Origin: Ignavibacteriota bacterium
GTDB lineage: Bacteria; Bacteroidota; Ignavibacteria; UBA10030; SZUA-254
Direction of reading: 5' to 3'
Length of the DNA stretch: 64,000 nucleotides
Assembly: GCA_025358305.1 (NCBI GenBank)
Contig: JANYJZ010000035.1
Location: forward strand, 62,001 to 126,000
This document shows positions 1 to 64,000 of this stretch, one piece after another. The notes under the pieces are model-generated. The model was not told where the DNA came from. It did no database searches and was given only the letters and a program-made list of their open reading frames with translations. The translations under genes were made by a program, and so were the position numbers. Within the stretch, counting starts at the first letter, position 1, and each line of letters begins with the position of its first letter.

Positions 1-630
1 GGAAGGTTCCATGATCGTCTCGAGTTTCGCCCCGCTTTTCTCGAGGGAGCGGCTCCTGCGGCGCAGGATCCCGCGCTCGGCGGGTGTCAGGCTCTTGAGA
101 TATGTTTCCCAGTCCGCCGGGAGGGGCATCATGACCCGAGCGATCGCCTTCGCGTCATGGCGCAGGTGCACCTTGGCATGACCGACTTCCCGGAGGAGGA
201 GCCCCATCGAGCGGGAAGCCGAGTCGAACCGGAAGAGCGTAATGACGTCGCTCGATCTGCTCTTGAGTTCGTCGGCGCAGAACCTGGCGAAGCACGCAAG
301 GACGTCCGTTTCCCGGCCGGGCCGCAGGAACGGGGCGTACTCGCCGTAGATCTCCAAGGTGCCGAGGAGCCGCAGGCGCCGTAAGGCGAGGGGACCGAGA
401 TGCGTCTCCTCAATGAACGCAGGAAGGACGCCGACGAGCACGCCAGAGTCGCGTACGGTGGCGATCCGGAGCCGGAGATCCGGCCGACGGTAGATCGACC
501 ACCAGTCCGCAAGCCACCGGAACGATTGGAAGATCGTCCCCTTCGCTTCCTCGTGCAGGGCCGTCCACTCCTCGTCGAGCGCCTGGAACTCCGTTTCGGT
601 CGTGATGATATGGAGACTCAGGGCGTTCAT
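1..630 (-). CDS. FemAB/GNAT-like acyltransferase, partial (runs off window)
   Basis: The reading frame is open for all 210 codons from ATG at 630 to the window edge, so the C-terminus is missing. The N-terminal half looks like the FemAB-like/CelD-BcsL acetyltransferase family: FQALDEEW near residue 17 and IFQSFRWLADWW near residue 35 match the equivalent segments (ALEREW, VFQTFEWLRSWW) of the next two paralogues upstream. Its ATG overlaps the stop of the fusion gene by ATGA, which suggests translational coupling in the polysaccharide operon. The likely role is acyl or aminoacyl transfer to a glycan or lipid intermediate. The substrate is unknown. The antisense readings in this stretch are shadows. 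Confidence 0.75.
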   Translation of the reverse strand, partial: MNALSLHIITTETEFQALDEEWTALHEEAKGTIFQSFRWLADWWSIYRRPDLRLRIATVRDSGVLVGVLPAFIEETHLGPLALRRLRLLGTLEIYGEYAPFLRPGRETDVLACFARFCADELKSRSSDVITLFRFDSASRSMGLLLREVGHAKVHLRHDAKAIARVMMPLPADWETYLKSLTPAERGILRRRSRSLEKSGAKLETIMEPS

Positions 631-2795
631 GACCGGGTTGGCCTGCAATAGATGACGTCGTTCGTCCAGCGGTGCCGGATCTTGCGGACGCGGATGTCGT
701 ACCCCATCTCTCGGAGCGAGTGTGCGAACCGTCCCGAGTCGATGTCGTCGGCTTCGGTGTCGATCATCCGCTGGAACGTGATGGAACCGCCCGGGTTGAG
801 CATCGACATGAGCTCCTTGATGAGGCCCTGATGGCTCCTGCTGAGCTTGCCGGTCACCTTGTTGAAGACGTCGTCGAGAATCATGTCGAACCTCGCCCCC
901 TCTTTGCGCAAAGCGCGGATCCCGGTGGTGGCGTCCCCTTCGACGATCGTGACGTCGGGAATCGAGCCGATGAAAAAATGTCGTTTCGCGGCCTCGATGA
1001 TGAGCGGGTCGATCTCGAGAACCGTCACCACGGGCGCGTGATGGGCGCGGTGGAGCATGTGGAGGGTCGTCCCGCCGCCGAGTCCGAGGAGGAGGATGCG
1101 CGCGTGGCGGGGGGTCCCGAACGGACTCTCGGCCATGGCTCCCCAGTACTCCCGTCGCGCTTCCGACCAGTTTCCGCTCGTATAATAGATCGAAAACGTG
1201 CTCTCGCCGAGCACCAGCCGGCGCTCGTTGCCCGACTGGATGACCTTCATCGGTCCGGAATAGGCCGAGGTGCCCTCCTCGAGGACGGTGGCGGGGTGCA
1301 TCTGCAACCGGAGCGTGCAGAGGAGATTATTGATCTTTGCAGACCGGTAGATTCTCGCGAGTTTCTCTCCCAAGGTATACTGGAGGATCGACGAGCTGTC
1401 GTAGTCCTGGAGCAATTCATACGAGTTCGGGCCTGCCGGGTGCCGCGGCTCGGGCGTCGCCACCGTGCGGAGCGGGGTATGTCGCAGGATGAAGAACACT
1501 CCCATCCGGAACAGGTGGAACATCTTCGTGAGGATGTAGTTCGCGAGCATGCCCGGCGTCGGGTTCTTGACGATCCTAATGCGCTTGAACTCGTAGTACT
1601 CACGGATGAGGCGGTTCCGGATCTTCGCCATGAGTTCTTTTGTGAGGAAGAGCATGAACCGCAGTTTGCCCGACGTCCGGGGGGACCGTGCGCGGAAGAG
1701 CCAGTTCTGGCTGTCGACCGCGTCCCACTCTCGGTATTTGTATGCCTCGTCGCCTCGGAGAAAATCGAACACGCGCATCCCTTCGGTGATCCCCGCGACC
1801 ATCGCGAGGGACCGGATGAGAAAGCCGGGGCTGCACCGCATGATCGCCTCGGAAGCATGGGCGTTGCTCTGATACATATAGATGCGATTCCGGTAGTTGA
1901 AACAGAACGTCACTGCAACGGGCGTGCCGTCGGCGTTCAAGAAGAACATCCGCAGCCAGTCGCGCTTGGCGAACTTCGTCGCGATCTCGACGTGGAACGC
2001 CCGGTGCCGCTCGTCGTCGAACGCGCTCGGAAATCCGAGGCTCTTCCAGCGTTGGCCGTGGATGAACGAAAAGTCCTTCACGGCCTTCACCAGGTCGTCC
2101 GTTTCGGAGCGGATGAGCTCAACGTCGGCTTTGAACTGCGCCTGGAGATTCTTCAGCTTTCGACGGAAATTATACCGCGCGGTCGGACTCAGGTCCTGGA
2201 CGAGATGTTCCGCCTTTTCGGGCAGTTCGACGTACGGACAGACGTTGCCGCGGAACTTGTACACATCGATCTCGTGGTTCTGGAGGATCGCCGGCAGAAG
2301 CCGTGCCGTCGCCGTCCGTTCGTTGATGTCCTCCATGTCGAGGAGGTCCCACTCCTCGGTCGTCGTCGTGAGGTGCCGTGCGAAACTCTCCAGCACGCTC
2401 CGCTCGAACCCCGGGAGGATGATCATGTCCGTGTAATCCGAGAGTCCGCATCCCAGGAACTGCGCGTGCCGGGCGACCGGGAGCCCCAGGAGCCTCTCCC
2501 GCCCGATGAACAGGGGGGCGATGCCGACGAGGCGACCATGATGCGTCAAGCGGTGGATCCAGAGCGTCCGGTCAGCGCCGAAATGGGCCCACCAGCTCCG
2601 GAGCCACTCGAACGTCTGGAAGACGGACACCGGCGAACCCTCGACAAGCTCCGACCACTCCCGCTCCAGCGCGTCGAACCCTTCGGCGGAGCGCACGGTC
2701 GACACCGCGCACGCCACCAGCCGGTTCGCCCCGTCAGGGCGCTCCGTCGCGCCGTTCATGGGGCGCAGGTCGGTCATCGCGGGTTGCATCGGCAT
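627..2795 (-). CDS. FemAB-like acyltransferase fused to spermidine-synthase-like methyltransferase
   Basis: A 722-residue two-domain protein. Residues about 30-390 are FemAB/GNAT-like (VFQTFEWLRSWW near 58, FDFLRGDEAYKYREW near 355, the usual end-of-fold signature). A linker of about 100 residues follows. Residues about 500-722 form a Rossmann fold with LLLGLGGGTTLHML at about 568 (SAM-binding glycine loop), VLEIDP at about 592 (acidic ribose ligand) and FDMILDDVF near 636, as in spermidine synthase-like proteins. The DDVF segment resembles the aminopropyltransferase active site, but the substrate cannot be inferred. It sits between the AMP ligase and a third FemAB paralogue. I infer modification of the exported polysaccharide or its lipid carrier. 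This domain pairing is unusual. Confidence 0.8.
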   Translation of the reverse strand: MPMQPAMTDLRPMNGATERPDGANRLVACAVSTVRSAEGFDALEREWSELVEGSPVSVFQTFEWLRSWWAHFGADRTLWIHRLTHHGRLVGIAPLFIGRERLLGLPVARHAQFLGCGLSDYTDMIILPGFERSVLESFARHLTTTTEEWDLLDMEDINERTATARLLPAILQNHEIDVYKFRGNVCPYVELPEKAEHLVQDLSPTARYNFRRKLKNLQAQFKADVELIRSETDDLVKAVKDFSFIHGQRWKSLGFPSAFDDERHRAFHVEIATKFAKRDWLRMFFLNADGTPVAVTFCFNYRNRIYMYQSNAHASEAIMRCSPGFLIRSLAMVAGITEGMRVFDFLRGDEAYKYREWDAVDSQNWLFRARSPRTSGKLRFMLFLTKELMAKIRNRLIREYYEFKRIRIVKNPTPGMLANYILTKMFHLFRMGVFFILRHTPLRTVATPEPRHPAGPNSYELLQDYDSSSILQYTLGEKLARIYRSAKINNLLCTLRLQMHPATVLEEGTSAYSGPMKVIQSGNERRLVLGESTFSIYYTSGNWSEARREYWGAMAESPFGTPRHARILLLGLGGGTTLHMLHRAHHAPVVTVLEIDPLIIEAAKRHFFIGSIPDVTIVEGDATTGIRALRKEGARFDMILDDVFNKVTGKLSRSHQGLIKELMSMLNPGGSITFQRMIDTEADDIDSGRFAHSLREMGYDIRVRKIRHRWTNDVIYCRPTRS

Positions 2796-2810
2796 GGATC
2801 CGTTTCTCTG

Positions 2811-4391
2811 CTATTGACCATTCTTCTTCTGATGCTCCAGAATCGGCGCGGCGAACTCTTCCATGAACTGTTTCCGAACGTTCTCCCGGACGAGCAGCCC
2901 GTCTTGGGCCGAGTCGGGTTCGATCCGGAACACGAGACGAGGGATCTTCGTCCTGTCGACCCGGTCGGCGAGCAGCCGGGAGAGGTCCGACGCGGCGATC
3001 GTCTTGCCGTTCCGGCCGATGTAGCAGAGCACGGGGATCTCCCCGAGGATGCCCGCGGGATCGGGAACCCCGACGACGCAGAGTTCATGCTCCGGGTAGA
3101 GCTCTCGGACGTGCTCTTCGATCTCCAGGGTGGAGAACGTGACCCCGTCCATCGAGATCATCTCGTCCCTTCTCCCGACGAGGTGGAGGTAGCCCCCCTC
3201 GTCGAGAAATCCGAAATCGCCCGTCTTGAACCAGCCGTCGGACGTCTTCGACGTGCGTGTGAGCGGCTCATTGTTCCAGTACCCGACCATGACGTGGCCG
3301 CCGCGGGTGGCGATCTCCCCCGTGGAGCCCGGCTCGAGCGCCGCGCCGCGCTCGTCGAGGACCGCGATCTCCACGTCGGGCGACGCAGACCCTACGGTGT
3401 CGAGTTTGTCGTGTTCTTTTCGGAAGTCGAGGAACCCGGTCCTCGGCGCCTCCGTGCACCCGTAGTGCATGCAGATCCGCGCGTTGGGGAACAGTCCCAT
3501 GAAATGGCGCTTCTGATCCGCCGTCATGGAGGAGCTCCCGAGCTCGATGTGCCGGACTTGGGAGCCGATCCGCTGGACGAGCGATTCCAGGTGCCCGAAC
3601 ATGTTCGTGAACGCGGAGGGGACGACGGAGAACGCATTGGAGCGGTGGCGAAGCATGCTCTGCACCATCGAGACCGGGTCGAGCGGCCCGTCGTTCAGGA
3701 CGACGGTCCCGCCCACGACATGGAGACTCCAGCATTTTGCCAGGCCGAACGAGCGTGTGAGCGGCGTCGTGACGAACTCGCGCGTCTCCGTATTGATGCC
3801 GGTGAACTCGATGATGATCCGCGACGCCCGGATGAGGTTCGTGTGGGAGAGGAGGACGCCGTTCTTCGCCGCCCCGGTCCCCGACGTGTAGAGGATGAGC
3901 GCTCCGTCCCCCGGTTTCGGGGGCCGGATCGGCCGAGCGGTCCGGACGCCGTTGGAGCGGGCCCGAAGGCCGACAGAATGCGCGTAGGGTGATCCTTCCG
4001 CTGAAGCTTCCACGAGGAACATGTCGCATTCGACGATGCTGCGCAAGCGTGGATGTTCGAGAAGATCGGAGGCGCTCGTGACGACGAGCGACGGCGCACA
4101 GTCGGCGACGAGCTGCTGGACGGCGAACAGAGCGGTGTCGTCGGGGATGGGGACGGCGATGCCGCCGATCTTCATGACCGCATACGAGGTCACGAGAAAG
4201 TCGATCTTGTTCCGGAGCACGATGACGACGCGGTCACCGTTCGCGACGCCCTCGTCGGCGATCATCTCGGAGAGCCCGTCCACCGACACCAGGAGTTGCC
4301 GGTAGGTGACGGAGACGTCACCGCAGATGATGGCCGGCGCGTCGGGGTTCCGGCGCGATGCTTTGACAAGATGGTCGTGGACGAGTTGCAT
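2811..4391 (-). CDS. AMP-dependent acyl-CoA/acyl-adenylate ligase family protein, catalytic lysine missing
   Basis: 526 residues from ATG 4391 (MQLVHDHLVKAS). I rejected the longer in-frame start at 4595 because it would overlap the preceding FemAB gene and adds a non-homologous proline-rich tail. It shows the ANL-superfamily core: P-loop LYTSGTGAAKNGV, YGCTEAPRTGF, and WFKTGDFGFLDEGGYLHLVG followed by GRRDEMI and LEIEE. In the last motif, where ligases carry GK before a basic stretch (A10 lysine), this protein reads QDGLLVRENVR, so the adenylate-forming lysine is replaced by leucine. Acyl-CoA ligases of this kind occur in exosortase-associated exopolysaccharide loci together with FemAB proteins. 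Here it may activate an acyl group, act only in the thioester half-reaction, or be non-catalytic. Confidence 0.8.
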   Translation of the reverse strand: MQLVHDHLVKASRRNPDAPAIICGDVSVTYRQLLVSVDGLSEMIADEGVANGDRVVIVLRNKIDFLVTSYAVMKIGGIAVPIPDDTALFAVQQLVADCAPSLVVTSASDLLEHPRLRSIVECDMFLVEASAEGSPYAHSVGLRARSNGVRTARPIRPPKPGDGALILYTSGTGAAKNGVLLSHTNLIRASRIIIEFTGINTETREFVTTPLTRSFGLAKCWSLHVVGGTVVLNDGPLDPVSMVQSMLRHRSNAFSVVPSAFTNMFGHLESLVQRIGSQVRHIELGSSSMTADQKRHFMGLFPNARICMHYGCTEAPRTGFLDFRKEHDKLDTVGSASPDVEIAVLDERGAALEPGSTGEIATRGGHVMVGYWNNEPLTRTSKTSDGWFKTGDFGFLDEGGYLHLVGRRDEMISMDGVTFSTLEIEEHVRELYPEHELCVVGVPDPAGILGEIPVLCYIGRNGKTIAASDLSRLLADRVDRTKIPRLVFRIEPDSAQDGLLVRENVRKQFMEEFAAPILEHQKKNGQ

Positions 4392-4462
4392 GGTCAGTTG
4401 GTGATGCGAGTAAGGGTTGATGATTCTGTGTGTCGGCGTTCCCTTGGGAGTCGAGTCTTGGT

Positions 4463-5836
4463 TCAGGGCCCGGGAGCCGTAGGGTGCGTGCCGGCCCGGA
4501 GCTTTCGGACGAGCCTTTGGGCCCGGAATGCCGCAAAATGGTAGAGCGATGCCGGGAACCGGTGCTCCTGAAGCTGGACGCGCAGGAGCCCCCATTCCCG
4601 CGCCAGGAGGAACCGGAGGTACGCCCGAAACCGGACAATGCGCATCGCACGCCGACGCGCGGCGCTTCTGTCCGCAGTGGGCACGACGAGGATGTTCGCG
4701 TTTCGCCGGACCTCACGCGTGAGCTCGAATTTGTAGCCCTCGTCTCCCCGGAGAAAATCGATGGACCTGATGCCCTGGTTGACGGCGTCGTCCATGAGGG
4801 AGAGGAGAAGCGCGATCCCGGGGCGCCGCTTCGCGGCCGGAGCCTCGTCGTCGAACCCGGAAAGGTAGTCGTAGAGCCGTCCCTCGTAGGCGAACGCAAG
4901 CCTCGCGGCGACGGTCGCGTCGGCAGAGACCGCACGCTTCAGCCGGAGCCATCCGTTTTCCAGGAACGTGTGCGCGGCCGCGCTCTGGAAGGCGGTGAAC
5001 GCGGGACTCGCGAAGAGCCCGGGATAGCCGAGTTTACGCCAGCGCCGCTGGTGGAGCATCATGAGCGCCGTGAGCGCCTCGTCGGCGTCCGCTCGCGACA
5101 TCGGGGACTCCACCGAGAAGAGCGTCCGTTCCTCCGCCGCCTTCTGCGCCTGGCTGAACCGCCGGCGGACGCTCGCGTCGAGCGTCTTGAGATACTCGGC
5201 GACGGACGTCGCAAGCGTCAAGTGCGGACAGATGTCCGCATCGGTCGTCGTGCAGGCGAACCCCGCGTTCTCGAGCGCCGGCACCAGGACGGTGCGCACG
5301 ACACTCGACGGGGATGCATTGAGGAACTCGATCTCGTCGAAGAGGTCCGCGTGCTCCCGGAAGTAGCCGGCGAGCTCCTGTGCGACAGCTCGGGCGTACG
5401 CGCTCCGGGCCAAGATGTCGAGGTAATCGCTCGGACCGTCATCGAGAAACATGCCTGAGGAACGGTTGAATGCCGAGCCGCTTCCGAGGAGGCCGAGGTG
5501 CGCATAGCCGCGACTGCCGAAGAGCCGCATGGATTCCAAAAAGAAGGGGGCGACCCCGACGAGAGTGGGGCCGTCCCGGACGAGGAGCACGTGGAGCGTC
5601 CGGTTCCCCGCCGATCCGATGTGCTTCCACCAGAGGGAGAGCCATTCGTAGGTCTGGTAGATGGTCGCGTACGAATCCTTCGCGACGGCGTTCCATTCTT
5701 CCCGCAAGGTGGGGAATGCGGCGAAGTCGTCCATGACCTCCACCGTCAGCATGGCCGAGCCCGTCCGACCGGCATCCGAGGTTCCGTGAGGCTGAGATTC
5801 CAATATCGTGATATGTGCAGTTGGATCAGGCATCAT
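4463..5836 (-). CDS. FemAB/GNAT-like acyltransferase (CelD/BcsL type)
   Basis: 457 residues from ATG 5836 (MMPDPTAHI), 4 bases after the deacetylase stop. The longer ATG at 5896 would run 56 bases into that gene. The family hallmarks are LREEWNAVAKDS, TIYQTYEWLSLWWKHIG and, near the C-terminus, IDFLRGDEGYKFE. It is a paralogue of the two FemAB-type proteins downstream. FemAB-related proteins transfer amino acids or acyl groups from activated donors to peptidoglycan or polysaccharide precursors. No signal peptide is seen, so a cytoplasmic or inner-membrane-associated role before export by the co-encoded flippase is likely. The substrate is unknown. Confidence 0.75.
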   Translation of the reverse strand: MMPDPTAHITILESQPHGTSDAGRTGSAMLTVEVMDDFAAFPTLREEWNAVAKDSYATIYQTYEWLSLWWKHIGSAGNRTLHVLLVRDGPTLVGVAPFFLESMRLFGSRGYAHLGLLGSGSAFNRSSGMFLDDGPSDYLDILARSAYARAVAQELAGYFREHADLFDEIEFLNASPSSVVRTVLVPALENAGFACTTTDADICPHLTLATSVAEYLKTLDASVRRRFSQAQKAAEERTLFSVESPMSRADADEALTALMMLHQRRWRKLGYPGLFASPAFTAFQSAAAHTFLENGWLRLKRAVSADATVAARLAFAYEGRLYDYLSGFDDEAPAAKRRPGIALLLSLMDDAVNQGIRSIDFLRGDEGYKFELTREVRRNANILVVPTADRSAARRRAMRIVRFRAYLRFLLAREWGLLRVQLQEHRFPASLYHFAAFRAQRLVRKLRAGTHPTAPGP

Positions 5837-5840
5837 GGGC

Positions 5841-6716
5841 TCACGATGAAACGTTCGAGGATTCCGGGGTGTCGAGGACGTCCGCGGAGACCTCATGCTG
5901 GTGCCGGACCGGTCCCAGGATGATCATCCGCAGCTTCCACCGCAGCCATCCGTAGTACTCGTACGGCGTTAGCATGCGCAGGGCGAAGCCAAATGTACCG
6001 ATCGTTCCGCGTATCAGGATCCGGCGGATCTCGAACGGGTCTTCGCCGAACGCTGCCGGCCCGGTGTACACGCCGCAGCCCGTGAAATATCCCGCCTCCG
6101 AGGCTATTTTCTTGATCTCCTCGTTCACCAGCCCGTACGGATAGGCGACCGACCGAACGGGAGCATTCAGGAGGATCTCCAGGAGCATCCTCGAGCGTGA
6201 AAGCTCTTCCCAGAGCTGCTCCTTCGATATCGACGGAAGGGCCGGGTGGCTGAGGCTGTGCGAACCGATCTCATGTCCGGCCGAATGGAGTTCGAGCAGC
6301 TCATGCTCGGTCATGAGGTCCGACGCAGGATGTTCCGAGCCGTGGTCCCAGACGTTGCTCAGGATCTTGGAGTTCGCAATGGCAAAGATCACCGCCTTCA
6401 TGCCGAACTTCTGGAGAAGCGGGTACGCATTCTCGAAGACGTCCTTATACCCGTCGTCGAACGTGATGATGACGGGCTTCCGAGGGAGGTCCAGCTCCCC
6501 CTTGAGATACAGGTGATAGTCGTGGAACGTGATGCTCGTGAATCCCCAGCGCTCCAGCAGCCGGAGGTGCTTGCGGAAATCCGATGCATACACGCACATG
6601 TACTCGTGCTTGCGCGAGTCATCCGGATCCTGGAGCACCCGATGGTAGATCAAGACCTTGATCGCCTTCGGGTGTTCTCCGTTTGCCGACTTCTGTATGG
6701 TTGAGTCAGATTCCAT
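5841..6716 (-). CDS. polysaccharide deacetylase (NodB/CE4 family)
   Basis: 291 residues from ATG 6716. CE4 motif 1 is ITFDDGY (D87, catalytic base, and D88, metal ligand). Motif 2 is GSHSLSHP (H153 and H157, metal ligands). SVAYPYG corresponds to motif 3. The complete metal triad predicts an active N- or O-deacetylase acting on N-acetylhexosamine-containing glycan. There is no signal peptide, so it may act on a cytoplasmic lipid-linked precursor or be exported in another way. It lies between the acyltransferase and FemAB genes of the operon. Deacetylases with FemAB neighbours are standard in exopolysaccharide loci of the exosortase-associated type. Confidence 0.9.
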   Translation of the reverse strand: MESDSTIQKSANGEHPKAIKVLIYHRVLQDPDDSRKHEYMCVYASDFRKHLRLLERWGFTSITFHDYHLYLKGELDLPRKPVIITFDDGYKDVFENAYPLLQKFGMKAVIFAIANSKILSNVWDHGSEHPASDLMTEHELLELHSAGHEIGSHSLSHPALPSISKEQLWEELSRSRMLLEILLNAPVRSVAYPYGLVNEEIKKIASEAGYFTGCGVYTGPAAFGEDPFEIRRILIRGTIGTFGFALRMLTPYEYYGWLRWKLRMIILGPVRHQHEVSADVLDTPESSNVSS

Positions 6717-6731
6717 GGACGATCGCTCGTT

Positions 6732-7319
6732 CTACCCCTTGAGTTGGTGAAGTACGCGTGCAGGAACGCCGGCGCTCACCGTGTGCGGCGGTACATCCTT
6801 CGTGACGATCGCCCCGGCGGCGATAATGGACCCGGTGCCGATCCGGACCCCCTTGAGGATGATGCAGCGGCAGCCGATCCAGACGAAGTCCTCGATGATG
6901 ACCGGTCTGTTGTCCTCGACGCCGTCCTGCGTCATCGCGTGCATGTCCGAATCCATGATGACGACGTCCCAGGAGATCGCGCAGTTGGCGCCGATCTCCA
7001 CTTGGCGGTGAGCGATTACGACGGTGTTCCTGTTGAGATACGTCCCCTTGCCGATGCGCAAGACCGCCCCCTTTCCCACTTCGAGCCGGACGCCCGAATA
7101 GAACTGGCAGTTTCCGACGTGGACCTCCCCTCCGTCGTTGAAGAGCTTGGGAAAGGGAAGACCGCCCGAGACGACGATGATCCCCGGCTTCTTGAACTTC
7201 CGAGCGAACCAGAGACCCTTGAGGTGGTCCATAAGGGAGTGCCGATGGAGCCGGTCCTTCAACCGTCCGATGGTCGACAGCGGCAATGCCGCGTGTGCTT
7301 CATGTGGTGTGGAGGTCAT
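6732..7319 (-). CDS. hexapeptide-repeat (left-handed beta-helix) O-acetyltransferase, WbbJ/maltose-acetyltransferase-like
   Basis: 195 residues from ATG 7319 (MTSTPHEAH), whose ATG overlaps the upstream stop as ATGA; the longer start at 7382 would lie inside the glycosyltransferase. After a helical N-terminus of about 60 residues come hexapeptide repeats ([LIV]-G-x4 type), for example [23 protein letters not shown], then [28 protein letters not shown], split here only by turns. The late GAIVTKDV(P)[12 protein letters not shown] segment is the usual end of acetyl-CoA-dependent LbH acyltransferases. The likely role is O-acetylation of a sugar in the repeat unit. Confidence 0.85.
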
Positions 7320-8512
7320 CGCTTCTTCTCTGAGTGTATGCGTCGAATGAGTTGCTCGATCTGGCGGCCGATCACCGTCCATTCATACTGGGCGTTCATC
7401 AGTGCGAAGCCTTCGGCGGCGAGCTGCGACCGGAGCGCGCCGTCGTTCAAGAGCCGCACCGTCTCGTCGGCGAACGCCTGCGGGGTGTCGGCGATCAGGA
7501 TCGATCTGCCGTGTTCCACGTTGATCCCCTCACAGCCGATGCTCGTGCTGACGATGGGCTTCTGCATCGCCATCGCTTCCAGGGCCTTCAGGCGCGTGCC
7601 GCCGCCCATCCGGAGCGGCACGACGAAGACGCTAGAGCGGTAGACGTACGGCCTCACGTCGTCCACGAAGTTCGTGACGATGACATTGGTATTGGCCCGA
7701 CGGATGATCTCCTTCGACGGGTTCATGCCGACGACGTAGATCTTCGCATCCGGGACCTGCTTCTGAATGAGCGGAAAGATGTTGTCCAGAAAGTAGAGTA
7801 CGCCGTCGCTGTTCGGCAAATACGACAGTGCTCCGGTGAACACGAGGGAATGCGGCTCCGGCGTCTGGCCCGACGGGGCGAAATACGACGCGTCGACGCC
7901 GTTCGGGACGACGTATTTCGCTATCTCGGGGATCTCGTGGTCGAGAATGTCCTTGTCGCGGCTCGAGGTCGTGAAGAGCGCGTCTTGTTTCTGGTAGTGC
8001 GCCAGTTCTTCGTGGTAGAACTTCTTGTACTCGTCGTAGTAGTGGAGCTTCCGAAACGGGGAGTTCGCCTTGAGCCACTGGCGCCGGAAGATGTCGTACT
8101 CCACGTTGTGCGAGTCGAGGATCTTCACCGCGTTCGTACGCAAGGTGTAGCTCCCCATCGAGGAGAATTCCGTCAGGACGATGTCGAAGTCGTTCTCTGC
8201 GATGACCCGGTCGATCACTTTCTGCATCCGATCGCTGTACGCGATCGTGTAGAAGAAGCTGTGCTTCGACCAAAAGGAGAGGACCTGGATGATGCGCTTG
8301 AAGCGCCGCTTCCACCCGTACATGACGACGTGAATGGCCCGAAGCTTGCGGGAGAACTCCGCCCGGAGTTTCGGGAGGTCGTCGTGCATGGAATAGACGA
8401 CCACCGTGACGTCATGGTGCTCCGCCAGCATTCTCATGATGTGATACATGCGCAAGGGACCCCCGGAGATCGGGGGGACCGGCGTATAGGGCATAATGTG
8501 AAGTATCTTCAC
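7316..8512 (-). CDS. GT4-family glycosyltransferase (exosortase-associated-type, Stp1-like)
   Basis: 398 residues from GTG 8512, which overlaps the flippase stop as GTGA. The much longer open frame upstream is only a shadow inside the flippase gene. The N-terminus [18 protein letters not shown] is a GT-B donor-side start. [19 protein letters not shown] and [19 protein letters not shown] are GT4 C-terminal Rossmann signatures with the conserved glutamate of the nucleotide-sugar site. The FTG-x-SYLPN-x-D segment resembles glycosyltransferases found in exosortase/PEP-CTERM exopolysaccharide loci. It probably adds one sugar of the repeat unit on the cytoplasmic face. Donor and acceptor are unknown. 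Confidence 0.85.
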
Positions 8513-10014
8513 GACTTTGGTTCCTTGTGGGGGATGAATGCGCCCTTCAGATTGCGAATCGTGAGAAAGCGCTTGGCGAACGCGATCTCCCCTTCGTTGA
8601 ACGTCCGAAAGGCGACGAGGGCGGTGCAATAGACGGCCGATGCCACAGCGACCTGGGCGATCCACGGTACGTACGGGGTCAGACGCATGAGCCAGATCGC
8701 CGCGCCCATGATGATCCCGCCCGCTAGGGCCTTGAGGGCGACCGGCACGCTCGAGGAGCTGAAGAGCTCCTTCGGAAGGATGTAGATCGCGGTCATCATG
8801 ATGTAGAACTCGGTGATGAGCGTCGCGAGCGCCGCGCCGATGCCGCCGTTCCCGTACTTCAACTGCGTGTAGGGGATCATGAAGTAGTTCAACACGACGT
8901 TGATCGGGATGGCGAAGAACGACGCCGTGGCCCACTGGCGCTGCCGGTCGCATGCGATGATGGCCGTGCCCAAGACGATGTCCACGTAGATGAGGACCAA
9001 CCCGATGCCGAAGATCTGGAGGTTGAGGACCGATGGGCCGTAGTTCGTCAGACCGAAGAAGAGATCGATGATGTTCCGGGAGAACGCATAGACGCCGATG
9101 CTCAAGGGGATCCCCGCAATGAGGATGAACTCCTGGCTCTTTTGCGTCGTGTGCGCGAGCACGAGGTCCTCCTTGCCCCAGAGCTTGGAGAGGACAGGGA
9201 GGATCGCCAGGGAATAGATGCTCGGGAGGAACGCGAGCACGTCGAAGAACCTGTACGACGCCGCGTACCATCCGACCACCTTCTCCGGCGTGAACAGCGA
9301 GAGCATGAGTGCGTCGATGCGGTAGTAGATGACCCCGAAGAGCGACCAGAGGAGATAGGGAACGCCTTCCCGGACCAGGGTGAGGCTTTCGCTCCAGTTC
9401 ACGCTCGGGAGGCGCTGGGCGATCATGCGCCTGGCGTGCTTCACGCAGATGAGGAAATTGATGAATGTGCCGGTCACCATGATGATGGCGACCACGATGA
9501 CGTTCGCTCCGAGCAGGAGCGCGGTCACGCCGAACAGGGAGATGAACATCCGTTCTGCGATCGCGCCCATCGAGGTGTATTGCATCATCTCGTGCCCGAG
9601 GAACGATCCGATGAGCACCGTCTTGGCGGAGAGCCAGAGCATCTCACAGCCCATGATGACGAGGAGGATCTTCACCGGGGTGGGATATCCGATACTGAAC
9701 GCCATCGTCATCATGCAGGTGAAGGACACGGCCCAGATCGCGACCCGGAAGGCGATGGAATTGACGATGATCTGCGGCGCACGGTCCCGATTGCGCGCGA
9801 TGCGCTTCGCGATGCCGTAACGGCCGTCGTATTCGATCGCGATGAGGAAGATGCCGGAGATCATCTGGGCGAGATAGAGCCTGCCGAAGTTCACCGGCCC
9901 GAGATAGCGCGGCAGAAAGATCATGAGGAGGAACGTCGATCCCCATGTGACGATCTGCTGCCCGAACATCGAGGTGGTGCTCCGTGCGACGGATTTGGCG
10001 ATGTCTTCGTTCAT
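8509..10014 (-). CDS. Wzx-like polysaccharide flippase (MATE/MVF superfamily)
   Basis: 501 residues from ATG 10014, again an ATGA overlap with the preceding gene; the ATG at 10047 would intrude into it. It contains 12-14 hydrophobic segments spread over the whole length and the N-terminal pattern FGQQIVTWGSTFLLMIFLPRYLGPVNFGRLYLA characteristic in outline of polysaccharide transporters (split: repeat G and R residues at the first helix turn). It should translocate undecaprenyl-linked repeat units across the inner membrane. Co-transcription with a Wzy-like polymerase and Wzz indicates a Wzx/Wzy-dependent pathway. Confidence 0.88.
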   Translation of the reverse strand: MNEDIAKSVARSTTSMFGQQIVTWGSTFLLMIFLPRYLGPVNFGRLYLAQMISGIFLIAIEYDGRYGIAKRIARNRDRAPQIIVNSIAFRVAIWAVSFTCMMTMAFSIGYPTPVKILLVIMGCEMLWLSAKTVLIGSFLGHEMMQYTSMGAIAERMFISLFGVTALLLGANVIVVAIIMVTGTFINFLICVKHARRMIAQRLPSVNWSESLTLVREGVPYLLWSLFGVIYYRIDALMLSLFTPEKVVGWYAASYRFFDVLAFLPSIYSLAILPVLSKLWGKEDLVLAHTTQKSQEFILIAGIPLSIGVYAFSRNIIDLFFGLTNYGPSVLNLQIFGIGLVLIYVDIVLGTAIIACDRQRQWATASFFAIPINVVLNYFMIPYTQLKYGNGGIGAALATLITEFYIMMTAIYILPKELFSSSSVPVALKALAGGIIMGAAIWLMRLTPYVPWIAQVAVASAVYCTALVAFRTFNEGEIAFAKRFLTIRNLKGAFIPHKEPKS

Positions 10015-10853
10015 GGGTTCCTGTGAATTGATCGCATGGTCGCGCACTCAAGGAGCGCCCGGACCGCAAATTTGGGGAGTGCCAGCATCCTATGCCAGCG
10101 CTGGGGTTCCTGGAGGAGCCGGTAGAGCCATTCGAGTCCCATCCGTTGCATCCAGTGCGGCGCCCTGGTCGTCCGGCCCGCCAGAAAATCGAAGGATCCG
10201 CCGACGCACATCGCAATGCGCACAGGAAGCCTCGGGATGTTGCGGGCGCACCAGAGTTCCTGCTTCGGCGCCCCGTAGGCGACCATGAGGATGTCCGCGC
10301 GGGCATCGGTGATCCGGCGGCAGATGTCGTTCTCCTCCGCAAGGGACGGGGAACCCGCATAACATCCCGCGATGACGAGCCCGGGGTGGCGAGCCGTAAG
10401 CGTTTCGCCGGCAAGCTCGGCGACGCCCGGCTGCGCACCAAGGAGGAACAGCCGTAACCCGCGGCGCATGGCGATCCCCGCGAGCCCGTCGAGTGTGTCG
10501 ACGCCCGTGACGCGCTCGGTGCTCCGGTGTCCGTAGAGGCGCGCGGCGAGCTTCACTCCCGTACCGTCCGGCAGAATGAGCGAGGCGCCGTTGAGCGTCT
10601 CGCGAAACTCCTCCTGGCCCTGCGCGGCGACGATCATCTCGGGGTTCACCGGGATGACGAGATGGCCCCGGCCGGCTGCGGCCATGCGGTCCAGAATGAC
10701 TGCCGTCTCGGCGACGGTGACGGTGTGGACCCGGACCCCAAGGATCGACGTGCTGCGGATCGGCGCTGGAACGCTCGGCGCGCCCTCGGCGGGCTTCCTC
10801 GCGTTCGGCTCGGCGTTCACGGCCGTTGTCTGATATGTGATATTGTGATCCAC
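10011..10853 (-). CDS. WecG/TagA/CpsF-family glycosyltransferase
   Basis: 280 residues from GTG 10853, with GGAG 3-4 bases upstream. Family motifs: IPVNPEMIVAAQ near residue 65, DGTGVKLAARLYG near 95, FLLGAQPGV, MVAYGAPKQELW and CVGGSFDFLAG. WecG/TagA enzymes transfer ManNAc or ManNAcA from the UDP sugar to an undecaprenyl-PP-GlcNAc acceptor, making the second sugar of the repeat unit. This fits the WecA-like initiating transferase encoded divergently at 18810. The first 35 residues are a non-conserved extension. Donor specificity is inferred from family only. Confidence 0.9.
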   Translation of the reverse strand: MDHNITYQTTAVNAEPNARKPAEGAPSVPAPIRSTSILGVRVHTVTVAETAVILDRMAAAGRGHLVIPVNPEMIVAAQGQEEFRETLNGASLILPDGTGVKLAARLYGHRSTERVTGVDTLDGLAGIAMRRGLRLFLLGAQPGVAELAGETLTARHPGLVIAGCYAGSPSLAEENDICRRITDARADILMVAYGAPKQELWCARNIPRLPVRIAMCVGGSFDFLAGRTTRAPHWMQRMGLEWLYRLLQEPQRWHRMLALPKFAVRALLECATMRSIHRNP

Positions 10854-10859
10854 GGTCTC

Positions 10860-11657
10860 CTATGTGGCGAACGGCAGATGCATTTTGAGGCTCGCCGAGT
10901 GCGGCTCGGTGAGAAAGAAGTAGTTCACGCTGATCTCCCCGCTGCGCCAGGTCCGCATGTTCGTGCCGTCGAACCAGAAGGCAGTGTAGCCGGCCTTGGC
11001 AAACGTGGCGAACGTCTGGGCGGCCTTGGAGTTCGGCTCGGCGGGGTTGCCCCATACCTCCATCATCCAGGCGGGCTTCACCTCGTTGAGGAGCCTCTGG
11101 GCGCCGCGCAGAGCGGTGTTCTCATGCCCTTCGATGTCGCATTTCACGAACCGGATCGCCGGCAGTATGTCGTGGAACAGGACGTCGAGCGCCCCAGACG
11201 CGACGGTGACCTTCTCGAACCCCTGGTGGGGGGTCCCGTCCACGATCTTTGCTTCAAAGATGTTCTCCTCCCCGGAGTCGAATAGGGGGATCTCCATCGT
11301 CACCGACCCGGCGGTGTCGGAAACGGCGACGTTGAGGACCCGGACGTTCGTCAGCCGGAGCTTCTTCACGACATACTTCAGGATGCGCGTCGTCGACGGG
11401 ATCGGCTCCACGCTGTGGACGCTTCCCGTGCTCCCGACGAGGTCGGAGAAGAACTTTGTGAAGTACCCCATATTGGCGCCGAGGTCAAGGACGGTGTCCC
11501 CCGGCCGGATAAGATGCTGGATCGGCTTGAGGTCGGCATCGCTGTCGACGGTGATCGTATTGATGACCTTCGCATGCCGGTACTCCTGGATGGCCAGGAC
11601 GAGCCCCTTCGGGAGGGAGCGCTTGAGTAGGCGTTTTGTCGTTGCAAGAGCGTTCAT
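10860..11657 (-). CDS. FkbM-family SAM-dependent methyltransferase
   Basis: 265 residues from ATG 11657. The SAM-binding motif is VLDLGANMGYFTKFF (about residues 57-71), followed by VEPIPSTTRIL, and FVKCDIEGHE near residue 165 is the FkbM-specific IDIEG(H/N)E motif. These enzymes O-methylate sugars or related small substrates in glycan clusters. It lies 6 bases before the WecG gene and 9 bases after the polymerase gene in the same operon. A second, only distantly similar FkbM protein is encoded at 63091. The target sugar cannot be deduced. Confidence 0.85.
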   Translation of the reverse strand: MNALATTKRLLKRSLPKGLVLAIQEYRHAKVINTITVDSDADLKPIQHLIRPGDTVLDLGANMGYFTKFFSDLVGSTGSVHSVEPIPSTTRILKYVVKKLRLTNVRVLNVAVSDTAGSVTMEIPLFDSGEENIFEAKIVDGTPHQGFEKVTVASGALDVLFHDILPAIRFVKCDIEGHENTALRGAQRLLNEVKPAWMMEVWGNPAEPNSKAAQTFATFAKAGYTAFWFDGTNMRTWRSGEISVNYFFLTEPHSASLKMHLPFAT

Positions 11658-11666
11658 GAGTGCCGA

Positions 11667-13244
11667 TCAAGTGTGATACGAAAAAGGATGAACGACGATC
11701 GGCCGGGGAGCCGGCGCTTCGGGCTCCGGTTCCTTGTCGGCGAGCTCGAGGACGGGGAGGAGTCCCATGAGCATTCCGAGCCAGACCATGTTGCGGTAGA
11801 ACGTCAGCTGTAGGTCGTAGTAGGAGACGACGAGCTGAGAGAGAACGGCAATGATCGAGATGATGCAGACCGTCTTGAGGTACGGGTCGGTGAGGTTGGA
11901 AAAGACCGACGACGCCCTGAAGATGTACGAGCCGAAAAAGAGGAGGAACAGGTACATCCCGATGGCCCCCGTCTTCGCGATGAGCCAGAGGATCTCGTTA
12001 TGCGGGATGTAATCCTTCAGCGGAAAGGGGATGTTCGGTAAGACGATCGGCTGGAAGTACTTCCGCCCGAATCCCATTCCCAGGACCGGTTGGGTCCGGA
12101 TGGTGAACGCCAGGTCGTAGTTCTCCATTTCCCGGTACATGTTCGATGAATAGCGCTGCGCGGCCTCCTTCTCGGAAGTGTAGAAGGCCGATCGGATGAA
12201 GATCGCGGGCTTCGCCAGCACGCTCGTGCTATCGCTCTGCCAGTACATCCCCAGGTAGAGCCCGAAGACCACGAGCACGGGGACAAGGCCCTTGAGGAAC
12301 ATCATCTGCTGCCGACGCGGGAGGAGAAGGACGAGCGTTGCCATGCCGACGATAAGAGCGCCGAACGCCGCACGGCGCTGGGCGACGATGAAGCCGACGA
12401 TGAGGGGTCCGAGGAGCCAGAAGATGACCTTGCGCTGCTTCACGTTACCGCCGAAGATGTACGACCCGAGCAGCAGGACGAAGAGCGATGTGAAGAAGAG
12501 CGGGTCCTCGTGGTTCGTCATGACCTCGTAGCCCTCCAGGGTGAACCCGACGGAGGCGAACCGGATGATGCCGATGAACGCCTTGAAGGCGATGGCCGGT
12601 ATGCAGACCCAGAAGAGCGCCTTCACCTGGGCCTTCGTCTGGATGACCTGCGGCACGAAGAACGACATGACGGCGAGATAGAACAGCGCGCGGATCTCCC
12701 AGAGCGCGACGAGGAAGTCGCCCCCCTGGCGCATCCCATTGACGAACGAGAAGATGAGCCAGAGGAAGAACAAGATCGCGGCGGGCGCCACCGGGACGTG
12801 CATGAGCATCATGTCCTTCCGGAAGAGGACCAGGAGGACCCAGATAAAGATAAGAAGAAGGAGATGGAGCTCCATCGGCGTCGCGACGGCGAACGCAACG
12901 TTCGCAAGCGCCGGGAGACTCTTGAGGTTCTGAAAATATTCGACGCCGATGATCGTGGAGGATCCGGTGAACTCGCCGGGGGTGAACTGGTCGAACGCGA
13001 GGACGGAGAACACGAACAAGTAGAGCCCCCAGTCGATCCGGTAGAAGCTCAGAGTGAGTGTCACGATCAGCCCGATGAACGCGATGCTCGGGAAGAGGCT
13101 TCCGCCGGTGTTCACCAGGAGGAACGCAATGATGACCGACCCGATGATCTGATAGAGCACGAGGCGCCGAGCGGCCGCGTCGATGGCCTTGAAGCCTGCG
13201 ACGCTCCGCGCGACGAGATCCTTGATATGGTGCGAGACGGTCAT
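11667..13244 (-). CDS. Wzy/WaaL-type O-antigen polymerase or ligase, polytopic membrane protein
   Basis: 525 residues from ATG 13244 with about 12 predicted membrane segments. A large periplasmic loop lies roughly at residues 320-410, containing YSSNMYREMENYD and QPVLGMGFGRKYF, then PHNEILWLIAKTGAIGMYLF. The (P)HNxxL/W...tGxxG pattern is the Wzy_C signature shared by O-antigen ligases and polymerases. Given the Wzx and Wzz neighbours, polymerisation of flipped repeat units is the likely role. I considered an exosortase because of the locus type, but the Cys/Arg/His exosortase pattern is not visible. Confidence 0.82.
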   Translation of the reverse strand: MTVSHHIKDLVARSVAGFKAIDAAARRLVLYQIIGSVIIAFLLVNTGGSLFPSIAFIGLIVTLTLSFYRIDWGLYLFVFSVLAFDQFTPGEFTGSSTIIGVEYFQNLKSLPALANVAFAVATPMELHLLLLIFIWVLLVLFRKDMMLMHVPVAPAAILFFLWLIFSFVNGMRQGGDFLVALWEIRALFYLAVMSFFVPQVIQTKAQVKALFWVCIPAIAFKAFIGIIRFASVGFTLEGYEVMTNHEDPLFFTSLFVLLLGSYIFGGNVKQRKVIFWLLGPLIVGFIVAQRRAAFGALIVGMATLVLLLPRRQQMMFLKGLVPVLVVFGLYLGMYWQSDSTSVLAKPAIFIRSAFYTSEKEAAQRYSSNMYREMENYDLAFTIRTQPVLGMGFGRKYFQPIVLPNIPFPLKDYIPHNEILWLIAKTGAIGMYLFLLFFGSYIFRASSVFSNLTDPYLKTVCIISIIAVLSQLVVSYYDLQLTFYRNMVWLGMLMGLLPVLELADKEPEPEAPAPRPIVVHPFSYHT

Positions 13245-13260
13245 ATGCGTACGCGTCCGG

Positions 13261-13431
13261 TCAGGGCGTCACCATGTCGGGCATGGTGTACATCCGGTAG
13301 AGGAGGATGGCCACCTGGATCAAGGCGATGAAAATGACGACGAGATACGAGGAGGGCTCGAGCTTCCGCTCGCGCTTCCCGATGATGACCACAACGATCA
13401 TGAGAATGATGGTGCTGCCGAGGTTGACCAT
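13261..13431 (-). CDS. 56-residue membrane miniprotein in polysaccharide operon
   Basis: ATG 13431 to TGA 13261, 56 codons, lying between the CpsD-like ATPase (stop 13443, 11 bases away) and the Wzy-like gene (start 13244). It begins MVNLGSTIILMIVVVIIGKR and has two hydrophobic stretches (residues 6-18 and 30-45) separated by the charged turn KRERKLEPSS, so it is probably a helical hairpin or bitopic protein of the inner membrane. I do not recognise a family. Position and spacing in a tightly packed operon make it a real gene. It may be a small partner of the polymerase, flippase or Wzz, by inference only. Confidence 0.65.
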   Translation of the reverse strand: MVNLGSTIILMIVVVIIGKRERKLEPSSYLVVIFIALIQVAILLYRMYTMPDMVTP

Positions 13432-13442
13432 GTCCTACGCCG

Positions 13443-14264
13443 TTACGAGGGTTTATTGCTGTCGAACCGATTGAACACAAAACCAAGGACCTGGCGTTCG
13501 TTGATCTGGTGGAACACGCCGTTGATGTCCTCCTGCTTCGTCTGGCCCGTATTGACGACGATGATGAGGCCCTGGAGCTGGTTTGCGTAGAGGACCGGAA
13601 ATCCCCCCGTGTTGAGCGACGGCATGTCGACGATGACGAACTCGAACTCCTGTTCCAGGGAATAGATGACGTCGCGGAACGCGGCCAGCTGGTCGAGACT
13701 CAGCAGGGGGTGGAGGACCGGCTGCGCCGCGAGCGAGGAAAAGGGCGCGGAGGAGACGACGCCGTCCTGGATCTCCGTGAAGTGCTCGGCGGTCACGACG
13801 GAGAGGTTCTCGATCTGGGTCCGCGTCACGTGGATGTTGCTGGTCCTCAGGGCCTCGGCGAGGCCGGGGCTGTTCGTGACGCCGAAGATCTGGTGGAGCC
13901 GCGGGGCGTAGACGTTGAGGTCGACGAGGACCGTCTTCTTGCGCGATCCCATCGCGAGCGACACGGCGAGATTGCAGGCGATGAGCGTCTTGCCTTCCCC
14001 CTGGTTCGGGCTCGTGACGCCCAGGGACATGATGACATTCTCCTGGCTCCGGGAGAGGAACGAGTAGTTGAACGCATTATAGAACTGGAACTTGATGATG
14101 TCGCCGTCGATGTGCGCCCCGATCTCGGGGTTGACAACGATCTGCTTGATGACCCGGACAAGCTTCGTGTTCTCGGAGCCTTCGGGCTGCCGGGCTTCAT
14201 CCATGGGATCGCCGACCTGTTGTGATGGCATTGATTTCATCGTCTCCTTGTCGTCGCGCGTCAT
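13443..14264 (-). CDS. CpsD/CapB-like P-loop ATPase (BY-kinase-type), partner of Wzz
   Basis: 273 residues from ATG 14264, ATGA-overlapping the Wzz stop. Deviant Walker A is VTSPNQGEGKT (K92). Walker A' is TVLVDLNVYAPRLHQIFG, and Walker B is FVIVDMPS near residue 218. It is the cytoplasmic half of a bacterial tyrosine-kinase pair, which regulates chain length and export through Wzz. The C-terminus (GFVFNRFDSNKPS) has no tyrosine cluster and Walker A' reads DLN rather than the common DAD/DGD, so autokinase activity is doubtful. It may be only an ATP-dependent switch. Confidence 0.82.
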   Translation of the reverse strand: MTRDDKETMKSMPSQQVGDPMDEARQPEGSENTKLVRVIKQIVVNPEIGAHIDGDIIKFQFYNAFNYSFLSRSQENVIMSLGVTSPNQGEGKTLIACNLAVSLAMGSRKKTVLVDLNVYAPRLHQIFGVTNSPGLAEALRTSNIHVTRTQIENLSVVTAEHFTEIQDGVVSSAPFSSLAAQPVLHPLLSLDQLAAFRDVIYSLEQEFEFVIVDMPSLNTGGFPVLYANQLQGLIIVVNTGQTKQEDINGVFHQINERQVLGFVFNRFDSNKPS

Positions 14265-15610
14265 TCTTGCCCTTCCCGGCGGCCGTCGGTGATGAAGGCG
14301 ATGACCGGTTTTTGATACACTTCGACATCGCGCGGCGTCCGGATCGTCGTGTCGAGCATTTCCTTCAGGATGACCGTGACGATGCCGAAAAAGAGGCCGA
14401 TCATGAAGCCCGCGAAGATGAGCTGGGGACGGTTCGGTTTCGAGGGTTTGACCGGCATGGCGGCCGGATCGATGATGATGAACTGGTTCGTCCCGCCCGT
14501 GCCGAGGTCGCGCGCCGTCTTGGCCTGCTCCAGTTTCACTTTAAGCTCGTCATAGAGCTTCCGGTAGATCTCATAGTCGGATTCGTTCCCCTGCTCGACG
14601 TGCTTGCTGACGGACGATTCCTTCAGGCGGTCGACGAGCTGCGCGCGCCTCTTTTCCAGATCGTCGCGCTTCGGCTGCTGCTTCGTAAGCTCTTCCTCGA
14701 TGGCGTTCTGGATCCGCTGGAGGAGGGCGAGGAGCTGGTCCTCGGCCTTGATGAGGTCCGGATACATCGGCTTGTATTTCCGGGAATAGTCGTCGTATTT
14801 CGCCATGAGATCGCGGAACTCGGTGACGAACGGGATGTCGGCCCGCTGGAGGTCATAGAGGGTCTGCTTCCCGGTGTCCGTCTTGATCGCTCCCGGGAAC
14901 GTCTTGAGGATGTCGAGGTCGTGCTGATACGCCTTTCCCTTTGTCTCGAGCTCGTCGATCTGGTGCTGGTAGGTCTCCACCTGGGTGTAGAGCTGGATGC
15001 TTTCCTCCGGCATGACGTCGACGCGGGACCGAAGCCGGCTCACAACGAGCTGCTGGCTCGACTCGAACTTCTGCCGGATCTCTTCCAATTTCGTCTCAAA
15101 GAACGTTACCGCCCGTTCGTTCCGTTGGCCTTCCACCCGAAGAACCGTCTGGATGAAGAGGTTGGAGAGCGTCTCCGCCCCGAGCTTCGCACGGGCGGGA
15201 TCGACGTCGGTGTAGGTGATCCTGAACGAATCAGATCCTCGGCGTTCGATCTCGATGTTCTTTTCGACCTGGTCCACGAGGGCCTGCTCATCCCCTTCCG
15301 AGAGCTGCCCGTGGGCCAGGCCGAGGCTGTCGACGAGCTTACGGAGCGTGAGACGGCTGTAAATGATCTCATTGAAGGTCCGGAGGCGATCCTCCGAGGC
15401 GATGGCCACGGCGACCTCGAACCCGATGAGCGGGTTGAGGATCTCGTCGCGCTGGACGAGGATCGTGGTCGTCGACTCGTACTTGTTCGACAGGAGGAAC
15501 GCGCCGATAGCGCAGAGCACCGTCACGATGACGGCCGGTATGAGGAAATGGCGCCTTCGGTGGCGCAGCACCGCGATGATTTCGTGAAGAGTGAGCTGAG
15601 CAGAGCGCAC
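14261..15610 (-). CDS. wzz: Wzz/GNVR-family polysaccharide chain-length determinant
   Basis: 449 residues from GTG 15610, preceded by AAGGA 8 bases upstream. The N-terminal membrane helix is about residues 22-42 (HFLIPAVIVTVLCAIGAFLL). A long periplasmic coiled-coil-rich domain follows. The proline-rich VKPSKPNRPQ precedes a second helix (about 396-418) and a short cytoplasmic tail. This is the co-polymerase that sets chain length and contacts the CpsD-like ATPase encoded next. It is the first gene of the minus-strand operon, about 45 bases below the predicted start of the sigma-54 promoter. The gene symbol is by family, not a confirmed orthologue. Confidence 0.88.
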   Translation of the reverse strand: MRSAQLTLHEIIAVLRHRRRHFLIPAVIVTVLCAIGAFLLSNKYESTTTILVQRDEILNPLIGFEVAVAIASEDRLRTFNEIIYSRLTLRKLVDSLGLAHGQLSEGDEQALVDQVEKNIEIERRGSDSFRITYTDVDPARAKLGAETLSNLFIQTVLRVEGQRNERAVTFFETKLEEIRQKFESSQQLVVSRLRSRVDVMPEESIQLYTQVETYQHQIDELETKGKAYQHDLDILKTFPGAIKTDTGKQTLYDLQRADIPFVTEFRDLMAKYDDYSRKYKPMYPDLIKAEDQLLALLQRIQNAIEEELTKQQPKRDDLEKRRAQLVDRLKESSVSKHVEQGNESDYEIYRKLYDELKVKLEQAKTARDLGTGGTNQFIIIDPAAMPVKPSKPNRPQLIFAGFMIGLFFGIVTVILKEMLDTTIRTPRDVEVYQKPVIAFITDGRREGQE

Positions 15611-15665
15611 GGCAAATTCCTTCTGAATGATCGATTTGTCCTACGAGAGAATACACCATCAGGTG

Positions 15666-15681
15666 TGCAATTGATGTGCCA
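15666..15681 (-). promoter_or_regulatory. sigma-54 (-24/-12) promoter of the Wzz operon
   Basis: On the minus strand the site reads TGGCACATCAATTGCA, an exact match to the sigma-54 consensus TGGCACRNNNNTTGCW with the GG-N10-GC spacing. Transcription would start near 15655, giving a leader of about 45 bases before the GTG at 15610. A small inverted repeat ACACC-ATCA-GGTGT (15653-15666) covers the expected start site. Sigma-54 promoters need an enhancer-binding activator. Two candidates of that family are encoded at 17950 (degenerate) and 29712. Confidence 0.8.
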
Positions 15682-15821
15682 TGATGGCCCTCGGCAACTG
15701 CCCCAGAAAATAACAAATGCGGACATTGCCGGATGTGTGCTGCGTCTCTTTTTTGGGAATGCGCGGAGAATATCTCGATGTGTGTAGAAAGTACGCACGC
15801 ATACCGCACCATTACGGCACA

Positions 15822-15838
15822 TGTGTAACTCTTACACA
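15822..15838. promoter_or_regulatory. palindrome, candidate activator-binding (UAS) site
   Basis: TGTGTAA-CTC-TTACACA is a perfect 7-bp inverted repeat with a 3-bp centre. It lies about 140 bp upstream of the minus-strand sigma-54 promoter and about 200 bp upstream of the plus-strand one, a usual distance for enhancer sites of NtrC-family activators. A weaker similar element, TGTGTA-GAAAG-TACGCA, lies at 15781-15797. Binding by a specific protein is inference. Confidence 0.5.
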
Positions 15839-16038
15839 CTATCGGGGGAACGACGAAACCATTTGCCCTGTACGGATTTCTCCAACTTTTCTTCACGGAA
15901 TAAATCACGAAAATCATGCATCTCCCCGCCTAATCAGGCGCGTAGTACGGTCTTAGAGCCGAGCATCACCTTGGTCGATCTTAGATGGGGGCTCGGAAAC
16001 AATGAATTTGGGGGACTCGGGCGGACGTCGTGGCATTC

Positions 16039-16054
16039 TGGCACAAACTTTGCC
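16039..16054 (+). promoter_or_regulatory. sigma-54 (-24/-12) promoter of the Wza operon
   Basis: TGGCACAAACTTTGCC matches the sigma-54 consensus in all conserved positions except the last (C instead of A/T), with GG-N10-GC spacing. The start site would be near 16065, leaving a leader of about 112 bases before ATG 16178. It faces away from the matching promoter at 15666-15681. Confidence 0.72.
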
Positions 16055-16177
16055 TTTTCTCTGCAGTACAAGCCCGTAGGGATGTCCGACTCTCTCTCAC
16101 GTGAGGCTCGCTCACACACGAGCCCCCCTTGCGGTCCTGCGCATGCACCGATGCATTTGAAACCATACAAGGATTGG

Positions 16178-16903
16178 ATGAATTTCATGAAGACGATTCT
16201 TCTCTGCGTCTCACTCCCCGCGCTTCTTCTGGCGACGGCGGTCTTCTCCGGATGCGGCTCGAACGAGATCGCGAAGGAGAACCTCACGCAAATCATGCGC
16301 TCGGGAAGCCGGCCGATCCAGGCCGAGGCGCAGTCCGATAATTACGTGATCCGGCAAGGCGACCAGGTGCAGGTATCGGTCTGGGGATATCCGGAATTCA
16401 ACATGCAGTCCGTCGTGAAGGAACTCGGCCAGGTCGCGATGCCGCTCCTGGGCGACCTGACGGCGGCGGGACTGACGAAGGATCAGTTCACGCAGCAGCT
16501 GACGAAGAAGCTGACGGAATACATCCAGGGCGAGATAAAGCTGACGGTCACCATCGTCAGCGCGACGCCGCAAAAGGTCACCGTGCTCGGCGAGGTCATG
16601 CGCCAGGAGAACTACCCCCTCGCGTCCGACGCGACGCTCCTCGAGGTGCTCTCGACGGCAGGGGGGACCACGCCGGAGTCCGATCTGAGGAATATCAAGA
16701 TCTTGCGCAACGGCCTGAATCGCCAGCCGATCGAAGTGGATCTGACCTGGTACATGGAGAACGGCAACATCGAGGCCATTCCCGTCATCCGGCCCGGGGA
16801 CACGGTCTTCGTCCCGAAGCGTTCGAACATCATCCGGGAGCTGTCCGATTTCATGCGCGACGCGATCTTCATCTTCGGATTCTTCCAAGTCTTCAATCAC
16901 TGA
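16178..16903 (+). CDS. wza: Wza-type polysaccharide export lipoprotein
   Basis: 241 residues from ATG 16178 (a second ATG at 16187 is possible, with AAGGA at 16169-16173). The signal peptide MNFMKTILLCVSLPALLLAT is followed by FSGC, a lipobox with a non-standard F at -3, making it an outer-membrane lipoprotein. The poly-export domain starts at YVIRQGDQVQVSVWGYPEF, and one SLBB-like domain follows (KVTVLGEVMRQENYPL, LLEVLSTAGG). GDTVFVPKR is a typical end, and a short hydrophobic amphipathic tail could insert as the outer-membrane helix. It exports the polymer made by the divergent operon. Its stop is 6 bases before the PorV-like gene. Confidence 0.88.
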   Translation: MNFMKTILLCVSLPALLLATAVFSGCGSNEIAKENLTQIMRSGSRPIQAEAQSDNYVIRQGDQVQVSVWGYPEFNMQSVVKELGQVAMPLLGDLTAAGLTKDQFTQQLTKKLTEYIQGEIKLTVTIVSATPQKVTVLGEVMRQENYPLASDATLLEVLSTAGGTTPESDLRNIKILRNGLNRQPIEVDLTWYMENGNIEAIPVIRPGDTVFVPKRSNIIRELSDFMRDAIFIFGFFQVFNH

Positions 16904-16909
16904 GCCCCT

Positions 16910-17878
16910 ATGACCTTACGTCAATGCCGCGGGAATACCGCGGTGCACTTTCTCGTGTGCGGTTTTCTTGTCCTGACGTTCGCGGGCCTCATGGAGGCTC
17001 AGACGAACACGCTCTTCCGGCCGCGCTCCCTTCAATCCGGGGCCCGCGCGCTTGGATTCGGCGATGCGTACATCGCGGACGACAACGACATCAATAGCAT
17101 GTACTGGAACCCCGCCGCACTCGTCTATCTTCAGCACACCTCGCTCGTCCTGAATCACACGCTCGACCGGGCGAGCAACATGATGAATGAAAGCTTCGCC
17201 ACGCCGCTCCTCATGCACAAAGGAGAGGTGTTCGCGATGGGAGTTATGCTCAATCATGTCGGCCGTCTCTCCGAGAGCTCGATCGCCAATCTCTCGGCCC
17301 TCCAGTACGGTTACGACGCAGCGTATGCCCGAGAGGTCGTTCCGACCTTCAGTCTCGGCGGCGCGATCAACGTGCGCTACGGCAGTGCGGGATCAGGCAA
17401 ATTGTGGGCGTTCTCCTCTTCGATCGGCATGTTCTACACGCCGGCGGCGGATATCCGGTACGGTGCGGTCTTGAGCGGTCTCGGGAACGGGATCCGGTAC
17501 ACCTACGACGGCTCTACGACGATCCTCACCTCCGAACACCTCGCGCGCGACCTCCAGATCGGCGCCTCGATGCAGTTCCCGTCCGCGGGCCAAAAGGCCA
17601 TCCTGACGCTTTCCATCGCGAACGAGAAAGTGTTCGGTGTCAAGGGGCTTCGCTATAAAGGCGGCGCGGAGTATGTGTTCCTCCAGATCGTGGCCCTTCG
17701 ACTTGGGTACGACGTCGATCCGGACTTCCAGGTGGCGACCTACGGCGTCGGCTTGCGTGCCGGGAAATGGCAGTTCGACTACGGCATGCTTCCAAGCCGT
17801 CTGACCGACAGAATATATCAATTTACGCTCGGATTCGACCTCTGGAGCACGGGCGAGATCGTCCGGACTGACCGCTAA
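16910..17878 (+). CDS. PorV/PorQ-family (UPF0164-like) outer-membrane beta-barrel protein
   Basis: 322 residues with an N-terminal signal peptide ending near MEAQT. The mature start SGARALGFGDAYIADDND followed by INSMYWNPAAL is the PorV/PorQ signature, and alternating amphipathic strands run to the C-terminus. PorV shuttles T9SS cargo to the attachment complex on the cell surface, and PorQ is also a T9SS component. Here it is embedded between the polysaccharide exporter and the WecA-like gene, and two T9SS-sorted proteins follow within 6 kb. That context suggests a link between cargo attachment and the surface glycan, by inference. FadL-like transport is the alternative. Confidence 0.75.
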   Translation: MTLRQCRGNTAVHFLVCGFLVLTFAGLMEAQTNTLFRPRSLQSGARALGFGDAYIADDNDINSMYWNPAALVYLQHTSLVLNHTLDRASNMMNESFATPLLMHKGEVFAMGVMLNHVGRLSESSIANLSALQYGYDAAYAREVVPTFSLGGAINVRYGSAGSGKLWAFSSSIGMFYTPAADIRYGAVLSGLGNGIRYTYDGSTTILTSEHLARDLQIGASMQFPSAGQKAILTLSIANEKVFGVKGLRYKGGAEYVFLQIVALRLGYDVDPDFQVATYGVGLRAGKWQFDYGMLPSRLTDRIYQFTLGFDLWSTGEIVRTDR

Positions 17879-17949
17879 ATGGTCGGATGCTCCGCAGTAC
17901 CGGGCATGATCTGCATCACAACTTTTTTTGGTGAATTGGGCTACTATAC

Positions 17950-18783
17950 ATGAGCAATTTGAGAACGACATCACCCGAAACCGAACCGCTCGCCGCAGCG
18001 CAAGGGGTGCTGATGGGGCAGATCCTCAACACCATCGCACGTGTGGCTGTAAGTGATCTGAGCGTCCGGATCGTCGGCGAGAACGGCACAGGCAAACAGT
18101 GGCTGGCGCGAGTGATCCACGCGATGAGTTCCCGAGCCGACCGGGAGTTCGTGCCGCTCGACTGCTCGACGATCGCGGCCGGGCAATTTCACCGACATGT
18201 CTTCGGCACCGAGACCGCCGGAGCGGCGGGCCGGGAAGTGCGCCCCGGAGTCCTGGAATCTGCGATCGGCGGAACGGTGTATTTCGACAAGTTCTCCGTG
18301 CTTCCGCTGGAGTCGTGGAAAGAGCTCGTTGTCGCGTTCGAGCGGCAGCACTTCCGCCGCGTCGGCGGCGTCGAGGATGTCTACTTCAACGTGCGGGCGA
18401 TCGAGGGCCTGAGCGTGCCGGTGGACGAGTCGCACTTGAGGACCGGCGCCGGCGGCTGGTCGTCCGTCCGACTGGGGCAAGTGGGCATCAACCTCCCTCC
18501 GTTGAGAGAGCGCCGGGAATCGATCCCGTACCTGGTCGGAGGGTTCATTACGGAATGCAACGCGAGCGGCCGATCGTCCATCGAAGGGATCACTCCCGAA
18601 GCGCTCGAGCTCTGCACACTGTTCGACTGGCCCGGGAACGTCCGGGAACTCCGTAGTGCGATCGAGAGTGCCGCGCTCGTCTGTCGTAAAGGCTGGATCG
18701 ACCGGGACCATGTGTCGCCGTACCTGAAGAATCGGTCCCTTGACGTCCCTGAAGCATTGTCGCAGGTCCAATTCGGTCTCTGA
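17950..18783 (+). CDS. degenerate sigma-54 activator-like AAA+ protein lacking GAFTGA and DNA-binding domain
   Basis: 277 residues. Walker A GENGTGKQWLARVIH is intact. The sigma-54 contact loop GAFTGA is replaced by TETAGAAGREVRPG. Walker B reads GGTVYFDKF instead of GGTLFLDEI, so the catalytic glutamate is lysine. The FRxDLYYRL arginine-finger segment is replaced by GGWSSVRLGQVGI. The LPPLRERRESIP and WPGNVREL segments are kept. There is no N-terminal receiver and no C-terminal Fis helix-turn-helix. It cannot be a normal activator. It may bind nucleotide and modulate a real activator by mixed assembly, or be a relic. Its place inside a sigma-54-promoted operon favours a regulatory role. Confidence 0.75.
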   Translation: MSNLRTTSPETEPLAAAQGVLMGQILNTIARVAVSDLSVRIVGENGTGKQWLARVIHAMSSRADREFVPLDCSTIAAGQFHRHVFGTETAGAAGREVRPGVLESAIGGTVYFDKFSVLPLESWKELVVAFERQHFRRVGGVEDVYFNVRAIEGLSVPVDESHLRTGAGGWSSVRLGQVGINLPPLRERRESIPYLVGGFITECNASGRSSIEGITPEALELCTLFDWPGNVRELRSAIESAALVCRKGWIDRDHVSPYLKNRSLDVPEALSQVQFGL

Positions 18784-18809
18784 CCGTCACCAATTCACGA
18801 GTACTCACC

Positions 18810-20750
18810 ATGAATACATTTGGAATGTCACTCGAGCAATATGCGCTGTTCCTGATCCCGCTCGCGTTGTCGCTCGGGATCACGCCGTTGGTGATCTCCT
18901 ACGCGAAGCGCATCGGTGCGATCGATCAGCCGAACGAACGGAAGGTCCATAAGAATCCCGTCCCGCGGCTCGGCGGCGTCGCGATCTACGTGAGCTTCTT
19001 CGTCACCCTCGCCATCGCGCTCTATCTCGATTCAGGAGCCGGGACGTTCGCCGGCATGACGCCGCACACGGGACTCATGCTCGTGATCTCGCTGACGATG
19101 GTGCTCCTCATCGGGATCTGGGACGATCTCTACCAGCTCTCTCCGGGCAAGAAGCTCATCGGCCAGGTCGTGGCTGGTACCGTCGTCTACTTCGCGGGTT
19201 TCAAGATCTCCGCCATCACCCATCCGTTCAGTCCCGACCTTCTCTCGCTCGGATACCTCGACTACCCTGCGACGCTCCTCTGGGTGGTCGGGATCACCAA
19301 TGCGATCAATCTCATCGACGGCCTCGACGGCCTTGCCGGAGGCGTGGCCGTGATCGTCTCTTTGACGATGTTCGCCATCGCGTCTTTGAAAGGCGATGTC
19401 ACCACCGCGATGATGGCGCTCATGCTCGCCGGTTCGATCCTCGGATTCCTGCGCTACAACTTCAACGGTGCGAGGATCTTCCTCGGCGACTCGGGGAGCC
19501 TCTTCATCGGCTTTCTCCTGGCGATCCTCTCGATCAGGAGCTCCACGAAGGGGTCGACCGCATTCTCCATCATGGTGCCGATGCTCGCGCTCGGCCTGCC
19601 GATCATGGATACGCTCCTGTCGATGACCCGCCGCCTCCTCCGGTCGATCGTTCCCCAGGAGAAGCAGAGCCAGACGATCTTTGGGCGGCTCGTCGGAATG
19701 TTCCTCCCCGACCGGGGGCACATCCACCACCGGCTCATCGACCGCGGATTGTCGCACCGCAACGTCGTGCTCCTGCTCTACATGGTCTCCTGCGCGTTCG
19801 GTCTCGGCGCGTTCGCCGTCACCATCACGAACAATTTCGGCGCGTCGCTCATCCTGGTGACGGTGGCGATCGCGACCTTCATCGGTGTCAGCCAGCTGCG
19901 CTACAAGGAGATGGCGGTCCTTCGCAACGGCACGCTCCTCCCGATGTACGAGTGGCCCCTGATGAACAGCACGCTCTTCCACGGCTTCCTCGACGTCGCG
20001 TTCATCGTCGCGGCCTTCCTGCTCTCCTTGACGCTGAGCGACCACCCGACGCATCTTGACGCTGTCCAGCGCCCGTTCTATGTCACGCTCTCGCTCATCT
20101 GCGGCGTCCAGCTTCTCGTGTTCTATCTCGTGGGGATGTATAAGTCGACCTTCCGGCAAATGGGGATCGGCGACCTCCTGAAGCTCCTCAAGACGGTCAC
20201 CATCGCGGTGTTCGCGACGTTCGTCCTCCTCGAGGTCGTGCCGAACGAATTTCGGCCGATCAGCCTTGTCCTGGTGGCGCTCGATTTCTACTTCCTCCTC
20301 TCCTTCGTCGTGGGAGCGCGCGTCTCCTACCTCGTGCTCCACTACTTCTCCCGCAACGAACAATTGCGCGACGGAAAGCGCATCCTCGTCTACGGCGCCG
20401 ACGCAAAGGGCCTCATGATGGTGCAGCAGATCCTCCAGGAGAACGCGCGGATGTTCAATCCGGTGGGGTTCCTCGACGACGACCCACAGCTCGAAGGGAA
20501 GAAGATGAACGGCTATCCGATCTACGGAGGCCATTGGAAGCTTGCCCGGCTCCTCAATACGCTGAAGATCGACGAGATCCATATCGCCAGCGAGGATGTG
20601 AAGCCCGAGGCGCTCCGGAGGCTCATGTCGATCTCCCGGGAGAAGGGCGTCATCGTGCGCTCGCTGAAGCTTCAGTTGGAGGAGGTCGAGCAGGTCCACG
20701 ATACGCGCATCCTCCCGCTCCGGGAGCAGTTCGCCGCTGCCGGAAAGTAA
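18810..20750 (+). CDS. WecA/MraY-like glycosyl-1-phosphate transferase fused to FlaA1/CapD-type N-terminal region
   Basis: 646 residues. Residues 1-about 370 are a polyprenol-phosphate hexose-1-phosphate transferase: DQPNERKVHKNPVPRLGG, GIWDDLYQLSP, NAINLIDGLDGLAGG, FNGARIFLGDSGSL and PDRGHIHHRLIDRG hold the catalytic aspartates and the HIHH loop. Residues about 385-646 add four more membrane helices and a Rossmann-like domain (RILVYGADAKGLMMVQQIL, PVGFLDDDPQLEGKKMNGYPI), as in the N-terminal half of FlaA1/CapD-type proteins, but without the epimerase domain. It should start repeat-unit synthesis on undecaprenyl phosphate. The role of the fused half is unknown. Confidence 0.85.
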   Translation: MNTFGMSLEQYALFLIPLALSLGITPLVISYAKRIGAIDQPNERKVHKNPVPRLGGVAIYVSFFVTLAIALYLDSGAGTFAGMTPHTGLMLVISLTMVLLIGIWDDLYQLSPGKKLIGQVVAGTVVYFAGFKISAITHPFSPDLLSLGYLDYPATLLWVVGITNAINLIDGLDGLAGGVAVIVSLTMFAIASLKGDVTTAMMALMLAGSILGFLRYNFNGARIFLGDSGSLFIGFLLAILSIRSSTKGSTAFSIMVPMLALGLPIMDTLLSMTRRLLRSIVPQEKQSQTIFGRLVGMFLPDRGHIHHRLIDRGLSHRNVVLLLYMVSCAFGLGAFAVTITNNFGASLILVTVAIATFIGVSQLRYKEMAVLRNGTLLPMYEWPLMNSTLFHGFLDVAFIVAAFLLSLTLSDHPTHLDAVQRPFYVTLSLICGVQLLVFYLVGMYKSTFRQMGIGDLLKLLKTVTIAVFATFVLLEVVPNEFRPISLVLVALDFYFLLSFVVGARVSYLVLHYFSRNEQLRDGKRILVYGADAKGLMMVQQILQENARMFNPVGFLDDDPQLEGKKMNGYPIYGGHWKLARLLNTLKIDEIHIASEDVKPEALRRLMSISREKGVIVRSLKLQLEEVEQVHDTRILPLREQFAAAGK

Positions 20751-20790
20751 GACCCGAGGTCGGTTGCTTCGATCCTGACTGACCGCGCCC

Positions 20791-20807
20791 GGGCGCTCGA
20801 AGCGCCC
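20791..20807 (+). terminator. GC-rich hairpin between WecA-like and acyltransferase genes
   Basis: GGGCGCT-CGA-AGCGCCC is a perfect 7-bp stem with a 3-base loop, followed by TTCCACTTCTTT, a broken T-tract. It may be a weak or partial terminator lowering expression of the acyltransferase. Confidence 0.35.
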
Positions 20808-20830
20808 TTCCACTTCTTTGTGACGAGACC

Positions 20831-22135
20831 ATGCCAGCCCCTGCATTTCTGAGCCGGCTCCAGCGGGTCACCTCCTCGGGGAAGTTCATCTCCGAGATCG
20901 ACGGACTCCGCTTCATCTCGATCGCCACGGTCCTCCTGTTCCACATCAACCAGCACCCGTTCTTCTACCAACTCGGCCATCGCGTCAGTGCGGGGGAGCG
21001 GGTCGTCGTTCAGACTCTTCTCGGGCAGGGATTTCACGGCGTCGAGCTCTTCTTCGTCATTAGCGGGTTCATTCTCTCACTCCCGTTTGCCTCCCACTTT
21101 CTCAATGGCAAGCCGAACGTCCGGCTCGGCGAGTACTATCTCCGGCGCTTGACGCGGCTGGAGCCGCCGTATATCCTCTGCCTGATCGTCCTGTTCGCCC
21201 TCGCGGTCGTGGTGAAGGGAGCCGACAGCGGCGCCCTTTTTCCCCATCTCCTGGCAAGTCTCGGATACCTCCATAATGTCATGTACGGACACGAGAGCCT
21301 GGTCAACGGGGTGGCGTGGTCGCTCGAGATCGAGATACAATTCTATCTCCTCGTCCCGGTGCTGACGATGATCTTCGCCGTCCGAAATACTTTGATCCGC
21401 CGTTCGATCATCGTCGGAGTGGGCGCGCTCGCGATGGCGTTCCAGTGGTTCGTGGTCGGGTCGTACCCCGTGCTTTCCCTTACCCTGCTGAACTACCTCC
21501 AGTGCTTCATGATCGGATTTCTCCTTGCCGACGTCTTCCTCGTTGAATGGAGGGGGCAGCCGGTCCGGAGCGCACGCTGGGACATCGTGAGCCTTCTCGG
21601 ATGGCCGCTTCTCCTGGTCAATTGTAACCTCCCGGAGGAGTCCCGCTCGGTCCTCGCGATCCCGCAGGGAGCCTTCCTCCACGCGCTCCTTTTTCCACCC
21701 CTGACCTTCGCGCTCTACTGCGCGGCGTTCCGGGGGAAGTATACGAACCGATTCGTCACCAGCCCATGGATCGTCACCGTGGGCGGGATGTGCTACACCA
21801 TCTATCTGTTCCATAACTTCATCATCGGCGGGGCGATGCGGATCACGACGCGCCTCCTCCCGGAGGGATCGTACGCTGTGACATTCCTCCTCCACAGCGT
21901 CGTGATCATCCCTGCCATCCTTGCTTTCTGCACGATGTACTATCTCCTCATTGAACGCCCCTGTATGGATAAGAGGTGGCCCCAGAAGTTCGCGTCAAAG
22001 CTCGCCCTTTTTGCCGTACCCCGACATGCCCCCCAGGCCGCGGTGCTGCGTCAGCCGGTCGTGCCGGGCACGAGCGTCTCCAGGCGCCGGCGGATGAGCT
22101 CCCGATTCTTCCCACGGAAGGGCCCTCTTCTGTAG
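20831..22135 (+). CDS. acyltransferase 3 (OafA/YrhL-like) membrane O-acyltransferase
   Basis: 434 residues, 10 or so hydrophobic segments. EIDGLRFISIATVLLFH carries the family R-x(n)-H pair, and GVELFFVISGFILSL is the second conserved segment. A basic cytoplasmic tail of about 40 residues (RRRRMSSRFF) ends the protein. These enzymes O-acetylate exported glycans or LPS using cytoplasmic acetyl-CoA. It is the last gene of the plus-strand half of the polysaccharide locus, 80 bases after the WecA-like gene. The acceptor is presumably the local polysaccharide. Confidence 0.85.
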   Translation: MPAPAFLSRLQRVTSSGKFISEIDGLRFISIATVLLFHINQHPFFYQLGHRVSAGERVVVQTLLGQGFHGVELFFVISGFILSLPFASHFLNGKPNVRLGEYYLRRLTRLEPPYILCLIVLFALAVVVKGADSGALFPHLLASLGYLHNVMYGHESLVNGVAWSLEIEIQFYLLVPVLTMIFAVRNTLIRRSIIVGVGALAMAFQWFVVGSYPVLSLTLLNYLQCFMIGFLLADVFLVEWRGQPVRSARWDIVSLLGWPLLLVNCNLPEESRSVLAIPQGAFLHALLFPPLTFALYCAAFRGKYTNRFVTSPWIVTVGGMCYTIYLFHNFIIGGAMRITTRLLPEGSYAVTFLLHSVVIIPAILAFCTMYYLLIERPCMDKRWPQKFASKLALFAVPRHAPQAAVLRQPVVPGTSVSRRRRMSSRFFPRKGPLL

Positions 22136-22492
22136 CCATTCGGCCACTGCCGTTCCAGGACGCTTCTCCACCTTTCACCCCTCACGTTGTACACTCAATT
22201 CTCCCCCTGCCGCCCCACGCTCACCACCATCGCGCTACGCCCCCCTTGCGAACCAGGACTTTGTGATCTGACATCGACGGTGTTCGGCCGAAAAGCGCCG
22301 ATCAAGTGTTTCCCGTCACGCTAAAATAATTCGATGGTGCGACTTTTTGAAGATCCGGTGATGCATATCACATGATTGTTGGTTCCTCTTGATCGCGTTC
22401 GTATCCTGTGTCCGAACGGGTAAATCGAGCAGACAGATGTACTCGCAGTGCGTGCTCGGATTCATGAAAAGCGACAATCGAAGGAGCAGACA
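22136..22492 (+). other. intergenic region upstream of first GH18 gene (357 bp)
   Basis: I see no gene here. The last 170 bases are more AT-rich than the surroundings and should hold the promoter of the GH18 gene, but no convincing sigma-70 or sigma-54 element can be picked. Confidence 0.5.
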
Positions 22493-25400
22493 ATGATGAA
22501 CAAGTTGATGATGAGTGCGGTCCTGATCATGATCACGTCGGCAGCCCTCTACGGCCAAGCGTCCTCCAGTCTCTGGGTGACGGCGTATTACCAGGATTAC
22601 GGCGTATGCGCCATGCCGCCTGCCCAGGTGGACTTTTCCGCGCTGACGCATATAATCTACTTTCATACGGACGTTGACGTCAACGTCGCCCCGTACTTCC
22701 TTCCCGTCGTCAGCGCTGCCGAATCCACACGGATCGAGTGGAGCAACTCGTCGCAAGGTTGCGCCCGGACAAGCGGCGAATCGTACCAGGCGGAACTCCT
22801 TCGGCGAGGCCACGCCGCGAACGTAAAGGTCCTTCTCTGCGTCGGCGGCATCTACGGCGCGGGCGCGACCAGGATGGGGCAGATCGCCTCCGATTCCGTG
22901 AAGACCCAAACCTGGGCGAACTCCCTCATCGCCTACCTCATTCGGAAGGGATTTGACGGCATCGATCTCGATTGGGAGTTCCCGCAGAACCAGACCGACT
23001 ACATGCGTATGCTCCGGATCCTCCGGCGCGGCCTCGACAGCATGCCCGCGCGGGGCGTGTTCACCGCAGCCGTCTACGGAGACGCGAACAGCTCCGCCTA
23101 CGACTACCCGAATCTCAAGTACTACCTCGACCAGGTCAACTGCATGACCTACGATATGTGGAACAACCAAAACACCGTGTGGCTGAACTCCCCCCTGGGC
23201 AAAGCAGCCGGTAGCCCGAGCGCCTGGCGGACGTGGAGAGCGTCCTCCGCGCTCTCCTGGGCGAAGAAGGGCGTTCCGAAGAACATCCTTGCGAACGGCA
23301 TCCCGTTCTATTCCTGGAAATTCACCGGCGTGACTGCCCTCGGTCAGCCGCTCGCGGGATACAACTACGGCGAATTCTCCGACGCTGCGAACGCCCTCGC
23401 CGGCGGCGGGACCTACCACTGGGATGATTCGGCGAAGGCGCCATGGGTCACCATTACCAATGGCGGCGTGAACACCCTCATCACATACGACGACACGAAT
23501 TCCGTGAAGTACAAGGTCCAGCGGACCAAGGACGACGGGATCGGCGGCGTCATGATCTACGGGCTCTGGGACGGCTGGCTCTCCAGCGCGCCGGCAGGCA
23601 AAAAGGATGCGCTCCTCCAGGCGGTAAAGTCCGCCAATGGCGGAACGTTCGTTCCGCCTCCGACGACGGCGGCCCCGACATTGAATTCCCCCGCTGACGG
23701 CGCGACGGGCGCCGCGACCTCGACGACGTTCAACTGGAATGTCGCCTCCGGCGTCACCTCGAGCGAGATACAGATCTCGACGAACTCGGCCTTTTCCGCC
23801 ATCGCCGTCGACCAAGGGGCGATCGTAGGGACGAGTTATCTTGCCGGCAGCCTGAGCAACGCAACGACATACTTCTGGCGCGTCAACGCCACGAGCTCCA
23901 ACGGAACGAGCGCGTGGTCGGCCGTCCGAAGTCTCACGACGATCGCCGGAGCGCCGAGCGCTCCTGCGGCCCCGTCGCTCCTGTCGCCCGCCCAGGGTGC
24001 GCTGAATATCGTCCTGAGTCCCGATCTCCGGTGGAGGACCGCCCCGAGCGCCACGACGTACCGGCTGCAGCTCGCGACGAGTTCCTCGTTCTCCGCGCCC
24101 GTTGTGGACCAGAGCAGTATCACCGATACGCTGCTCCACGTGACCAATCTGAGCTATAGCACGGTGTACTATTGGCGCGTCGTTGCGAGCAACGCGATCG
24201 GCACCGGAGCGTGGTCCGCGGCGTCGGATTTCACAACCGCGGACAGCGTCATCGTTTCGACCAGCGTGAAGGTCTTCCAGGATACCATTGGCACCGCGTG
24301 GCGCGACAACTCATGGAACGCGACGGTCACGTACGGCAGCACGGAACGCGTCTACGAAGGAACAAAGTCGATCCGGGTCGACCAGAACGCCTGGGGCGGC
24401 CTGAGCATGCACAACGGTCCGTGGGGCTCCCCGGTCAACATGAATCCGGCGGACTATGCCCGAGTCGAGTTCGCGGTCAATGGAGGGGCCACCGGCGCGC
24501 AGATCAGCGTCCTTCTCGCAAATGATGCGTCGGAGACGTTCCCCACCGTCAGCTACGGCACGGTACCGGCGAACCAGTGGGCGTATATCTCGCTGCCCAT
24601 GAACCAGCTCGATCCCAGCGGCCACATGATCAACCGGGTCGGCATCCTCGAGGTCGCAGGGACCACGAAGACGTACTTCGTCGACGACATCCGGCTCATC
24701 GGCAACGGACAGGTGTCGACACTTTTGGCGGCCGCGCTGGTGTCGCCGGCGAACGCCGCGGTCAATCAGATCGCCGCCGCTCCGCTCCGGTGGAATGCGT
24801 CGGCCGGCGCGACTTCGTACCGGCTCCAGGTCTCGACGAGCGCAACGTTCGCATCGCTCCAGATCTATCAGAGTGCTCTGACGGACACGACCTTCACGCC
24901 GAGCACTCTCAGCGACAATACGACCTACTACTGGCGCGTGAGCGCCTCGGATGCGTCCGGGACAAGCCCCTGGTCGTCCGTTTGGAGCTTCACTACCCAG
25001 GTTTCGCCGGTCGTCGCTCCTGCGCCTCCGCCGCTCGGGTTCCCCGCCGGAGGAGCGTCCAACGTCTCAACGACGACCTCTCTGCAATGGAACCGCGTCG
25101 CTTCGGCGAGTTCGTACCACGTGCAGGTCTCTGGTGATTCGTCCTACGGATCGTTCTTCCTCGATCAGAACGGGGTCACCGATACGACGCTCGCTGTGAC
25201 GGGTCTGGCGAACAGCACGACATACTACTGGCGGGTGGACGCGACGAACACGGCCGGGACAAGTCCCTGGTCCGCGACCCGAAGCCTCACCACGAAGGCC
25301 TCAGGCCTTGCGTTCGCGGCCAGTCCGTCGTCGATGAACTTCGGCAAGGTCGGCATCGGACAGTGGAAGAAGGACTCGCTCACGATCACCAACCAGGGAA

Positions 25401-26245
25401 GCGTGTCGTTGACGGTCACGCAGGTCCAAGCTACGCTGCCCCAGTACAACGTGATCTCGAATGTCGGCGCGCTCGCCCCCGGGAACAGCGCCAAGGTCTT
25501 CATCACCTTTGCGCCAAGCCAGCGCATCACGTACGACGACAAGATCGCCATCGTCATCAACTCGGGGAACTCATCGGACACCGTCTTCGTCACGGGCAAG
25601 GGTGTCAATCCCGCGCACTTGCGCCACGGTTCGGCGAACGTCAACCTTGGCAACGTGCCGACGGAGGTCTTGACTTCCGACACGGTCATGGTGTACAATG
25701 ACGGCGAGCTCGACCTCAACATCGCGAACATTCAGTCGACGAACGCGGTGTTCAATATCTCGCCGCTCCAGGCAGTCATCGCCCCCGCGGACAGCATGCG
25801 GTTCATCATCACCGCGCACCCGACCACCTCTGGCATGCAGGACGGCTACTTCTTCTTCGACAATAATGGTGTCGGGACCCCCGATACGCTCCACGTCCAG
25901 ATCGACAACGCGACGGGGATCGGGGATCCTCCGGCCACGCCGTCAGCGTTCCTCCTCCGCCAGAACTATCCGAACCCGTTCAACCCGTCGACGACGATCT
26001 CGTTCGATCTCGCGACGCCGGCCGTGGTCTTCCTGAAGATCTATAACTCCCTCGGCCAGGAGGTGGCGACGCTCTACGACGGCCAGCAGTTGGACGCCGG
26101 CACGAAAACGGCCGTCTTCCACGCGGATGCGCTCCCCTCGGGTATCTACTATTACGGTCTGAGAGCTCAGGGCGTCGATCTTGCCGGGATCCTCAAGCAT
26201 GACGTCTCGATCGCGCAGATGAAAAAAATGATCCTCATCAAATAG
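22493..26245 (+). CDS. secreted GH18 chitinase-like protein with FN3 repeats and T9SS sorting domain
   Basis: 1250 residues from ATG 22493, with AAGGAG 6 bases upstream; the earlier in-frame start at 22448 has no such site. Signal peptide about 1-22 (LIMITSAALYGQA). GH18 domain about 23-385 with D155-G-I-D158-L-D160-W-E162, the complete DxxDxDxE catalytic motif. Two FN3-like repeats (about 395-590), a carbohydrate-binding-like beta-sandwich (about 595-705), two more FN3 repeats, an ASPM/Hydin-type Ig domain (NFGKVGIGQWKKDSLTITNQ) and a C-terminal T9SS type A domain starting QNYPNPFNPSTTISF. It should be exported by T9SS and act on chitin-like polymers at the cell surface. The 26624 gene is a tandem paralogue. 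Confidence 0.9.
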   Translation: MMNKLMMSAVLIMITSAALYGQASSSLWVTAYYQDYGVCAMPPAQVDFSALTHIIYFHTDVDVNVAPYFLPVVSAAESTRIEWSNSSQGCARTSGESYQAELLRRGHAANVKVLLCVGGIYGAGATRMGQIASDSVKTQTWANSLIAYLIRKGFDGIDLDWEFPQNQTDYMRMLRILRRGLDSMPARGVFTAAVYGDANSSAYDYPNLKYYLDQVNCMTYDMWNNQNTVWLNSPLGKAAGSPSAWRTWRASSALSWAKKGVPKNILANGIPFYSWKFTGVTALGQPLAGYNYGEFSDAANALAGGGTYHWDDSAKAPWVTITNGGVNTLITYDDTNSVKYKVQRTKDDGIGGVMIYGLWDGWLSSAPAGKKDALLQAVKSANGGTFVPPPTTAAPTLNSPADGATGAATSTTFNWNVASGVTSSEIQISTNSAFSAIAVDQGAIVGTSYLAGSLSNATTYFWRVNATSSNGTSAWSAVRSLTTIAGAPSAPAAPSLLSPAQGALNIVLSPDLRWRTAPSATTYRLQLATSSSFSAPVVDQSSITDTLLHVTNLSYSTVYYWRVVASNAIGTGAWSAASDFTTADSVIVSTSVKVFQDTIGTAWRDNSWNATVTYGSTERVYEGTKSIRVDQNAWGGLSMHNGPWGSPVNMNPADYARVEFAVNGGATGAQISVLLANDASETFPTVSYGTVPANQWAYISLPMNQLDPSGHMINRVGILEVAGTTKTYFVDDIRLIGNGQVSTLLAAALVSPANAAVNQIAAAPLRWNASAGATSYRLQVSTSATFASLQIYQSALTDTTFTPSTLSDNTTYYWRVSASDASGTSPWSSVWSFTTQVSPVVAPAPPPLGFPAGGASNVSTTTSLQWNRVASASSYHVQVSGDSSYGSFFLDQNGVTDTTLAVTGLANSTTYYWRVDATNTAGTSPWSATRSLTTKASGLAFAASPSSMNFGKVGIGQWKKDSLTITNQGSVSLTVTQVQATLPQYNVISNVGALAPGNSAKVFITFAPSQRITYDDKIAIVINSGNSSDTVFVTGKGVNPAHLRHGSANVNLGNVPTEVLTSDTVMVYNDGELDLNIANIQSTNAVFNISPLQAVIAPADSMRFIITAHPTTSGMQDGYFFFDNNGVGTPDTLHVQIDNATGIGDPPATPSAFLLRQNYPNPFNPSTTISFDLATPAVVFLKIYNSLGQEVATLYDGQQLDAGTKTAVFHADALPSGIYYYGLRAQGVDLAGILKHDVSIAQMKKMILIK

Positions 26246-26623
26246 TTCCCTCGAACCCTCGGATGGCGTACGAGAGGGAGGCACGAGGCGGTGGTAAGAG
26301 AGAACCATCAACAGAGTCTGGGCGGGAACATTGTCCAGACTCTGTTTTTTTGGCTCGGACGCACAGAAAAATTTTAGCGGGTAAATCCCGCAACGAAGAG
26401 GTCTCGTCAGATTCGCATGGCTTAAAACTCTACAAATTGCAAAATTTTTCAATGTACACTCGCAAGAAACTATGGATTTGAAGCAAATAATCGAATATAT
26501 TGGCTTTTTTCCCTTGCAAAATCCCGGATTTATCTTTAGTTTAGAATGTCCCGGTTGGTCGAGGGGACACATCATTCCTTGTGAGTTGCCCTTCTTAACG
26601 CAAATTGATTGAAAGGATGCATA
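26246..26623 (+). other. intergenic region between the two GH18 genes (378 bp)
   Basis: Contains the terminator of the first GH18 gene at its start, then an AT-rich stretch (26360-26620) that presumably carries the promoter of the second. TGGCTTTTTTCCCTTGCA at 26500-26517 resembles a sigma-54 site, but the GG-GC spacing is 12 instead of 10. No gene is seen. Confidence 0.55.
26311..26351 (+). terminator. rho-independent terminator after first GH18 gene
   Basis: Perfect 11-bp stem ACAGAGTCTGG (26311-26321) with CCAGACTCTGT (26335-26345), a 13-base loop and a run of seven T at 26345-26351, 65 bases after the GH18 stop. It separates the two paralogues into independent transcripts. Confidence 0.92.
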
Positions 26624-29600
26624 TTGAGGAAATCCACATCCTCGTATAGTAACGGTTTATGCCTTGCCCTCATTGGGATGTTGATCCTTCTGATCGTCGG
26701 CGGACGGGAGACCTTTGCGCAGTCTTCGAAGGATTTGAACGCCGCACCAGCCTCCACGAGCAGTGCGACCGCGGGTAATCTCTGGGTGACCGGTTATTAC
26801 CAGGATTACGCGGTCTGCACGATGCCCCCTTCGCAGATCGATTATACCGCGCTCACGCATATCATTTTCTTCCACACCGACGTTGACGTCAACGTCGAGC
26901 CCTACTTCCTCCCGGTGGTCAGCGCTGCAGAATCTATCCGCGTCGAGTGGAGCGATTCTCGTCAGGGGTGCGCCCGGTCGGGAGGGGAGTCGTACCAGGC
27001 CGAACTCATCCGCCGGTCGCATACCGCGGGCGTGAAGGTTCTCCTCTGCCTCGGCGGCATCTACGGCGCGGGCGCCACTCGGATGTCGCAGATCGCCGTC
27101 GATTCGGTCAAGACCCAAGCGTGGACGAATTCTCTCATCGCATACCTCGTTCGGAAGGGGTTCGACGGCGTCGACCTTGACTGGGAGTTCCCGCAGAGCC
27201 AGGCCGATTACATGAGGATGCTGAGGATCCTCCGCCGCGGCCTTGACAGCATGCCCGCGCGGGGCGTCTTTACGGCTGCCGTCTACGGCGACGCGAACAG
27301 CTCCGCCTATGACTACCCGAACCTGAAGAACTATCTCGACCAGGTCAACGTCATGACCTACGATATGTGGAACAACCAGAACACCGCCTGGTTGAACTCC
27401 CCCCTGAGCAAGCCGGTCGGCTCGCCGAACAATTGGCGGACCTGGAGAACGTCGAGCGCGCTCTCGTGGGCCGCACGCGGCGTTCCGAAGAGCATCCTGT
27501 CCGACGGCATTCCGTTCTATTCCTGGCGGTTCACCGGCGTGACCGGTCTCGGCCAGCCGCTCGGCGGAACGAGCTACGCTGAATATTCCGACGCCGTCAA
27601 TGCGCTCAACACCGGCGGGACCTACCACTGGGACGATTCTGCGAAAGCGCCCTACGTTACCTATACGAACGCCAGCAACGGCGTGAACTACATGATCACG
27701 TACGATGACACGAATTCCATCCGGTACAAGGTACAGCGGGTCAAGGACGACGGGATCGGCGGGATCATGATCTACGGTCTCTGGGATGGTTGGCTCAACA
27801 GCGCCCCGGCCGGAAAGAAGGACATCCTTCTCCAGGCCATCAAGGCCGCCGTGGGCGGCACGATCGTTCTTCCTCTTCCTCCTCCGACGCAGGTCTCACC
27901 GAGCGAGGGGGCCCTCAATGTTCCGCCAGCGACCACATTGACGTGGACCTCGATCGGCGGTGCCACCTCGTACGGGCTCCAGGTCGCCGGCGACGCGTTG
28001 TTCACCTCGCTCTTGGTCAACGAGAACGCCGTCACGTCGACTTCTTTTCCGGTGACCCTAAATTCCCAGACGACGTACTACTGGCGCGTCAACACCCGCA
28101 ATTCTGCGGGCGTCGGCGCCTGGTCGGCGGTGAGGGACTTTCAGACGGCCGGCGGCACGAGGATCAGCGGAGTCTGTTTTTTCGACATGAACCGGAACGG
28201 GATCCAGGGGGCGGCCGAGCCGTCCATGGCTGGATGGGTGGTGCATCTGTCGGGACCGGTGTCGGCAACCACAGTGACCGATTCTTCGGGTTCATACCGG
28301 TTTGACGATATGCCGGTCGGGCAGTACACGGTTTCGGTGGATGTGAAGAGCCTCTGGTCGCAGACCTCTCCCATGGCCTCCTCAGCGTACGTCATTACCG
28401 TCACCGACGGATCAGCGTTTGACACGGCGACGTTCGGCCTCTACTCCGCGCTCGCCTTCCCCTTCGACGTCTCACGCTATTGGAATATCGTGGCGCTCCC
28501 GGTCGTGAACCCGGACAACCGCACCACGTCCGTGTTCTCCCTCGCGACGACGCAGGCCTACTCGTTCAACTCTGATGACGGGTACTTTGCCGAGGATACG
28601 CTCTCTGCCGGGCCGGCGTACTGGATCAAGTTCGGCGGCGCTCACACCGTCTGGTCGGCCGGCTCGCGGTTCTCGACGGCGAGTGTCGAGGTGGCGAAGG
28701 GCTGGAATTTCGTCGGGTCGGTCTCGACGCCCATCCCGTCCACCAATCTTGTTTCGATCCCACCGGGGATCATCATCGGAAACGTCTTCGGCTACAAGAC
28801 GGGAAACTATATCGCTGACAGTCTCGAGCCGGGGCAGGGATATTGGGTGCAGACCTCCGATTCGGGGACGATCGTTGTGTCAAGCCTCGCTCTCAACACT
28901 ACCCCCGGAAAAGAGAATGCCTCGAGTGCGATGAAGAATCTCAACAGCGTCACGTTCACGACGCGCAACGGGGAATCTCAATCGCTCTATTTCGGCGTGG
29001 ACAGGACCTCGCCTGCCTCGATGCGCTATGACATGCCTCCGCTTCCGCCGACCGGCGTATTCGATGCACGGTTCACCTCCGGCGGTTCCACCGGGATGAT
29101 CGCGAGCGTCCTGCGCACGACGCCGGACCATGCGGTCGAATTTCCGCTCGCGCTGCACTCCGCCGCCTTTCCCTTGAAGATCACGTGGGACGTCCGATCG
29201 AGCGCAGAGTCCTATGCGCTCCGCATCGCCGGCGGCCCCGCTGCAACGCTCTCCGGACAGGGGAGCCTGACCATCGATTCGCCCTCCCCAGGCACGAACG
29301 CCGCCGGTCTTGAGACGATGTCGGTCGTCGTCGAGGGAAGCTCGGTCTCCTCCGCGCCGAAGTCGTTCGCCTTAGAGCAGAACTATCCCAACCCGTTCAA
29401 CCCGTCGACGACGATCGGATTCACGCTTTCTTCAGCGAGCGCTGTCCGCTTGGAGGTCTTCAACGTTCTGGGTGAACGCGTCGCGCTGCCGGTCGACCGC
29501 GACATGGCGGCCGGGACATACTCGATCCCCTTCGACGCCTCCAGTCTCCCGTCGGGCGTCTATTTCTATAAGCTCTCCGCGATCGGCGCGGCCGGAGCGA

Positions 29601-29638
29601 GCTTCGTCCGGACCAATAGAATGGTCCTCTCCAAGTAA
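26624..29638 (+). CDS. secreted GH18 chitinase-like paralogue with SdrD-B-like domain and T9SS sorting domain
   Basis: 1004 residues from TTG 26624, with GAAAGGA ending 6 bases upstream (the TTG at 26609 has no such site). A signal anchor/peptide of about 35 residues ends in TFAQ. The GH18 domain carries D181-G-V-D184-L-D186-W-E188 and is closely similar to the 22493 protein throughout. Then one FN3 domain and an SdrD-B/Cna-like domain (FDMNRNGIQGAAEP, then GSYRFDDMPVGQYTV). A region of about 330 residues without a recognised fold follows, and a type A T9SS domain (QNYPNPFNPSTTIGF) ends the protein. The paralogues keep the catalytic module but swap the accessory domains. Confidence 0.9.
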   Translation: MRKSTSSYSNGLCLALIGMLILLIVGGRETFAQSSKDLNAAPASTSSATAGNLWVTGYYQDYAVCTMPPSQIDYTALTHIIFFHTDVDVNVEPYFLPVVSAAESIRVEWSDSRQGCARSGGESYQAELIRRSHTAGVKVLLCLGGIYGAGATRMSQIAVDSVKTQAWTNSLIAYLVRKGFDGVDLDWEFPQSQADYMRMLRILRRGLDSMPARGVFTAAVYGDANSSAYDYPNLKNYLDQVNVMTYDMWNNQNTAWLNSPLSKPVGSPNNWRTWRTSSALSWAARGVPKSILSDGIPFYSWRFTGVTGLGQPLGGTSYAEYSDAVNALNTGGTYHWDDSAKAPYVTYTNASNGVNYMITYDDTNSIRYKVQRVKDDGIGGIMIYGLWDGWLNSAPAGKKDILLQAIKAAVGGTIVLPLPPPTQVSPSEGALNVPPATTLTWTSIGGATSYGLQVAGDALFTSLLVNENAVTSTSFPVTLNSQTTYYWRVNTRNSAGVGAWSAVRDFQTAGGTRISGVCFFDMNRNGIQGAAEPSMAGWVVHLSGPVSATTVTDSSGSYRFDDMPVGQYTVSVDVKSLWSQTSPMASSAYVITVTDGSAFDTATFGLYSALAFPFDVSRYWNIVALPVVNPDNRTTSVFSLATTQAYSFNSDDGYFAEDTLSAGPAYWIKFGGAHTVWSAGSRFSTASVEVAKGWNFVGSVSTPIPSTNLVSIPPGIIIGNVFGYKTGNYIADSLEPGQGYWVQTSDSGTIVVSSLALNTTPGKENASSAMKNLNSVTFTTRNGESQSLYFGVDRTSPASMRYDMPPLPPTGVFDARFTSGGSTGMIASVLRTTPDHAVEFPLALHSAAFPLKITWDVRSSAESYALRIAGGPAATLSGQGSLTIDSPSPGTNAAGLETMSVVVEGSSVSSAPKSFALEQNYPNPFNPSTTIGFTLSSASAVRLEVFNVLGERVALPVDRDMAAGTYSIPFDASSLPSGVYFYKLSAIGAAGASFVRTNRMVLSK

Positions 29639-29711
29639 GTTCCTTCCGTTCTTTTTTTGTATCCCTGGAATGCAGTGCAACGAGGTCCTCGGTCTGACCG
29701 AGGATGCGGCG

Positions 29712-31070
29712 TTATGCCGTCTGCTGGAAGCTGTTGAGCTTGTTGTGGAGGGTCTTGCGGCTGACGCCGAGGATCTTCGCGGCCTTTGCCTTGTTGTATC
29801 CGGCAGAGGCGAGGGTCTGGAGGATGAGGATGCGTTCCGCCTCGTGCGTCGAACAGCCGACGGGGATGCTGATGACCCCATCCGGCGTCACCTTCGTGCG
29901 GATCCGCGCAGGGAGGTACTGGGGGGTAACTGTGTCGTTCGTGCAGATGACGAGCGCGCGCTCGACGACGTTGCGGACCTCGCGCACATTTCCCGGCCAT
30001 TCGTACGATGAGAGGATCTCCATCGTCTCGGCGGAGAACGTCGGCTGGACGCGGCCGTAGCGTGCCGAGAAGATCGCGGAGAAATACTCGATGAGGAGGC
30101 TGATGTCTTCTTTCCGCTCCCGCAAGGGGGGGATGAAGATCTCCACGACGCTGAGGCGGTAGTAGAGGTCCTCTCTGAGTTCTCTCGATTTCAATGCCGT
30201 GGTGATGTTCTTGTTCGTCGCGGCGATCATCCTGACGTCCACGCTCACTTCTTCGCTGCCGCCAAGCCGGCGGAACTTCTGCGTCTCGATTGCCCGGAGG
30301 AGCTTCGCTTGGGTGTCCATGCCCATTTCGGCGATCTCGTCGAAGAGGAGTGTGCCGAAGTTCGCGAGCTCAAAGCATCCCGCCTTCTTCGTCAGTGCGC
30401 CGGTGAAGGCGCCCTTCTCGTGACCGAAGAGTTCGTTCTCAATGACGTCCTTCGGGAGGGCGGCGCAATTGATGGCGATGAACGCCTGTTCGTTCCGAGG
30501 GCTCTGCTGGTGGATGAGGCGCGCGACGACCTCTTTTCCGGTGCCGCTCTCGCCGGTGACGAGTACGGTCGACTGCGACTTCGCGACGAGGCTCACCGCC
30601 GAGCGGATCTCGCACATGGCGGGGCTCTGGCCGACGAGGACGGCGCTCAGCTCGCCCGCGGACGGGGCGGCGCCGGCGTAATCCTTCGGGGATTCACGGT
30701 AATTGGTGGCCTCGCGGAGGATCGATTCGATGACGCGGGGGTCGGAGCTCGTGCCGATGAGAAAATCGTGCGCGCCCGCCTTGACGATCCGGACGGCGTC
30801 CTCGACGGAGCCGCTCGAAACGCTCACGATATGCTTCGTACCGATGGTGTGCTGGCGGCAGAATGAGATGAGCTTCAGGGGAGCGTCACAGATCCCCGCA
30901 GTTCGCAGGACGCAGACCTTGAAATCGCGTGAAAGGAGTTTTTCTTCTGCCTCGTTCAGCGAACCGACGGCAGTGACGCCGATATCGGCCCTGTTGAGCT
31001 TCTCGATGACCTGGCCTGCCGGGTCACCGTTCAAGGAGACAAAGAGTACTGTGTGAGACTGCTGCGACAT
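29712..31070 (-). CDS. NtrC-family sigma-54 activator with pseudo-receiver domain
   Basis: 452 residues from ATG 31070, AAGGA 5 bases upstream. Residues 1-125 have a CheY-like fold pattern, but the phospho-acceptor strand reads VCVLRTAGICD with no aspartate at the expected site, so control is probably not by phosphorylation. The AAA+ core is intact: GESGTGKE, ELFGHEKGAFTGA, GTLLFDEI, REDLYYRLSVVEIFIPPLRER and WPGNVREV. The Fis-type helix-turn-helix at the end (NKAKAAKILGVSRKTLHNKL) binds enhancers. It is the only complete sigma-54 activator in the window and so the obvious candidate for the two sigma-54 promoters at 15.7-16.1 kb. Target assignment is inference. Confidence 0.9.
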   Translation of the reverse strand: MSQQSHTVLFVSLNGDPAGQVIEKLNRADIGVTAVGSLNEAEEKLLSRDFKVCVLRTAGICDAPLKLISFCRQHTIGTKHIVSVSSGSVEDAVRIVKAGAHDFLIGTSSDPRVIESILREATNYRESPKDYAGAAPSAGELSAVLVGQSPAMCEIRSAVSLVAKSQSTVLVTGESGTGKEVVARLIHQQSPRNEQAFIAINCAALPKDVIENELFGHEKGAFTGALTKKAGCFELANFGTLLFDEIAEMGMDTQAKLLRAIETQKFRRLGGSEEVSVDVRMIAATNKNITTALKSRELREDLYYRLSVVEIFIPPLRERKEDISLLIEYFSAIFSARYGRVQPTFSAETMEILSSYEWPGNVREVRNVVERALVICTNDTVTPQYLPARIRTKVTPDGVISIPVGCSTHEAERILILQTLASAGYNKAKAAKILGVSRKTLHNKLNSFQQTA

Positions 31071-31734
31071 TCTATCCTTTTCGTTCGTAACGATGCGTTC
31101 AAGTGATCATTCCCGGGCGCGGACGGCGTTCTGCCCGTGCCAGGAGGTTCGTTTCAGAGAGGGGACAATGCGCCCCCGCATTGCATCTCAGTCCGGATGA
31201 AGAGTGGCAGTGAAAAAGGAAGGCGTAGTGTGTTGGATCCCCGGCCTCGCGTGTTCTAAAAGCTCGCAATAATATGCGCTTTTCACCCTAGACTGTCAAT
31301 AGCAATGTAACCTTTTTTCTCACTCAAGGCGTGACTGACATCACAAATGAGGCCATCCGAAAGTAAGGACTTAACGGTCGGGGGTGAAACGAAAGTCTCG
31401 TGCGGTGCAGTATAACCGGAAGAATATTACCAAAAAGACGCTTTGGTCCTCTTAGAGCGCTGCGCGTCCTTGAGGCTCCGCGCGTCCGGTTCGCGGTGGT
31501 CGATGGTGGCTGTCGGCGTCCGCCAGGCTTCAGCGGGATCCAGTCCAAAAATAGTCGTTTGCAACGTCGAATACAACCCTCTGAAGAGAATGAAGACGCA
31601 TGATGCTGCGCGTGCGAGAACGGAATGGTTTGTCCGGGAAAAAGTCGTACATTGGGGGGGGGAGGTTTTGCCACACGCTAGACGATCCTCCGGCGTGAGC
31701 CCTCACCCGAGCTGTTCTTTCATGACAACGAGCT
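31071..31734. other. intergenic region (664 bp), no gene seen
   Basis: Separates the divergent activator and DNA-glycosylase genes. Short open frames here have no ribosome-binding site, start codon context or recognisable sequence. A GGGGGGGG run lies near 31655. Promoters for both neighbours must be here, but I could not assign them. Confidence 0.5.
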
Positions 31735-32346
31735 ATGATCCCTGAGATCCTCATCTCCAACCTCCGTGTACTCTTCGTCGGGAATGCCGTCGCCGAAGTA
31801 TCGGATGACCTCGGGTTCGCCTATCTGAGTACGAACAATCGCTTCTGGCAGATGCTCGAATACGCAGGCATCACGCCGACGTTCGTCATCTCGTCCTCCG
31901 AACGCAAAGTGCTCGACAATGCGAAGCATGACGGCGTCCTCAACGATATGTACAAGAAGTTCTTCTTCGAGAAGAAGGAGACTCTCCTCCTGAATCACCG
32001 CATCGGCCTCACCGACCTCAACCGGCGCCGAACGTACGCGAACGAGGACGATCCTGCGGGGGAGCCCACGGCGGAGGATGTGCAGAAGCTCATGAAAAAG
32101 ATAGAGAGGTTCAAGCCGAGGATCGCCGCCTTCGTCACGAAGCCAGAGGTCTTCGAAAAGCTCTGGAAACCCCTCTTCCCGTCGGTCCGGAAGGAGAGGG
32201 GAAAGCAGGACTTTCAGATCGGGAGTTCCGAGATCTGGCTCTTGGGGAGCGCGAGCGGCCGGCTGAAGGACACCGATGCGCTCGAAGAGGTCTTTGAAGC
32301 CCTTGCCGCCAGGCTCGCCGAGCTGGAGGTTGAAGGCCGCTCGTAA
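31735..32346 (+). CDS. MUG/TDG-like uracil-DNA glycosylase superfamily protein with altered motif 1
   Basis: 203 residues. It aligns by eye with E. coli Mug: LRVLFVGNAVAEVSD (motif 1 region), NRFWQMLEYAGIT, RIGLTDLNRRRT, and GSSEIWLLGSASGR (motif 2 region). Mug/TDG enzymes excise uracil or thymine from mismatches. The catalytic motif GINPG of Mug reads GNAVA here, so the position of the catalytic asparagine is alanine while an asparagine lies one place earlier. A 30-residue insert (KHDGVLNDMYKKFFFEKKE) follows the NRFW motif. It may be a divergent subfamily with different chemistry, or a non-catalytic binder. Confidence 0.7.
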   Translation: MIPEILISNLRVLFVGNAVAEVSDDLGFAYLSTNNRFWQMLEYAGITPTFVISSSERKVLDNAKHDGVLNDMYKKFFFEKKETLLLNHRIGLTDLNRRRTYANEDDPAGEPTAEDVQKLMKKIERFKPRIAAFVTKPEVFEKLWKPLFPSVRKERGKQDFQIGSSEIWLLGSASGRLKDTDALEEVFEALAARLAELEVEGRS

Positions 32347-32387
32347 GCGGCTCGCTCGTCAGCGGATCGTCAGCGGCTCGTCAGCGG
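32340..32387 (+). repeat. 11-bp tandem repeat spanning a stop codon
   Basis: The unit CTCGTMAGCGG occurs as CTCGTAAGCGG (32340-32350, containing the TAA stop of the glycosylase gene) and, after 4 bases, as three contiguous copies: CTCGTCAGCGG (32355-32365), ATCGTCAGCGG (32366-32376) and CTCGTCAGCGG (32377-32387). Only the first copy has the A that makes the stop. Confidence 0.8.
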
Positions 32388-32477
32388 CAGAGCGCGAGTT
32401 GAACTTTATTTGCCGATACAGTACATTACGATCGTTCTTGGTGGCCCGCACCATACGATCTCTTTCTCGGAGGACTT

Positions 32478-34157
32478 GTGAACCGTCACCATGCGTTCTT
32501 GCTGCTCATGCTCAGTCTCTTCGCACTCTCGTGCAAGGAGACCACCACGATCTACGAATCCAACACTTTGACCGATCCCGCGATCATGCCCGAGGTCATC
32601 TACACGTCTCCCGGGGCCAACACCACGGGGCCGTACGACGGGTTCACGACGAGTTTCACTGTCCGGTTCAACAAGCTGATGGATCCCTCCTCGGTCCGTC
32701 ATGCGGTCCACTTTCTCTCGAGCGTCGGTGACATCCTTCCGGACACCTGCGGCTTTGCGATCAACCAGGGCGATGTCGCAACGATCGTGCCGGTCCGGTC
32801 GGTTCTGACGTTGCCGTTCCTCTGGCGTGTCGGGCGCCAATATACGCTGCGGATCGATTCGACGGCGAAGGACATCTTCGGGAACCATCTCACGGAGGGA
32901 TGGACCATGACCTTCATGCCGGAACCCGCATTCCGCGTCAAGAGCATTTCGCCCTTGCCCGGAGCGGTGAATGTGAACACGACCAGCGTCCAGATCTCCT
33001 TCAATGCTCCGGTGGACAGCGCATTGCGGTCGCGCATCACGTTCACACCGCCGCTACCGGGACTCTGGCGGTACGTGCGTTACACTTCGGCGGAGTACGA
33101 TTCGAGCCAGATCGGATTCCAGAGCAACTCTGCCTTCCCCCCCGGGATGACGTTCTCCGTCACCATCCCTGCGACGGTCTCCGATAAGAACGGAGATCCT
33201 TTGACGGCGGGATTTTCGTCCTCGTTCTCAACCACCGGCTTCACGGTCACCAGCACGAACCCGGGCGACGGCGGCACGGGCTGGCCGATCAGCGGCTTGC
33301 AGCTGACGATCGGGTTCAACGATTCGCTCGATGACTCGACGGTGCCGGGAGCATTTTCGATCGATCCGGCCATCGCCGGAACCATCGAGTATTCGCCTAA
33401 CCCCCGGACCTTCTACTTTGTCGCATCGGACAACTACCTTCTCAATACGGTCTATACGGTGAAGATCGATACCTCCGTCCGGTCTCTTGCGCACGCTCGA
33501 ATGCCGCGTCCGTACGTGTTCTCCTTCCTGACGGCTCCGACCGGTTCCGGGAGCTCGAATCCTTCGGTAAGTTACACCACTCCGCGCAACGGGGATACGC
33601 TCGTCCCGATGCAAAGCCCCATCTACATCGTTTTTAATTCGGCTCTTGATACGGCCAGCGCGCGCGCGGCGTTCAGCATCACTCCCCCGGTGACAGGATT
33701 ACTGTCCGTGCAGAACTATGGGGAGATCTACTTTTCGCCGATCGATGCGTTCGTTCAATCGACACTCTATACGGTGACGATCGGGAGCTCGCTCCGGTCC
33801 TCCCAGGGTGTTGCGCTCGCCGCACCTTACGTCTTCACGTTCAGGACCGAACCGTTCAACGTCACTCAGACCAATCCTTCGGACGGGACGACGCATGTCC
33901 CGACGTCGATCTCTTCGATCACGGTCACGACGAACGGCTTCATCGATCCAGCAACGGTGAGCGCTGCATGGAGCATCTCGCCGAACACTCCGGGGACTCT
34001 GACGCTCGCCCAGAACGGGCGGGTACTCGTCTTCCAACCTTCGTCGCCATTGCTGCCGCTGACGCCATACTTCGTGACGATCTCGACAGCGCTTCATTCC
34101 ACGTCTGGCATCGCTCTCCCGGCTGATCACTCATTTGCGTTCGCCACCGGGAATTGA
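32478..34157 (+). CDS. lipoprotein with about five SbsA/Big_5-type Ig-like domains
   Basis: 559 residues from GTG 32478, with GGAGGA just upstream. The leader NRHHAFLLLMLSLFALSC ends at a lipobox-like ALSC, so a lipoprotein is predicted. About five repeats of roughly 100 residues share the pattern TxPxxGxTxVP...IxxxFNxxxDxxxxxxAxxxxP..G, for example STNPGDGGTGWPISGLQL, TTPRNGDTLVPMQSP and TNPSDGTTHVPTSI. Such Ig-like domains occur in S-layer and surface-exposed proteins of this phylum, usually as structural or adhesive modules. No enzymatic domain or T9SS signal is present. Function is unknown. Confidence 0.75.
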   Translation: MNRHHAFLLLMLSLFALSCKETTTIYESNTLTDPAIMPEVIYTSPGANTTGPYDGFTTSFTVRFNKLMDPSSVRHAVHFLSSVGDILPDTCGFAINQGDVATIVPVRSVLTLPFLWRVGRQYTLRIDSTAKDIFGNHLTEGWTMTFMPEPAFRVKSISPLPGAVNVNTTSVQISFNAPVDSALRSRITFTPPLPGLWRYVRYTSAEYDSSQIGFQSNSAFPPGMTFSVTIPATVSDKNGDPLTAGFSSSFSTTGFTVTSTNPGDGGTGWPISGLQLTIGFNDSLDDSTVPGAFSIDPAIAGTIEYSPNPRTFYFVASDNYLLNTVYTVKIDTSVRSLAHARMPRPYVFSFLTAPTGSGSSNPSVSYTTPRNGDTLVPMQSPIYIVFNSALDTASARAAFSITPPVTGLLSVQNYGEIYFSPIDAFVQSTLYTVTIGSSLRSSQGVALAAPYVFTFRTEPFNVTQTNPSDGTTHVPTSISSITVTTNGFIDPATVSAAWSISPNTPGTLTLAQNGRVLVFQPSSPLLPLTPYFVTISTALHSTSGIALPADHSFAFATGN

Positions 34158-34230
34158 AAGGGAGTCACGCATCGGAGGTCCCGGATCAAGGGCAACCACC
34201 ACATCACACGCAAGAAGGGAGAAACGTCGT

Positions 34231-34644
34231 ATGGGTCTTTTCGAACAGCTCGCAGGCGGGTTACTCGGTAACACTGCGTCCAATCAAGACATGCAGACGA
34301 ACATCGTCGGAAGCATTACGAACCTCATTGCGGGCGCCGAGGCCGGCGGTTTGACGGGTCTCGTCCAGACGTTCAAGGAAAAGGGACTCGGCGACGTGGT
34401 CTCGTCGTGGGTGGGAACGGGGGAGAACCTTCCGATCAACGCCGACCAGGTCCGCCAAGTGCTCGGCAGTCCCCAGGTCCAGCAGATCGCCCAGAAACTC
34501 GGCGTCTCCACCGGCGATGCATCCCAGGCGATCGCCCAGTACCTTCCGCGGATCGTCGACAAGCTCACGCCGAACGGATTGGTTCCCGCGGACGATCTGG
34601 TCGCGCAGGGTCTCACGATGCTCAAGGGCGAACTTCTCGGCTGA
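34231..34644 (+). CDS. YidB-like (DUF937) protein
   Basis: 137 residues from ATG 34231, with AAGGGAG about 9 bases upstream; the longer frame from 34135 is not needed. The start MGLFEQLAGGLLG, then VQTFKEKGLGDVVSSWVGTGENLPI, QVRQVLGSPQVQQIAQKLGV and YLPRIVDKLTPNGLVP are the YidB family pattern. YidB proteins are small, soluble, helical and of unknown function. The neighbours give no further hint. Confidence 0.88.
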   Translation: MGLFEQLAGGLLGNTASNQDMQTNIVGSITNLIAGAEAGGLTGLVQTFKEKGLGDVVSSWVGTGENLPINADQVRQVLGSPQVQQIAQKLGVSTGDASQAIAQYLPRIVDKLTPNGLVPADDLVAQGLTMLKGELLG

Positions 34645-35176
34645 ACGCCGATTCGGCCGTGCCAGATGATGAAGATGAGCTCATCGCTCGCCTCTCTGGC
34701 CCCTTCCGTGCGGTCGCTGGAACGAGGATCGATGTATCTGGCGGGATCCAAAGTCTCTCGACGCAGTGGAGACCCGGTTTCCGGCTGAACACCTCCCCGT
34801 CAGCACAGGACCTTCCCGTACCATCGGCGGCGAAACCCGGCGTAGCACGCCTCATTCTTCGAGCTTCAGCTTCGCTCCCCCGGGCTCACCCAAGAACGTC
34901 TTCAGCGTGCCGCCCTTGTTGCTTTCTGGAGGCGCCTCTTCTCAGGAAGGGGAACTCGATCCGTCGGTCCTTCCGACGGCCGGCGACCGACACGCGTTTC
35001 GTGGCAATGCCGTTGGCCCTCATCCAAGCCCGGTTGGGGACCCAACCCATACGCGTAACAATTTCTTAACATTGCCGGACGACAAAAAACGCTTTTCCCG
35101 TTGGCGGAGTCGGTATAAATCAGTATCTTCCTACGCATTCCTCCCTCTGTCATTCCAGCATCGCATTCTTGGTCAG
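34645..35176. other. intergenic region (532 bp)
   Basis: No gene is supported. On the minus strand a 29-codon frame (reading GGTLKTFLGEPGGAKLKLEE before a stop at about 34859) looks like a protein C-terminus without any start and could be a gene remnant. GGTTGGG-GA-CCCAACC (35032-35047) is a perfect inverted repeat. The last 100 bases are AT-rich and probably carry the promoter of the transporter. Confidence 0.45.
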
Positions 35177-36535
35177 ATGAATACGCATGAACCGATCCAT
35201 TCGCGTCCTCGGCACAGCATCAGCTTCCGGAAGAGGCGCGCGCTCAATTGGCTGACGCTCGGATTCACATACTCGGCGATGTATATGGGCCGGTACAATC
35301 TCTCATTCGCGAACAAGGCGATCTCCGACGCGTTCGGCTGGAACAAGACGCAGGTCGGCGCGATCATCACCGCGGCGCTCTCCATCTACGGGATTTCCGC
35401 GCTCTTCAACGGCCCGATCGCTGACAGGATCGGCGGCCGCAAGACGATGCTCATCGGGGTGTTCGGTTCGGTCGTCTTCAACGTGGCATTCGGCTTCGGT
35501 GCCTACGTGGGATTTCTCGGAACGGGCACGCTCCTCCTGGGATATTTCGCGACCGCATGGGCGCTGAACGCGTACTTCCAGTCCTATAGCGCGCTCGCGC
35601 TCATTAAAGTGAATTCGAGCTGGTTCCATGTGCGGGAGCGGGGTGTCTTTTCGGCGATCTTCGGTTCAATGATCCAAAGCGGACGCGCGCTCGTCTTCGT
35701 CATCGGCGGCGTCGTGGTGGCGTTTCTCCCGTGGCAGTGGGTCTTTTTCGTTCCGGCGGTCATCATGCTCTTGATGGGACTGCTCACGTACCGGTACGTC
35801 CGCGACAGCCCAGAGGAGACCGGCCACGAACCGTTCGACACGCAGGACGCCTCGAGCGGGGATGTCGAGAAGGTCGACATGAAATACCTCATGAAGAAGG
35901 TCTTCACCAATCCAGTGACCGTCACGATCGCCGTCGCGGAATTCTGCACGGGCTTTGTCCGTCACGGATTTGAGCAGTGGTTCCCACGGTACATGCAAGA
36001 AGCGCAGCACCTCGAACTCAGCTCCAAGGTATTCCAGCAAGGTGCGTTCGTCGTCGTCGTCGCCGGGATCGCCGGCGCCTTCGCGGCCGGGACCATGTCC
36101 GATCTGCTCTTTAAGTCGCGTCGCCCGCCAGTGGCCTTCATCGGTTACATGCTGCAGATCCTCTGCCTGGCGGTGGTCTGGATGAGCCCCAGCCTCGAAT
36201 GGATCATCGCGGCGTTCGTCGTGAACTCGCTAGCGATCAGTATGGTCCACTCGATGCTCTCCGGCACCGCGTCTATGGATTTTGGGGGTAAGAAGGCGGC
36301 CGCCACCGCCACCGGAATGTTCGACGGTATGCAGTACATCGGCGGGGCGGCGGTCGGCTCAGGGATGGGGTGGATGCTTGAGACCTGGGGTTGGGGCGTC
36401 TGGGGTCCGAGCATGATCGGCTTTTCGATCATCGGTGCGATTCTCATGCTGTTTATCTGGAATGCGACGCCGCGAGGTTCCGCGACGCATGCACCTGTCG
36501 GACCGCATGATACGCTTATCGAAGAGATCGTCTAA
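35177..36535 (+). CDS. MFS transporter, organophosphate:phosphate antiporter (GlpT/UhpT)-like
   Basis: 452 residues from ATG 35177; the open frame continues upstream to 34766 but without transporter-like sequence. Twelve membrane segments. TYSAMYMGRYNLSFAN near residue 30 is the OPA-type first-helix motif, and GPIADRIGGRKTMLIG is the MFS loop 2-3 signature. A charged central loop lies near residues 205-235. OPA transporters exchange phosphate for glycerol-3-phosphate or sugar phosphates. The substrate cannot be deduced, and neighbours give no pathway context. Confidence 0.82.
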   Translation: MNTHEPIHSRPRHSISFRKRRALNWLTLGFTYSAMYMGRYNLSFANKAISDAFGWNKTQVGAIITAALSIYGISALFNGPIADRIGGRKTMLIGVFGSVVFNVAFGFGAYVGFLGTGTLLLGYFATAWALNAYFQSYSALALIKVNSSWFHVRERGVFSAIFGSMIQSGRALVFVIGGVVVAFLPWQWVFFVPAVIMLLMGLLTYRYVRDSPEETGHEPFDTQDASSGDVEKVDMKYLMKKVFTNPVTVTIAVAEFCTGFVRHGFEQWFPRYMQEAQHLELSSKVFQQGAFVVVVAGIAGAFAAGTMSDLLFKSRRPPVAFIGYMLQILCLAVVWMSPSLEWIIAAFVVNSLAISMVHSMLSGTASMDFGGKKAAATATGMFDGMQYIGGAAVGSGMGWMLETWGWGVWGPSMIGFSIIGAILMLFIWNATPRGSATHAPVGPHDTLIEEIV

Positions 36536-36707
36536 AGAAGCGTCGCGTGCCGTTTCTCGCTTGCACGGCGAGATCTCTCCGCCCACCTCTCGGGGATGCC
36601 CCCCCCGCCCCGAAACCAGGGCATTTTTACGCTTGAAAGGAGCTTCTGAAAGTCGTGTACTGAGCCGTCAGGGGTTCGTTCATGCAACCACATCAAAGGG
36701 TATGAGA

Positions 36708-36878
36708 ATGAAAACCTTCTCGACCATGTGCCTGCTCCTCCTGATCCTTCCTGCCATCGCCCCTGCGCAGGATTTTTGGATGCCCGTGAACAACGGGCTC
36801 GGAACCGACTCGATCGTCAGGGCGATCGTGACCGCGAAGAACGGCTCGCTCTTCGTGGGTATGTCGGAAGGGCTGTAA
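36708..36878 (+). pseudogene. truncated two-component-regulator-propeller-type secreted protein
   Basis: A 56-codon frame from ATG 36708 with AAAGGG about 7 bases upstream. A good signal peptide (TMCLLLLILPAIAPAQ) is followed by DFWMPVNNGL, then IVRAIVTAKNGSLFVGMSEGL and a stop. This is the first blade of a Reg_prop/beta-propeller protein, which normally continues for hundreds of residues. The remainder is absent. The tRNA-Gln 3' fragment lies 63 bases downstream, so truncation may have accompanied island insertion or loss. Confidence 0.6.
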
Positions 36879-36909
36879 GAATTCCGTATGAATTTTTGGG
36901 AAGACAAAG

Positions 36910-36935
36910 AAAGGGCAGCGTACGCTGCCCTTTTT
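36910..36935 (+). terminator. hairpin terminator next to tRNA fragment
   Basis: AAAGGGCAGCG (36910-36920), TA, CGCTGCCCTTT (36923-36933) and further T residues form a perfect 11-bp stem. Because it is symmetrical it can act on both strands. On the minus strand it sits just after the tRNA 3' fragment, as the 42132 hairpin does after the intact tRNA. Confidence 0.8.
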
Positions 36936-36940
36936 CTCTA

Positions 36941-36967
36941 CTGCCCGGCCAGGACTCGAACCTGGAC
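36941..36967 (-). repeat. tRNA-Gln 3'-end fragment (putative attachment site copy)
   Basis: 27 bases identical to 42165-42191 (T-arm, acceptor 3' strand and discriminator of tRNA-Gln on the minus strand). Similarity continues after three mismatches into CTTGC, the anticodon-stem side, then ends. No matching 5' half of a tRNA is present, so this is not a functional gene. Confidence 0.8.
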
Positions 36968-37068
36968 GAGCTTGCGCGCGCGTCCGCGTTGCCGGCCATA
37001 CGTATGTCGTTATGATCAAAAATCTCCGAACTGACAACTCAGCGATTGGAAGCCGCGCAATTGCTACT

Positions 37069-37099
37069 AATTGATATTTTGGTTAGTTTAATATCAATT
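37069..37099. promoter_or_regulatory. perfect 10-bp inverted repeat upstream of kinase gene
   Basis: AATTGATATT (37069-37078) and AATATCAATT (37090-37099) flank an 11-base AT-rich centre, 20 bases before the kinase ATG. It may be an operator or an mRNA hairpin that masks translation start. No helix-turn-helix regulator is encoded in the island. Confidence 0.55.
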
Positions 37100-37119
37100 T
37101 TCTTATTCCAACTCTGCGT

Positions 37120-39816
37120 ATGATCGGCCAAACCATATCCCACTATAAGATTCTCGAGAAGCTCGGCGAAGGCGGCATGGGCGTCGTCTACAAGGCCGAG
37201 GACACGACCTTGAAGCGCATCGTGGCGTTGAAGTTCCTCCCGCAGCATATCAGCGCGACGGAGAATGACAAGGCGCGATTCCTCCAGGAGGCGCAAGCGG
37301 CGGCCGCATTGAACCATCCGAACATCTGCACCATTTACGGCATCGAGGAGCACGAGGGCCAGATCTTCATCGCGATGGAGTTCGTCGACGGGCAGACATT
37401 ACGCAAGAAGATGGGCTCCTTGAACCAGAAACAGGCGATCGATGTCGGCGTCTTCATCGCCGACGGCTTGGCCGCCGCGCACGACAAGGGGATCGTCCAC
37501 CGGGACATCAAGCCCGAAAACATCATGATTCGGAAGGACGGGATCGCACAGATCATGGACTTTGGACTCGCGAAGCTCCGGTCGAGCTCCAGCAAGATCA
37601 ACCGCCTGACAAAAGAGGGCAGCACGGTCGGGACGGCAGGCTACATGTCACCCGAGCAGGTCCAGGGACACGACGCGGACCACCGGTCCGATATCTTCTC
37701 CCTGGGCGTCGTTCTCTATGAACTCTTCACCGAGCAACTCCCGTTTCGGGGGGTCCATGAGACGGCCCTCATGTACGAGATCGTCAACGTCGACGCAACG
37801 CCGATGTCGTCGCTCAAGCCGGAGATCGACACGAACCTCGACGCCATCGTCTTGGAGTGCCTCGAGAAGGACCCGGCGGACCGATACCAGTCTGTCGCAG
37901 AAACGTCGAAGGACCTCAGGAAGTTCAAGCGCGAATCGAGCCGCGCCCGGGCCAGCCGCGTCACCGGAACGCGCCCGGCCTATCAGTCATCGGTGATGCA
38001 GCCTGCCGAAGGATCACGTGCAATACTTGAGAAACCTTCGCGCAGTTCATCAACGTTGCCATGGGTTGTTGCTCTTGTGTGTTGTATTGGAGCGGTTGTG
38101 ATCGGCGGTTTGTATCTCCGGGGCTCTTCGAGCGAGGGATCGACGGTCCGCACGTCCATTTTGCCGCCGGAAAGAGAGAAATTCCATTTTTATGGGAATA
38201 CTTCTGGCCCGCCAATTATTTCACCGGACGGGAAACACATTGTGTTCGCCGCAAAGGATTCCGCCGATAAACAAATGTTGTATCTCCGGTCGCTCGATGA
38301 GATCGAGGCGCATCCGCTTGCAAGTACAGAAGGAGCCATTCATCCCTTCTGGTCTCCGGACAATCAGTTTATAGGATTTACAACGCATGGCAAGTTAAAG
38401 AAAATTGACATTTCTGGCGGATCTCCGATCGTCATTTGCACTGCGGCCGATTCCCGAGGTGGCTCATGGAGCAAGGATGGAACGATAGTATTTTCTCAGG
38501 GAGCTTTCGGCTCCCTTTCAATGGTTCCTGCGTCCGGTGGAACACCTACGAAAATTACGGAATTGGATTCGTTGCGGAAAGAAACCACTCATCGCTGGCC
38601 GTTCTTTTTGCCCGATGGAAAACATTTTCTATTCTTTGCCCGGACTTCCACGACCGGCGCACAGGGTGAAGGAGACGCGATTCGATTGGCGTCTGTCGAT
38701 GGCAAGACCAATAAGGTTATTTTGAATACATCGTCGAATGCGATTTACGCTTCAGGGCAACTTCTCTACGTACGGGGTAACACTCTCGCTGCCCAGAAGT
38801 TTAATGCAAGTTCTCTCGAACTCGAAGGCGAAGCGACTGCGCTGGTTCAAGACATTGCGTATGACCCGTCTATATCCAGAGGATTGTTCTGGGCTTCCGA
38901 TAATGGACGGTTGGTCTATCAAACCGGAAATGTCCAAGTTGGCTCGAAGCTCAGTTCCGTGGATCGCACTGGAAAATCATTGGGTGTGATCGGAGATATT
39001 GGAGAGTACCTGCCCTTTCGGATTTCTCCGGACAATAAGAGAATAGCCACCGGCGTGTTCGATCAGAAATTCCGGAATAACGATGTATGGATCATTGAAA
39101 TAAAGCGCGGCTTAAAAACACGCTTTACGTTTGACCCCGCAGCAGATAACAATCCCATTTGGTCCCCGGATGGAAATAAGATTGTATTTATGTCATTGCG
39201 AAACATAAACGGAGATCTCTACATTAAATCGGCGAGCGGCGCGACGAACGAGGAAATCTTGTATGAATCCAATGACCGCAAAGTGCCAACGGATTGGTCC
39301 CCCGATGGTAGGTTTATTGCCTATACCGTTTTCGGTAAAAGCAATGAAATCTGGATTTTGCCGATGGACGTACATGGACAGCGTTCAAGCAAGACTCCGT
39401 TTCCATTTCTAGCGACAGAATTCAACCAGATTCAAGCTGTATTTTCACCGGATGGACATTGGATTGCCTATACGAGCAATGAATCCGGACAAGCGGAAGT
39501 CTATGCGCGTCCTTTCCCGGGGCCCGGTGGAAAATTTCAGGTTTCTTCCGAGGGTGGGAGAAATCCTGTCTGGCGCCGGGATGGGACAGAAATTTATTAC
39601 ATCAGTGTGAATGACTCAAAGCTGATGAGCGCCGGAATTGCAGAGAAAGGAACGACAGTAGAAGTAAGCAATGTGCATCCATTATTCGCAATGAATGGAA
39701 CGGACTACGATGTCATGACGGACGGAAAGTTCATACTGAATACCCCATTGGAAACACAGCTTACATTGCCTCTCACACTTGTCGTGAATTGGGATGGCGA
39801 GTTGAAGAGGAAATAG
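37120..39816 (+). CDS. eukaryotic-type Ser/Thr protein kinase with C-terminal TolB/WD40-like beta-propeller
   Basis: 898 residues. The kinase domain is about residues 9-275 with all catalytic elements: G16-E-G-G-M-G21 loop, K38, H127-RD129-I-K131-P-E-N134 and D147-F-G149. An Arg/Ser-rich juxtamembrane stretch precedes one membrane helix (about 312-331). The extracytoplasmic part is a TolB-like propeller with repeated SPDG/FSPDGxWIAYxS motifs (SPDGKHIVFAAKD, WSPDGNKIVFMS, FSPDGHWIAYTSNES). It should sense a ligand outside and phosphorylate cytoplasmic targets. The kinase part is GC-rich like its surroundings, while the DNA from about 38040 is clearly lower in GC, suggesting a chimeric origin. 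Confidence 0.9.
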   Translation: MIGQTISHYKILEKLGEGGMGVVYKAEDTTLKRIVALKFLPQHISATENDKARFLQEAQAAAALNHPNICTIYGIEEHEGQIFIAMEFVDGQTLRKKMGSLNQKQAIDVGVFIADGLAAAHDKGIVHRDIKPENIMIRKDGIAQIMDFGLAKLRSSSSKINRLTKEGSTVGTAGYMSPEQVQGHDADHRSDIFSLGVVLYELFTEQLPFRGVHETALMYEIVNVDATPMSSLKPEIDTNLDAIVLECLEKDPADRYQSVAETSKDLRKFKRESSRARASRVTGTRPAYQSSVMQPAEGSRAILEKPSRSSSTLPWVVALVCCIGAVVIGGLYLRGSSSEGSTVRTSILPPEREKFHFYGNTSGPPIISPDGKHIVFAAKDSADKQMLYLRSLDEIEAHPLASTEGAIHPFWSPDNQFIGFTTHGKLKKIDISGGSPIVICTAADSRGGSWSKDGTIVFSQGAFGSLSMVPASGGTPTKITELDSLRKETTHRWPFFLPDGKHFLFFARTSTTGAQGEGDAIRLASVDGKTNKVILNTSSNAIYASGQLLYVRGNTLAAQKFNASSLELEGEATALVQDIAYDPSISRGLFWASDNGRLVYQTGNVQVGSKLSSVDRTGKSLGVIGDIGEYLPFRISPDNKRIATGVFDQKFRNNDVWIIEIKRGLKTRFTFDPAADNNPIWSPDGNKIVFMSLRNINGDLYIKSASGATNEEILYESNDRKVPTDWSPDGRFIAYTVFGKSNEIWILPMDVHGQRSSKTPFPFLATEFNQIQAVFSPDGHWIAYTSNESGQAEVYARPFPGPGGKFQVSSEGGRNPVWRRDGTEIYYISVNDSKLMSAGIAEKGTTVEVSNVHPLFAMNGTDYDVMTDGKFILNTPLETQLTLPLTLVVNWDGELKRK

Positions 39817-40135
39817 GTTGATTGAGTTGTTGTATCTTTGAATCATTCAATGAAGTTGCTCCAAGATCAAGAAGGGGTAACGGTTGGTTCCGTCGTGGCC
39901 TCGGTCGGTAATCGAGGCCACGGATTTATCAGACCATCAGGTCCTGTATCTGCGGTAACCCTGCTTGCTACATTCCCCCGAAAAAGGTACATTCGTTAAA
40001 TGTGACGTTCGGCTCCCGCTAGGGGAGTGGGAGGAGACAGATAGAGAGGATGAATGTAGTGATGCGGATTCCTCATGACAATTCCGGAAACGATAACCAT
40101 GTAAGACTGCGTTGTTCATATCGGAGAGCGATACT
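39817..40135 (+). other. intergenic region with strong hairpin (319 bp)
   Basis: No gene is seen. CGTGGCCTCG (39894-39903) pairs with CGAGGCCACG (39913-39922) over a 9-base loop, followed by GATTTATC, a poor T-tract. It may terminate the kinase transcript or be a structured element. Confidence 0.45.
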
Positions 40136-40357
40136 ATGAATAATGCCGAACTTGTCGTCTTGAGAACGTTTTCCAACGAGATTGACGCCAATATCGCTTG
40201 CGGACATCTTGAAACTGAAGGTATTGAAGCTCTCGTCAAGAGTGATACCGTGCACGGACTTTGGCCCGACATTCAGCATTTTCAGGATGTTCGGCTTATT
40301 GTTCCTTCGGATGTCCGGGATCGCGCAGATGAGGTTCTCAAAGCGATGGGAATGTAG
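40136..40357 (+). CDS. DUF2007-like putative signal-transducing protein
   Basis: 73 residues from ATG 40136, with GGAGAG 8 bases upstream. LVVLRTFSNEIDANIACGHLE then GIEALVKSD and a C-terminal VRLIVPSDVRDRADEVL match the DUF2007 pattern (x-V-x-x-F-x-x-x-x-E-A-x-x-x-x-x-x-L-x-x-x-G-I). The family folds like PII-type ferredoxin-like domains and its function is unknown. It is inside the putative island, downstream of the kinase. Confidence 0.7.
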   Translation: MNNAELVVLRTFSNEIDANIACGHLETEGIEALVKSDTVHGLWPDIQHFQDVRLIVPSDVRDRADEVLKAMGM

Positions 40358-40496
40358 AGGTGACGTAATCCTCATTGTGCGGTCCATGTCGTGTCTGGGG
40401 GCGAAGAAGAGGGCGCTTCGAGTTGTCGCGCCGTACGAGGGTAGGTCAAATCTCTGCTTATGACAAAGGTCGCTATAATAGAGGAGGGCAGGTAGA

Positions 40497-41297
40497 ATGA
40501 ATTTACGCCCAACCGTATTGCTCACCGTGGCCGTGATTGTGATCGCTTTTCCTGAAATGATTCACGCGCAGTCTCCATTCTATATCCCCGTTACCATCAC
40601 GCAGTCTGGAAACACAACGATTGATACCTTTGGTGTCGCCCACGGTGCCACATACTGCATTGATTCCACTCTGGGTGAGAAAGAACTCTTTCCAAATGTC
40701 ATTGAGGTGTTTGACGCACGATTTGTGGATCATCGGGATACTCCGTGCCTTGGACAAGGTCTGCGTCTGGATTTGCAGCCCGCATCCGGGATCGACACCT
40801 TCCAGCTCCAATTCCGAAAGGGTAACGGGCCGTATAATTTCCAAATTAGTTGGCCGCACGATGAGAGTACGATGCTTTATAGCCTGATTATCACCGACCC
40901 CATCGTCCACAGTTTGGGGTTCATCGACATGCACATGGCATCGAGTGTGACGATCACGCAGCCCTCCATTTCATCGGTCTACATTATCGCGAGCGTAGGG
41001 GATGACGTGAAACCTGGGAGCGAGCTCTATCTCGCGTCTTTTTCATTGGCTCAAAACTACCCTAACCCATTCAACCCTTCCACGACGATTTCCTACACGC
41101 TTCCGTCTCAGAGCTTCGTAACATTGAAGCTCTTCAACGTGCTCGGGCAAGAAGTCGCATCTATGGTGAATGGAATCGAAAGTCCTGGAAACAAATCCGT
41201 GCGGTTTGACGGAAGTGGGCTTCCCAGTGGAGTATATTTCTACCGGTTGCAGGCGGGGAGTTATTCGGCTACGAAGATGTTGATGATCGTAAGATGA
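40497..41297 (+). CDS. short secreted protein with T9SS type A sorting domain
   Basis: 266 residues with an AGGAGG-like site upstream. Signal peptide about 1-25 (TVAVIVIAFPEMIHAQ). A beta-rich domain of about 150 residues with two cysteines (TYCIDS, TPCLGQG) has no recognised family. The last 85 residues are a T9SS domain: QNYPNPFNPSTTISY, LKLFNVLGQEVA and LPSGVYFYRLQAG. It should be secreted and surface-attached or released. The same sorting consensus as the chromosomal cargo indicates that the island comes from the same or a related lineage. Confidence 0.8.
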   Translation: MNLRPTVLLTVAVIVIAFPEMIHAQSPFYIPVTITQSGNTTIDTFGVAHGATYCIDSTLGEKELFPNVIEVFDARFVDHRDTPCLGQGLRLDLQPASGIDTFQLQFRKGNGPYNFQISWPHDESTMLYSLIITDPIVHSLGFIDMHMASSVTITQPSISSVYIIASVGDDVKPGSELYLASFSLAQNYPNPFNPSTTISYTLPSQSFVTLKLFNVLGQEVASMVNGIESPGNKSVRFDGSGLPSGVYFYRLQAGSYSATKMLMIVR

Positions 41298-41336
41298 GGG
41301 CTTGCTCTCAATCGCAAGCAATCCTTCGAGCCCGGA

Positions 41337-42095
41337 TCAACGACGGCGCTTCCAGACGATGTCTTCGCCGTTCCTTCTGGGGAGCATCTGGATCGTTCCG
41401 TTTGCGTCCTTGACGAATAGCTTCCTTCCCCTCGCGTCCCCAGTCACAAAGAAGATATTATCCGTCTCAGGTATCAATTCTTGAGGCGCCTTCTCGTTTC
41501 TCGATCCGTAGAGTGCTTTGCCGTTCATGGTCACTGTATACGTCATCGAATCTCCCATCTCGTACGTGCCGACATAGGCCCGCTCCACGTCAGCGGAGAC
41601 GGCGACGCGCGGCGGTGCCTTCGGTATCTCGAAGACCTGCGATGAGAGCAGCCGCCACTGGGTGGAGTCGTGAGTGTACACGTTCATTGTCGCGTAGGTG
41701 GTATGGAGCTGCTGGCCGAAGACGGTCTCGTATTCGTCTGCGACGTAATGCATGATCGCAAGGTTGCCGCTGAACACTATGGACGGCTGCACGATGTTGA
41801 TCCTTCCTGTGTAGCCTCGCGGGAACGGATGGAGAGAAGAGAGGAGTTCGGCCTTGGTGCTCCGCGAGCCGTCCTCTGAGACCAGGAGAAAGGAGTCATC
41901 GAGGTACGTTTTCCAGGCGAGGGTGTCGCCTGTTCCGACGGCATTGAGCAGCGTCTGCTCAATCGCAAGGAGTTCAGCAGTTTGAGTTGACGTATCTTGT
42001 GACGCTACTTGTGCGTGGCATTGACCGAGCAGGAAGACGAGGGCCGCAATTTGGAAGGCGATTGTTCGGATGGAGAAAGGGGGGGCGGCGTGCAT
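41337..42095 (-). CDS. secreted NTF2/SnoaL-like (DUF4440) protein
   Basis: 252 residues from ATG 42095, chosen because GGAG lies 6 bases upstream; ATG 42119 is possible. Signal peptide ends near LLGQCHAQ. The DUF4440-type cone fold is at about residues 38-155: LLAIEQTLLNAVGTGDTLAWKTYLDDSFLLVSEDG, seen here in pieces, then FSGNLAIMHYVADEYETV and WRLLSSQVFEIP. The C-terminal 90 residues form a lipocalin-like beta domain (YVGTYEMGDSMTYTV) often paired with it. The function is unknown. It is the gene closest to the tRNA end of the island, convergent with the T9SS protein. Confidence 0.7.
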   Translation of the reverse strand: MHAAPPFSIRTIAFQIAALVFLLGQCHAQVASQDTSTQTAELLAIEQTLLNAVGTGDTLAWKTYLDDSFLLVSEDGSRSTKAELLSSLHPFPRGYTGRINIVQPSIVFSGNLAIMHYVADEYETVFGQQLHTTYATMNVYTHDSTQWRLLSSQVFEIPKAPPRVAVSADVERAYVGTYEMGDSMTYTVTMNGKALYGSRNEKAPQELIPETDNIFFVTGDARGRKLFVKDANGTIQMLPRRNGEDIVWKRRR

Positions 42096-42131
42096 ACTCT
42101 GCTCCAATATGGTGACCATTCCTACGTAACG

Positions 42132-42158
42132 AAAAAAGGGCAGTGAAAACTGCCCTTT
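42132..42158 (-). terminator. rho-independent terminator of tRNA-Gln
   Basis: On the minus strand AAAGGGCAGT-TTTC-ACTGCCCTTT followed by further T residues (complement of 42132-42137), 7 bases after the tRNA 3' end. The symmetric stem may also stop the NTF2-like gene's upstream antisense transcription. Confidence 0.85.
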
Positions 42159-42164
42159 ATTTTG

Positions 42165-42237
42165 CTGCCCGGCCAGGACTCGAACCTGGACTACCTTGCT
42201 CCAGAGGCAAGTGTGTTACCAATTACACCACCGGGCA
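42165..42237 (-). tRNA. tRNA-Gln (anticodon CTG)
   Basis: 73 nt folding into a full cloverleaf: acceptor TGCCCGG/CCGGGCA, anticodon stem CTTGC/GCAAG with loop CTCTGGA (anticodon CTG), T-arm CCAGG-TTCGAGT-CCTGG, discriminator G. CCA is not encoded. Its 3' end is duplicated at 36941-36967. Confidence 0.95.
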
Positions 42238-42288
42238 ATGATGATTCGTTTCCAATATAGCAAAAGACGATTCGATTTCAAAATACTA

Positions 42289-44343
42289 TCATCCTCCGCC
42301 TGCGGTTCCGTTCAAAATCGCCTCACATTCCTCCTTCCGTAGTACCCCCGCCAATACCGACGAGGTGCCAAGGCTCCGGGCCTGATCCGACGCTCCCAGC
42401 TCGAGATACTCCTTCATCACCGCCTTGAGGACCTCCGGTTCGCGTGGAAATGCCCCTCCCGCCGCTCGGAGAATGCCCATGCAGGAGTCTCTCCCCCCGG
42501 AGGAACAGACGTCGGAGATCTTGCCGATCCCTTCGCGCAAGTAATCTGTCCGGCCATTCCTGATGCACGCGTCCAACTGCGTGAAAAGATAGCCGCGTTC
42601 TGCATTCGTATCCCCCTGTCCACCCGCGAAAACGGCCGCGTAGTAGTACGATTGGGGATACCGTGCGATCGCGAGCTCTCGTTTCATCTCTTCGCTTGCT
42701 TTCTCTTTCTCTCCGAGTTCGAACAGTGCGACCGCACGCAGGAGATGGGCCTTCGGAGCGAACGGGTAATCCTGAAGAAGCCTTCCACTCACGTCCGACG
42801 CCCGGTGATAATCCGCCTTCTCGATGAGGTTGGAGAGCAGATAGAGATTTGCCTCCTGGTGGAGCGGGTTGTCGGCAATCGTCGCCTCGAACTTCTCGGA
42901 AGCGGCCTGCGTCTTTCCGGCGAACCGCAGCATCAATCCTTCCATGAAGACCTTCTCCGCCGCGTAGCGGCTGCTGATCTGCATCGCATAGAACGGCGCC
43001 GCGCCGAGAAGAGCGACGAGCATGGCGAAGCGCAGCAACGCGAGGCGTGGAGGGATCTTCCATCGGAGAAGGATGGCCGGCGACCGGAGATGCCCCATCG
43101 CAGCACCGGCGATGATCCAAAAACCGGCGGCGACAGGGATGGTCCGCAAGTTCATGCTCGCGAGATTATCGATCAGGACTGCGGCGAGCCCCGCGCAGTA
43201 GCCGGCCAGGATGAATCGCCCCGGGCCTGCGCTCTCCGGCAACGCCCTCCGCATGTACCGGATGAAGAAGAAGAGGACCGCGCAAAAGGCGAGGAAGCCG
43301 AGAATGCCCGTTTCGGAAAGGAGTTCGAGGTACTCGTTGTGTGCGTGCGGGACGATGTCCTCCGAGCGTGCGATCCAGTAGTCGGGGGAGCGGAACTTCG
43401 GAAGGAACAGGAGAAAATTCCCGAGGCCGTTCCCGATGACCGGCGAGGAGAGGAACGCCCGCCAGGCACCACCGTAGAAATAGATCCGCCGGTCAAACGA
43501 AGAGGTCCCGGACGACGCGAAGAGCGCCGAGATGCGCCGCTGGACGATGTCCGGGAAGAGAAGCCCCAGCACGACGAGGACGGCGAGGGCGGCGCCGGCA
43601 TAGAGCCACCCCTTGCCCGAAGCCCGTGCGGCAACGAGAAAGAAGAGGGGCACTGCGATGAAGAGCGCCAGCCAGCTGCTCCGGGATTCAGTTTTCACGA
43701 GAAGGAACAGCATGACCAGGAGAAGGGTGAAGCACATGGGCCCCAGGGCCGACCGGTGCCTGTTCGCGATGCCGATGCCCAGGAGGACCGGGAACATGAG
43801 CACGAGAAAACCGCCGTAGTACGAGGTGTTGCCGAGCGACGACATGACGACCTGGTCGCCGGAGGTCAGGAAGAGGATCGACGGCGAGGTGATGAAGGCC
43901 TGGACGGATCCGACGAGACTCGTCACCAGACAAATGCAGACAAGCCCAGTGTGGAGCAGTAATTCATTCTTCGGGTCCCGAAACGATGCGCTGCTCGCCG
44001 CAAAGAGAAGGAAGAGGCACGACAGCGTCAAGAGAGCCCAGAGGCCGCTTGTCACGCGAGCCGCCCCCACGAGACTGACGGCGCCCGCCAGGAGAAGGCC
44101 GAGGAATGAGATGTGTACCCAGGTAAATTGCAGTACCGGTCGGTCCTTCCACTGAAACACGAGGAGGACCACCAGGAGCGCACTCCCGACGACGAGCGCC
44201 GGGGCCTTGAGGATCGTACTGTCGTACGAATCCGTCACCAGGACGAAGGCCGTTGCGGCGAAAGTGAGGAGGACGAGCCAGGAAAACCGCCTCTGGAGGA
44301 GGATAGAGCCCTGCGTTGGGCTCTCCTTCGACGTATTCTTCAC
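42289..44343 (-). CDS. O-antigen ligase/polymerase (Wzy_C) family membrane protein with C-terminal TPR region
   Basis: 684 residues from GTG 44343. About 12 membrane helices occupy residues 20-450. The Wzy_C signature lies in and after the large periplasmic loop: ESRSSWLALFIA, SPVIGNGLGNFLLFLP and PHAHNEYLELLSETGILGFL. Residues about 480-680 are soluble TPR-like repeats (NPLHQEANLYLLSNLIEKAD, YPFAPKAHLLRAVALFELGE). Proteins of this build transfer glycans to lipid A core, proteins or other acceptors. It lies outside the main polysaccharide locus and could attach that locus's product to its acceptor, by inference. Confidence 0.82.
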   Translation of the reverse strand: MKNTSKESPTQGSILLQRRFSWLVLLTFAATAFVLVTDSYDSTILKAPALVVGSALLVVLLVFQWKDRPVLQFTWVHISFLGLLLAGAVSLVGAARVTSGLWALLTLSCLFLLFAASSASFRDPKNELLLHTGLVCICLVTSLVGSVQAFITSPSILFLTSGDQVVMSSLGNTSYYGGFLVLMFPVLLGIGIANRHRSALGPMCFTLLLVMLFLLVKTESRSSWLALFIAVPLFFLVAARASGKGWLYAGAALAVLVVLGLLFPDIVQRRISALFASSGTSSFDRRIYFYGGAWRAFLSSPVIGNGLGNFLLFLPKFRSPDYWIARSEDIVPHAHNEYLELLSETGILGFLAFCAVLFFFIRYMRRALPESAGPGRFILAGYCAGLAAVLIDNLASMNLRTIPVAAGFWIIAGAAMGHLRSPAILLRWKIPPRLALLRFAMLVALLGAAPFYAMQISSRYAAEKVFMEGLMLRFAGKTQAASEKFEATIADNPLHQEANLYLLSNLIEKADYHRASDVSGRLLQDYPFAPKAHLLRAVALFELGEKEKASEEMKRELAIARYPQSYYYAAVFAGGQGDTNAERGYLFTQLDACIRNGRTDYLREGIGKISDVCSSGGRDSCMGILRAAGGAFPREPEVLKAVMKEYLELGASDQARSLGTSSVLAGVLRKEECEAILNGTAGGG

Positions 44344-44465
44344 TTGGGCGTCTCTCTCACGTGTGGGTCAGTTGTCTCTAGTTGTGGACACGATGTGGAT
44401 GGATGAAAATGTTTGAAATTTATTCAAAAGTCAAGTTTTCCCCTCCTCGGACCGATTTACCTTGT

Positions 44466-44494
44466 TTGACTTTCAGCCGTTTTTTTGCTATATA
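44466..44494 (+). promoter_or_regulatory. sigma-70 promoter of the PurC-like/Psd/Pss/Pur gene run
   Basis: TTGACT (44466-44471), a 17-base spacer and TATATA (44489-44494). Start of transcription would be near 44501, about 23 bases before ATG 44524. This is the clearest vegetative promoter in the window. Confidence 0.75.
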
Positions 44495-44523
44495 TCAAGG
44501 CCTGTTGATCACGTTTGGAGAAT

Positions 44524-45276
44524 ATGAAAATACCAGCGCAGGGTACGGCTGACGAAGCTGGACCTAAGCCAGCGAAAAGTGGAAAACGCGACCTATTCTG
44601 CGAACGGCAGGGTAAGCTCTTCTATCGTACCGAAAAACCCGACCTCCTCATACAAGAAATCAAGTCCAACGGCGTAGATCCGTCAAAAAAGAAGCCCAAG
44701 ACGCGTGATCTGTCCGCGCTTCGGAACGAGATCTCCGCATACCTGCTCGAATACGTCGAGGGGTTTCACATCCCGACCTACTTCGTGAGCAGGCTTTCCC
44801 CGACCGAGATGACCGTCAAGCGATCGGAACCGATCCCGCTGACCGTGCGCGTATTCAACAGAGGCGACGACGTCCTGGCGGAGCGGTTTGGTCTGAAAGA
44901 GGGCAAGGAACTTGATGTTCCCGTCATCGAGCATTTCTACCAGTCGAACGGGTCGGCACCAGCGTGGGTGAACGAGTACCACGTCTCCGCGTTCGGCATC
45001 GCCACGCCTGAAGAATTGAAGCAGATCAACAGGATCTCCTCGAAGGTCAACGCGGTCTTGCGCGGACTCTGCGACCGCCGGCAGCTCGGCCTGGCGAAGC
45101 TCAAGCTCGAGTTTGGCCGCTACAAGGGCGCGGTGATCCTCAGCGAGGAGCTCTCGCCTCTGACGTGCCAGTTCCTTGACTTCGCATCGGCGAAACAGGA
45201 CCGGTTCTCACTGGGCGACGTCGGCTCGGCAGAATCCCTGGCGGAACTCTGTGATCGTCTGCGTCTGACCGTATAA
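44524..45276 (+). CDS. PurC (SAICAR synthetase)-like protein lacking catalytic signature
   Basis: 250 residues from ATG 44524. The ATP-grasp-like SAICAR synthetase pattern is recognisable: KLFYRTEKPDLLIQEI, GFHIPTYFVSRL, IPLTVRVFNRGD, and KLEFGRYKGAVILSEELSP. In true PurC the segment after KxEFG reads LxDExxPDxxR. Here it is LSEELSPLTCQ, so one aspartate (to S), a second aspartate (to L) and the arginine (to Q) are replaced. The N-terminal nucleotide loop (GKxKxVY) is also altered. It leads an operon that contains purS and purQ, yet it should not catalyse the standard reaction. It may be a divergent enzyme, a regulatory paralogue or one with a new substrate. Confidence 0.7.
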   Translation: MKIPAQGTADEAGPKPAKSGKRDLFCERQGKLFYRTEKPDLLIQEIKSNGVDPSKKKPKTRDLSALRNEISAYLLEYVEGFHIPTYFVSRLSPTEMTVKRSEPIPLTVRVFNRGDDVLAERFGLKEGKELDVPVIEHFYQSNGSAPAWVNEYHVSAFGIATPEELKQINRISSKVNAVLRGLCDRRQLGLAKLKLEFGRYKGAVILSEELSPLTCQFLDFASAKQDRFSLGDVGSAESLAELCDRLRLTV

Positions 45277-45293
45277 CGGCATACACCGGCGGC

Positions 45294-45962
45294 GTGATCA
45301 CAAAATACGGTTCGAATGTTGTTGCATGGTTCTTTGTCATATGTCTCTCGGGCATGGCGGGAGCGCTCTTCCTTCTGGAGCCCGCTGCCGCGCGGTACGG
45401 GGTCGCGTTTTTCTTCGCGCTCGTGCTCGGATTTGTCCTGAACTTCTTCCGTGATCCGGAGCGCGTGACGCCTTCCGGCGACGGGCTCGTCATCTCCCCG
45501 GCCGACGGAAGGGTTTGCCTCATCAAGGAGCTCTTTGAAGGCGAGTTCCTCGGCGCGGACGCTGTGCAGGTGAGCATCTTCATGTCGCCGTTGAACGTCC
45601 ACGTGAACCGGTATCCGGTCTCGGGCACGGTGGGGTTCTTCAAGCATTACCCCGGAGAGTATCTTGTGGCGTTCGACGACAAGTCGTCGGAGCGCAACGA
45701 ACGGACGCACATCGGCATTGATGCGGACGGCTGGAAGATCCTCTTCAAGCAGATCGCGGGCACGGTCGCCCGGAGGATCATCGCCGACCTTGCGGTCGGC
45801 CAGCGGGCGGTCGCGGGCGAACGGTTCGGCATGATCCGGTTCGGGTCCCGCGTGGACGTCCTCATGCCCAAGGGAACGGCCGTTCGGGTCTCCCTTGGCG
45901 AGCATGTCGTTGCGGGTGAAACAATTCTCGCAGAGTACCGTCAGGGGAAGGACGCGGCATGA
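45294..45962 (+). CDS. psd: phosphatidylserine decarboxylase proenzyme (short type)
   Basis: 222 residues from GTG 45294. Two N-terminal membrane helices are followed by FFRDPERVTPSGDGLVISPADG, seen in two parts, then IFMSPLNVHVNRYPVSG with the catalytic histidines. RFGSRVDVLMP carries the G-S self-cleavage site that makes the pyruvoyl group. It converts phosphatidylserine to phosphatidylethanolamine at the inner membrane. The substrate is supplied by the next gene, 40 bases downstream. Confidence 0.93.
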   Translation: MITKYGSNVVAWFFVICLSGMAGALFLLEPAAARYGVAFFFALVLGFVLNFFRDPERVTPSGDGLVISPADGRVCLIKELFEGEFLGADAVQVSIFMSPLNVHVNRYPVSGTVGFFKHYPGEYLVAFDDKSSERNERTHIGIDADGWKILFKQIAGTVARRIIADLAVGQRAVAGERFGMIRFGSRVDVLMPKGTAVRVSLGEHVVAGETILAEYRQGKDAA

Positions 45963-46002
45963 GGCCGCATCGCCCGACGGACCAGCGAAGGAATCTCAGC
46001 GT

Positions 46003-46767
46003 ATGAAAATTACCAGAGCGGTCGTTCCGAGTCTCTTCACAGTCCTGAACATCTTCTGCGGGTTCCGGTCGATCGTCTATACCGCACAGTCGGATTTCAA
46101 GCTCGCCGCGTGGTTCATCATCCTCGCCGGTGTCTTCGACGTCCTGGACGGCGTCATGGCGCGGATCACGAAGTCCTCGAGCGACTTCGGCGTGGAGTTC
46201 GACTCGCTCTCCGACGTCGTCTCGTTCGGCGCCGCGCCGTCGTTCCTCGTCTATTCGATCCACCTTTACTCCATGAGCGGCTTTGGGATGCTCGTGAGTG
46301 CGATGCCGATGATCTTCGGCGCCCTGCGCCTCGCGCGGTTCAACGTGCAGCTTGTGGGCTATGACAAGGACTATTTCAAAGGGCTTCCCATCCCTGCTTC
46401 CGCGCTGACGCTCTGCGCGTTCGTCCTCACGTACGGGAAGAACGTCCCGGGCCTCACCGGCCTAGAAGCGACGTTCCTGACGCCGCTCGTCATCGTCGTG
46501 TCGCTCCTCATGGTGAGCAGCGTCAAATATGATACGCTGCCGAAGTTTTCCGGCCATGCCATACGGCAGCATCCGATGCGGTTCACCGTCGGTATCGTCG
46601 GATTGACATCGATCATCATCACTAAAGGCGCCGCGCTGTTCCCGTTCTTCGTCTTCTACATCGTGACGGGTCCGTTGCGCTACGTGATACAGTTCATCCA
46701 CCATTCGCTCCATCCGTCGGAAAAATCCGAGGATCAGGAGTCGGAAATGTCCAGCGTTGACGTCTAG
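46003..46767 (+). CDS. pssA: CDP-diacylglycerol-serine O-phosphatidyltransferase
   Basis: 254 residues from ATG 46003, with AAGGA 10 bases upstream. The CDP-alcohol phosphotransferase motif DG-x2-AR-x8-G-x3-D-x3-D is complete in DGVMARITKSSSDFGVEFDS plus LSD. Eight or so membrane helices. It makes phosphatidylserine from CDP-diacylglycerol and serine, feeding the Psd encoded just upstream. A charged C-terminal tail (EKSEDQESEM) follows the last helix. Confidence 0.93.
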   Translation: MKITRAVVPSLFTVLNIFCGFRSIVYTAQSDFKLAAWFIILAGVFDVLDGVMARITKSSSDFGVEFDSLSDVVSFGAAPSFLVYSIHLYSMSGFGMLVSAMPMIFGALRLARFNVQLVGYDKDYFKGLPIPASALTLCAFVLTYGKNVPGLTGLEATFLTPLVIVVSLLMVSSVKYDTLPKFSGHAIRQHPMRFTVGIVGLTSIIITKGAALFPFFVFYIVTGPLRYVIQFIHHSLHPSEKSEDQESEMSSVDV

Positions 46768-46779
46768 GAGAGCGCCGCA

Positions 46780-47028
46780 GTGTACCTTGCCAAGATCACG
46801 ATAACGCTCAGAAAATCGATCCTCGACCCCCAGGGCAAGGCGGTGCACCACGCTCTGGAGAGTCTCGGGATGGCGTCCATGAAGGACGTCCGCATCGGGA
46901 AGTATATGGAAGTACGGATCGACACGAACGACAAACAAGAGGCCGAGCGCCTCACCGACGAGTCCTGCAAGAAGCTTTTAGCGAACGTCGTCATGGAAGA
47001 TTATGCATTTTCGGTAGAGGCGGTCTGA
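46780..47028 (+). CDS. purS: phosphoribosylformylglycinamidine synthase subunit PurS
   Basis: 82 residues from GTG 46780, AGGAG about 9 bases upstream. [23 protein letters not shown] is the PurS fold start and [11 protein letters not shown] its conserved second strand. PurS bridges PurQ and PurL in the FGAM synthase complex of de novo purine synthesis. It is followed directly by purQ with one base between. purL is not in the window. Confidence 0.95.
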
Positions 47029-47029
47029 C

Positions 47030-47761
47030 ATGCCCGCGCTGACATTTGGCATCGTCGTCTTCCCGGGATCGAACTGCGATCACGACGCGCAGTACGCCCT
47101 CGGGACCGTCTGCGGCCAGGAAACGCGACTCCTCTGGCACAAAGAGACCTCGCTCCAAGGTGCGGACGTCATCATCCTCCCGGGCGGGTTTTCCTACGGC
47201 GATTACTTGCGCTGCGGCGCGATCGCTCGGTTCTCGCCGATCATGAAGGAGGTCATCGCATTCGCCAACGATGGCGGCACCGTCATCGGCATCTGCAACG
47301 GATTCCAGATCCTCTGCGAGGCGGGACTGCTTCCCGGCGTTCTCCTGCGGAACGAACAATTGAGGTTCTCCTGTTCCTACGTCCATCTGCGTGTGGAACA
47401 GAACACATCGCGCTACACCTCGGCCTGCGTGCCCGGCGAGGTGCTCCGCATACCGATCGCGCACGGGGACGGGAACTACTTTGCCGACGCGGAGACGCTC
47501 CGGACCCTCGAGGAGAAGCGCCGGGTCCTCTTCCGGTACTGCGACCCCGACGGTACCGTGTCAGGCGGCGCGAATCCGAACGGCTCCCTGCGGAACATCG
47601 CGGGCATCATGAACGAACAGGGGAACGTCATGGGAATGATGCCGCATCCCGAGCGCGCCGTCGAGGCTCTCCTCGGACCGACGGACGGGCGCAAGGTCCT
47701 CCGTTCCATCATTGAAAGTGTTGTAGTGCACGGCGAGCTCACTCATTCATCGTTATCATAA
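47030..47761 (+). CDS. purQ: phosphoribosylformylglycinamidine synthase subunit I (glutaminase)
   Basis: 243 residues. Class I glutamine amidotransferase: [12 protein letters not shown] at the N-terminus, [17 protein letters not shown], nucleophile C89 in GICNGFQIL and the histidine/glutamate pair in MMPHPERA. It delivers ammonia from glutamine to PurL for FGAM formation. The 1-base gap after purS implies coupling. Confidence 0.95.
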
Positions 47762-47772
47762 AGGAGTACGTT

Positions 47773-47970
47773 ATGTTTGGCAATCTCGGTACCGGCGAAA
47801 TCATCCTCATCCTTCTCATCGTCCTCATCTTCTTCGGTGCGAAGAAGATCCCGGAGCTCGCGCAGGGCCTCGGCAAGGGCCTGCGTGAATTCCGCAAGGC
47901 GGCCCGGGACATCCAGGACGAGGTGGAGCATCCGGAAGACCACAAGAAAATAGACAACAGCCCGAAGTAG
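47773..47970 (+). CDS. tatA: Sec-independent translocase protein TatA/TatE
   Basis: 65 residues with AAAGGAG upstream. A short membrane helix ([20 protein letters not shown]), the FG-x-KK-x-PELA hinge and the amphipathic [15 protein letters not shown] helix are textbook TatA. It forms the Tat pore for folded proteins. No tatC is in the window. It sits 11 bases after purQ in the long housekeeping run. Confidence 0.92.
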
Positions 47971-48074
47971 GTTCGAGCTGTCGTATCATTGATGCCGGCG
48001 GGAACAGCGGCGCGCCGGGAGACCTCCCGGCAGCGGGACTTCCGCGACCCGCCGATCCCTATCAGGAGCGGCCG

Positions 48075-49487
48075 TTGGCTGTAATACGCGACATTCATAC
48101 CCACCGCTCGCTCGTCCGTTCCGGCACAGCGAGCTGCGAGACGATCACCCGCGGATTTCTTGATTCCATCAGGGAACATGAGAGCCTGAATGCGTTCCGG
48201 GCGCTCTTTCCCGAGGAATCCCTCGGGCGCGCCCGCGCCATCGACGCGAAACGATCGACGGCAGGTGCGCTTGCGGGAGTGGTGCTCGCCACCAAGGACA
48301 ACATCTGCCGGAAAGGCAAGCCCACCGGCTGCTGTTCGAAGATCCTCGAAGGCTACGTCTCACCGTACGACGCAACGGTCGTCCGCCGACTCGAAGAGGC
48401 CGACGCTGTGCTCGTCGGCACGACGAACATGGACGAGTTCGCGATGGGTTCCTCCACCGAAAATTCCGCCTACGGCACGACCCGTCACCCCCTCGATGCG
48501 CAACGCGTTCCCGGCGGCTCCAGCGGCGGTTCCGCAGCGGCCGTAGCAGCCGGGCTCGTCACTGCGGCGCTCGGGTCGGATACCGGCGGATCGATCCGCC
48601 AGCCGGCTTCGTTCTGCGGCGTGGTCGGACTCAAGCCGACGTACGGCCGAGTTTCCCGGTACGGACTCGTGGCATTCGCATCCTCGCTCGACCAGATCGG
48701 GCCGCTCACCCGAACCGTCCGAGATGCCGCGGAGATCCTGCAGGTGATCGCCGGGCATGATCCGTCGGATGCGACCTCTTCGCGCGAAGCTGTTCCGGCC
48801 TACGTGGACGCCCTCACGAGAGATGTCAAAGGCCTGCGTGTCGGGCTCCCGAAGGAATATTTCACAACGGCGCTCGACAAGGGCATCGCGGACGCGATCA
48901 TGTCCCGCGTGGAGTTCCTCCGGGCGCGCGGAGCGGTCGTTCGGGACGTTTCGCTCCCGCATGCGGAGTATTCGGTCGCGACATATTACGTGATCTCGAC
49001 GGCGGAAGCGTCTTCCAATCTCGCGCGGTTCGACGGTGCGCGGTACGGACGCCGGTCCGACGGAACGACTCTCGCGGAGATGTATACGCGTTCCCGCAGC
49101 GAGGGATTTGGCAACGAAGTGAAGCGACGCATCATGCTCGGGACGTACGTGCTCTCCGCGGGGTATTACGACGCGTATTACAGGAAAGCGCAGAAGATGC
49201 GCCGCCTCATCGTGAACGACTTCGAGAACGCGTTCCGCGAAGTGGACTGCATCCTCACTCCCACGACGCCCACGACGGCGTTCGCGGTAGGGGAGAAGGC
49301 GGGAGATCCGCTGACGATGTACCTGTCGGACGTCTTCACGGTCTCGGCGAATCTCGCCGGCATCCCGGGCCTGAGCATCCCGTGCGGGAAGGATGCCAAG
49401 GGGCTCCCGATCGGATTGCAGATTCTGGGTAAACGCTTCGACGAATCGACCATCTTGCGCACAGGAGATTTTCTGGAAAGTGTCTGA
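48075..49487 (+). CDS. gatA: aspartyl/glutamyl-tRNA amidotransferase subunit A
   Basis: 470 residues from TTG 48075, with AGGAG 6 bases upstream. The amidase Ser-cisSer-Lys triad is visible in ATKDNIC (Lys), [15 protein letters not shown] and [16 protein letters not shown] (Ser). [14 protein letters not shown] follows, as in GatA. It releases ammonia from glutamine for GatB to convert Glu-tRNA(Gln) or Asp-tRNA(Asn). gatB and gatC are not in the window. A tRNA-Gln gene lies at 42165. Confidence 0.93.
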
Positions 49488-49550
49488 GTCACCAGCTGTT
49501 TGTTCTGCATTTAAGCCACCACATCGAACATTATTCTACTCTGAAATCGT

Positions 49551-50516
49551 ATGAGCATCCTTGTCAATAAGAAATCACGCGTCGTTGTCCAGGGGATCAC
49601 CGGCGGAGAGGGGACGTTTCACACCCAGCAAATGATCGCCTACGGGACGAAGATCGTCGCCGGCGTCACTCCCGGCAAGGGAGGGATCCAGTACAACGGC
49701 AATGATGAATATCCGTTCAAGAGGCCGGTGCCGGTGTTCAACACCGTCGCCGATGCGGTCCGCGAAGAAGGGGCCGATGTGTCGATCATCTTCGTCCCGG
49801 CGGCATTCGCAGCGGAAGCGGTCATGGAAGCCGCGGAGGCGGGCGTACAACTCATCGTCACGATCACCGAGGGGATCCCCATCCGGGACATGGTGAAGGT
49901 GAAGGAATACCTTCTGCGCACCGGAACGCGGATGATCGGCCCGAACTGTCCCGGCATCATCACGCCCGGCGAGTGCAAGCTCGGCATCATGCCGGGATTC
50001 ATCCATCGTCCCGGGAAGGTCGGCATCATCTCCCGCAGCGGCACCCTGACGTACGAGGCCGTCTGGCAGGTGTCCGAGCTCGGGATGGGTCAGTCGACAT
50101 GCATCGGCATCGGCGGCGACCCGATCATCGGGACACAGTTCATCGACGCCCTGAAGCTCTTCCGCGAGGACGACGCGACGGACGCCGTGATCATGATCGG
50201 CGAGATCGGCGGTTCCGCGGAGGAAGAGGCGGCCGACTACGTACGCAAGCATTTCAACAAGCCTGTCGTCGGCTTCATCGCGGGCAGGACGGCACCTCCG
50301 GGTCGCCGCATGGGCCACGCGGGCGCGATCATTTCTGGCGGCAAAGGAACGGCGGTCGAGAAGATGAAGGCGATGAAGAAGGCGGGGATCCATGTTGTGG
50401 AGAGTCCTGCGATGATTGGACGGATGGTCTACTCGCTCGTCGGCAAGAAATCGTCGAAAAAGACCTTCGTGGTCTCGCGCGGCACGGCAGCGTCGCGGTC
50501 CAAACGGAAGAAATAA
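49551..50516 (+). CDS. sucD: succinyl-CoA ligase (ADP/GDP-forming) subunit alpha
   Basis: 321 residues. Rossmann start [50 protein letters not shown] and the phospho-histidine in [12 protein letters not shown]. It is the CoA-binding and phospho-enzyme subunit of the TCA-cycle enzyme. It is about 30 residues longer than usual, ending in a basic tail ([17 protein letters not shown]). The beta subunit (sucC) is not in the window. Confidence 0.93.
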
Positions 50517-50533
50517 CCATACTCGGAACGACC

Positions 50534-50899
50534 ATGGCGCACTCTCAGGCATTTCTTGACCTCGTCAACGACGCAAAACGCCGCGTGAAGGAAACGAACC
50601 CCGAGGAAGTGAAGCGGCGGCTCGATGCGGGGGAAGCTCTCCTCATCGTCGATACGAGAGAAGACAACGAGTGGGAAAAAGGGCGCATCGCCGGCGCGAT
50701 CCACCTCGGCAAAGGGATCATCGAGCGCGACGTGGAGGGCAAGGCGCCCGACAAGGACAAGGAGATCATTCTCTACTGCGGCGGTGGATTTCGGTCCGCG
50801 CTCTCGGCCGACAACCTTCAGAAGATGGGATACACGAACGTCGTCTCGATGGACGGGGGGTGGCGGCGCTGGAAGGAACTGGGGTATCCTACCGAGTAG
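50534..50899 (+). CDS. rhodanese-domain protein
   Basis: 121 residues from ATG 50534. A single rhodanese domain: LLIVDTREDNEWEKGRIAGAIHLG, the active loop LYCGGGFRS with the catalytic cysteine, and MDGGWRRWKELGYP. It should transfer sulfane sulfur, or act as a thiol sensor. It starts 17 bases after sucD. The partner is unknown. Confidence 0.9.
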   Translation: MAHSQAFLDLVNDAKRRVKETNPEEVKRRLDAGEALLIVDTREDNEWEKGRIAGAIHLGKGIIERDVEGKAPDKDKEIILYCGGGFRSALSADNLQKMGYTNVVSMDGGWRRWKELGYPTE

Positions 50900-50950
50900 G
50901 ACTCGGAGATTTGATCTGCATGAACGTAAATCGAACATCATTCATCATAC

Positions 50951-51388
50951 ATGGAGCATACTGTGGTTGAACGTACATTAGCTATTCTCAAGCCGGACTG
51001 CGTCCGGAAGCATCTCATCGGCGAGGTCGTCGCCCGGATCGAAAAGGCCGGCTTCACCGTTCTGGCGATGAAGAAGGTCCGGCTGTCGAAGGAATCTGCC
51101 GGCGGGTTCTACGCCGTACATAAAGGCAGGCCCTTCTACGACGGGCTCGTGGAGTTCATGAGCTCCGGGCCGTGCGTCCCGATCGCCCTTGAAAAAGAGA
51201 ACGCCGTCGCCGATTACCGTACGCTCATCGGCGCGACCGATCCGAAGGATGCGGCCCCGGGCACCATCCGGAAGCTCTTCGCCGACAACAAGGGGGAGAA
51301 TATCGTGCACGGATCCGACTCTCCGGAGAACGGCCTCAGCGAGATCAATTACTTCTTTTCCAGCAAGGAACTCATCGAAGTGGGTTAA
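50951..51388 (+). CDS. ndk: nucleoside diphosphate kinase
   Basis: 145 residues. [19 protein letters not shown] holds the substrate-binding lysine (K14), and NIVHGSDS carries the phospho-histidine H120. It equilibrates NTP and NDP pools, which suits its place behind the purine and succinyl-CoA ligase genes (the latter yields GTP or ATP). It is the last gene of the run, with a strong terminator 21 bases downstream. Confidence 0.95.
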
Positions 51389-51409
51389 CAGCGGGAAATG
51401 GCGGTTCGG

Positions 51410-51443
51410 GCCGGTTCCTTTGCACGAAGGAACCGGCTTTTTT
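51410..51443. terminator. rho-independent terminator after ndk (bidirectional)
   Basis: GCCGGTTCCTT (51410-51420), a 6-base loop and AAGGAACCGGC (51427-51437), then six T residues. The perfect 11-bp stem lies in the short gap between convergent genes and overlaps the last bases of the methyltransferase stop on the minus strand. Confidence 0.92.
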
Positions 51444-52269
51444 ACGTCCTGTCGCGTTCGCGCCGGGCTTCGTAGAGGAAGACGGCGCTCGCACTGGCGA
51501 CGTTCAGCGAGTCGGTGTCGTTGAGCATCGGTATCGACACGCGGTCGGTGCAGGCCTCGAGCACATCGTCCGATATCCCTTCCCCCTCGTTTCCAAGGAC
51601 GATGCAGCAGTTCCCCCGTAGAGCGTTCGAGGTGTGGATCGGGGTGCCGGCGGGGGTCGTCGCAACGACCTTTGTCCCGTATTCCCGGCTGAGTCCCCGA
51701 AGCGCTTCCGGGAGGTCGTCCACGTGGACGATGCGCATATCGAAGACCGTCCCCATGGAGTTCCGGACGGCGCGGCGAAGATAGGGACTGCTGGACGACG
51801 CACCGACGACGAGTGCGTCGACGCCGAACGCGGCGCAATTCCTGATGACGACGCCGACATTCTCCGCGTTGACCAGACCGTCGAGTGCGACAAGGAGGTG
51901 AGGGGCGGCGATGGCCCGGATGGTCTCGTCGAGGGATCGTTCCTCCGGGACTCGTGCGACCGCCATGATCCCCTGGTGGAGGTTGAACCCGACGATCTCC
52001 TCCATGAGGTCCCTCCCGGCGAGATAGATCGGCACCTCTGGCAGGCGCGGCGCCCCTTGCGTCCGGCGGATCCGCTCAAGCCATGTCTCGGTCGCGAGGA
52101 TGGAGACGATCGTGAACGAGGACATGAGGAGGCGTTCGACGACCTTTTCCCCCTCGGCGACGAAGATCCCCTCCTTATAATGATCCGCCGGACGCCGAAG
52201 CGTCCGGTACGGCCGTAAGTAGGGCGCATCGAGCGACGTGATGCGGATGATCTGTTCTGCCGGTTTCAT
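51442..52269 (-). CDS. TrmH/SpoU-family RNA 2'-O-methyltransferase
   Basis: 275 residues from ATG 52269 (MKPAEQIIRITS). The frame stays open to 52389, but the added 40 residues do not look family-like. The SPOUT motifs are ALDGLVNAENVGVVIRNC, CIVLGNEGEGIS and IPMLNDTDSLNVASASAV, with the knot-forming asparagine and the SAM-binding loops. An N-terminal L30e-like RNA-binding region (GIFVAEGEKVVERLL) precedes them. It methylates a ribose in tRNA or rRNA. The exact nucleotide cannot be told. Confidence 0.9.
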   Translation of the reverse strand: MKPAEQIIRITSLDAPYLRPYRTLRRPADHYKEGIFVAEGEKVVERLLMSSFTIVSILATETWLERIRRTQGAPRLPEVPIYLAGRDLMEEIVGFNLHQGIMAVARVPEERSLDETIRAIAAPHLLVALDGLVNAENVGVVIRNCAAFGVDALVVGASSSSPYLRRAVRNSMGTVFDMRIVHVDDLPEALRGLSREYGTKVVATTPAGTPIHTSNALRGNCCIVLGNEGEGISDDVLEACTDRVSIPMLNDTDSLNVASASAVFLYEARRERDRT

Positions 52270-52834
52270 GTGGGAAGAAAGATAGGCCGAAAGGTCCTCA
52301 GAAGCAAGAAATGACACGTTCCGGAGCGATGACGCCTCGACGTTGCCGGCGGAAGTCGTCAATAAGAACGAACGTAGCGATCGTACCATGGATCGATCGA
52401 CATTATTAACGCAGGTAGTCGTTGTCGCTCATGAGCCTCGCCGAGAGGACGGTCAAGACGTGGTCTGAGAGCGGAGCGCTCCCCTCGAGCACGATCCCCC
52501 CCCGGAGGTGCCACAGAAAAAAATCCTCACGCATGAGATCCTCACACTTCGCCGAGTTGCAGGCCTCCACCAACCCCGGTGCGCTAGACGCTCAACTTCG
52601 TCAAGAACGCATTTCAGCTCAATTCGGGGTCGAAAAAAGGCCGCACTCGACAAAAAGGCAAGGAATAATTTCGATTTGGATAGATGAGTGAAACTTCTTA
52701 TATTGGAAACCGTAGAAACCAATAGAGTATTCTAAAGAATTTATTGGCTATAATTGCAGTATTTTACTGCTTTTTTTATCACCCTCTGGAAACTGTAAAT
52801 ACTCTATAGGTTTCCGCTGTACAAGGAGAAGGTC
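52270..52834 (+). other. intergenic control region of the efflux operon (565 bp)
   Basis: No gene is supported between the methyltransferase start and the TetR gene. The first half is nondescript. The last 150 bases are AT-rich and hold the operator array, a perfect -10 TATAAT (52749-52754) and a small hairpin GCAGTA-TTT-TACTGC followed by seven T (52756-52777) that could attenuate transcription. Confidence 0.65.
52701..52814 (+). promoter_or_regulatory. operator array and -10 element upstream of tetR-efflux operon
   Basis: GAAACCAATAGAGTATT (52715-52731) recurs inverted at 52798-52814 with one mismatch. TATTGG (52701-52706) and CCAATA (52719-52724) form a 6-bp inverted repeat with a 12-base centre, and another TATTGG lies at 52742-52747. 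TATAAT (52749-52754) is between them. This fits repression by the TetR protein encoded 20 bases downstream. Confidence 0.65.
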
Positions 52835-53455
52835 ATGGACACTGATGCAGAGATAAAAAGCCGCATTTGCGCCGCCGCCCGTGAGCAATTCTATCTCTAT
52901 GGATTCAACAAGGTAACGGTTGATGAAATCGCCACGAAGCTCGGTATGAGCAAAAAGACGCTCTACAAGTACTTCCCGAGCAAGGACGACCTCGTCATGG
53001 AGGTGACCCGAACGACGATCGCACAGATGGACCAGTGCTGCCAGGGGTTCCTTCTCGACGAGAATACCGATTTCGTCGTGAAGCTCAAGAACATGATGAC
53101 CTTCGTGGCGATGCAGTACGCGAAGATGGGCCGACCCCTTATGGAGGACCTGGAAAAGAACGCCCCACACATCTGGAAGGAGATCGATCATTACCGCACC
53201 CAGAGCATCATGCGGTATTTCGGCAATCTCCTGAAGGAGGGGAGGGAGAAGGGCGTGTTCCGCACGGACGTCGACCGCGAGCTTGTTCTCATGATCTACA
53301 ATAATGCGATCCAGAACATCATCCGCCCGGAGGTCCTCAGCCAGGTCCCCTATTCGGCCGCACAGGTGTTCGACGCGATCATCAAGATCATTTTTGAAGG
53401 TATCCTCACCGACGAGGCAAAACCGAGATACCTTTCCAATAACGCAACTGTGTAA
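52835..53455 (+). CDS. TetR/AcrR-family transcriptional regulator
   Basis: 206 residues, AAGGAG about 9 bases upstream. The helix-turn-helix is at about residues 25-47: KVTVDEIATKLGMSKKTLYK, YFPSKDDL. The C-terminal ligand domain has no recognised subfamily. It is the first gene of a four-gene efflux operon (TolC, adaptor and RND pump follow) and has palindromic sites in its own leader, so autorepression released by a pump substrate is the likely mode. Confidence 0.92.
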   Translation: MDTDAEIKSRICAAAREQFYLYGFNKVTVDEIATKLGMSKKTLYKYFPSKDDLVMEVTRTTIAQMDQCCQGFLLDENTDFVVKLKNMMTFVAMQYAKMGRPLMEDLEKNAPHIWKEIDHYRTQSIMRYFGNLLKEGREKGVFRTDVDRELVLMIYNNAIQNIIRPEVLSQVPYSAAQVFDAIIKIIFEGILTDEAKPRYLSNNATV

Positions 53456-53470
53456 CCGGAGGAGCCACTT

Positions 53471-54823
53471 ATGGTACGAACGACGATCACGATCTTCATA
53501 CTCGCCGCGCTGGCTGCCGTGCCTGCGCATGCCCAGGAACAGCGCCCGCTCACGCTCGAACAGAGCATCAATATCGGGCTGGACAAGAGCCGGACGCTGC
53601 ACGCCTCGCGTGCGGGCGTCGATGCCGCGGAGGCGCGGGCAAGCGAGGCAAACGCCGCCGGGCTGCCCTCAGTGAAGGCGAACGGTTCCTACACCCGGTT
53701 CAGCAGCGTTCCGCCGTTCGTTCTCACGCTCCCGCCGCCGCTCTCCGGGTCGTACACGATCTCGCCGTCGATCGTGAACAGCTACAATGTGCGTCTCTCG
53801 CTCCAACAGCCCCTGTTCACGGGGTTCCGGGTCCAGAGTAGCTCCTCCATGTCGGAGAATGTCGCGAAGGCTGCCGGCGAAGAATACAACAAGGACCGCT
53901 CCGAGCTCGTCTACGCCGTGACGAACGCGTACTGGTCCCTCTTCAAGGCGATCGAGTTCAAGAAGCTCATCGACGAGAACGCCGGCCAGGTCAAGGCGCA
54001 TCTTCAGGACGTGCAGAATTTTCTTGCCCAGGGGATGGCGACGAACAACGACGTGCTGAAGGTTCAGGTGCAATACTCGAACGTTCAACTTCAGCAGATC
54101 GATGCGAACAACAACGTCCAGCTGGCGATGATCGGGCTGAACAACGTCATGGGCATCCCTTTGGAGACCCAGACCCAGCTCGTATCCGTCCCGGTCCTTC
54201 CGGAGGCCGGGCAGGGGGATTCGCTCCTGCGCCCGGGCGCGCTCCCCGACGTCGCGGCGCTCGTACGGCGGGCGGTCGAACAGCGTCCGGAATTGAAGGC
54301 CCTGGAATACAGGGTACAGGCAGGCGAGAACGGCGTGACGCTCGCGCGTTCGGGCTGGTTCCCGCAGGTCTACCTCTCCGGAGGCTATACGTACGCGCGG
54401 CCGAACCAACGCCTCGTCCCCACGCAGGATCTCTGGAAGGACACCTGGGACGTGAGCGTGTCGGCCTCATGGGACATCTGGAACTGGGGAACAACGGTGC
54501 ATCAGACGAACCAGGCCCAGGCCGAGCTCTCGCAAGTTATGGATGCCCGTTCCCAGCTCCGGGACGGCGTCGCACTTGAGGTGACACAGGCGTATCTCAA
54601 CATGAAGCAGGCCGGTGAACGGATCCTCGTTTCACAACAGAGTGTCGGGCAGGCGGCGGAGAACTACCGCGTGACGGACGAACGGTTCAAGTCTGGCATC
54701 GCCCTCAATTCCGACCTGCTCGACGCCGAGGTGGCTCTCCTCCAGGCAAAAACGTCGTATACGCAGTCGCTCGTCGACTATCAGCTGTCGAACGCCCGGC
54801 TGCACAAAGCAATTGGCCAATAG
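53471..54823 (+). CDS. TolC-family outer-membrane efflux protein
   Basis: 450 residues with GGAGGA upstream. Signal peptide about 1-22 (AALAAVPAHAQ). Two OEP repeats: LTLEQSINIGLDKSRTLHAS near residue 28 and PDVAALVRRAVEQRPELKAL near 260, each followed by long helices. It forms the outer-membrane channel of the tripartite pump with the next two gene products. Confidence 0.92.
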   Translation: MVRTTITIFILAALAAVPAHAQEQRPLTLEQSINIGLDKSRTLHASRAGVDAAEARASEANAAGLPSVKANGSYTRFSSVPPFVLTLPPPLSGSYTISPSIVNSYNVRLSLQQPLFTGFRVQSSSSMSENVAKAAGEEYNKDRSELVYAVTNAYWSLFKAIEFKKLIDENAGQVKAHLQDVQNFLAQGMATNNDVLKVQVQYSNVQLQQIDANNNVQLAMIGLNNVMGIPLETQTQLVSVPVLPEAGQGDSLLRPGALPDVAALVRRAVEQRPELKALEYRVQAGENGVTLARSGWFPQVYLSGGYTYARPNQRLVPTQDLWKDTWDVSVSASWDIWNWGTTVHQTNQAQAELSQVMDARSQLRDGVALEVTQAYLNMKQAGERILVSQQSVGQAAENYRVTDERFKSGIALNSDLLDAEVALLQAKTSYTQSLVDYQLSNARLHKAIGQ

Positions 54824-54847
54824 CGGTTCATAAGAAGGGTACATGGT

Positions 54848-55897
54848 ATGAATAAGAAGAAGGTCATTCTCTGGGGCTCGTTCGTTCTTGCGCTCCTCGT
54901 CACGGTGCTTCTCTATAACAAGTCCCGGATGGACGCCAAATCCCAAAACGGGATTCTCGGGGCCATCCCCGTGTCGGTCGGCCCCGTCGTCCGCCAGCAG
55001 CTGACGAATACGCATGCGCTCGTTGGTACCGTCTACGGCCGTAATGACGTCGCGGTCGTCGCGGAGGTGCAGGGTAAGATCGTCGCCATGCGCGTGGACG
55101 TGGGGGATCCGGTGCACGCCGGCACCGTCCTCATGCAGGTCGACGACGAGATGAAGAAAGCGGCGTTCGAGGCCGCCGAGGTGAATTATGAGAAGGCGAA
55201 GAAGGACCTCGAACGCCAGCAAGCGCTCTCTGCCCAAAAGGCGTCGACGGACGCGCAGCTCGAATCCGCCCGGTTGTCCTTCAAGGCCGTCGAATCGCAG
55301 TATGTGACGGCAAGGCGCCAGTACAACGACACGAAGATCACGTCGCCCATCGAGGGAGTGGTGACGGCCCGGCCGGTGAATCTCGGATCGTATGTGCAGT
55401 CCGGAAACGTCGTGGCGAACGTCGTGGACATCTCCACGCTGAAGGTCAAGATCAACGTCAGCGAGAACCTCGTGTTCCGGCTCCACCCGGGCGACCTGGT
55501 CACCGTGACGACGGACGTCTACCCGAAGGCGGTCTTCCAGGGGACCCTGCAGGCCATCAGCGCCAAAGGGGATGAGTCGCATACGTACGCGGCGGAAGTG
55601 TCGCTCAAGAATAGCAGCGAGACGCCGCTAAAGGCAGGGATGTTCGCGCTCATCACGTTCTCCTCGCTCGAGCACGACGCCGCCCTCACCATTCCCCGGC
55701 AGGCCCTCGTAGGAAGCGTACGGCAGGCACGTGTGTTCGTCGTCGAAGACGGGGTTGCGAAACTGCGCGACATCATCGTTGATTCCGAGATCGGAACGGT
55801 CATCGAAGTGCTCCAGGGCCTGAAGGAAGGCGAGTCCGTTGTCGTCAACGGACAGAACAACATCAAAGACAACACGATCGTTGAAATTATCAAGTAG
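54848..55897 (+). CDS. RND efflux periplasmic adaptor (membrane fusion protein)
   Basis: 349 residues with AAGGG upstream. One N-terminal membrane anchor (VILWGSFVLALLVTVLLYN), no lipobox. The lipoyl-like half-motif VQGKIVAMRVDVGDPVHAGT is followed by a helical hairpin and ITSPIEGVVTARPVNLGSYV, then beta-barrel and membrane-proximal domains (IPRQALVG, GLKEGESVVVNGQ). It links pump and channel. Confidence 0.92.
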   Translation: MNKKKVILWGSFVLALLVTVLLYNKSRMDAKSQNGILGAIPVSVGPVVRQQLTNTHALVGTVYGRNDVAVVAEVQGKIVAMRVDVGDPVHAGTVLMQVDDEMKKAAFEAAEVNYEKAKKDLERQQALSAQKASTDAQLESARLSFKAVESQYVTARRQYNDTKITSPIEGVVTARPVNLGSYVQSGNVVANVVDISTLKVKINVSENLVFRLHPGDLVTVTTDVYPKAVFQGTLQAISAKGDESHTYAAEVSLKNSSETPLKAGMFALITFSSLEHDAALTIPRQALVGSVRQARVFVVEDGVAKLRDIIVDSEIGTVIEVLQGLKEGESVVVNGQNNIKDNTIVEIIK

Positions 55898-55935
55898 CCG
55901 TACGCGCGGCGACCGCGCGTGAAGGAGAAAGCGTC

Positions 55936-58900
55936 ATGACACTTACAGAACTATCCATAAAGCGGCCGTCCCTCGTCGTCGTGTTCTTTTCGGCGCTTGC
56001 GGTGCTCGGCATCGTCAGTTACAGCCAGCTGAAGTACGAACTTCTGCCGAAGATCACGCCGCCCTTCGTCACGATCAGCACCGTCTACCCCGGCGCCTCC
56101 CCGAACGAGGTGCAGACCTCCGTGACGAAACTCATCGAGGATGCGGTCTCGGGCATTGACAAGGTCTCGGCCGTCTACTCGACCTCGTCGGAAGGCATCT
56201 CGTTCGTCAACATCGAGTTCCTTCAGTCGGCGGACGTGAACATCGCGCTCCAAGATGCCCAGCGGAAGGTCAACGAAGTGGCCTTCCGACTCCCGGACGG
56301 GGCGAAGACCCCGACGATCACGAAGTTCGCGATTGATGAACGGCCCGTGATCCGGATGGGAGCGACCAGCAACATGCCGAGCCGGGAGTTCTACCAGCTC
56401 CTCAAGGACAGGATCCAGCCCGAGATCTCGAAGCTTCCGGGCGTCGCACAGGTCGCCCTCGTCGGAGGGGACGAACGCGAGATCAGGATCAACGTCGACG
56501 CCCACAAGCTCCGGTCATACGGGCTATCGATCCTTCAAGTGACGCAAGCGGTGAAGTCGTCGAATCTCGACTTCCCGACGGGAAAAGTGAAAGAGGGTGA
56601 GGACCAGTACATCGTCCGCATCGCGGGTAAATTCAGTTCCGTGGACGACCTTCGCAAGCTCGCGATCGGACAGTCGAAGTCCGGCGGCGACATCCTCTTG
56701 TCGGACGTCGCGGAAGTGCAGGACGGACAGAAGGAGTACACCACACTTTCGCGGATCAACGGCGTGGCGTCGGTGGGCATTTTGGTGGTGAAGCAGAACG
56801 ACGCAAATTCCGTCGATGTGAGCGCAAGCGTCCGGGCGGAGCTTCCGAAGATCGAGAAGACCTTCCAGAACATCCACCTCAAGTTCGATATCGCCCAAGA
56901 TGGCTCGATCTTCACCCTCGACGCCGCCAACGCGGTGACGCACGACCTCTTGGTCGCGGTCATGCTCGTCGCGCTCGTCATGCTCGCCTTCCTCCATAGC
57001 ATCCGGAATTCGGTCATCGTCATGATCGCGATCCCCGCATCGATGGTCTCGTCGTTCATCGGCATGTACGTATTCGGCATGTCGCTCAATCTCATGACGC
57101 TCCTCGGGCTCTCCCTTGTTGTGGGCATCCTCGTCGACGATTCCATCGTCGTTCTGGAGAACATCTACCGCCACCTCGAAATGGGGGACGACAGGATCAC
57201 CGCCGCGATCAAGGGGCGCAACGAGATCGGCTTCGCCGCTCTCTCGATCACGCTGGTCGACGTCGTCGTGTTCATCCCGCTGTCGCTCGTGTCCGGCCTC
57301 GTCGGCAATATCATGAGGGAATTCGCGCTCGTCGTGGTCTTTTCCACTCTCATGTCCCTCCTCGTATCGTTCACGATCACGCCGTGGCTCGCCTCGCGTT
57401 TCGCGAAACTGGAGCATCTCGGCACGCGTTCTCTGTTGGGGAAATTCTCCGTGTGGTTCGAGTCCCGGTTCAAGGCGCTCTCGGAGGTCTACCTCACCGT
57501 CCTCCGGTGGAGCCTCCAGAACCGCTGGAAGGTCATGGTGGCCGCGCTCGCCCTGTTCGTCGCGTCGTTCGCACTCGTTCCCCTCGGGTTCATCGGAAGC
57601 GAGTTCATCTCGGTCGCCGACCGCGGGGAGTTCACGGTGACCCTTGAGCTGCCGCCGGGAGCGACGTTTGAGCGCACGAATTTCGCGACGCGGGAGGTCG
57701 AAGAGGTGATGTCGAAGGTGCCGGAGATCAAGAGGATGTTCGTCAATGTCGGTACGTCGAGCGAAGGCTTCTTCGGACAGACGTCGAACAACACCTCAGA
57801 ACTCAATGTGACCCTGACGCCGAAAGAGAAGCGCGCTCGCTCGACCGATGACGTGGAACGGGACATCAAGTCGCAGCTCCTGCGACTGCCGGGGGTGAAG
57901 GTCCGCGTCGACCCGATCGGCATCTTCGGGACGGCGAACCAGGCCCCGATCCAGATCCTCGTGAGCGGAACGGACTACGATGAGGTCAGGGCGGCCGCTG
58001 TCAAGGTCGCGGATCTCATGAAGGGCATCCCCGGAACCTCTGATGTCCGCCTCTCCTCAGAGGAGGGGAAGCCGGAGACCCGCATCGAGTTTGACCGGCA
58101 AAAGATGGCCTCGCTGGGACTGAATCTCGCGGAGGTCGGAGCAACGCTCCGCGTTGCGTATAACGGCGACGAGGATTCGAAGTTCCGGGAGGGGACGAAC
58201 GAATTCGACATCCGAATCGTGCTCGATGAATTCGACCGGTCTCGGACGAGCGACGTCGAAAATATGACCTTCCTCAACAAGAAGGGGCAGCTCATCGAAC
58301 TGCGACAGTTCGCGAGCGTCTACCAGACGACGGGACCGACGAAGCTCCAGCGCCAGGACCGCAACTACTCCGTGACCGTGTTCTCACAGGCGGTCGGCCG
58401 GCCGAGTGGATCGATCGGGTCGGATATCAAATTGAAGCTCGCCGGCATGCTCCCGGAGGGTATCAAGGTGAGCTATCTCGGCGATTTAAAGAATCAGGCC
58501 GAAGGCTTCGGTAATCTGGGCCTCGCGCTCCTTGCGGCTATCCTGTTCGTCTACATGATCATGGTGGCGCTGTATGATTCCTACGTCTACCCGTTCGTTG
58601 TGCTCTTTTCTATCCCCGTCGCGATGATCGGCGCCCTGTTGGCGCTTGCCCTCACGATGAAATCGCTCAGCATCTTCTCGATCCTTGGTATCATCATGTT
58701 GGTGGGTCTCGTAGGTAAGAATGCGATTCTTATCGTAGACCGCACGAACCAGATGCGCTTGGAGCGCAAACTGAGTACGTTCGAAGCTCTCCTTGAAGCG
58801 GGTCACACGCGGTTGCGTCCGATCCTCATGACGACCGTCGCGATGGTCTTTGGGATGCTCCCCATTGCGCTCAGCGGGTCGGCCGGCGCCGAATGGAAAT

Positions 58901-59109
58901 CCGGTCTTGCCTGGGCGCTCATCGGGGGTCTGACAAGTTCACTTCTGCTGACGCTCATTCTCGTGCCGGTCGTGTATACAAAGGTGGATCAGATGCGCGA
59001 AGCAGCTCCAGAGTTCTTCGCAAAGCTGTTCAAAAAGAGGGTGTGGAGGTTCGGCGAACGCCGCGCGACCCCAGGTCTCCCGGCGATGGAGTTTCAGGAG
59101 GGCAAGTAA
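55936..59109 (+). CDS. RND-family multidrug/heavy-molecule efflux pump (AcrB-like)
   Basis: 1057 residues with AAGGAG upstream, 12 membrane helices and two large periplasmic loops. The start LSIKRPSLVVVFFSALAVLG, YPGASPNEVQTSVTKLIEDA and LVVGILVDDSIVVLENIYRH (the proton-relay aspartate pair in helix 4) are family signatures. SVTVF and GMLPIALSGSAGAEWKSGL near the end match the AcrB C-terminal half. Drug-type rather than metal-type relay residues suggest hydrophobic or amphiphilic substrates. The last gene of the operon converges with the response regulator after 1 base. Confidence 0.93.
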   Translation: MTLTELSIKRPSLVVVFFSALAVLGIVSYSQLKYELLPKITPPFVTISTVYPGASPNEVQTSVTKLIEDAVSGIDKVSAVYSTSSEGISFVNIEFLQSADVNIALQDAQRKVNEVAFRLPDGAKTPTITKFAIDERPVIRMGATSNMPSREFYQLLKDRIQPEISKLPGVAQVALVGGDEREIRINVDAHKLRSYGLSILQVTQAVKSSNLDFPTGKVKEGEDQYIVRIAGKFSSVDDLRKLAIGQSKSGGDILLSDVAEVQDGQKEYTTLSRINGVASVGILVVKQNDANSVDVSASVRAELPKIEKTFQNIHLKFDIAQDGSIFTLDAANAVTHDLLVAVMLVALVMLAFLHSIRNSVIVMIAIPASMVSSFIGMYVFGMSLNLMTLLGLSLVVGILVDDSIVVLENIYRHLEMGDDRITAAIKGRNEIGFAALSITLVDVVVFIPLSLVSGLVGNIMREFALVVVFSTLMSLLVSFTITPWLASRFAKLEHLGTRSLLGKFSVWFESRFKALSEVYLTVLRWSLQNRWKVMVAALALFVASFALVPLGFIGSEFISVADRGEFTVTLELPPGATFERTNFATREVEEVMSKVPEIKRMFVNVGTSSEGFFGQTSNNTSELNVTLTPKEKRARSTDDVERDIKSQLLRLPGVKVRVDPIGIFGTANQAPIQILVSGTDYDEVRAAAVKVADLMKGIPGTSDVRLSSEEGKPETRIEFDRQKMASLGLNLAEVGATLRVAYNGDEDSKFREGTNEFDIRIVLDEFDRSRTSDVENMTFLNKKGQLIELRQFASVYQTTGPTKLQRQDRNYSVTVFSQAVGRPSGSIGSDIKLKLAGMLPEGIKVSYLGDLKNQAEGFGNLGLALLAAILFVYMIMVALYDSYVYPFVVLFSIPVAMIGALLALALTMKSLSIFSILGIIMLVGLVGKNAILIVDRTNQMRLERKLSTFEALLEAGHTRLRPILMTTVAMVFGMLPIALSGSAGAEWKSGLAWALIGGLTSSLLLTLILVPVVYTKVDQMREAAPEFFAKLFKKRVWRFGERRATPGLPAMEFQEGK

Positions 59110-59110
59110 T

Positions 59111-59590
59111 CTACCGCGTGCGCGAGTCGTACCGACGTGGCGCGCGGTCCTCGCGGTTGAGGGAATGGGGAGCAACCCGGTCCGCGCGGGGGAATCCTCC
59201 GGCCGTGGGAGGGTTTCCGCGCTTCTCCTCGGGTGTCGTAAGATAGAGGATCCATTCCTTCATCTCGGAGGGGGCGCGTCCCTTCTTGAGGAAGGCGTCA
59301 TGCTTCCCGGTGGCGACCGCGGACAGCGTATGCGGGTCGTCGAAGGCCGAGACGAACAGAAAGGGGAGTGCGACGTACTTGGGGTTTGCGCGCACGGTTT
59401 TATGGAATTTTAGACCGTCCATGATCGGCATATAGACGTCGGAGACGATAATGTCGAATGAACTCGACGCCAATTTTTCCAGCGCGTCATCGCCGTTGTC
59501 CGCCGTGGTCACGTTCCACCCCTGGTCCTCCAGATAATGCCTGCCGAGCAGGAGGTACTGAGGTTCGTCGTCGACAAAAAGGATCTTCAT
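59111..59590 (-). CDS. single-domain response regulator (CheY-like receiver)
   Basis: 159 residues, AAGG 7 bases upstream. Acidic pocket ILFVDDEP, phospho-acceptor in DIIVSDVYMPIMDG, and the conserved lysine in HDAFLKKGRAPSEM (FLKKG replaces the usual YLxKP). After residue 122 a basic, low-complexity tail of about 35 residues (GFPRADRVAPHSLNREDRAP) is unrelated to output domains. No kinase is adjacent. It may signal by protein interaction. Its tail overlaps nothing but ends one base from the RND gene. Confidence 0.88.
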   Translation of the reverse strand: MKILFVDDEPQYLLLGRHYLEDQGWNVTTADNGDDALEKLASSSFDIIVSDVYMPIMDGLKFHKTVRANPKYVALPFLFVSAFDDPHTLSAVATGKHDAFLKKGRAPSEMKEWILYLTTPEEKRGNPPTAGGFPRADRVAPHSLNREDRAPRRYDSRTR

Positions 59591-60033
59591 AGTTTGCCTT
59601 CATTTCTTGTATGTTCTACAACGAATGTACGACCCAGAGAGAAATAATCAACAGGGTATCTGTTCTGGCGCACAGGCATCAGTGGTTCCGGAAGTTCGAA
59701 AGCCGCACAGATTCTACGTTTTCTTGGTACTTCCATCGTAAATTCACTTTTTTTGGCCCATAGTTCCTGCGTTTTCCAATTCTTTGATTTTCCTGATTTT
59801 TCGCTTCTTTCTCCGCTTCGGTGCCGAACGTGCCTCCCTGTGTAGGCGAGGTCGCAGGCGTTTTTGAAGATGGGGATCGAATTCCCTACATTGACATTCA
59901 GACAACCGACAACACAAGGCCGTCAACCATTCCCGTGTTCAACGCGCGTACGAAGCTGCTGGAGGAGTCCAGATCGATCGGCACCATCCCCTCCATCGGT
60001 ATCAGCGCCGAATTCTGACCTCAGCACGCGACC
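59591..60033. other. intergenic region (443 bp)
   Basis: Mostly AT-rich and without a clear gene. It holds the response-regulator promoter region at its left side and a possible gene fragment at 59821-60018. A minus-strand frame with a Lys/Arg-rich stretch (59744-59926) has no gene-like features. Confidence 0.45.
59821..60018 (+). pseudogene. possible C-terminal fragment of an outer-membrane beta-barrel protein
   Basis: A 65-codon frame without ribosome-binding site, with stops just upstream. The second half has coding-like third positions and ends ESRSIGTIPSIGISAEF, alternating hydrophobic residues with a terminal phenylalanine as in barrel proteins. It could be the remnant of a deleted gene. 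Weak case. Confidence 0.25.
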
Positions 60034-61014
60034 ATGACCCCGAAACACGATCAGCCAGAAACCTCCCCGCTTCCGATCCGGCTCGGCATCAGCACCTGCC
60101 TTCTCGGAGAAAAAGTGCGGTTCGACGCAGGCCATAAGAAGGACCGGTATCTCACCGACGTGCTTGGGGCCTATTTCGAATGGGTGCCGGTCTGCCCGGA
60201 GCTCGAGGTCGGCATGGGGGTGCCTCGGGAGCCCGTTCGGCTCGTGGGAACGCCGGATGCCCCGCGGATGGTCGGTGTCAAGAGCGAGAAGGACTGGACC
60301 GATGAGATGGTCCGGTACGCCGAGCGACGTGCGACTTCACTCGAGGCGCTCGGGCTGAGCGGGTATATCTTCAAGAGCGATTCTCCGAGCTGCGGCATGG
60401 AGAGGGTGAAGGTCTTCGCGAAGAACGGCATTCCGACGAAGACCGGCCGGGGGCTCTTCACAAAGGTCCTCATGGAGACCTATCCGCTCCTTCCCGTCGA
60501 GGAGGAGGGGCGCCTCAACGATCCAGGGTTGCGGGAGAACTTCATCGTCCGCGTCTTTTCCTATCACCGGCTGCAGGAGCTGACTCGCCGGCGGTTCAGC
60601 GTCGGGGACCTCGTCCGGTTTCATGCGGCCCACAAGTACCTCTTGCTCGCCCACAGTCCCAAACATTATGACCTCCTGGGCCCCATCGTCGCGAACGCGA
60701 AGAAGACGGCGTATCCCCTACTGAAGGAGTCGTACAGCCGGCTCTTCATGGAAGGTCTCGCCGTCAAGGCAACGACGAAGAAGAACGCGAACGTCCTGCA
60801 GCACATCCTGGGATTTCTCAAGGACCATCTGCCGAGCGGGGAGAAACAGGACGTCCTCGATGCGATCGAGGATTTCCGGAAAGAGCTCGTCCCGATCGTC
60901 GTGCCGCTGACGCTCCTCCGGCACTATGTGAAGAAGCACGATATCGTCTACATCGCGGACCAGGTCTATCTGCAGCCCCATCCGAAGGAACTCATGCTCC
61001 GGAATCACGTCTAG
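60034..61014 (+). CDS. DUF523-DUF1722 protein (YbgA-like; TudS-related N-terminal domain)
   Basis: 326 residues. The DUF523 half (about 15-160) has three conserved cysteines: C22 in GISTCLLGEKVRFD, C54 in VPVCPELEVGMG and C120 in SDSPSCGM, the set that binds an iron-sulfur cluster in the thiouracil-desulfurising TudS relatives. The DUF1722 half (about 190-315) has FHAAHKYLLLAHSPKHY, as in E. coli YbgA. A role in desulfuration or nucleotide salvage is possible by family, but not shown for the two-domain form. The neighbours do not help. Confidence 0.88.
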   Translation: MTPKHDQPETSPLPIRLGISTCLLGEKVRFDAGHKKDRYLTDVLGAYFEWVPVCPELEVGMGVPREPVRLVGTPDAPRMVGVKSEKDWTDEMVRYAERRATSLEALGLSGYIFKSDSPSCGMERVKVFAKNGIPTKTGRGLFTKVLMETYPLLPVEEEGRLNDPGLRENFIVRVFSYHRLQELTRRRFSVGDLVRFHAAHKYLLLAHSPKHYDLLGPIVANAKKTAYPLLKESYSRLFMEGLAVKATTKKNANVLQHILGFLKDHLPSGEKQDVLDAIEDFRKELVPIVVPLTLLRHYVKKHDIVYIADQVYLQPHPKELMLRNHV

Positions 61015-61068
61015 CGCCCCTATACGGCTTGAAGGTTTTCGTAAAATTCCGTATGTTACCACCCAACC

Positions 61069-61788
61069 ATGGACACCAGCGTTCTCTCCATACTCGGCTT
61101 TGGCTTCGTTCTGGGGCTCAAACACGCCCTCGATTCGGACCATCTTATCGCGGTCTCCACGATCGTCAGTGAACGGAAGAGTTTCTGGAGTTCCTCCATC
61201 GTCGGAGCGCTCTGGGGTCTCGGCCACACCTCGTCGCTCCTTCTCATCGGCCTCGCCGTCATCGCTTTTCACGTTCATATCCCGGACAGACTCGCTCAAG
61301 GGATGGAGTTCTCCGTCGCGCTGATGCTCGTCATCCTCGGCGCGAACGTCCTCTGGAAGATCGCCCGCGGAGGGAAGTTCCACGTTCACGTACACCGGCA
61401 CGATGAGCATCTCCACATTCACCCCCACATCCATGAAGCAGCCAAACTTCCCGTCCACGCAGCAGAGAACCACCACGCGACCCACGTCGGCAAGAAGCCG
61501 TTCCTCGTCGGCATGGTGCACGGCATGGCTGGCAGTGCTGCTCTCATGCTTGTCGTCTTGGCGACCATTCCTTCGCGTACCCTCGCGCTCCTCTATATCG
61601 GCATCTTCGGCGTCGGTTCCGTTGGCGGCATGTTCCTCATGAGCACGCTCATTGGTCTCCCCTTTGCCCTTACCGCCCGGCATGAACGGCTCAGCCACCT
61701 CGTGCGTCTTGCGGCGGGCGCATTGAGTGTTTCGTTCGGGCTCTTCTCTGCATGGCAGATCGGCATCGTTCACGGCCTCTTCCTGTAG
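61069..61788 (+). CDS. UreH/NiCoT-like nickel or cobalt transporter with His-rich loop
   Basis: 239 residues, six or so membrane helices. H19-ALDS-D24-H25 in the first helix is the HX4DH metal-selectivity motif of nickel/cobalt permeases. A cytoplasmic or periplasmic loop at about 104-142 carries some 15 histidines (FHVHVHRHDEHLHIHPHIHE), which should buffer or deliver divalent metal. LVGMVHGMAGSAAL is the second conserved helix. No urease or hydrogenase gene is nearby. Confidence 0.85.
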   Translation: MDTSVLSILGFGFVLGLKHALDSDHLIAVSTIVSERKSFWSSSIVGALWGLGHTSSLLLIGLAVIAFHVHIPDRLAQGMEFSVALMLVILGANVLWKIARGGKFHVHVHRHDEHLHIHPHIHEAAKLPVHAAENHHATHVGKKPFLVGMVHGMAGSAALMLVVLATIPSRTLALLYIGIFGVGSVGGMFLMSTLIGLPFALTARHERLSHLVRLAAGALSVSFGLFSAWQIGIVHGLFL

Positions 61789-61964
61789 CGCGGAGTGCCC
61801 TCGATCCTTCACCGCCCGGTCCCAGCGTCTCCCTCGTTGAACCCAATTCCGCTTGAAAGGGAGGTGACTCCTTTGACACACTCGCAGCTACGTGCCGAGA
61901 ACATCGGTCCGGTATATCCGTATACTGTGAGAACTCATTTGAACGTACAGAGAAGAGCATCATA

Positions 61965-63077
61965 ATGGCAAGAGAAAAGCCCCCGCGGTCTGAAGAACAG
62001 GGGATGGGAAGGACGCTGCGCCAGGACATTGCCCGAGGTGATTTCCAGCGGACCATGCGCCGCGATTTTGACGAGCTGAAGGAGCTCTTCATCGACGGTC
62101 ACAGGAAAGAGCGGCTCGGCGAGATGAGCCGCTTCAAGCGCTGGTTCTATACCGTCGGCTGGCTCCTGAAGTCACTTTCTTTTAAGCTCACTCCCGCGAG
62201 AAGGGTTCTGTTCGTCCTGAGTATGATCTTTATGCTGAGCTCTCATAGCTTCACGTTCGGAGAGGAGGATGGGGTCGTCACTGTCAAGACGGACGCCGCG
62301 GCCGAAGTGATCCTCATTTTCATCCTCATGCTCGAATTGAAGGACAAGCTCCTCGCCCAAAGCGAGCTCGAAGCCGGCCGCGTGATCCAGGCGGCCCTCC
62401 AGCCCGATCGCGCCCCATCGGTGGAGGGATGGTCCGCCTGGCTCCTGACGAAAGCGGCGAACGAGGTCGGGGGGGACCTCGTCGATTATGAACGGTTGGA
62501 CGAGGAGAGACATCTTTTCTCGCTCGCGGACGTCGCCGGGAAAGGCGTCCGGGCCGCGCTGGTGACGACACGGCTCCAGGCGACGATCCGGGCGTTCGCG
62601 CCGGAAAGCACGTCCCTGAGCCAGCTCTCCTCAAAGATCAATGCGCTCATGTACCGGGATACGACGCGCAACATGTTCGCCTCGCTCGCCCTGCTTGAGA
62701 TCAGTCCGGGGTCGGGCGTGGTGAAGCTCGTCAACGCGGGCCACCTGCCCCCGCTTGCGGTGCGGGGTACCACTGTCGAACCAACGGGGAAGGGGAGCCC
62801 GGCGATCGGCATCTTCCCGGAGACGGCATTCGCCGAGCAGACGATCGAATTGCTCCTCGGGGAGATGCTGGTGATCTTTTCCGACGGGATCCCCGATGCG
62901 AAGAACGAGAGGGGAGAGTTCTACGGCTCGTCCCGTCTCACCGATCTCCTGGCGGTCTCCGGCGGGCTCTCGCCGGAGGAGCTCGGTACGCGCATCACGT
63001 CATCGGTCGCCCGGTTCATCGGAGAAGCGAAAGTGTACGACGATATTTCCCTCGTCATCGTGAAGCGGGAGGGGTAA
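61965..63077 (+). CDS. PP2C/SpoIIE-type serine phosphatase with N-terminal membrane region
   Basis: 370 residues. Residues 1-80 are charged. Two hydrophobic segments (about 83-99 and 108-124) are followed by a short helix (AGRVIQAALQPDRAP) and the phosphatase domain at about 150-368. Metal-binding aspartates are in GGDLVDYE, SLADVAGKGVRAALV, FSDGIPDA and YDDISLV. Such RsbU-like enzymes dephosphorylate anti-sigma-factor antagonists in partner-switching pathways. No STAS or HPK partner is adjacent, and no input domain other than the membrane part is seen. Confidence 0.9.
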   Translation: MAREKPPRSEEQGMGRTLRQDIARGDFQRTMRRDFDELKELFIDGHRKERLGEMSRFKRWFYTVGWLLKSLSFKLTPARRVLFVLSMIFMLSSHSFTFGEEDGVVTVKTDAAAEVILIFILMLELKDKLLAQSELEAGRVIQAALQPDRAPSVEGWSAWLLTKAANEVGGDLVDYERLDEERHLFSLADVAGKGVRAALVTTRLQATIRAFAPESTSLSQLSSKINALMYRDTTRNMFASLALLEISPGSGVVKLVNAGHLPPLAVRGTTVEPTGKGSPAIGIFPETAFAEQTIELLLGEMLVIFSDGIPDAKNERGEFYGSSRLTDLLAVSGGLSPEELGTRITSSVARFIGEAKVYDDISLVIVKREG

Positions 63078-63090
63078 CAGAACGGGCCAG

Positions 63091-63858
63091 ATGAACCGCC
63101 AACTCGTGTTCGACATCGGGTTTCACAAGGGGGAGGACACGCGCCACTATCTCGCCAAAGGCTTTCGGGTCGTCGCTGTGGAAGCGAACCTCGTTCTCGC
63201 CGGAGCGGGCAGAACGAACTTCTCCCGCGAGATCGCCGACGGCTCGCTCATCCTTCTTGATATCGGGATCGCGGCCGAGGCCTCGGAGCAGACCTTTTGG
63301 GTAAACCATACGCACACGGAATGGAGTTCGTTTCAGCCGCTCATGGGCCAGCGGGGAGTAAAGGGCTTTCACAGCGTGGCGGTTCGCTGCTCCACGATCG
63401 GCTCGCTCATCGAGTCATACGGAGTCCCCTACTATCTGAAGATCGACATCGAGGGAAACGACAATCTCTGTTTCGGCGGACTACGCGGGCCGGCGCCTCC
63501 GTTATATATTAGCTGCGAGGCGTGCGATCTTCACTGGCTGGAACTCCTTCGGGGGCTCGGATACACGAAGTTCAAGATGATCAACCAATTCGATGGGTTT
63601 CGGGCGTACGACGAAGCGCGTGAACGGTCCGCTCTGCGGTCCATCCGCAATACACTTCGGTGGCAGGCGCTCTCGGCGCTCGGCCCGCGCGCCACGTTTC
63701 CGACAGGGAGTTCCGGTCCGTTCGGGGAGGAGACCGACGGAGGGTGGCATGACTTCGACGATATTGCGGCCCATTATCGGTCATTCTATCCGGAGAAGGG
63801 GGTTCGGCTCAACCAGCGGAGCTGGTTCGACTTTCACGCGACCTACGACGCATCCTGA
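63091..63858 (+). CDS. FkbM-family methyltransferase
   Basis: 255 residues, 13 bases after the phosphatase stop. The SAM-binding start VFDIGFHKGEDTRHYLAKGF replaces the usual DxGAxxG loop with DIGFHKG. VVAVEANLVL is the acidic strand, and YLKIDIEGNDNLCF is the FkbM IDIEGN motif. FkbM enzymes O-methylate sugars or other small hydroxyl groups. Only weakly similar to the FkbM protein at 10860. The substrate is unknown. Confidence 0.85.
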   Translation: MNRQLVFDIGFHKGEDTRHYLAKGFRVVAVEANLVLAGAGRTNFSREIADGSLILLDIGIAAEASEQTFWVNHTHTEWSSFQPLMGQRGVKGFHSVAVRCSTIGSLIESYGVPYYLKIDIEGNDNLCFGGLRGPAPPLYISCEACDLHWLELLRGLGYTKFKMINQFDGFRAYDEARERSALRSIRNTLRWQALSALGPRATFPTGSSGPFGEETDGGWHDFDDIAAHYRSFYPEKGVRLNQRSWFDFHATYDAS

Positions 63859-63910
63859 GAATTGGCGCGCGGGGAATACGGATCTCTGTCGGGCGGGAAG
63901 AGTGAAGGAG

Positions 63911-63985
63911 TGGGTGCTGTAGGGATCGAACCTACGACCTCCGCCTTGTAAGGGCGGCGCTCTGAACCAGCTGAGCTAAGCACCC
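63911..63985 (-). tRNA. tRNA-Val (anticodon TAC)
   Basis: 75 nt with a full cloverleaf: acceptor GGGTGCT/AGCACCC, D-arm GCTC/GAGC, anticodon stem CCGCC/GGCGG with loop CTTACAA (anticodon TAC), T-arm GTAGG-TTCGATC-CCTAC, discriminator A. CCA is not encoded. Confidence 0.96.
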
Positions 63986-64000
63986 ATCATACTCATTGCG

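Follow-up and report, generated by a model that had tools for sequence, protein, structure and literature searches.

Frame and domains of the fused gene

The locus analysed here raises the question of whether a FemAB-like acyltransferase and a spermidine-synthase-like domain are genuinely joined in one protein and, if so, what such a protein would do. The gene lies on the minus strand at 627-2795 of the window, by which we mean the whole 64,000-nt stretch under analysis. A sequence-only reading had proposed that a FemAB/GNAT fold and a SAM-type Rossmann domain are combined in one polypeptide, which would perform two consecutive modifications on one glycan or lipid intermediate. The structural part of this proposal was borne out by a single open frame of 722 amino acid residues (ATG start, no internal stops), by the Pfam matches and by the predicted folds. 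The description of the gene as a FemX-like double-GNAT part joined to a spermidine-synthase-like, putative methyltransferase domain draws on the open frame, Pfam, third-position GC (GC3), the AlphaFold (AF2) model and structure matches. In this model of the fusion, which was built from a 13-row alignment, two folded parts flank a low-confidence linker (residues 438-493; 1317-1484, minus strand), identified as flexible from pLDDT values below 50 and from the junction alignment. FemX and spermidine-synthase folds were matched by the two folded domains, and both domains were matched by sequence and by fold, far beyond chance.

The N-terminal FemAB/FemX-like domain (residues ~30-400; 1596-2708, minus strand), was placed by PF13480, the FemX structure match and its orthologous clade. 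The C-terminal spermidine-synthase-fold domain occupies residues 494-722 (630-1316, minus strand), and in the alignment to separate homologues its homology begins at about residue 471, slightly earlier than the start at about 500 previously assigned. On the opposite strand, a 1106-aa open frame (672-3992, plus strand) runs across the fusion and ligase genes; showing no evidence of a gene, it was taken as a composition shadow of the GC-rich codon positions in the minus-strand genes.

The N-terminal half has a predicted FemX fold

Acetyltransf_6 (PF13480) was found in Pfam at residues 206-353, with an E-value of 1.8e-26 and 93.4 bits against a curated cut-off of 22. When the predicted model of this half was compared with known structures, FemX (6snr) was matched with a VIA Z of 23.1 over 309 aligned residues (3.5 Å), Weissella FemX with a Z of 22, and FemA was matched too; Foldseek matched FemX-type structures at 4.8e-12. 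The modelled N-terminal half thus has the tandem GNAT (FemX) fold, spanning residues 29-385 and common to the FemABX/PF13480 proteins such as Weissella FemX and S. aureus FemA. FemABX proteins use peptidoglycan precursors and aminoacyl-tRNA, whereas the window protein adds a second catalytic domain, and its acceptor would be other than a peptidoglycan precursor because the gene sits in an EPS operon. It resembles the HfsK-type PF13480 EPS acyltransferases in having a locus of the adhesive-polysaccharide type that includes a deacetylase, as HfsK is found with HfsH (PMC5362036).

The C-terminal half reads as a methyltransferase

The proposal had left open whether the second half transfers a methyl or an aminopropyl group. 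According to Pfam, both Methyltransf_25 and Spermine_synth matched residues 562-676, each weakly and just above the cut-off. Folded alone, the C-terminal half came closest to spermine/spermidine synthases (Z 17.0 to 3c6m, 207 aligned, 4.2 Å), and further matches were METTL13 (Z 14.4) and the glycopeptide N-methyltransferase MtfA (Z 14.0). When the profile of this half was used instead, the METTL13 C-domain ranked first in the PDB (E 1.2e-7) and spermidine synthases came after it.

The two motifs named in the sequence-only reading were located in the alignments. Motif I is GLGGG at residues 571-575 (1071-1085, minus strand) and has no D/E where spermidine synthases carry it in GxG[D/E]G; this acidic position is Gly or Ala in all six members of the subfamily, five of which carry GLGGG and one GLKAG. 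LDDVF at residues 640-644 (864-878, minus strand) aligns with the start of D-S/T-S/T-D-P (Post II), whose first Asp is kept in 5/6 members and whose second is replaced, by Asn 645 here and by Tyr or Asn in the others. E594, the glutamate expected to hold the ribose of SAM, is invariant in 6/6. The subfamily thus combines a non-acidic motif I with a conserved SAM-ribose glutamate, as in the METTL13-C type.

Spermidine synthases require the acidic residue of GxG[D/E]G for binding of decarboxylated SAM, and a spermidine-synthase-like protein without it has been shown to be a methyltransferase (PMC10349129). A true aminopropyltransferase that loads aminopropyl onto a sugar amine would agree with the closest folds and with the one retained Post II Asp, but it is highly improbable, given the acidic residue missing throughout the subfamily, the lost second Post II Asp, and scores far under every NCBIfam equivalog cut-off (PRK04457, 34.4 vs 304 bits; speE, 16 vs 250). 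Moreover, no AdoMet decarboxylase (AdoMet_dc, E <= 0.01) was detected in this genome or in seven related genomes (0/8), whereas the same model was positive in 8/14 control genomes. Aminopropyl transfer was accordingly dropped from the proposal. Because the acidic residue is absent, AdoMet_dc was not found and METTL13 is the best PDB match, the C-terminal half is read as a probable SAM methyltransferase. The METTL13 C-domain trimethylates the N-terminal amine of eEF1A (PMC6109062). This domain and the fungal 7TM NHMT share with the C-terminal half a GLGGG-type non-acidic motif I, the SAM glutamate and the spermidine-synthase-like fold, and in NHMT the domain is likewise joined to an unrelated N-terminal module (PMC10349129). 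The known spermidine-synthase-like methyltransferases act on protein N-termini, whereas the C-terminal half is encoded in an EPS operon.

The EPS operon around the fusion

The fusion is the penultimate gene of a minus-strand run that was read as one EPS operon. In operon order, the run comprises genes for a Wzc-type chain-length protein (14261-15610) and its ATPase (13443-14264), together 13443-15610, a Wzy-type polymerase (11667-13244; PF04932), an FkbM methyltransferase (10860-11657), a WecG/TagA glycosyltransferase (10011-10853; PF03808), a Wzx-type flippase (8509-10047; PF01943), a GT4-type glycosyltransferase (7316-8518), a hexapeptide O-acetyltransferase (6732-7382), a polysaccharide N-deacetylase (5841-6716), the stand-alone FemAB-like acyltransferase FemAB_2 (4463-5896; PF13480, with its own orthologous clade in the tree), an AMP-forming acyl/aminoacyl ligase (2811-4391), the fusion and FemAB_3, all on the minus strand. 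The deacetylase is PgaB/IcaB/NodB-like (PF01522, E 5.9e-29; against the PgaB model, E 1.8e-27 but below the cut-off). The ligase (PF00501, E 1e-58) has orthologues in the clusters of relatives; its frame reaches 4595, and the ATG at 4391 is the likely start. FemAB_3 (1-630) is cut by the window edge (whole gene, L033:13417-14649). Its start ATG and the stop of the fusion overlap as ATGA, and on this strand it is followed, beyond the window, by a gene for a family-2 glycosyltransferase. A Wza-type export protein is encoded divergently (15821-16903, plus strand; PF02563). The deacetylase and FemAB/GNAT genes therefore share one polysaccharide operon, in the manner of HfsH and HfsK. A carrier protein was not found among the operon genes; the single clear ACP of the genome is on a different contig.

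Near the operon, two adjoining genes (22448-26245 and 26609-29638) encode secreted family-18 glycoside hydrolases with Por secretion tails, possibly degrading EPS or chitin. A 3484-aa ORF (L033:2-10453) was observed just downstream of the genes neighbouring the operon in this genome, and one of similar size (3481 aa; G005 L039:103-10548) occupies the same place in a relative.

Separate halves in relatives and the origin of the fusion

Close homologues of both halves were encountered within the same family and order, in every case as separate genes. Several genomes of the family encode the N-terminal half (FemAB_N) alone, at 43-55% identity, and the C-terminal half is a stand-alone gene at 25-38% identity in G003 (two copies), G007, G020 and G030. 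The window's three FemAB genes each fell into a separate orthologous group when 44 FemAB domains were placed in a tree; support was 100/100 for the clade of FemAB_N, which spans 7 genomes, and likewise for that of FemAB_3. In G007, FemAB_N, the C-half gene and FemAB_3 follow one another in this order with 4-nt ATGA/GTGA overlaps. The sequence-only reading would have been refuted by halves that were always separate and unlinked in relatives: separate they are, but not unlinked, being encoded in the same EPS cluster.

The fused form is known from one MAG only. No second fused copy was recovered by a whole-protein search of 98 genomes of the order, and no other fused example among 391 genomes of the class, 395 of the phylum and 72,556 plasmids. 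A search of genome contigs returned only the two known relatives and four generic spermidine-synthase-like or methyltransferase genes without FemAB neighbours. The C-half profile had strong members in only five of the 391 genomes of the class and generic relatives only elsewhere in the phylum. No literature on a FemX-methyltransferase architecture was found either, and neither described nor sampled proteins yielded an example of this build.

A singleton of this kind might be a sequencing or assembly artefact: a one-base indel in the linker could have put two overlapping genes, arranged as in G007, into one frame. As shown by the junction alignment, stand-alone FemAB orthologues end at about residue 446 and stand-alone C-half homologues begin at about 471; one indel within ~446-471 would be invisible to homology because the stand-alone orthologues leave this stretch unaligned, and frame +2 has a TGA just ahead of the in-frame TTG codon at 461. 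Nevertheless, we regard such an artefact as quite improbable. GC3 is 0.78-0.92 in every 50-codon block, and since it continues through the linker, the signature of a frameshift is absent; the linker frame is open and ordinary, there is neither an N run nor a contig edge, the contig is 170 kb long, and the genome (42 contigs) is rated 100% complete. The frameshift or assembly join that would have undone the sequence-only reading thus left no sign in GC3 or in the frames.

FemAB fusions of other kinds also occur in related clusters, which argues against an artefact as well; FemAB domain fusion is common in these EPS clusters. FemAB + ATP-grasp fusions were observed at G005 L039:16326-19232, G008 L041:15915-18626 and G012 L046:3352-6009. 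In G040, a 1214-aa ORF (L050:9186-12830) contains two FemABs, a hexapeptide acetyltransferase region and a phosphopantetheine-binding domain and directly precedes an AMP-ligase gene, which points to carrier-bound acyl donors for FemABs of the G040 type.

Genes for ComA (phosphosulfolactate synthase), a ComB-type phosphatase and RraA-like proteins adjoin FemAB/ATP-grasp genes in the EPS clusters of relatives (G008 L041:8913-9758, 9771-10487 and 10605-11345; G012 L046:1850-2698; G003 L037:7634-8413). ComA and ComB in G008 and RraA in G003 were confirmed by Pfam, and the G012 gene was assigned by its similar N-terminus only. These genes suggest a sulfolactate-like or related acid as an EPS substituent in the relatives.

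Because the halves are separate in relatives, follow one another with an ATGA overlap in G007 and are fused in one genome, it is best explained as the product of a lineage-specific fusion that joined two neighbouring, translationally coupled genes of EPS decoration, one for a FemX-like acyltransferase and one for a spermidine-synthase-like methyltransferase. The build is new to the collections that were searched, but it amounts to a simple fusion of neighbours within a known kind of pathway.

A proposed decoration pathway

In the scheme that we propose, the deacetylase (5841-6716) would act on a lipid-linked hexosamine in the EPS repeat unit and so free an amine, and an amino or carboxylic acid would be activated by the ligase (2811-4391). 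The freed amine would then receive an acyl or aminoacyl group from the FemAB domain, for which acyl-CoA, acyl-ACP, aminoacyl-tRNA and aminoacyl-AMP are candidate donors, and the C-terminal domain would use SAM to methylate, probably at an amine, either the same sugar or the newly attached acyl group. Decoration would take place in the cytoplasm, ahead of Wzx flipping and Wzy polymerisation, and the fusion would secure equal dosage and proximity of the two domains and create no new reaction. By analogy with known systems, the fused protein most likely acylates and methylates one lipid-linked repeat unit, and the consecutive modification of one intermediate by both domains, as originally put forward, is plausible.

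The gene order in relatives bears on this coupling. The C-half gene lies immediately upstream of FemAB_3 in 5/5 of the genomes that have it, but adjoins FemAB_N in only 2/5, and FemAB_N occurs without a detected C-half in four genomes (G005, G008, G012 and G013), the cluster of G012 being split over contigs. No convincing remnants of a C-half were found in the clusters that have none. In G013, a short N-terminal piece of FemAB_3 (L043:10649-10930) was observed after FemAB_N, with no C-half gene; the FemAB_N / C-half / FemAB_3 arrangement appears to have decayed there. Since it is FemAB_3, not FemAB_N, that always accompanies the C-half, methylation may be part of the FemAB_3 step. The methyltransferase domain would then serve FemAB_3 on a different substituent, with an incidental fusion to FemAB_N and uncoupled chemistry. 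We consider this rather unlikely: FemAB_N, the C-half and FemAB_3 are all encoded in one operon, and for this reason a shared substrate is still likely. Fusion of neighbouring genes, together with decoration of the EPS repeat unit as outlined above, is in our judgement the probable explanation as a whole.

Relation to known systems and implications

In the Caulobacter holdfast, acylation by HfsK has been suggested for the amines that HfsH exposes (PMC5362036), and in Nod factors NodB deacetylation, NodS N-methylation and NodA N-acylation on one glycan are established (PMC5080398). The scheme proposed here shares with NodB, NodS and NodA a deacetylation, followed by methyl transfer and acylation, within one glycan-decorating gene set. 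NodS and NodA, however, are separate proteins of other families, whereas the window enzyme is one fused polypeptide, whose action on the same amine would be hypothetical. That a deacetylated EPS amino sugar undergoes Nod-factor-like paired N-(amino)acylation and N-methylation by a single bifunctional enzyme, giving an N-methyl-N-acyl hexosamine polymer, is a decidedly doubtful extension; if true, this enzyme would represent the first fusion of FemX to a methyltransferase and an EPS decoration of a new kind.

In EPS loci of the PEP-CTERM/exosortase-A kind, a NodB-type deacetylase adjoins a FemAB-related gene, as in the window; such a pair is present in the first polysaccharide locus of Rubrivivax gelatinosus (PMC3684757). 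The ligase of the window resembles TIGR03098, also of this kind, although its matches are below the curated cut-offs of such models. Unlike these loci, the window contains a methyltransferase domain as well as FemAB genes of three groups.

The fusion links two functions and is, taken by itself, a detail of one lineage. It suggests an annotation correction, namely that proteins labelled 'spermidine synthase' in glycan clusters may be methyltransferases partnering FemAB acyltransferases on EPS. The FemAB batteries, ATP-grasp genes and phosphosulfolactate genes of the relatives point to unusual acylated or aminoacylated polymers.

Follow-up and report, generated by a model that had tools for sequence, protein, structure and literature searches.

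A conserved sigma-54-activator-like protein with a degenerate active site in a glycan operon of Ignavibacteria, and its possible role as a brake on the operon's presumed activator

Results

Genes, promoters and a palindrome of the glycan locus

The window, by which we mean the whole 64,000-nucleotide stretch analyzed here, carries a glycan locus in which wza, a PorV-family gene, an AAA+ gene and a WecA-like gene follow one another and are divergent from a wzc-like gene (Table 1). The AAA+ gene encodes a sigma-54-activator module, which we label EBPL, as we do its relatives. The wza gene could start at the ATG at 16178 or at 16187, and its longest open reading frame begins at 15821, upstream of a sigma-54 site; its score of 100.5 bits against the XrtA-system export model lies below the cut-off of 180. 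Orthologues of the wzc-like gene head the divergent arm in other loci. Within the porV frame, two weak terminator-like sites overlap each other on the operon strand (16943–16961) and could weaken read-through if real.

The fusion of the WecA-like transferase to a CoA_binding_3 domain is conserved in most of these loci. Further downstream, two large secreted-looking proteins are encoded in tandem (22448–26245 and 26609–29638); read by eye, they resemble GH18 chitinases that carry repeats and end in a sorting-type C-terminus, and their relatives are found near several other loci.

The sequence-only reading of this DNA had placed EBPL in a sigma-54-promoted wza operon, and this holds as a prediction. 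A promoter-like site with one mismatch faces wza-porV-EBPL, and a perfect one faces wzc. The window contains three sigma-54 matches against 0.68 expected, a count of at least three being reached in 4 of 100 shuffles. We also scanned 22 wza/wzc gaps against mononucleotide shuffles, leaving out G012 and G005, whose contigs are without the gap. Sites matching at least 10 of 12 positions numbered 13 (0.64 expected) in 14 EBPL loci, 10 of which carry them, and 8 (0.49 expected) in 8 other loci, 7 of which carry them. A promoter scan of 15550–18900 returned no sigma-70-type promoters.

Between the two divergent sigma-54 sites lies an enhancer-like dyad, TGTGTAA-N3-TTACACA, of which the genome has no other perfect copy; a weaker copy is present at 15781–15797, and elsewhere in the genome one place matches with two mismatches. 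Dyads matching at least 12 of 14 positions occur in 11 of the 22 gaps, against 0.21–0.32 expected, and the fair count is 10 of 21 because the consensus was derived from the window itself. Perfect dyads with a spacing of 3–5 were found in 3 of 30 genomes, once in each and always in the wza/wzc gap. We read the dyad as a putative enhancer of the canonical activator encoded at 29712–31070. Loci without EBPL carry the same kind of promoters and dyads, and EBPL is therefore unnecessary for the basic circuit.

Table 1. Features of the glycan locus and of EBPL, with positions in the window
Feature	Position	Strand	Evidence
Divergent wzc-like gene, start of the locus's other arm	14261–15610	−	ORF; name from reading and locus comparison
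Sigma-54 promoter-like site TGGCACATCAATTGCA, facing wzc	15666–15681	−	Perfect match
Enhancer-like dyad TGTGTAActcTTACACA	15822–15838		Only perfect copy in genome; between divergent sigma-54 sites
Sigma-54 promoter-like site TGGCACAAACTTTGCC, facing wza-porV-EBPL	16039–16054	+	One mismatch
wza-like polysaccharide export gene	16178–16903	+	PF02563, 63.6 bits; start ATG 16178 or 16187
PorV/PorQ-family outer-membrane protein gene, directly upstream of EBPL	16910–17878	+	NCBIfam PorV_fam, 95.6 bits (cut-off 90)
EBPL, sigma-54-activator-like AAA+ protein without HTH or receiver, 277 aa	17950–18783	+	Pfam; AlphaFold2 model
EBPL Walker A GENGTGKQ, residues 43–50	18076–18099	+	Alignment; intact except trailing Glu (Q)
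EBPL Asp71, at the position of PspF switch Asn64	18160–18162	+	Alignment
EBPL segment replacing the GAFTGA L1 loop, residues 86–99, predicted beta hairpin	18205–18246	+	Model strands 86–91 and 94–99
EBPL Walker B remnant YFDKF, residues 111–115	18280–18294	+	Alignment
EBPL R-hand remnant GGWSSVR, residues 168–174	18451–18471	+	Alignment; replaces REDLYYR
EBPL lid WPGNVREL, intact, sensor II Arg retained	18628–18651	+	Alignment
WecA-like glycosyl-phosphate transferase fused to CoA_binding_3 domain, next downstream of EBPL	18810–20750	+	PF00953, 143.5 bits; PF13727, 35.2 bits
Canonical activator (EBP_full), presumed EBPL partner	29712–31070	−	PF00158, 223 bits; PF02954, 46.8 bits; GAFTGA, DE Walker B, HTH_8

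EBPL is an activator AAA+ module with most catalytic motifs replaced

The open reading frame of EBPL was confirmed as real. Its product matches Sigma54_activat (PF00158; 91.1 bits, residues 22–153) and AAA_lid_14 (PF25601; 72.3 bits, residues 186–265) above the Pfam cut-offs, and all 11 members of set A1 match the sigma-54 interaction AAA+ domain and lid. The Pfam search found neither an HTH nor a receiver, in agreement with the claim that input and output domains are both missing. Only about 20 residues precede the matched domains and 12 follow them, leaving an AAA+ domain by itself, a make-up of the FleT type.

The motifs of EBPL were compared one by one with those of four canonical activators of one group, with residue names following PspF (accessible text of PMC3419264 and PMC7175178). 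Walker A and the WPGNVREL lid are retained, as had been read from the sequence, the only change in Walker A being Gln for the trailing Glu. The reading of FDKF in place of the Walker B LDEI was likewise correct; the Asp is retained, and the catalytic Glu is replaced by Lys. Sensor I, AATN in the activators, is EGLS in EBPL. Two further claims stood in part. The sigma-54 contact loop had been described as lost; GAFTGA is indeed gone, with AGAAG at its position, but the L1 segment is replaced rather than deleted, being one residue shorter. Similarly, two of the three residues of the arginine hand, RxDxxxR in activators (accessible text of PMC3419264), are gone and the equivalent of PspF R168 is left, but the segment is degenerate rather than absent. 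Collectively, these replacements suggest that EBPL is catalytically dead.

In the AlphaFold2 model (pLDDT 88.1, pTM 0.84), EBPL adopts the normal activator AAA+ fold. The nearest solved fold is that of NtrC1 (1ny5; Z 27.3, rmsd 2.1, 247 aligned), and VpsR (7v2b; Z 24.0) also matches. The segment replacing L1 is modeled as a tight hairpin of two six-residue strands with pLDDT blocks of 96–98; a control model of the canonical activator, made by the same method, shows a loop with two-residue bridges at L1 (pLDDT 94.9). The length of the hairpin is fixed across the family, and its conservation is only average (majority share 0.51), so we make no claim for a conserved contact there.

EBPL forms a family with a fixed position behind porV

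In a first search of 60 relatives, a group of short matches was separate from ordinary activators. A profile built from 11 EBPLs was then run against 98 genomes of the order and gave 11 matches at 359–406 bits, followed by G073 (304 bits) and G085 (288 bits), with canonical activators at 274 bits and lower. Three more members, in G007, G013 and G039, were found by reading the gene after the locus-type porV, since they are too divergent, or cut, for the score to separate them from activators. The resulting 16 EBPLs in 98 genomes, representing five of the six families of the order, are a lower bound: the scores of divergent EBPLs, those of G007 and G013 among them, fall beneath those of canonical activators, and a search by score would overlook them. 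In a wider search at E 1e-84, 13 of 391 genomes of the class and 2 of 395 of the phylum matched, all within the order. A profile search of genome contigs gave eight EBPLs among the best 80 of 267 confirmed loci (L122–L126, L129, L131 and L142). G-x-FTGA is present in most of the other 72 of these 80 loci; the exceptions are activators that are variant, cut or read only in part, and they show DE at Walker B or an extended C-terminal tail.

Other degenerate activators were seen in the course of these searches. Two from Omnitrophota (L135:9941–10918 and L137:2988–3974) have GSFVGA or GSFAGA with LKDV or LDHI at Walker B, keep the HTH and adjoin PilZ/STAS genes. Two more (L133:9875–10915 and L151:8130–8718) have GTAKGA or GGAKKT with FLNDI, and the former lies beside Mrp Na+/H+ antiporter genes. 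The activators of Omnitrophota, a separate set of degenerate activators, and that of the Mrp-antiporter operon keep the HTH, and comparison with the window genes showed no glycan-locus neighbors.

All 16 EBPLs lie directly behind the locus-type porV of a wza-porV pair; the 15 measured gaps range from −25 to 71 nucleotides, so that the frames overlap or nearly touch. The sequence-only reading had proposed a search for orthologues with the same losses beside wza and porV, and all 16 lack both GAFTGA and the Walker B DE pair at this very place. Orthologues with both motifs intact, which the same reading named as the mark of a decaying copy, number 0 of 16, and the window copy is therefore not an isolated case of decay in an otherwise intact family. 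Scattered orthologues away from glycan loci were not found either, 16 of 16 being linked to such a locus. An ordinary truncated activator is rejected, as GAFTGA or DE is kept in none of the 16.

The locus-type porV was matched at 5e-28 or better in 24 genomes, 16 of which have EBPL. Six others (G006, G027, G040, G047, G092 and G094; the porV position in G047 was taken from the porV search) have porV followed directly by wecA. Of the remaining two, G003 runs into a contig end, and G087 has a different gene at the place of EBPL. EBPL is an accessory gene of the locus, because it is cleanly absent from six complete loci.

Conservation, selection and ancestry

In the alignment, GAFTGA, the Walker B DE pair and the sensor I TN are each found in 0 of 16 EBPLs. 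The switch Asn is also absent from all, and an acid takes its place in 16 of 16, compared with Asn in 4 of 4 canonical activators; this is the only uniform active-site replacement. The RxDxxxR arginine hand is retained in one member. The Walker A lysine is present in 14 members and the G..GK signature in 10, and the sensor II Arg is found in 8. WPGN is kept in 15, the sixteenth being cut at that point. Equivalents of the interface residues R122, E125 and R168 are kept in 11, 10 and 11 members, respectively. Erosion of Walker A affects the lineages f2 and g8; in the four members of the f2 clade, the subunit interface has lost its equivalents of R122, E125 and R168 as well.

An HTH_8 domain survives in two of the 15 complete EBPLs (G012, 25.0 bits; G073, 39.8 bits) and is gone from the other 13. 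The family thus stems from an activator that had a DNA-binding domain, and these two members suggest that the sigma-54 loop was lost earlier than the HTH. In a tree of 53 activators, the 16 EBPLs form one side of a branch with a support of 100/100, several EBPL branches being long and the program warning of long-branch joins. The tree does not tell whether EBPL arose from a duplicate of the 29712–31070 activator.

The EBPL frame is open in 16 genomes, one of them cut by a contig end. Its dN/dS values in four genus pairs are 0.167, 0.114, 0.152 and 0.174, with 0.03–0.23 for neighboring genes, and EBPL is under purifying selection.

The canonical activator

An orthologue of the canonical activator was found at E 1e-95 in 15 of the 16 EBPL genomes against 12 of 82 others (Fisher p 1.3e-9, kinship ignored). 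The sixteenth, G042, has a fragment with 75% identity to the activator, and its congeners without EBPL, G057 and G081, gave no activator match above 45%. Because the whole glycan locus co-occurs as well, this association is confounded. The genomes of the six complete EBPL-free loci contain the activator. Only 5 of 16 genomes (G000, G007, G013, G020 and G054) have EBPL and activator on the same contig at no more than about 15 kb from each other.

The N-terminus of the activator is degenerate and receiver-like, with Arg at the phosphoacceptor position, where we take Asp to be expected; the same holds in four orthologues, five sequences being readable. Other orthologues match only from about residue 110–145 onward and seem to be without a receiver. 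Against the PEP_resp_reg model, the window activator scored 330, the cut-off being 502.6.

Discussion

A possible mechanism

The best explanation of these results, which we put forward tentatively as quite possible, is that EBPL is a conserved pseudo-activator that binds the AAA+ domain of the activator and lowers or re-tunes its output. In its lineage, the loop that contacts sigma-54 and the Walker B DE pair would have disappeared first and, in most branches, the DNA-binding domain after them. The activator, acting from the palindrome that lies between the two opposed sigma-54 promoters, would switch on the wza-porV-EBPL-wecA operon. EBPL might then bind the activator's AAA+ domain, either entering a mixed ring or blocking assembly, with a negative and probably damping effect, and expression of the operon would thereby feed back on the activator. 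EBPL is a natural candidate to control the activator because it has the same fold, would be made from the activated operon and is without the usual sigma-54 contact. An activator that has no input domain needs some other means of control, a point made for HrpR/HrpS and FleQ/FleT in the accessible text of PMC9542535, and together these considerations favor a negative or tuning partner. In its full form, the proposal is that of an operon-encoded pseudo-AAA+ brake on glycan synthesis, acting on the activator ring by mixing or blocking, which lost sigma-54 contact, catalysis and DNA binding in that order and gained an acid for the switch Asn. This form is conceivable, though we hold it with some doubt. 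Counting against a pseudo-activator of this kind are the six complete loci that lack EBPL in genomes with the activator, the confounded co-occurrence of the two genes and the small number of genomes in which they lie close together.

A nucleotide-binding, catalytically dead subunit that poisons or tunes an activator hexamer, as the sequence-only reading had it, is possible. As a universal reading, a nucleotide-dependent poison is doubtful, because Walker A (G..GK lost in 6 of 16, the lysine in 2 of 16) and the interface residues are eroded in several lineages. In f2, the loss of most Walker A and interface residues argues against a nucleotide-dependent mixed ring there. The erosion of the interface in f2 and of Walker A in f2 and g8 speaks more strongly than any other result against a simple mixed-ring model; a non-ring interaction would be compatible with it, as would an adaptor of the glycan machinery.

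Such an adaptor would have left transcription, and its altered surface would serve to bind Wza, WecA, the PorV-like protein or the tyrosine-kinase part; it would report nucleotide state where nucleotide is still bound. The one thing that the family has never lost is its place behind porV and ahead of the following genes, the frames overlapping or nearly touching; furthermore, 13 of 15 members no longer have the HTH, and catalysis and, in part, nucleotide binding appear dispensable. However, nothing links EBPL directly to the Wza, PorV-like, WecA or kinase proteins, its ancestry predicts activators as the only partners, and two members retain HTH_8, so we regard this as rather unlikely. It is improbable that EBPL acts positively, as a co-activator whose mixed complexes with the activator are needed for, or re-select, certain sigma-54 promoters. 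FleT sets a precedent for this (accessible text of PMC7175178 and PMC7277832), and HrpR/HrpS and the VnfA paralogues are further cases (accessible text of PMC9542535). Against it, GAFTGA and the catalytic residues are absent in 16 of 16 EBPLs, and each EBPL in a ring should therefore cost activity.

Two remaining readings concern the protein itself. In RecA-like ATPases, the catalytic carboxylate is located at the end of strand 2, and EBPL might still be an ATPase in which the carboxylate has shifted from Walker B to that place (Asp71), with a different motor output. The uniform acid at the switch-Asn position (Asn in the canonical activators) would fit this, but the acid persists even in the 6 of 16 members in which Walker A has lost Gly or Lys, and sensor I and the R-hand are also gone; we judge it very improbable. 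That EBPL is a decaying pseudogene is scarcely credible. Many catalytic residues are lost and tree branches are long, but the frame is open in 16 genomes, dN/dS is 0.11–0.17 in four pairs and the position is the same across five families. For the family, dN/dS and synteny refute this reading, and relaxed selection was not found.

Comparison with known systems

Pseudo-enzyme subunits are a familiar means of regulating kinases. In the open-licence literature, we found no described case of a degenerate, pseudo or inactive sigma-54 activator subunit, nor of a natural, selected one that is catalytically dead, as EBPL appears to be; Ignavibacteria, sigma-54 and exopolysaccharide were not found treated together there either. 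If EBPL feeds back on the activator, the tolerance of bEBP rings for dead subunits in nature becomes testable. The activator, the palindrome, the two divergent sigma-54 promoters and the pseudo-subunit would make up a compact module that regulates matrix synthesis in Ignavibacteria, a little-studied group, and wza-porV-EBPL is an easy marker for locating it.

Sigma-54 and an activator are also tied to exopolysaccharide production in PEP-CTERM loci, which are controlled by PrsK/PrsR-RpoN; in the accessible text of that report, a pseudo-activator gene is not mentioned (PMC9850573). Sigma-70 promoters are the reported site of action of several bEBPs without GAFTGA, namely VpsR of Vibrio and NtrC of Rhodobacter capsulatus and Caulobacter (accessible text of PMC10274813). 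EBPL shares with them the missing GAFTGA and with VpsR the AAA+ fold, and VpsR also governs the biofilm matrix. In contrast to VpsR and the Caulobacter NtrC, the window EBPL is without an HTH for DNA binding and lies in a locus with sigma-54 sites. HrpR/HrpS and the VnfA paralogues are similar in that two paralogous activators of one process form mixed oligomers; as far as the accessible text goes, they are described as activators acting jointly, whereas EBPL looks catalytically dead.

The nearest precedent for EBPL, by analogy, is FleT of Rhodobacter sphaeroides. FleT is without both outer domains, is encoded in a FleQ-dependent operon and activates class III genes with FleQ (accessible text of PMC7175178 and PMC7277832), with which it forms a hetero-oligomer (PMC7175178, PMC9542535, PMC7277832). 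The two differ in that EBPL belongs to a glycan operon and has a putative partner, whereas FleT is flagellar. EBPL is without GAFTGA, the Walker B DE pair and the R-hand, and the likeness rests on domains and operon, the FleT motifs lying outside the comparison. Both are activator AAA+ domains alone that work, or in the case of EBPL would work, with a paralogue in the same process, from an operon that is switched on, for EBPL presumably, by the full activator of that process.
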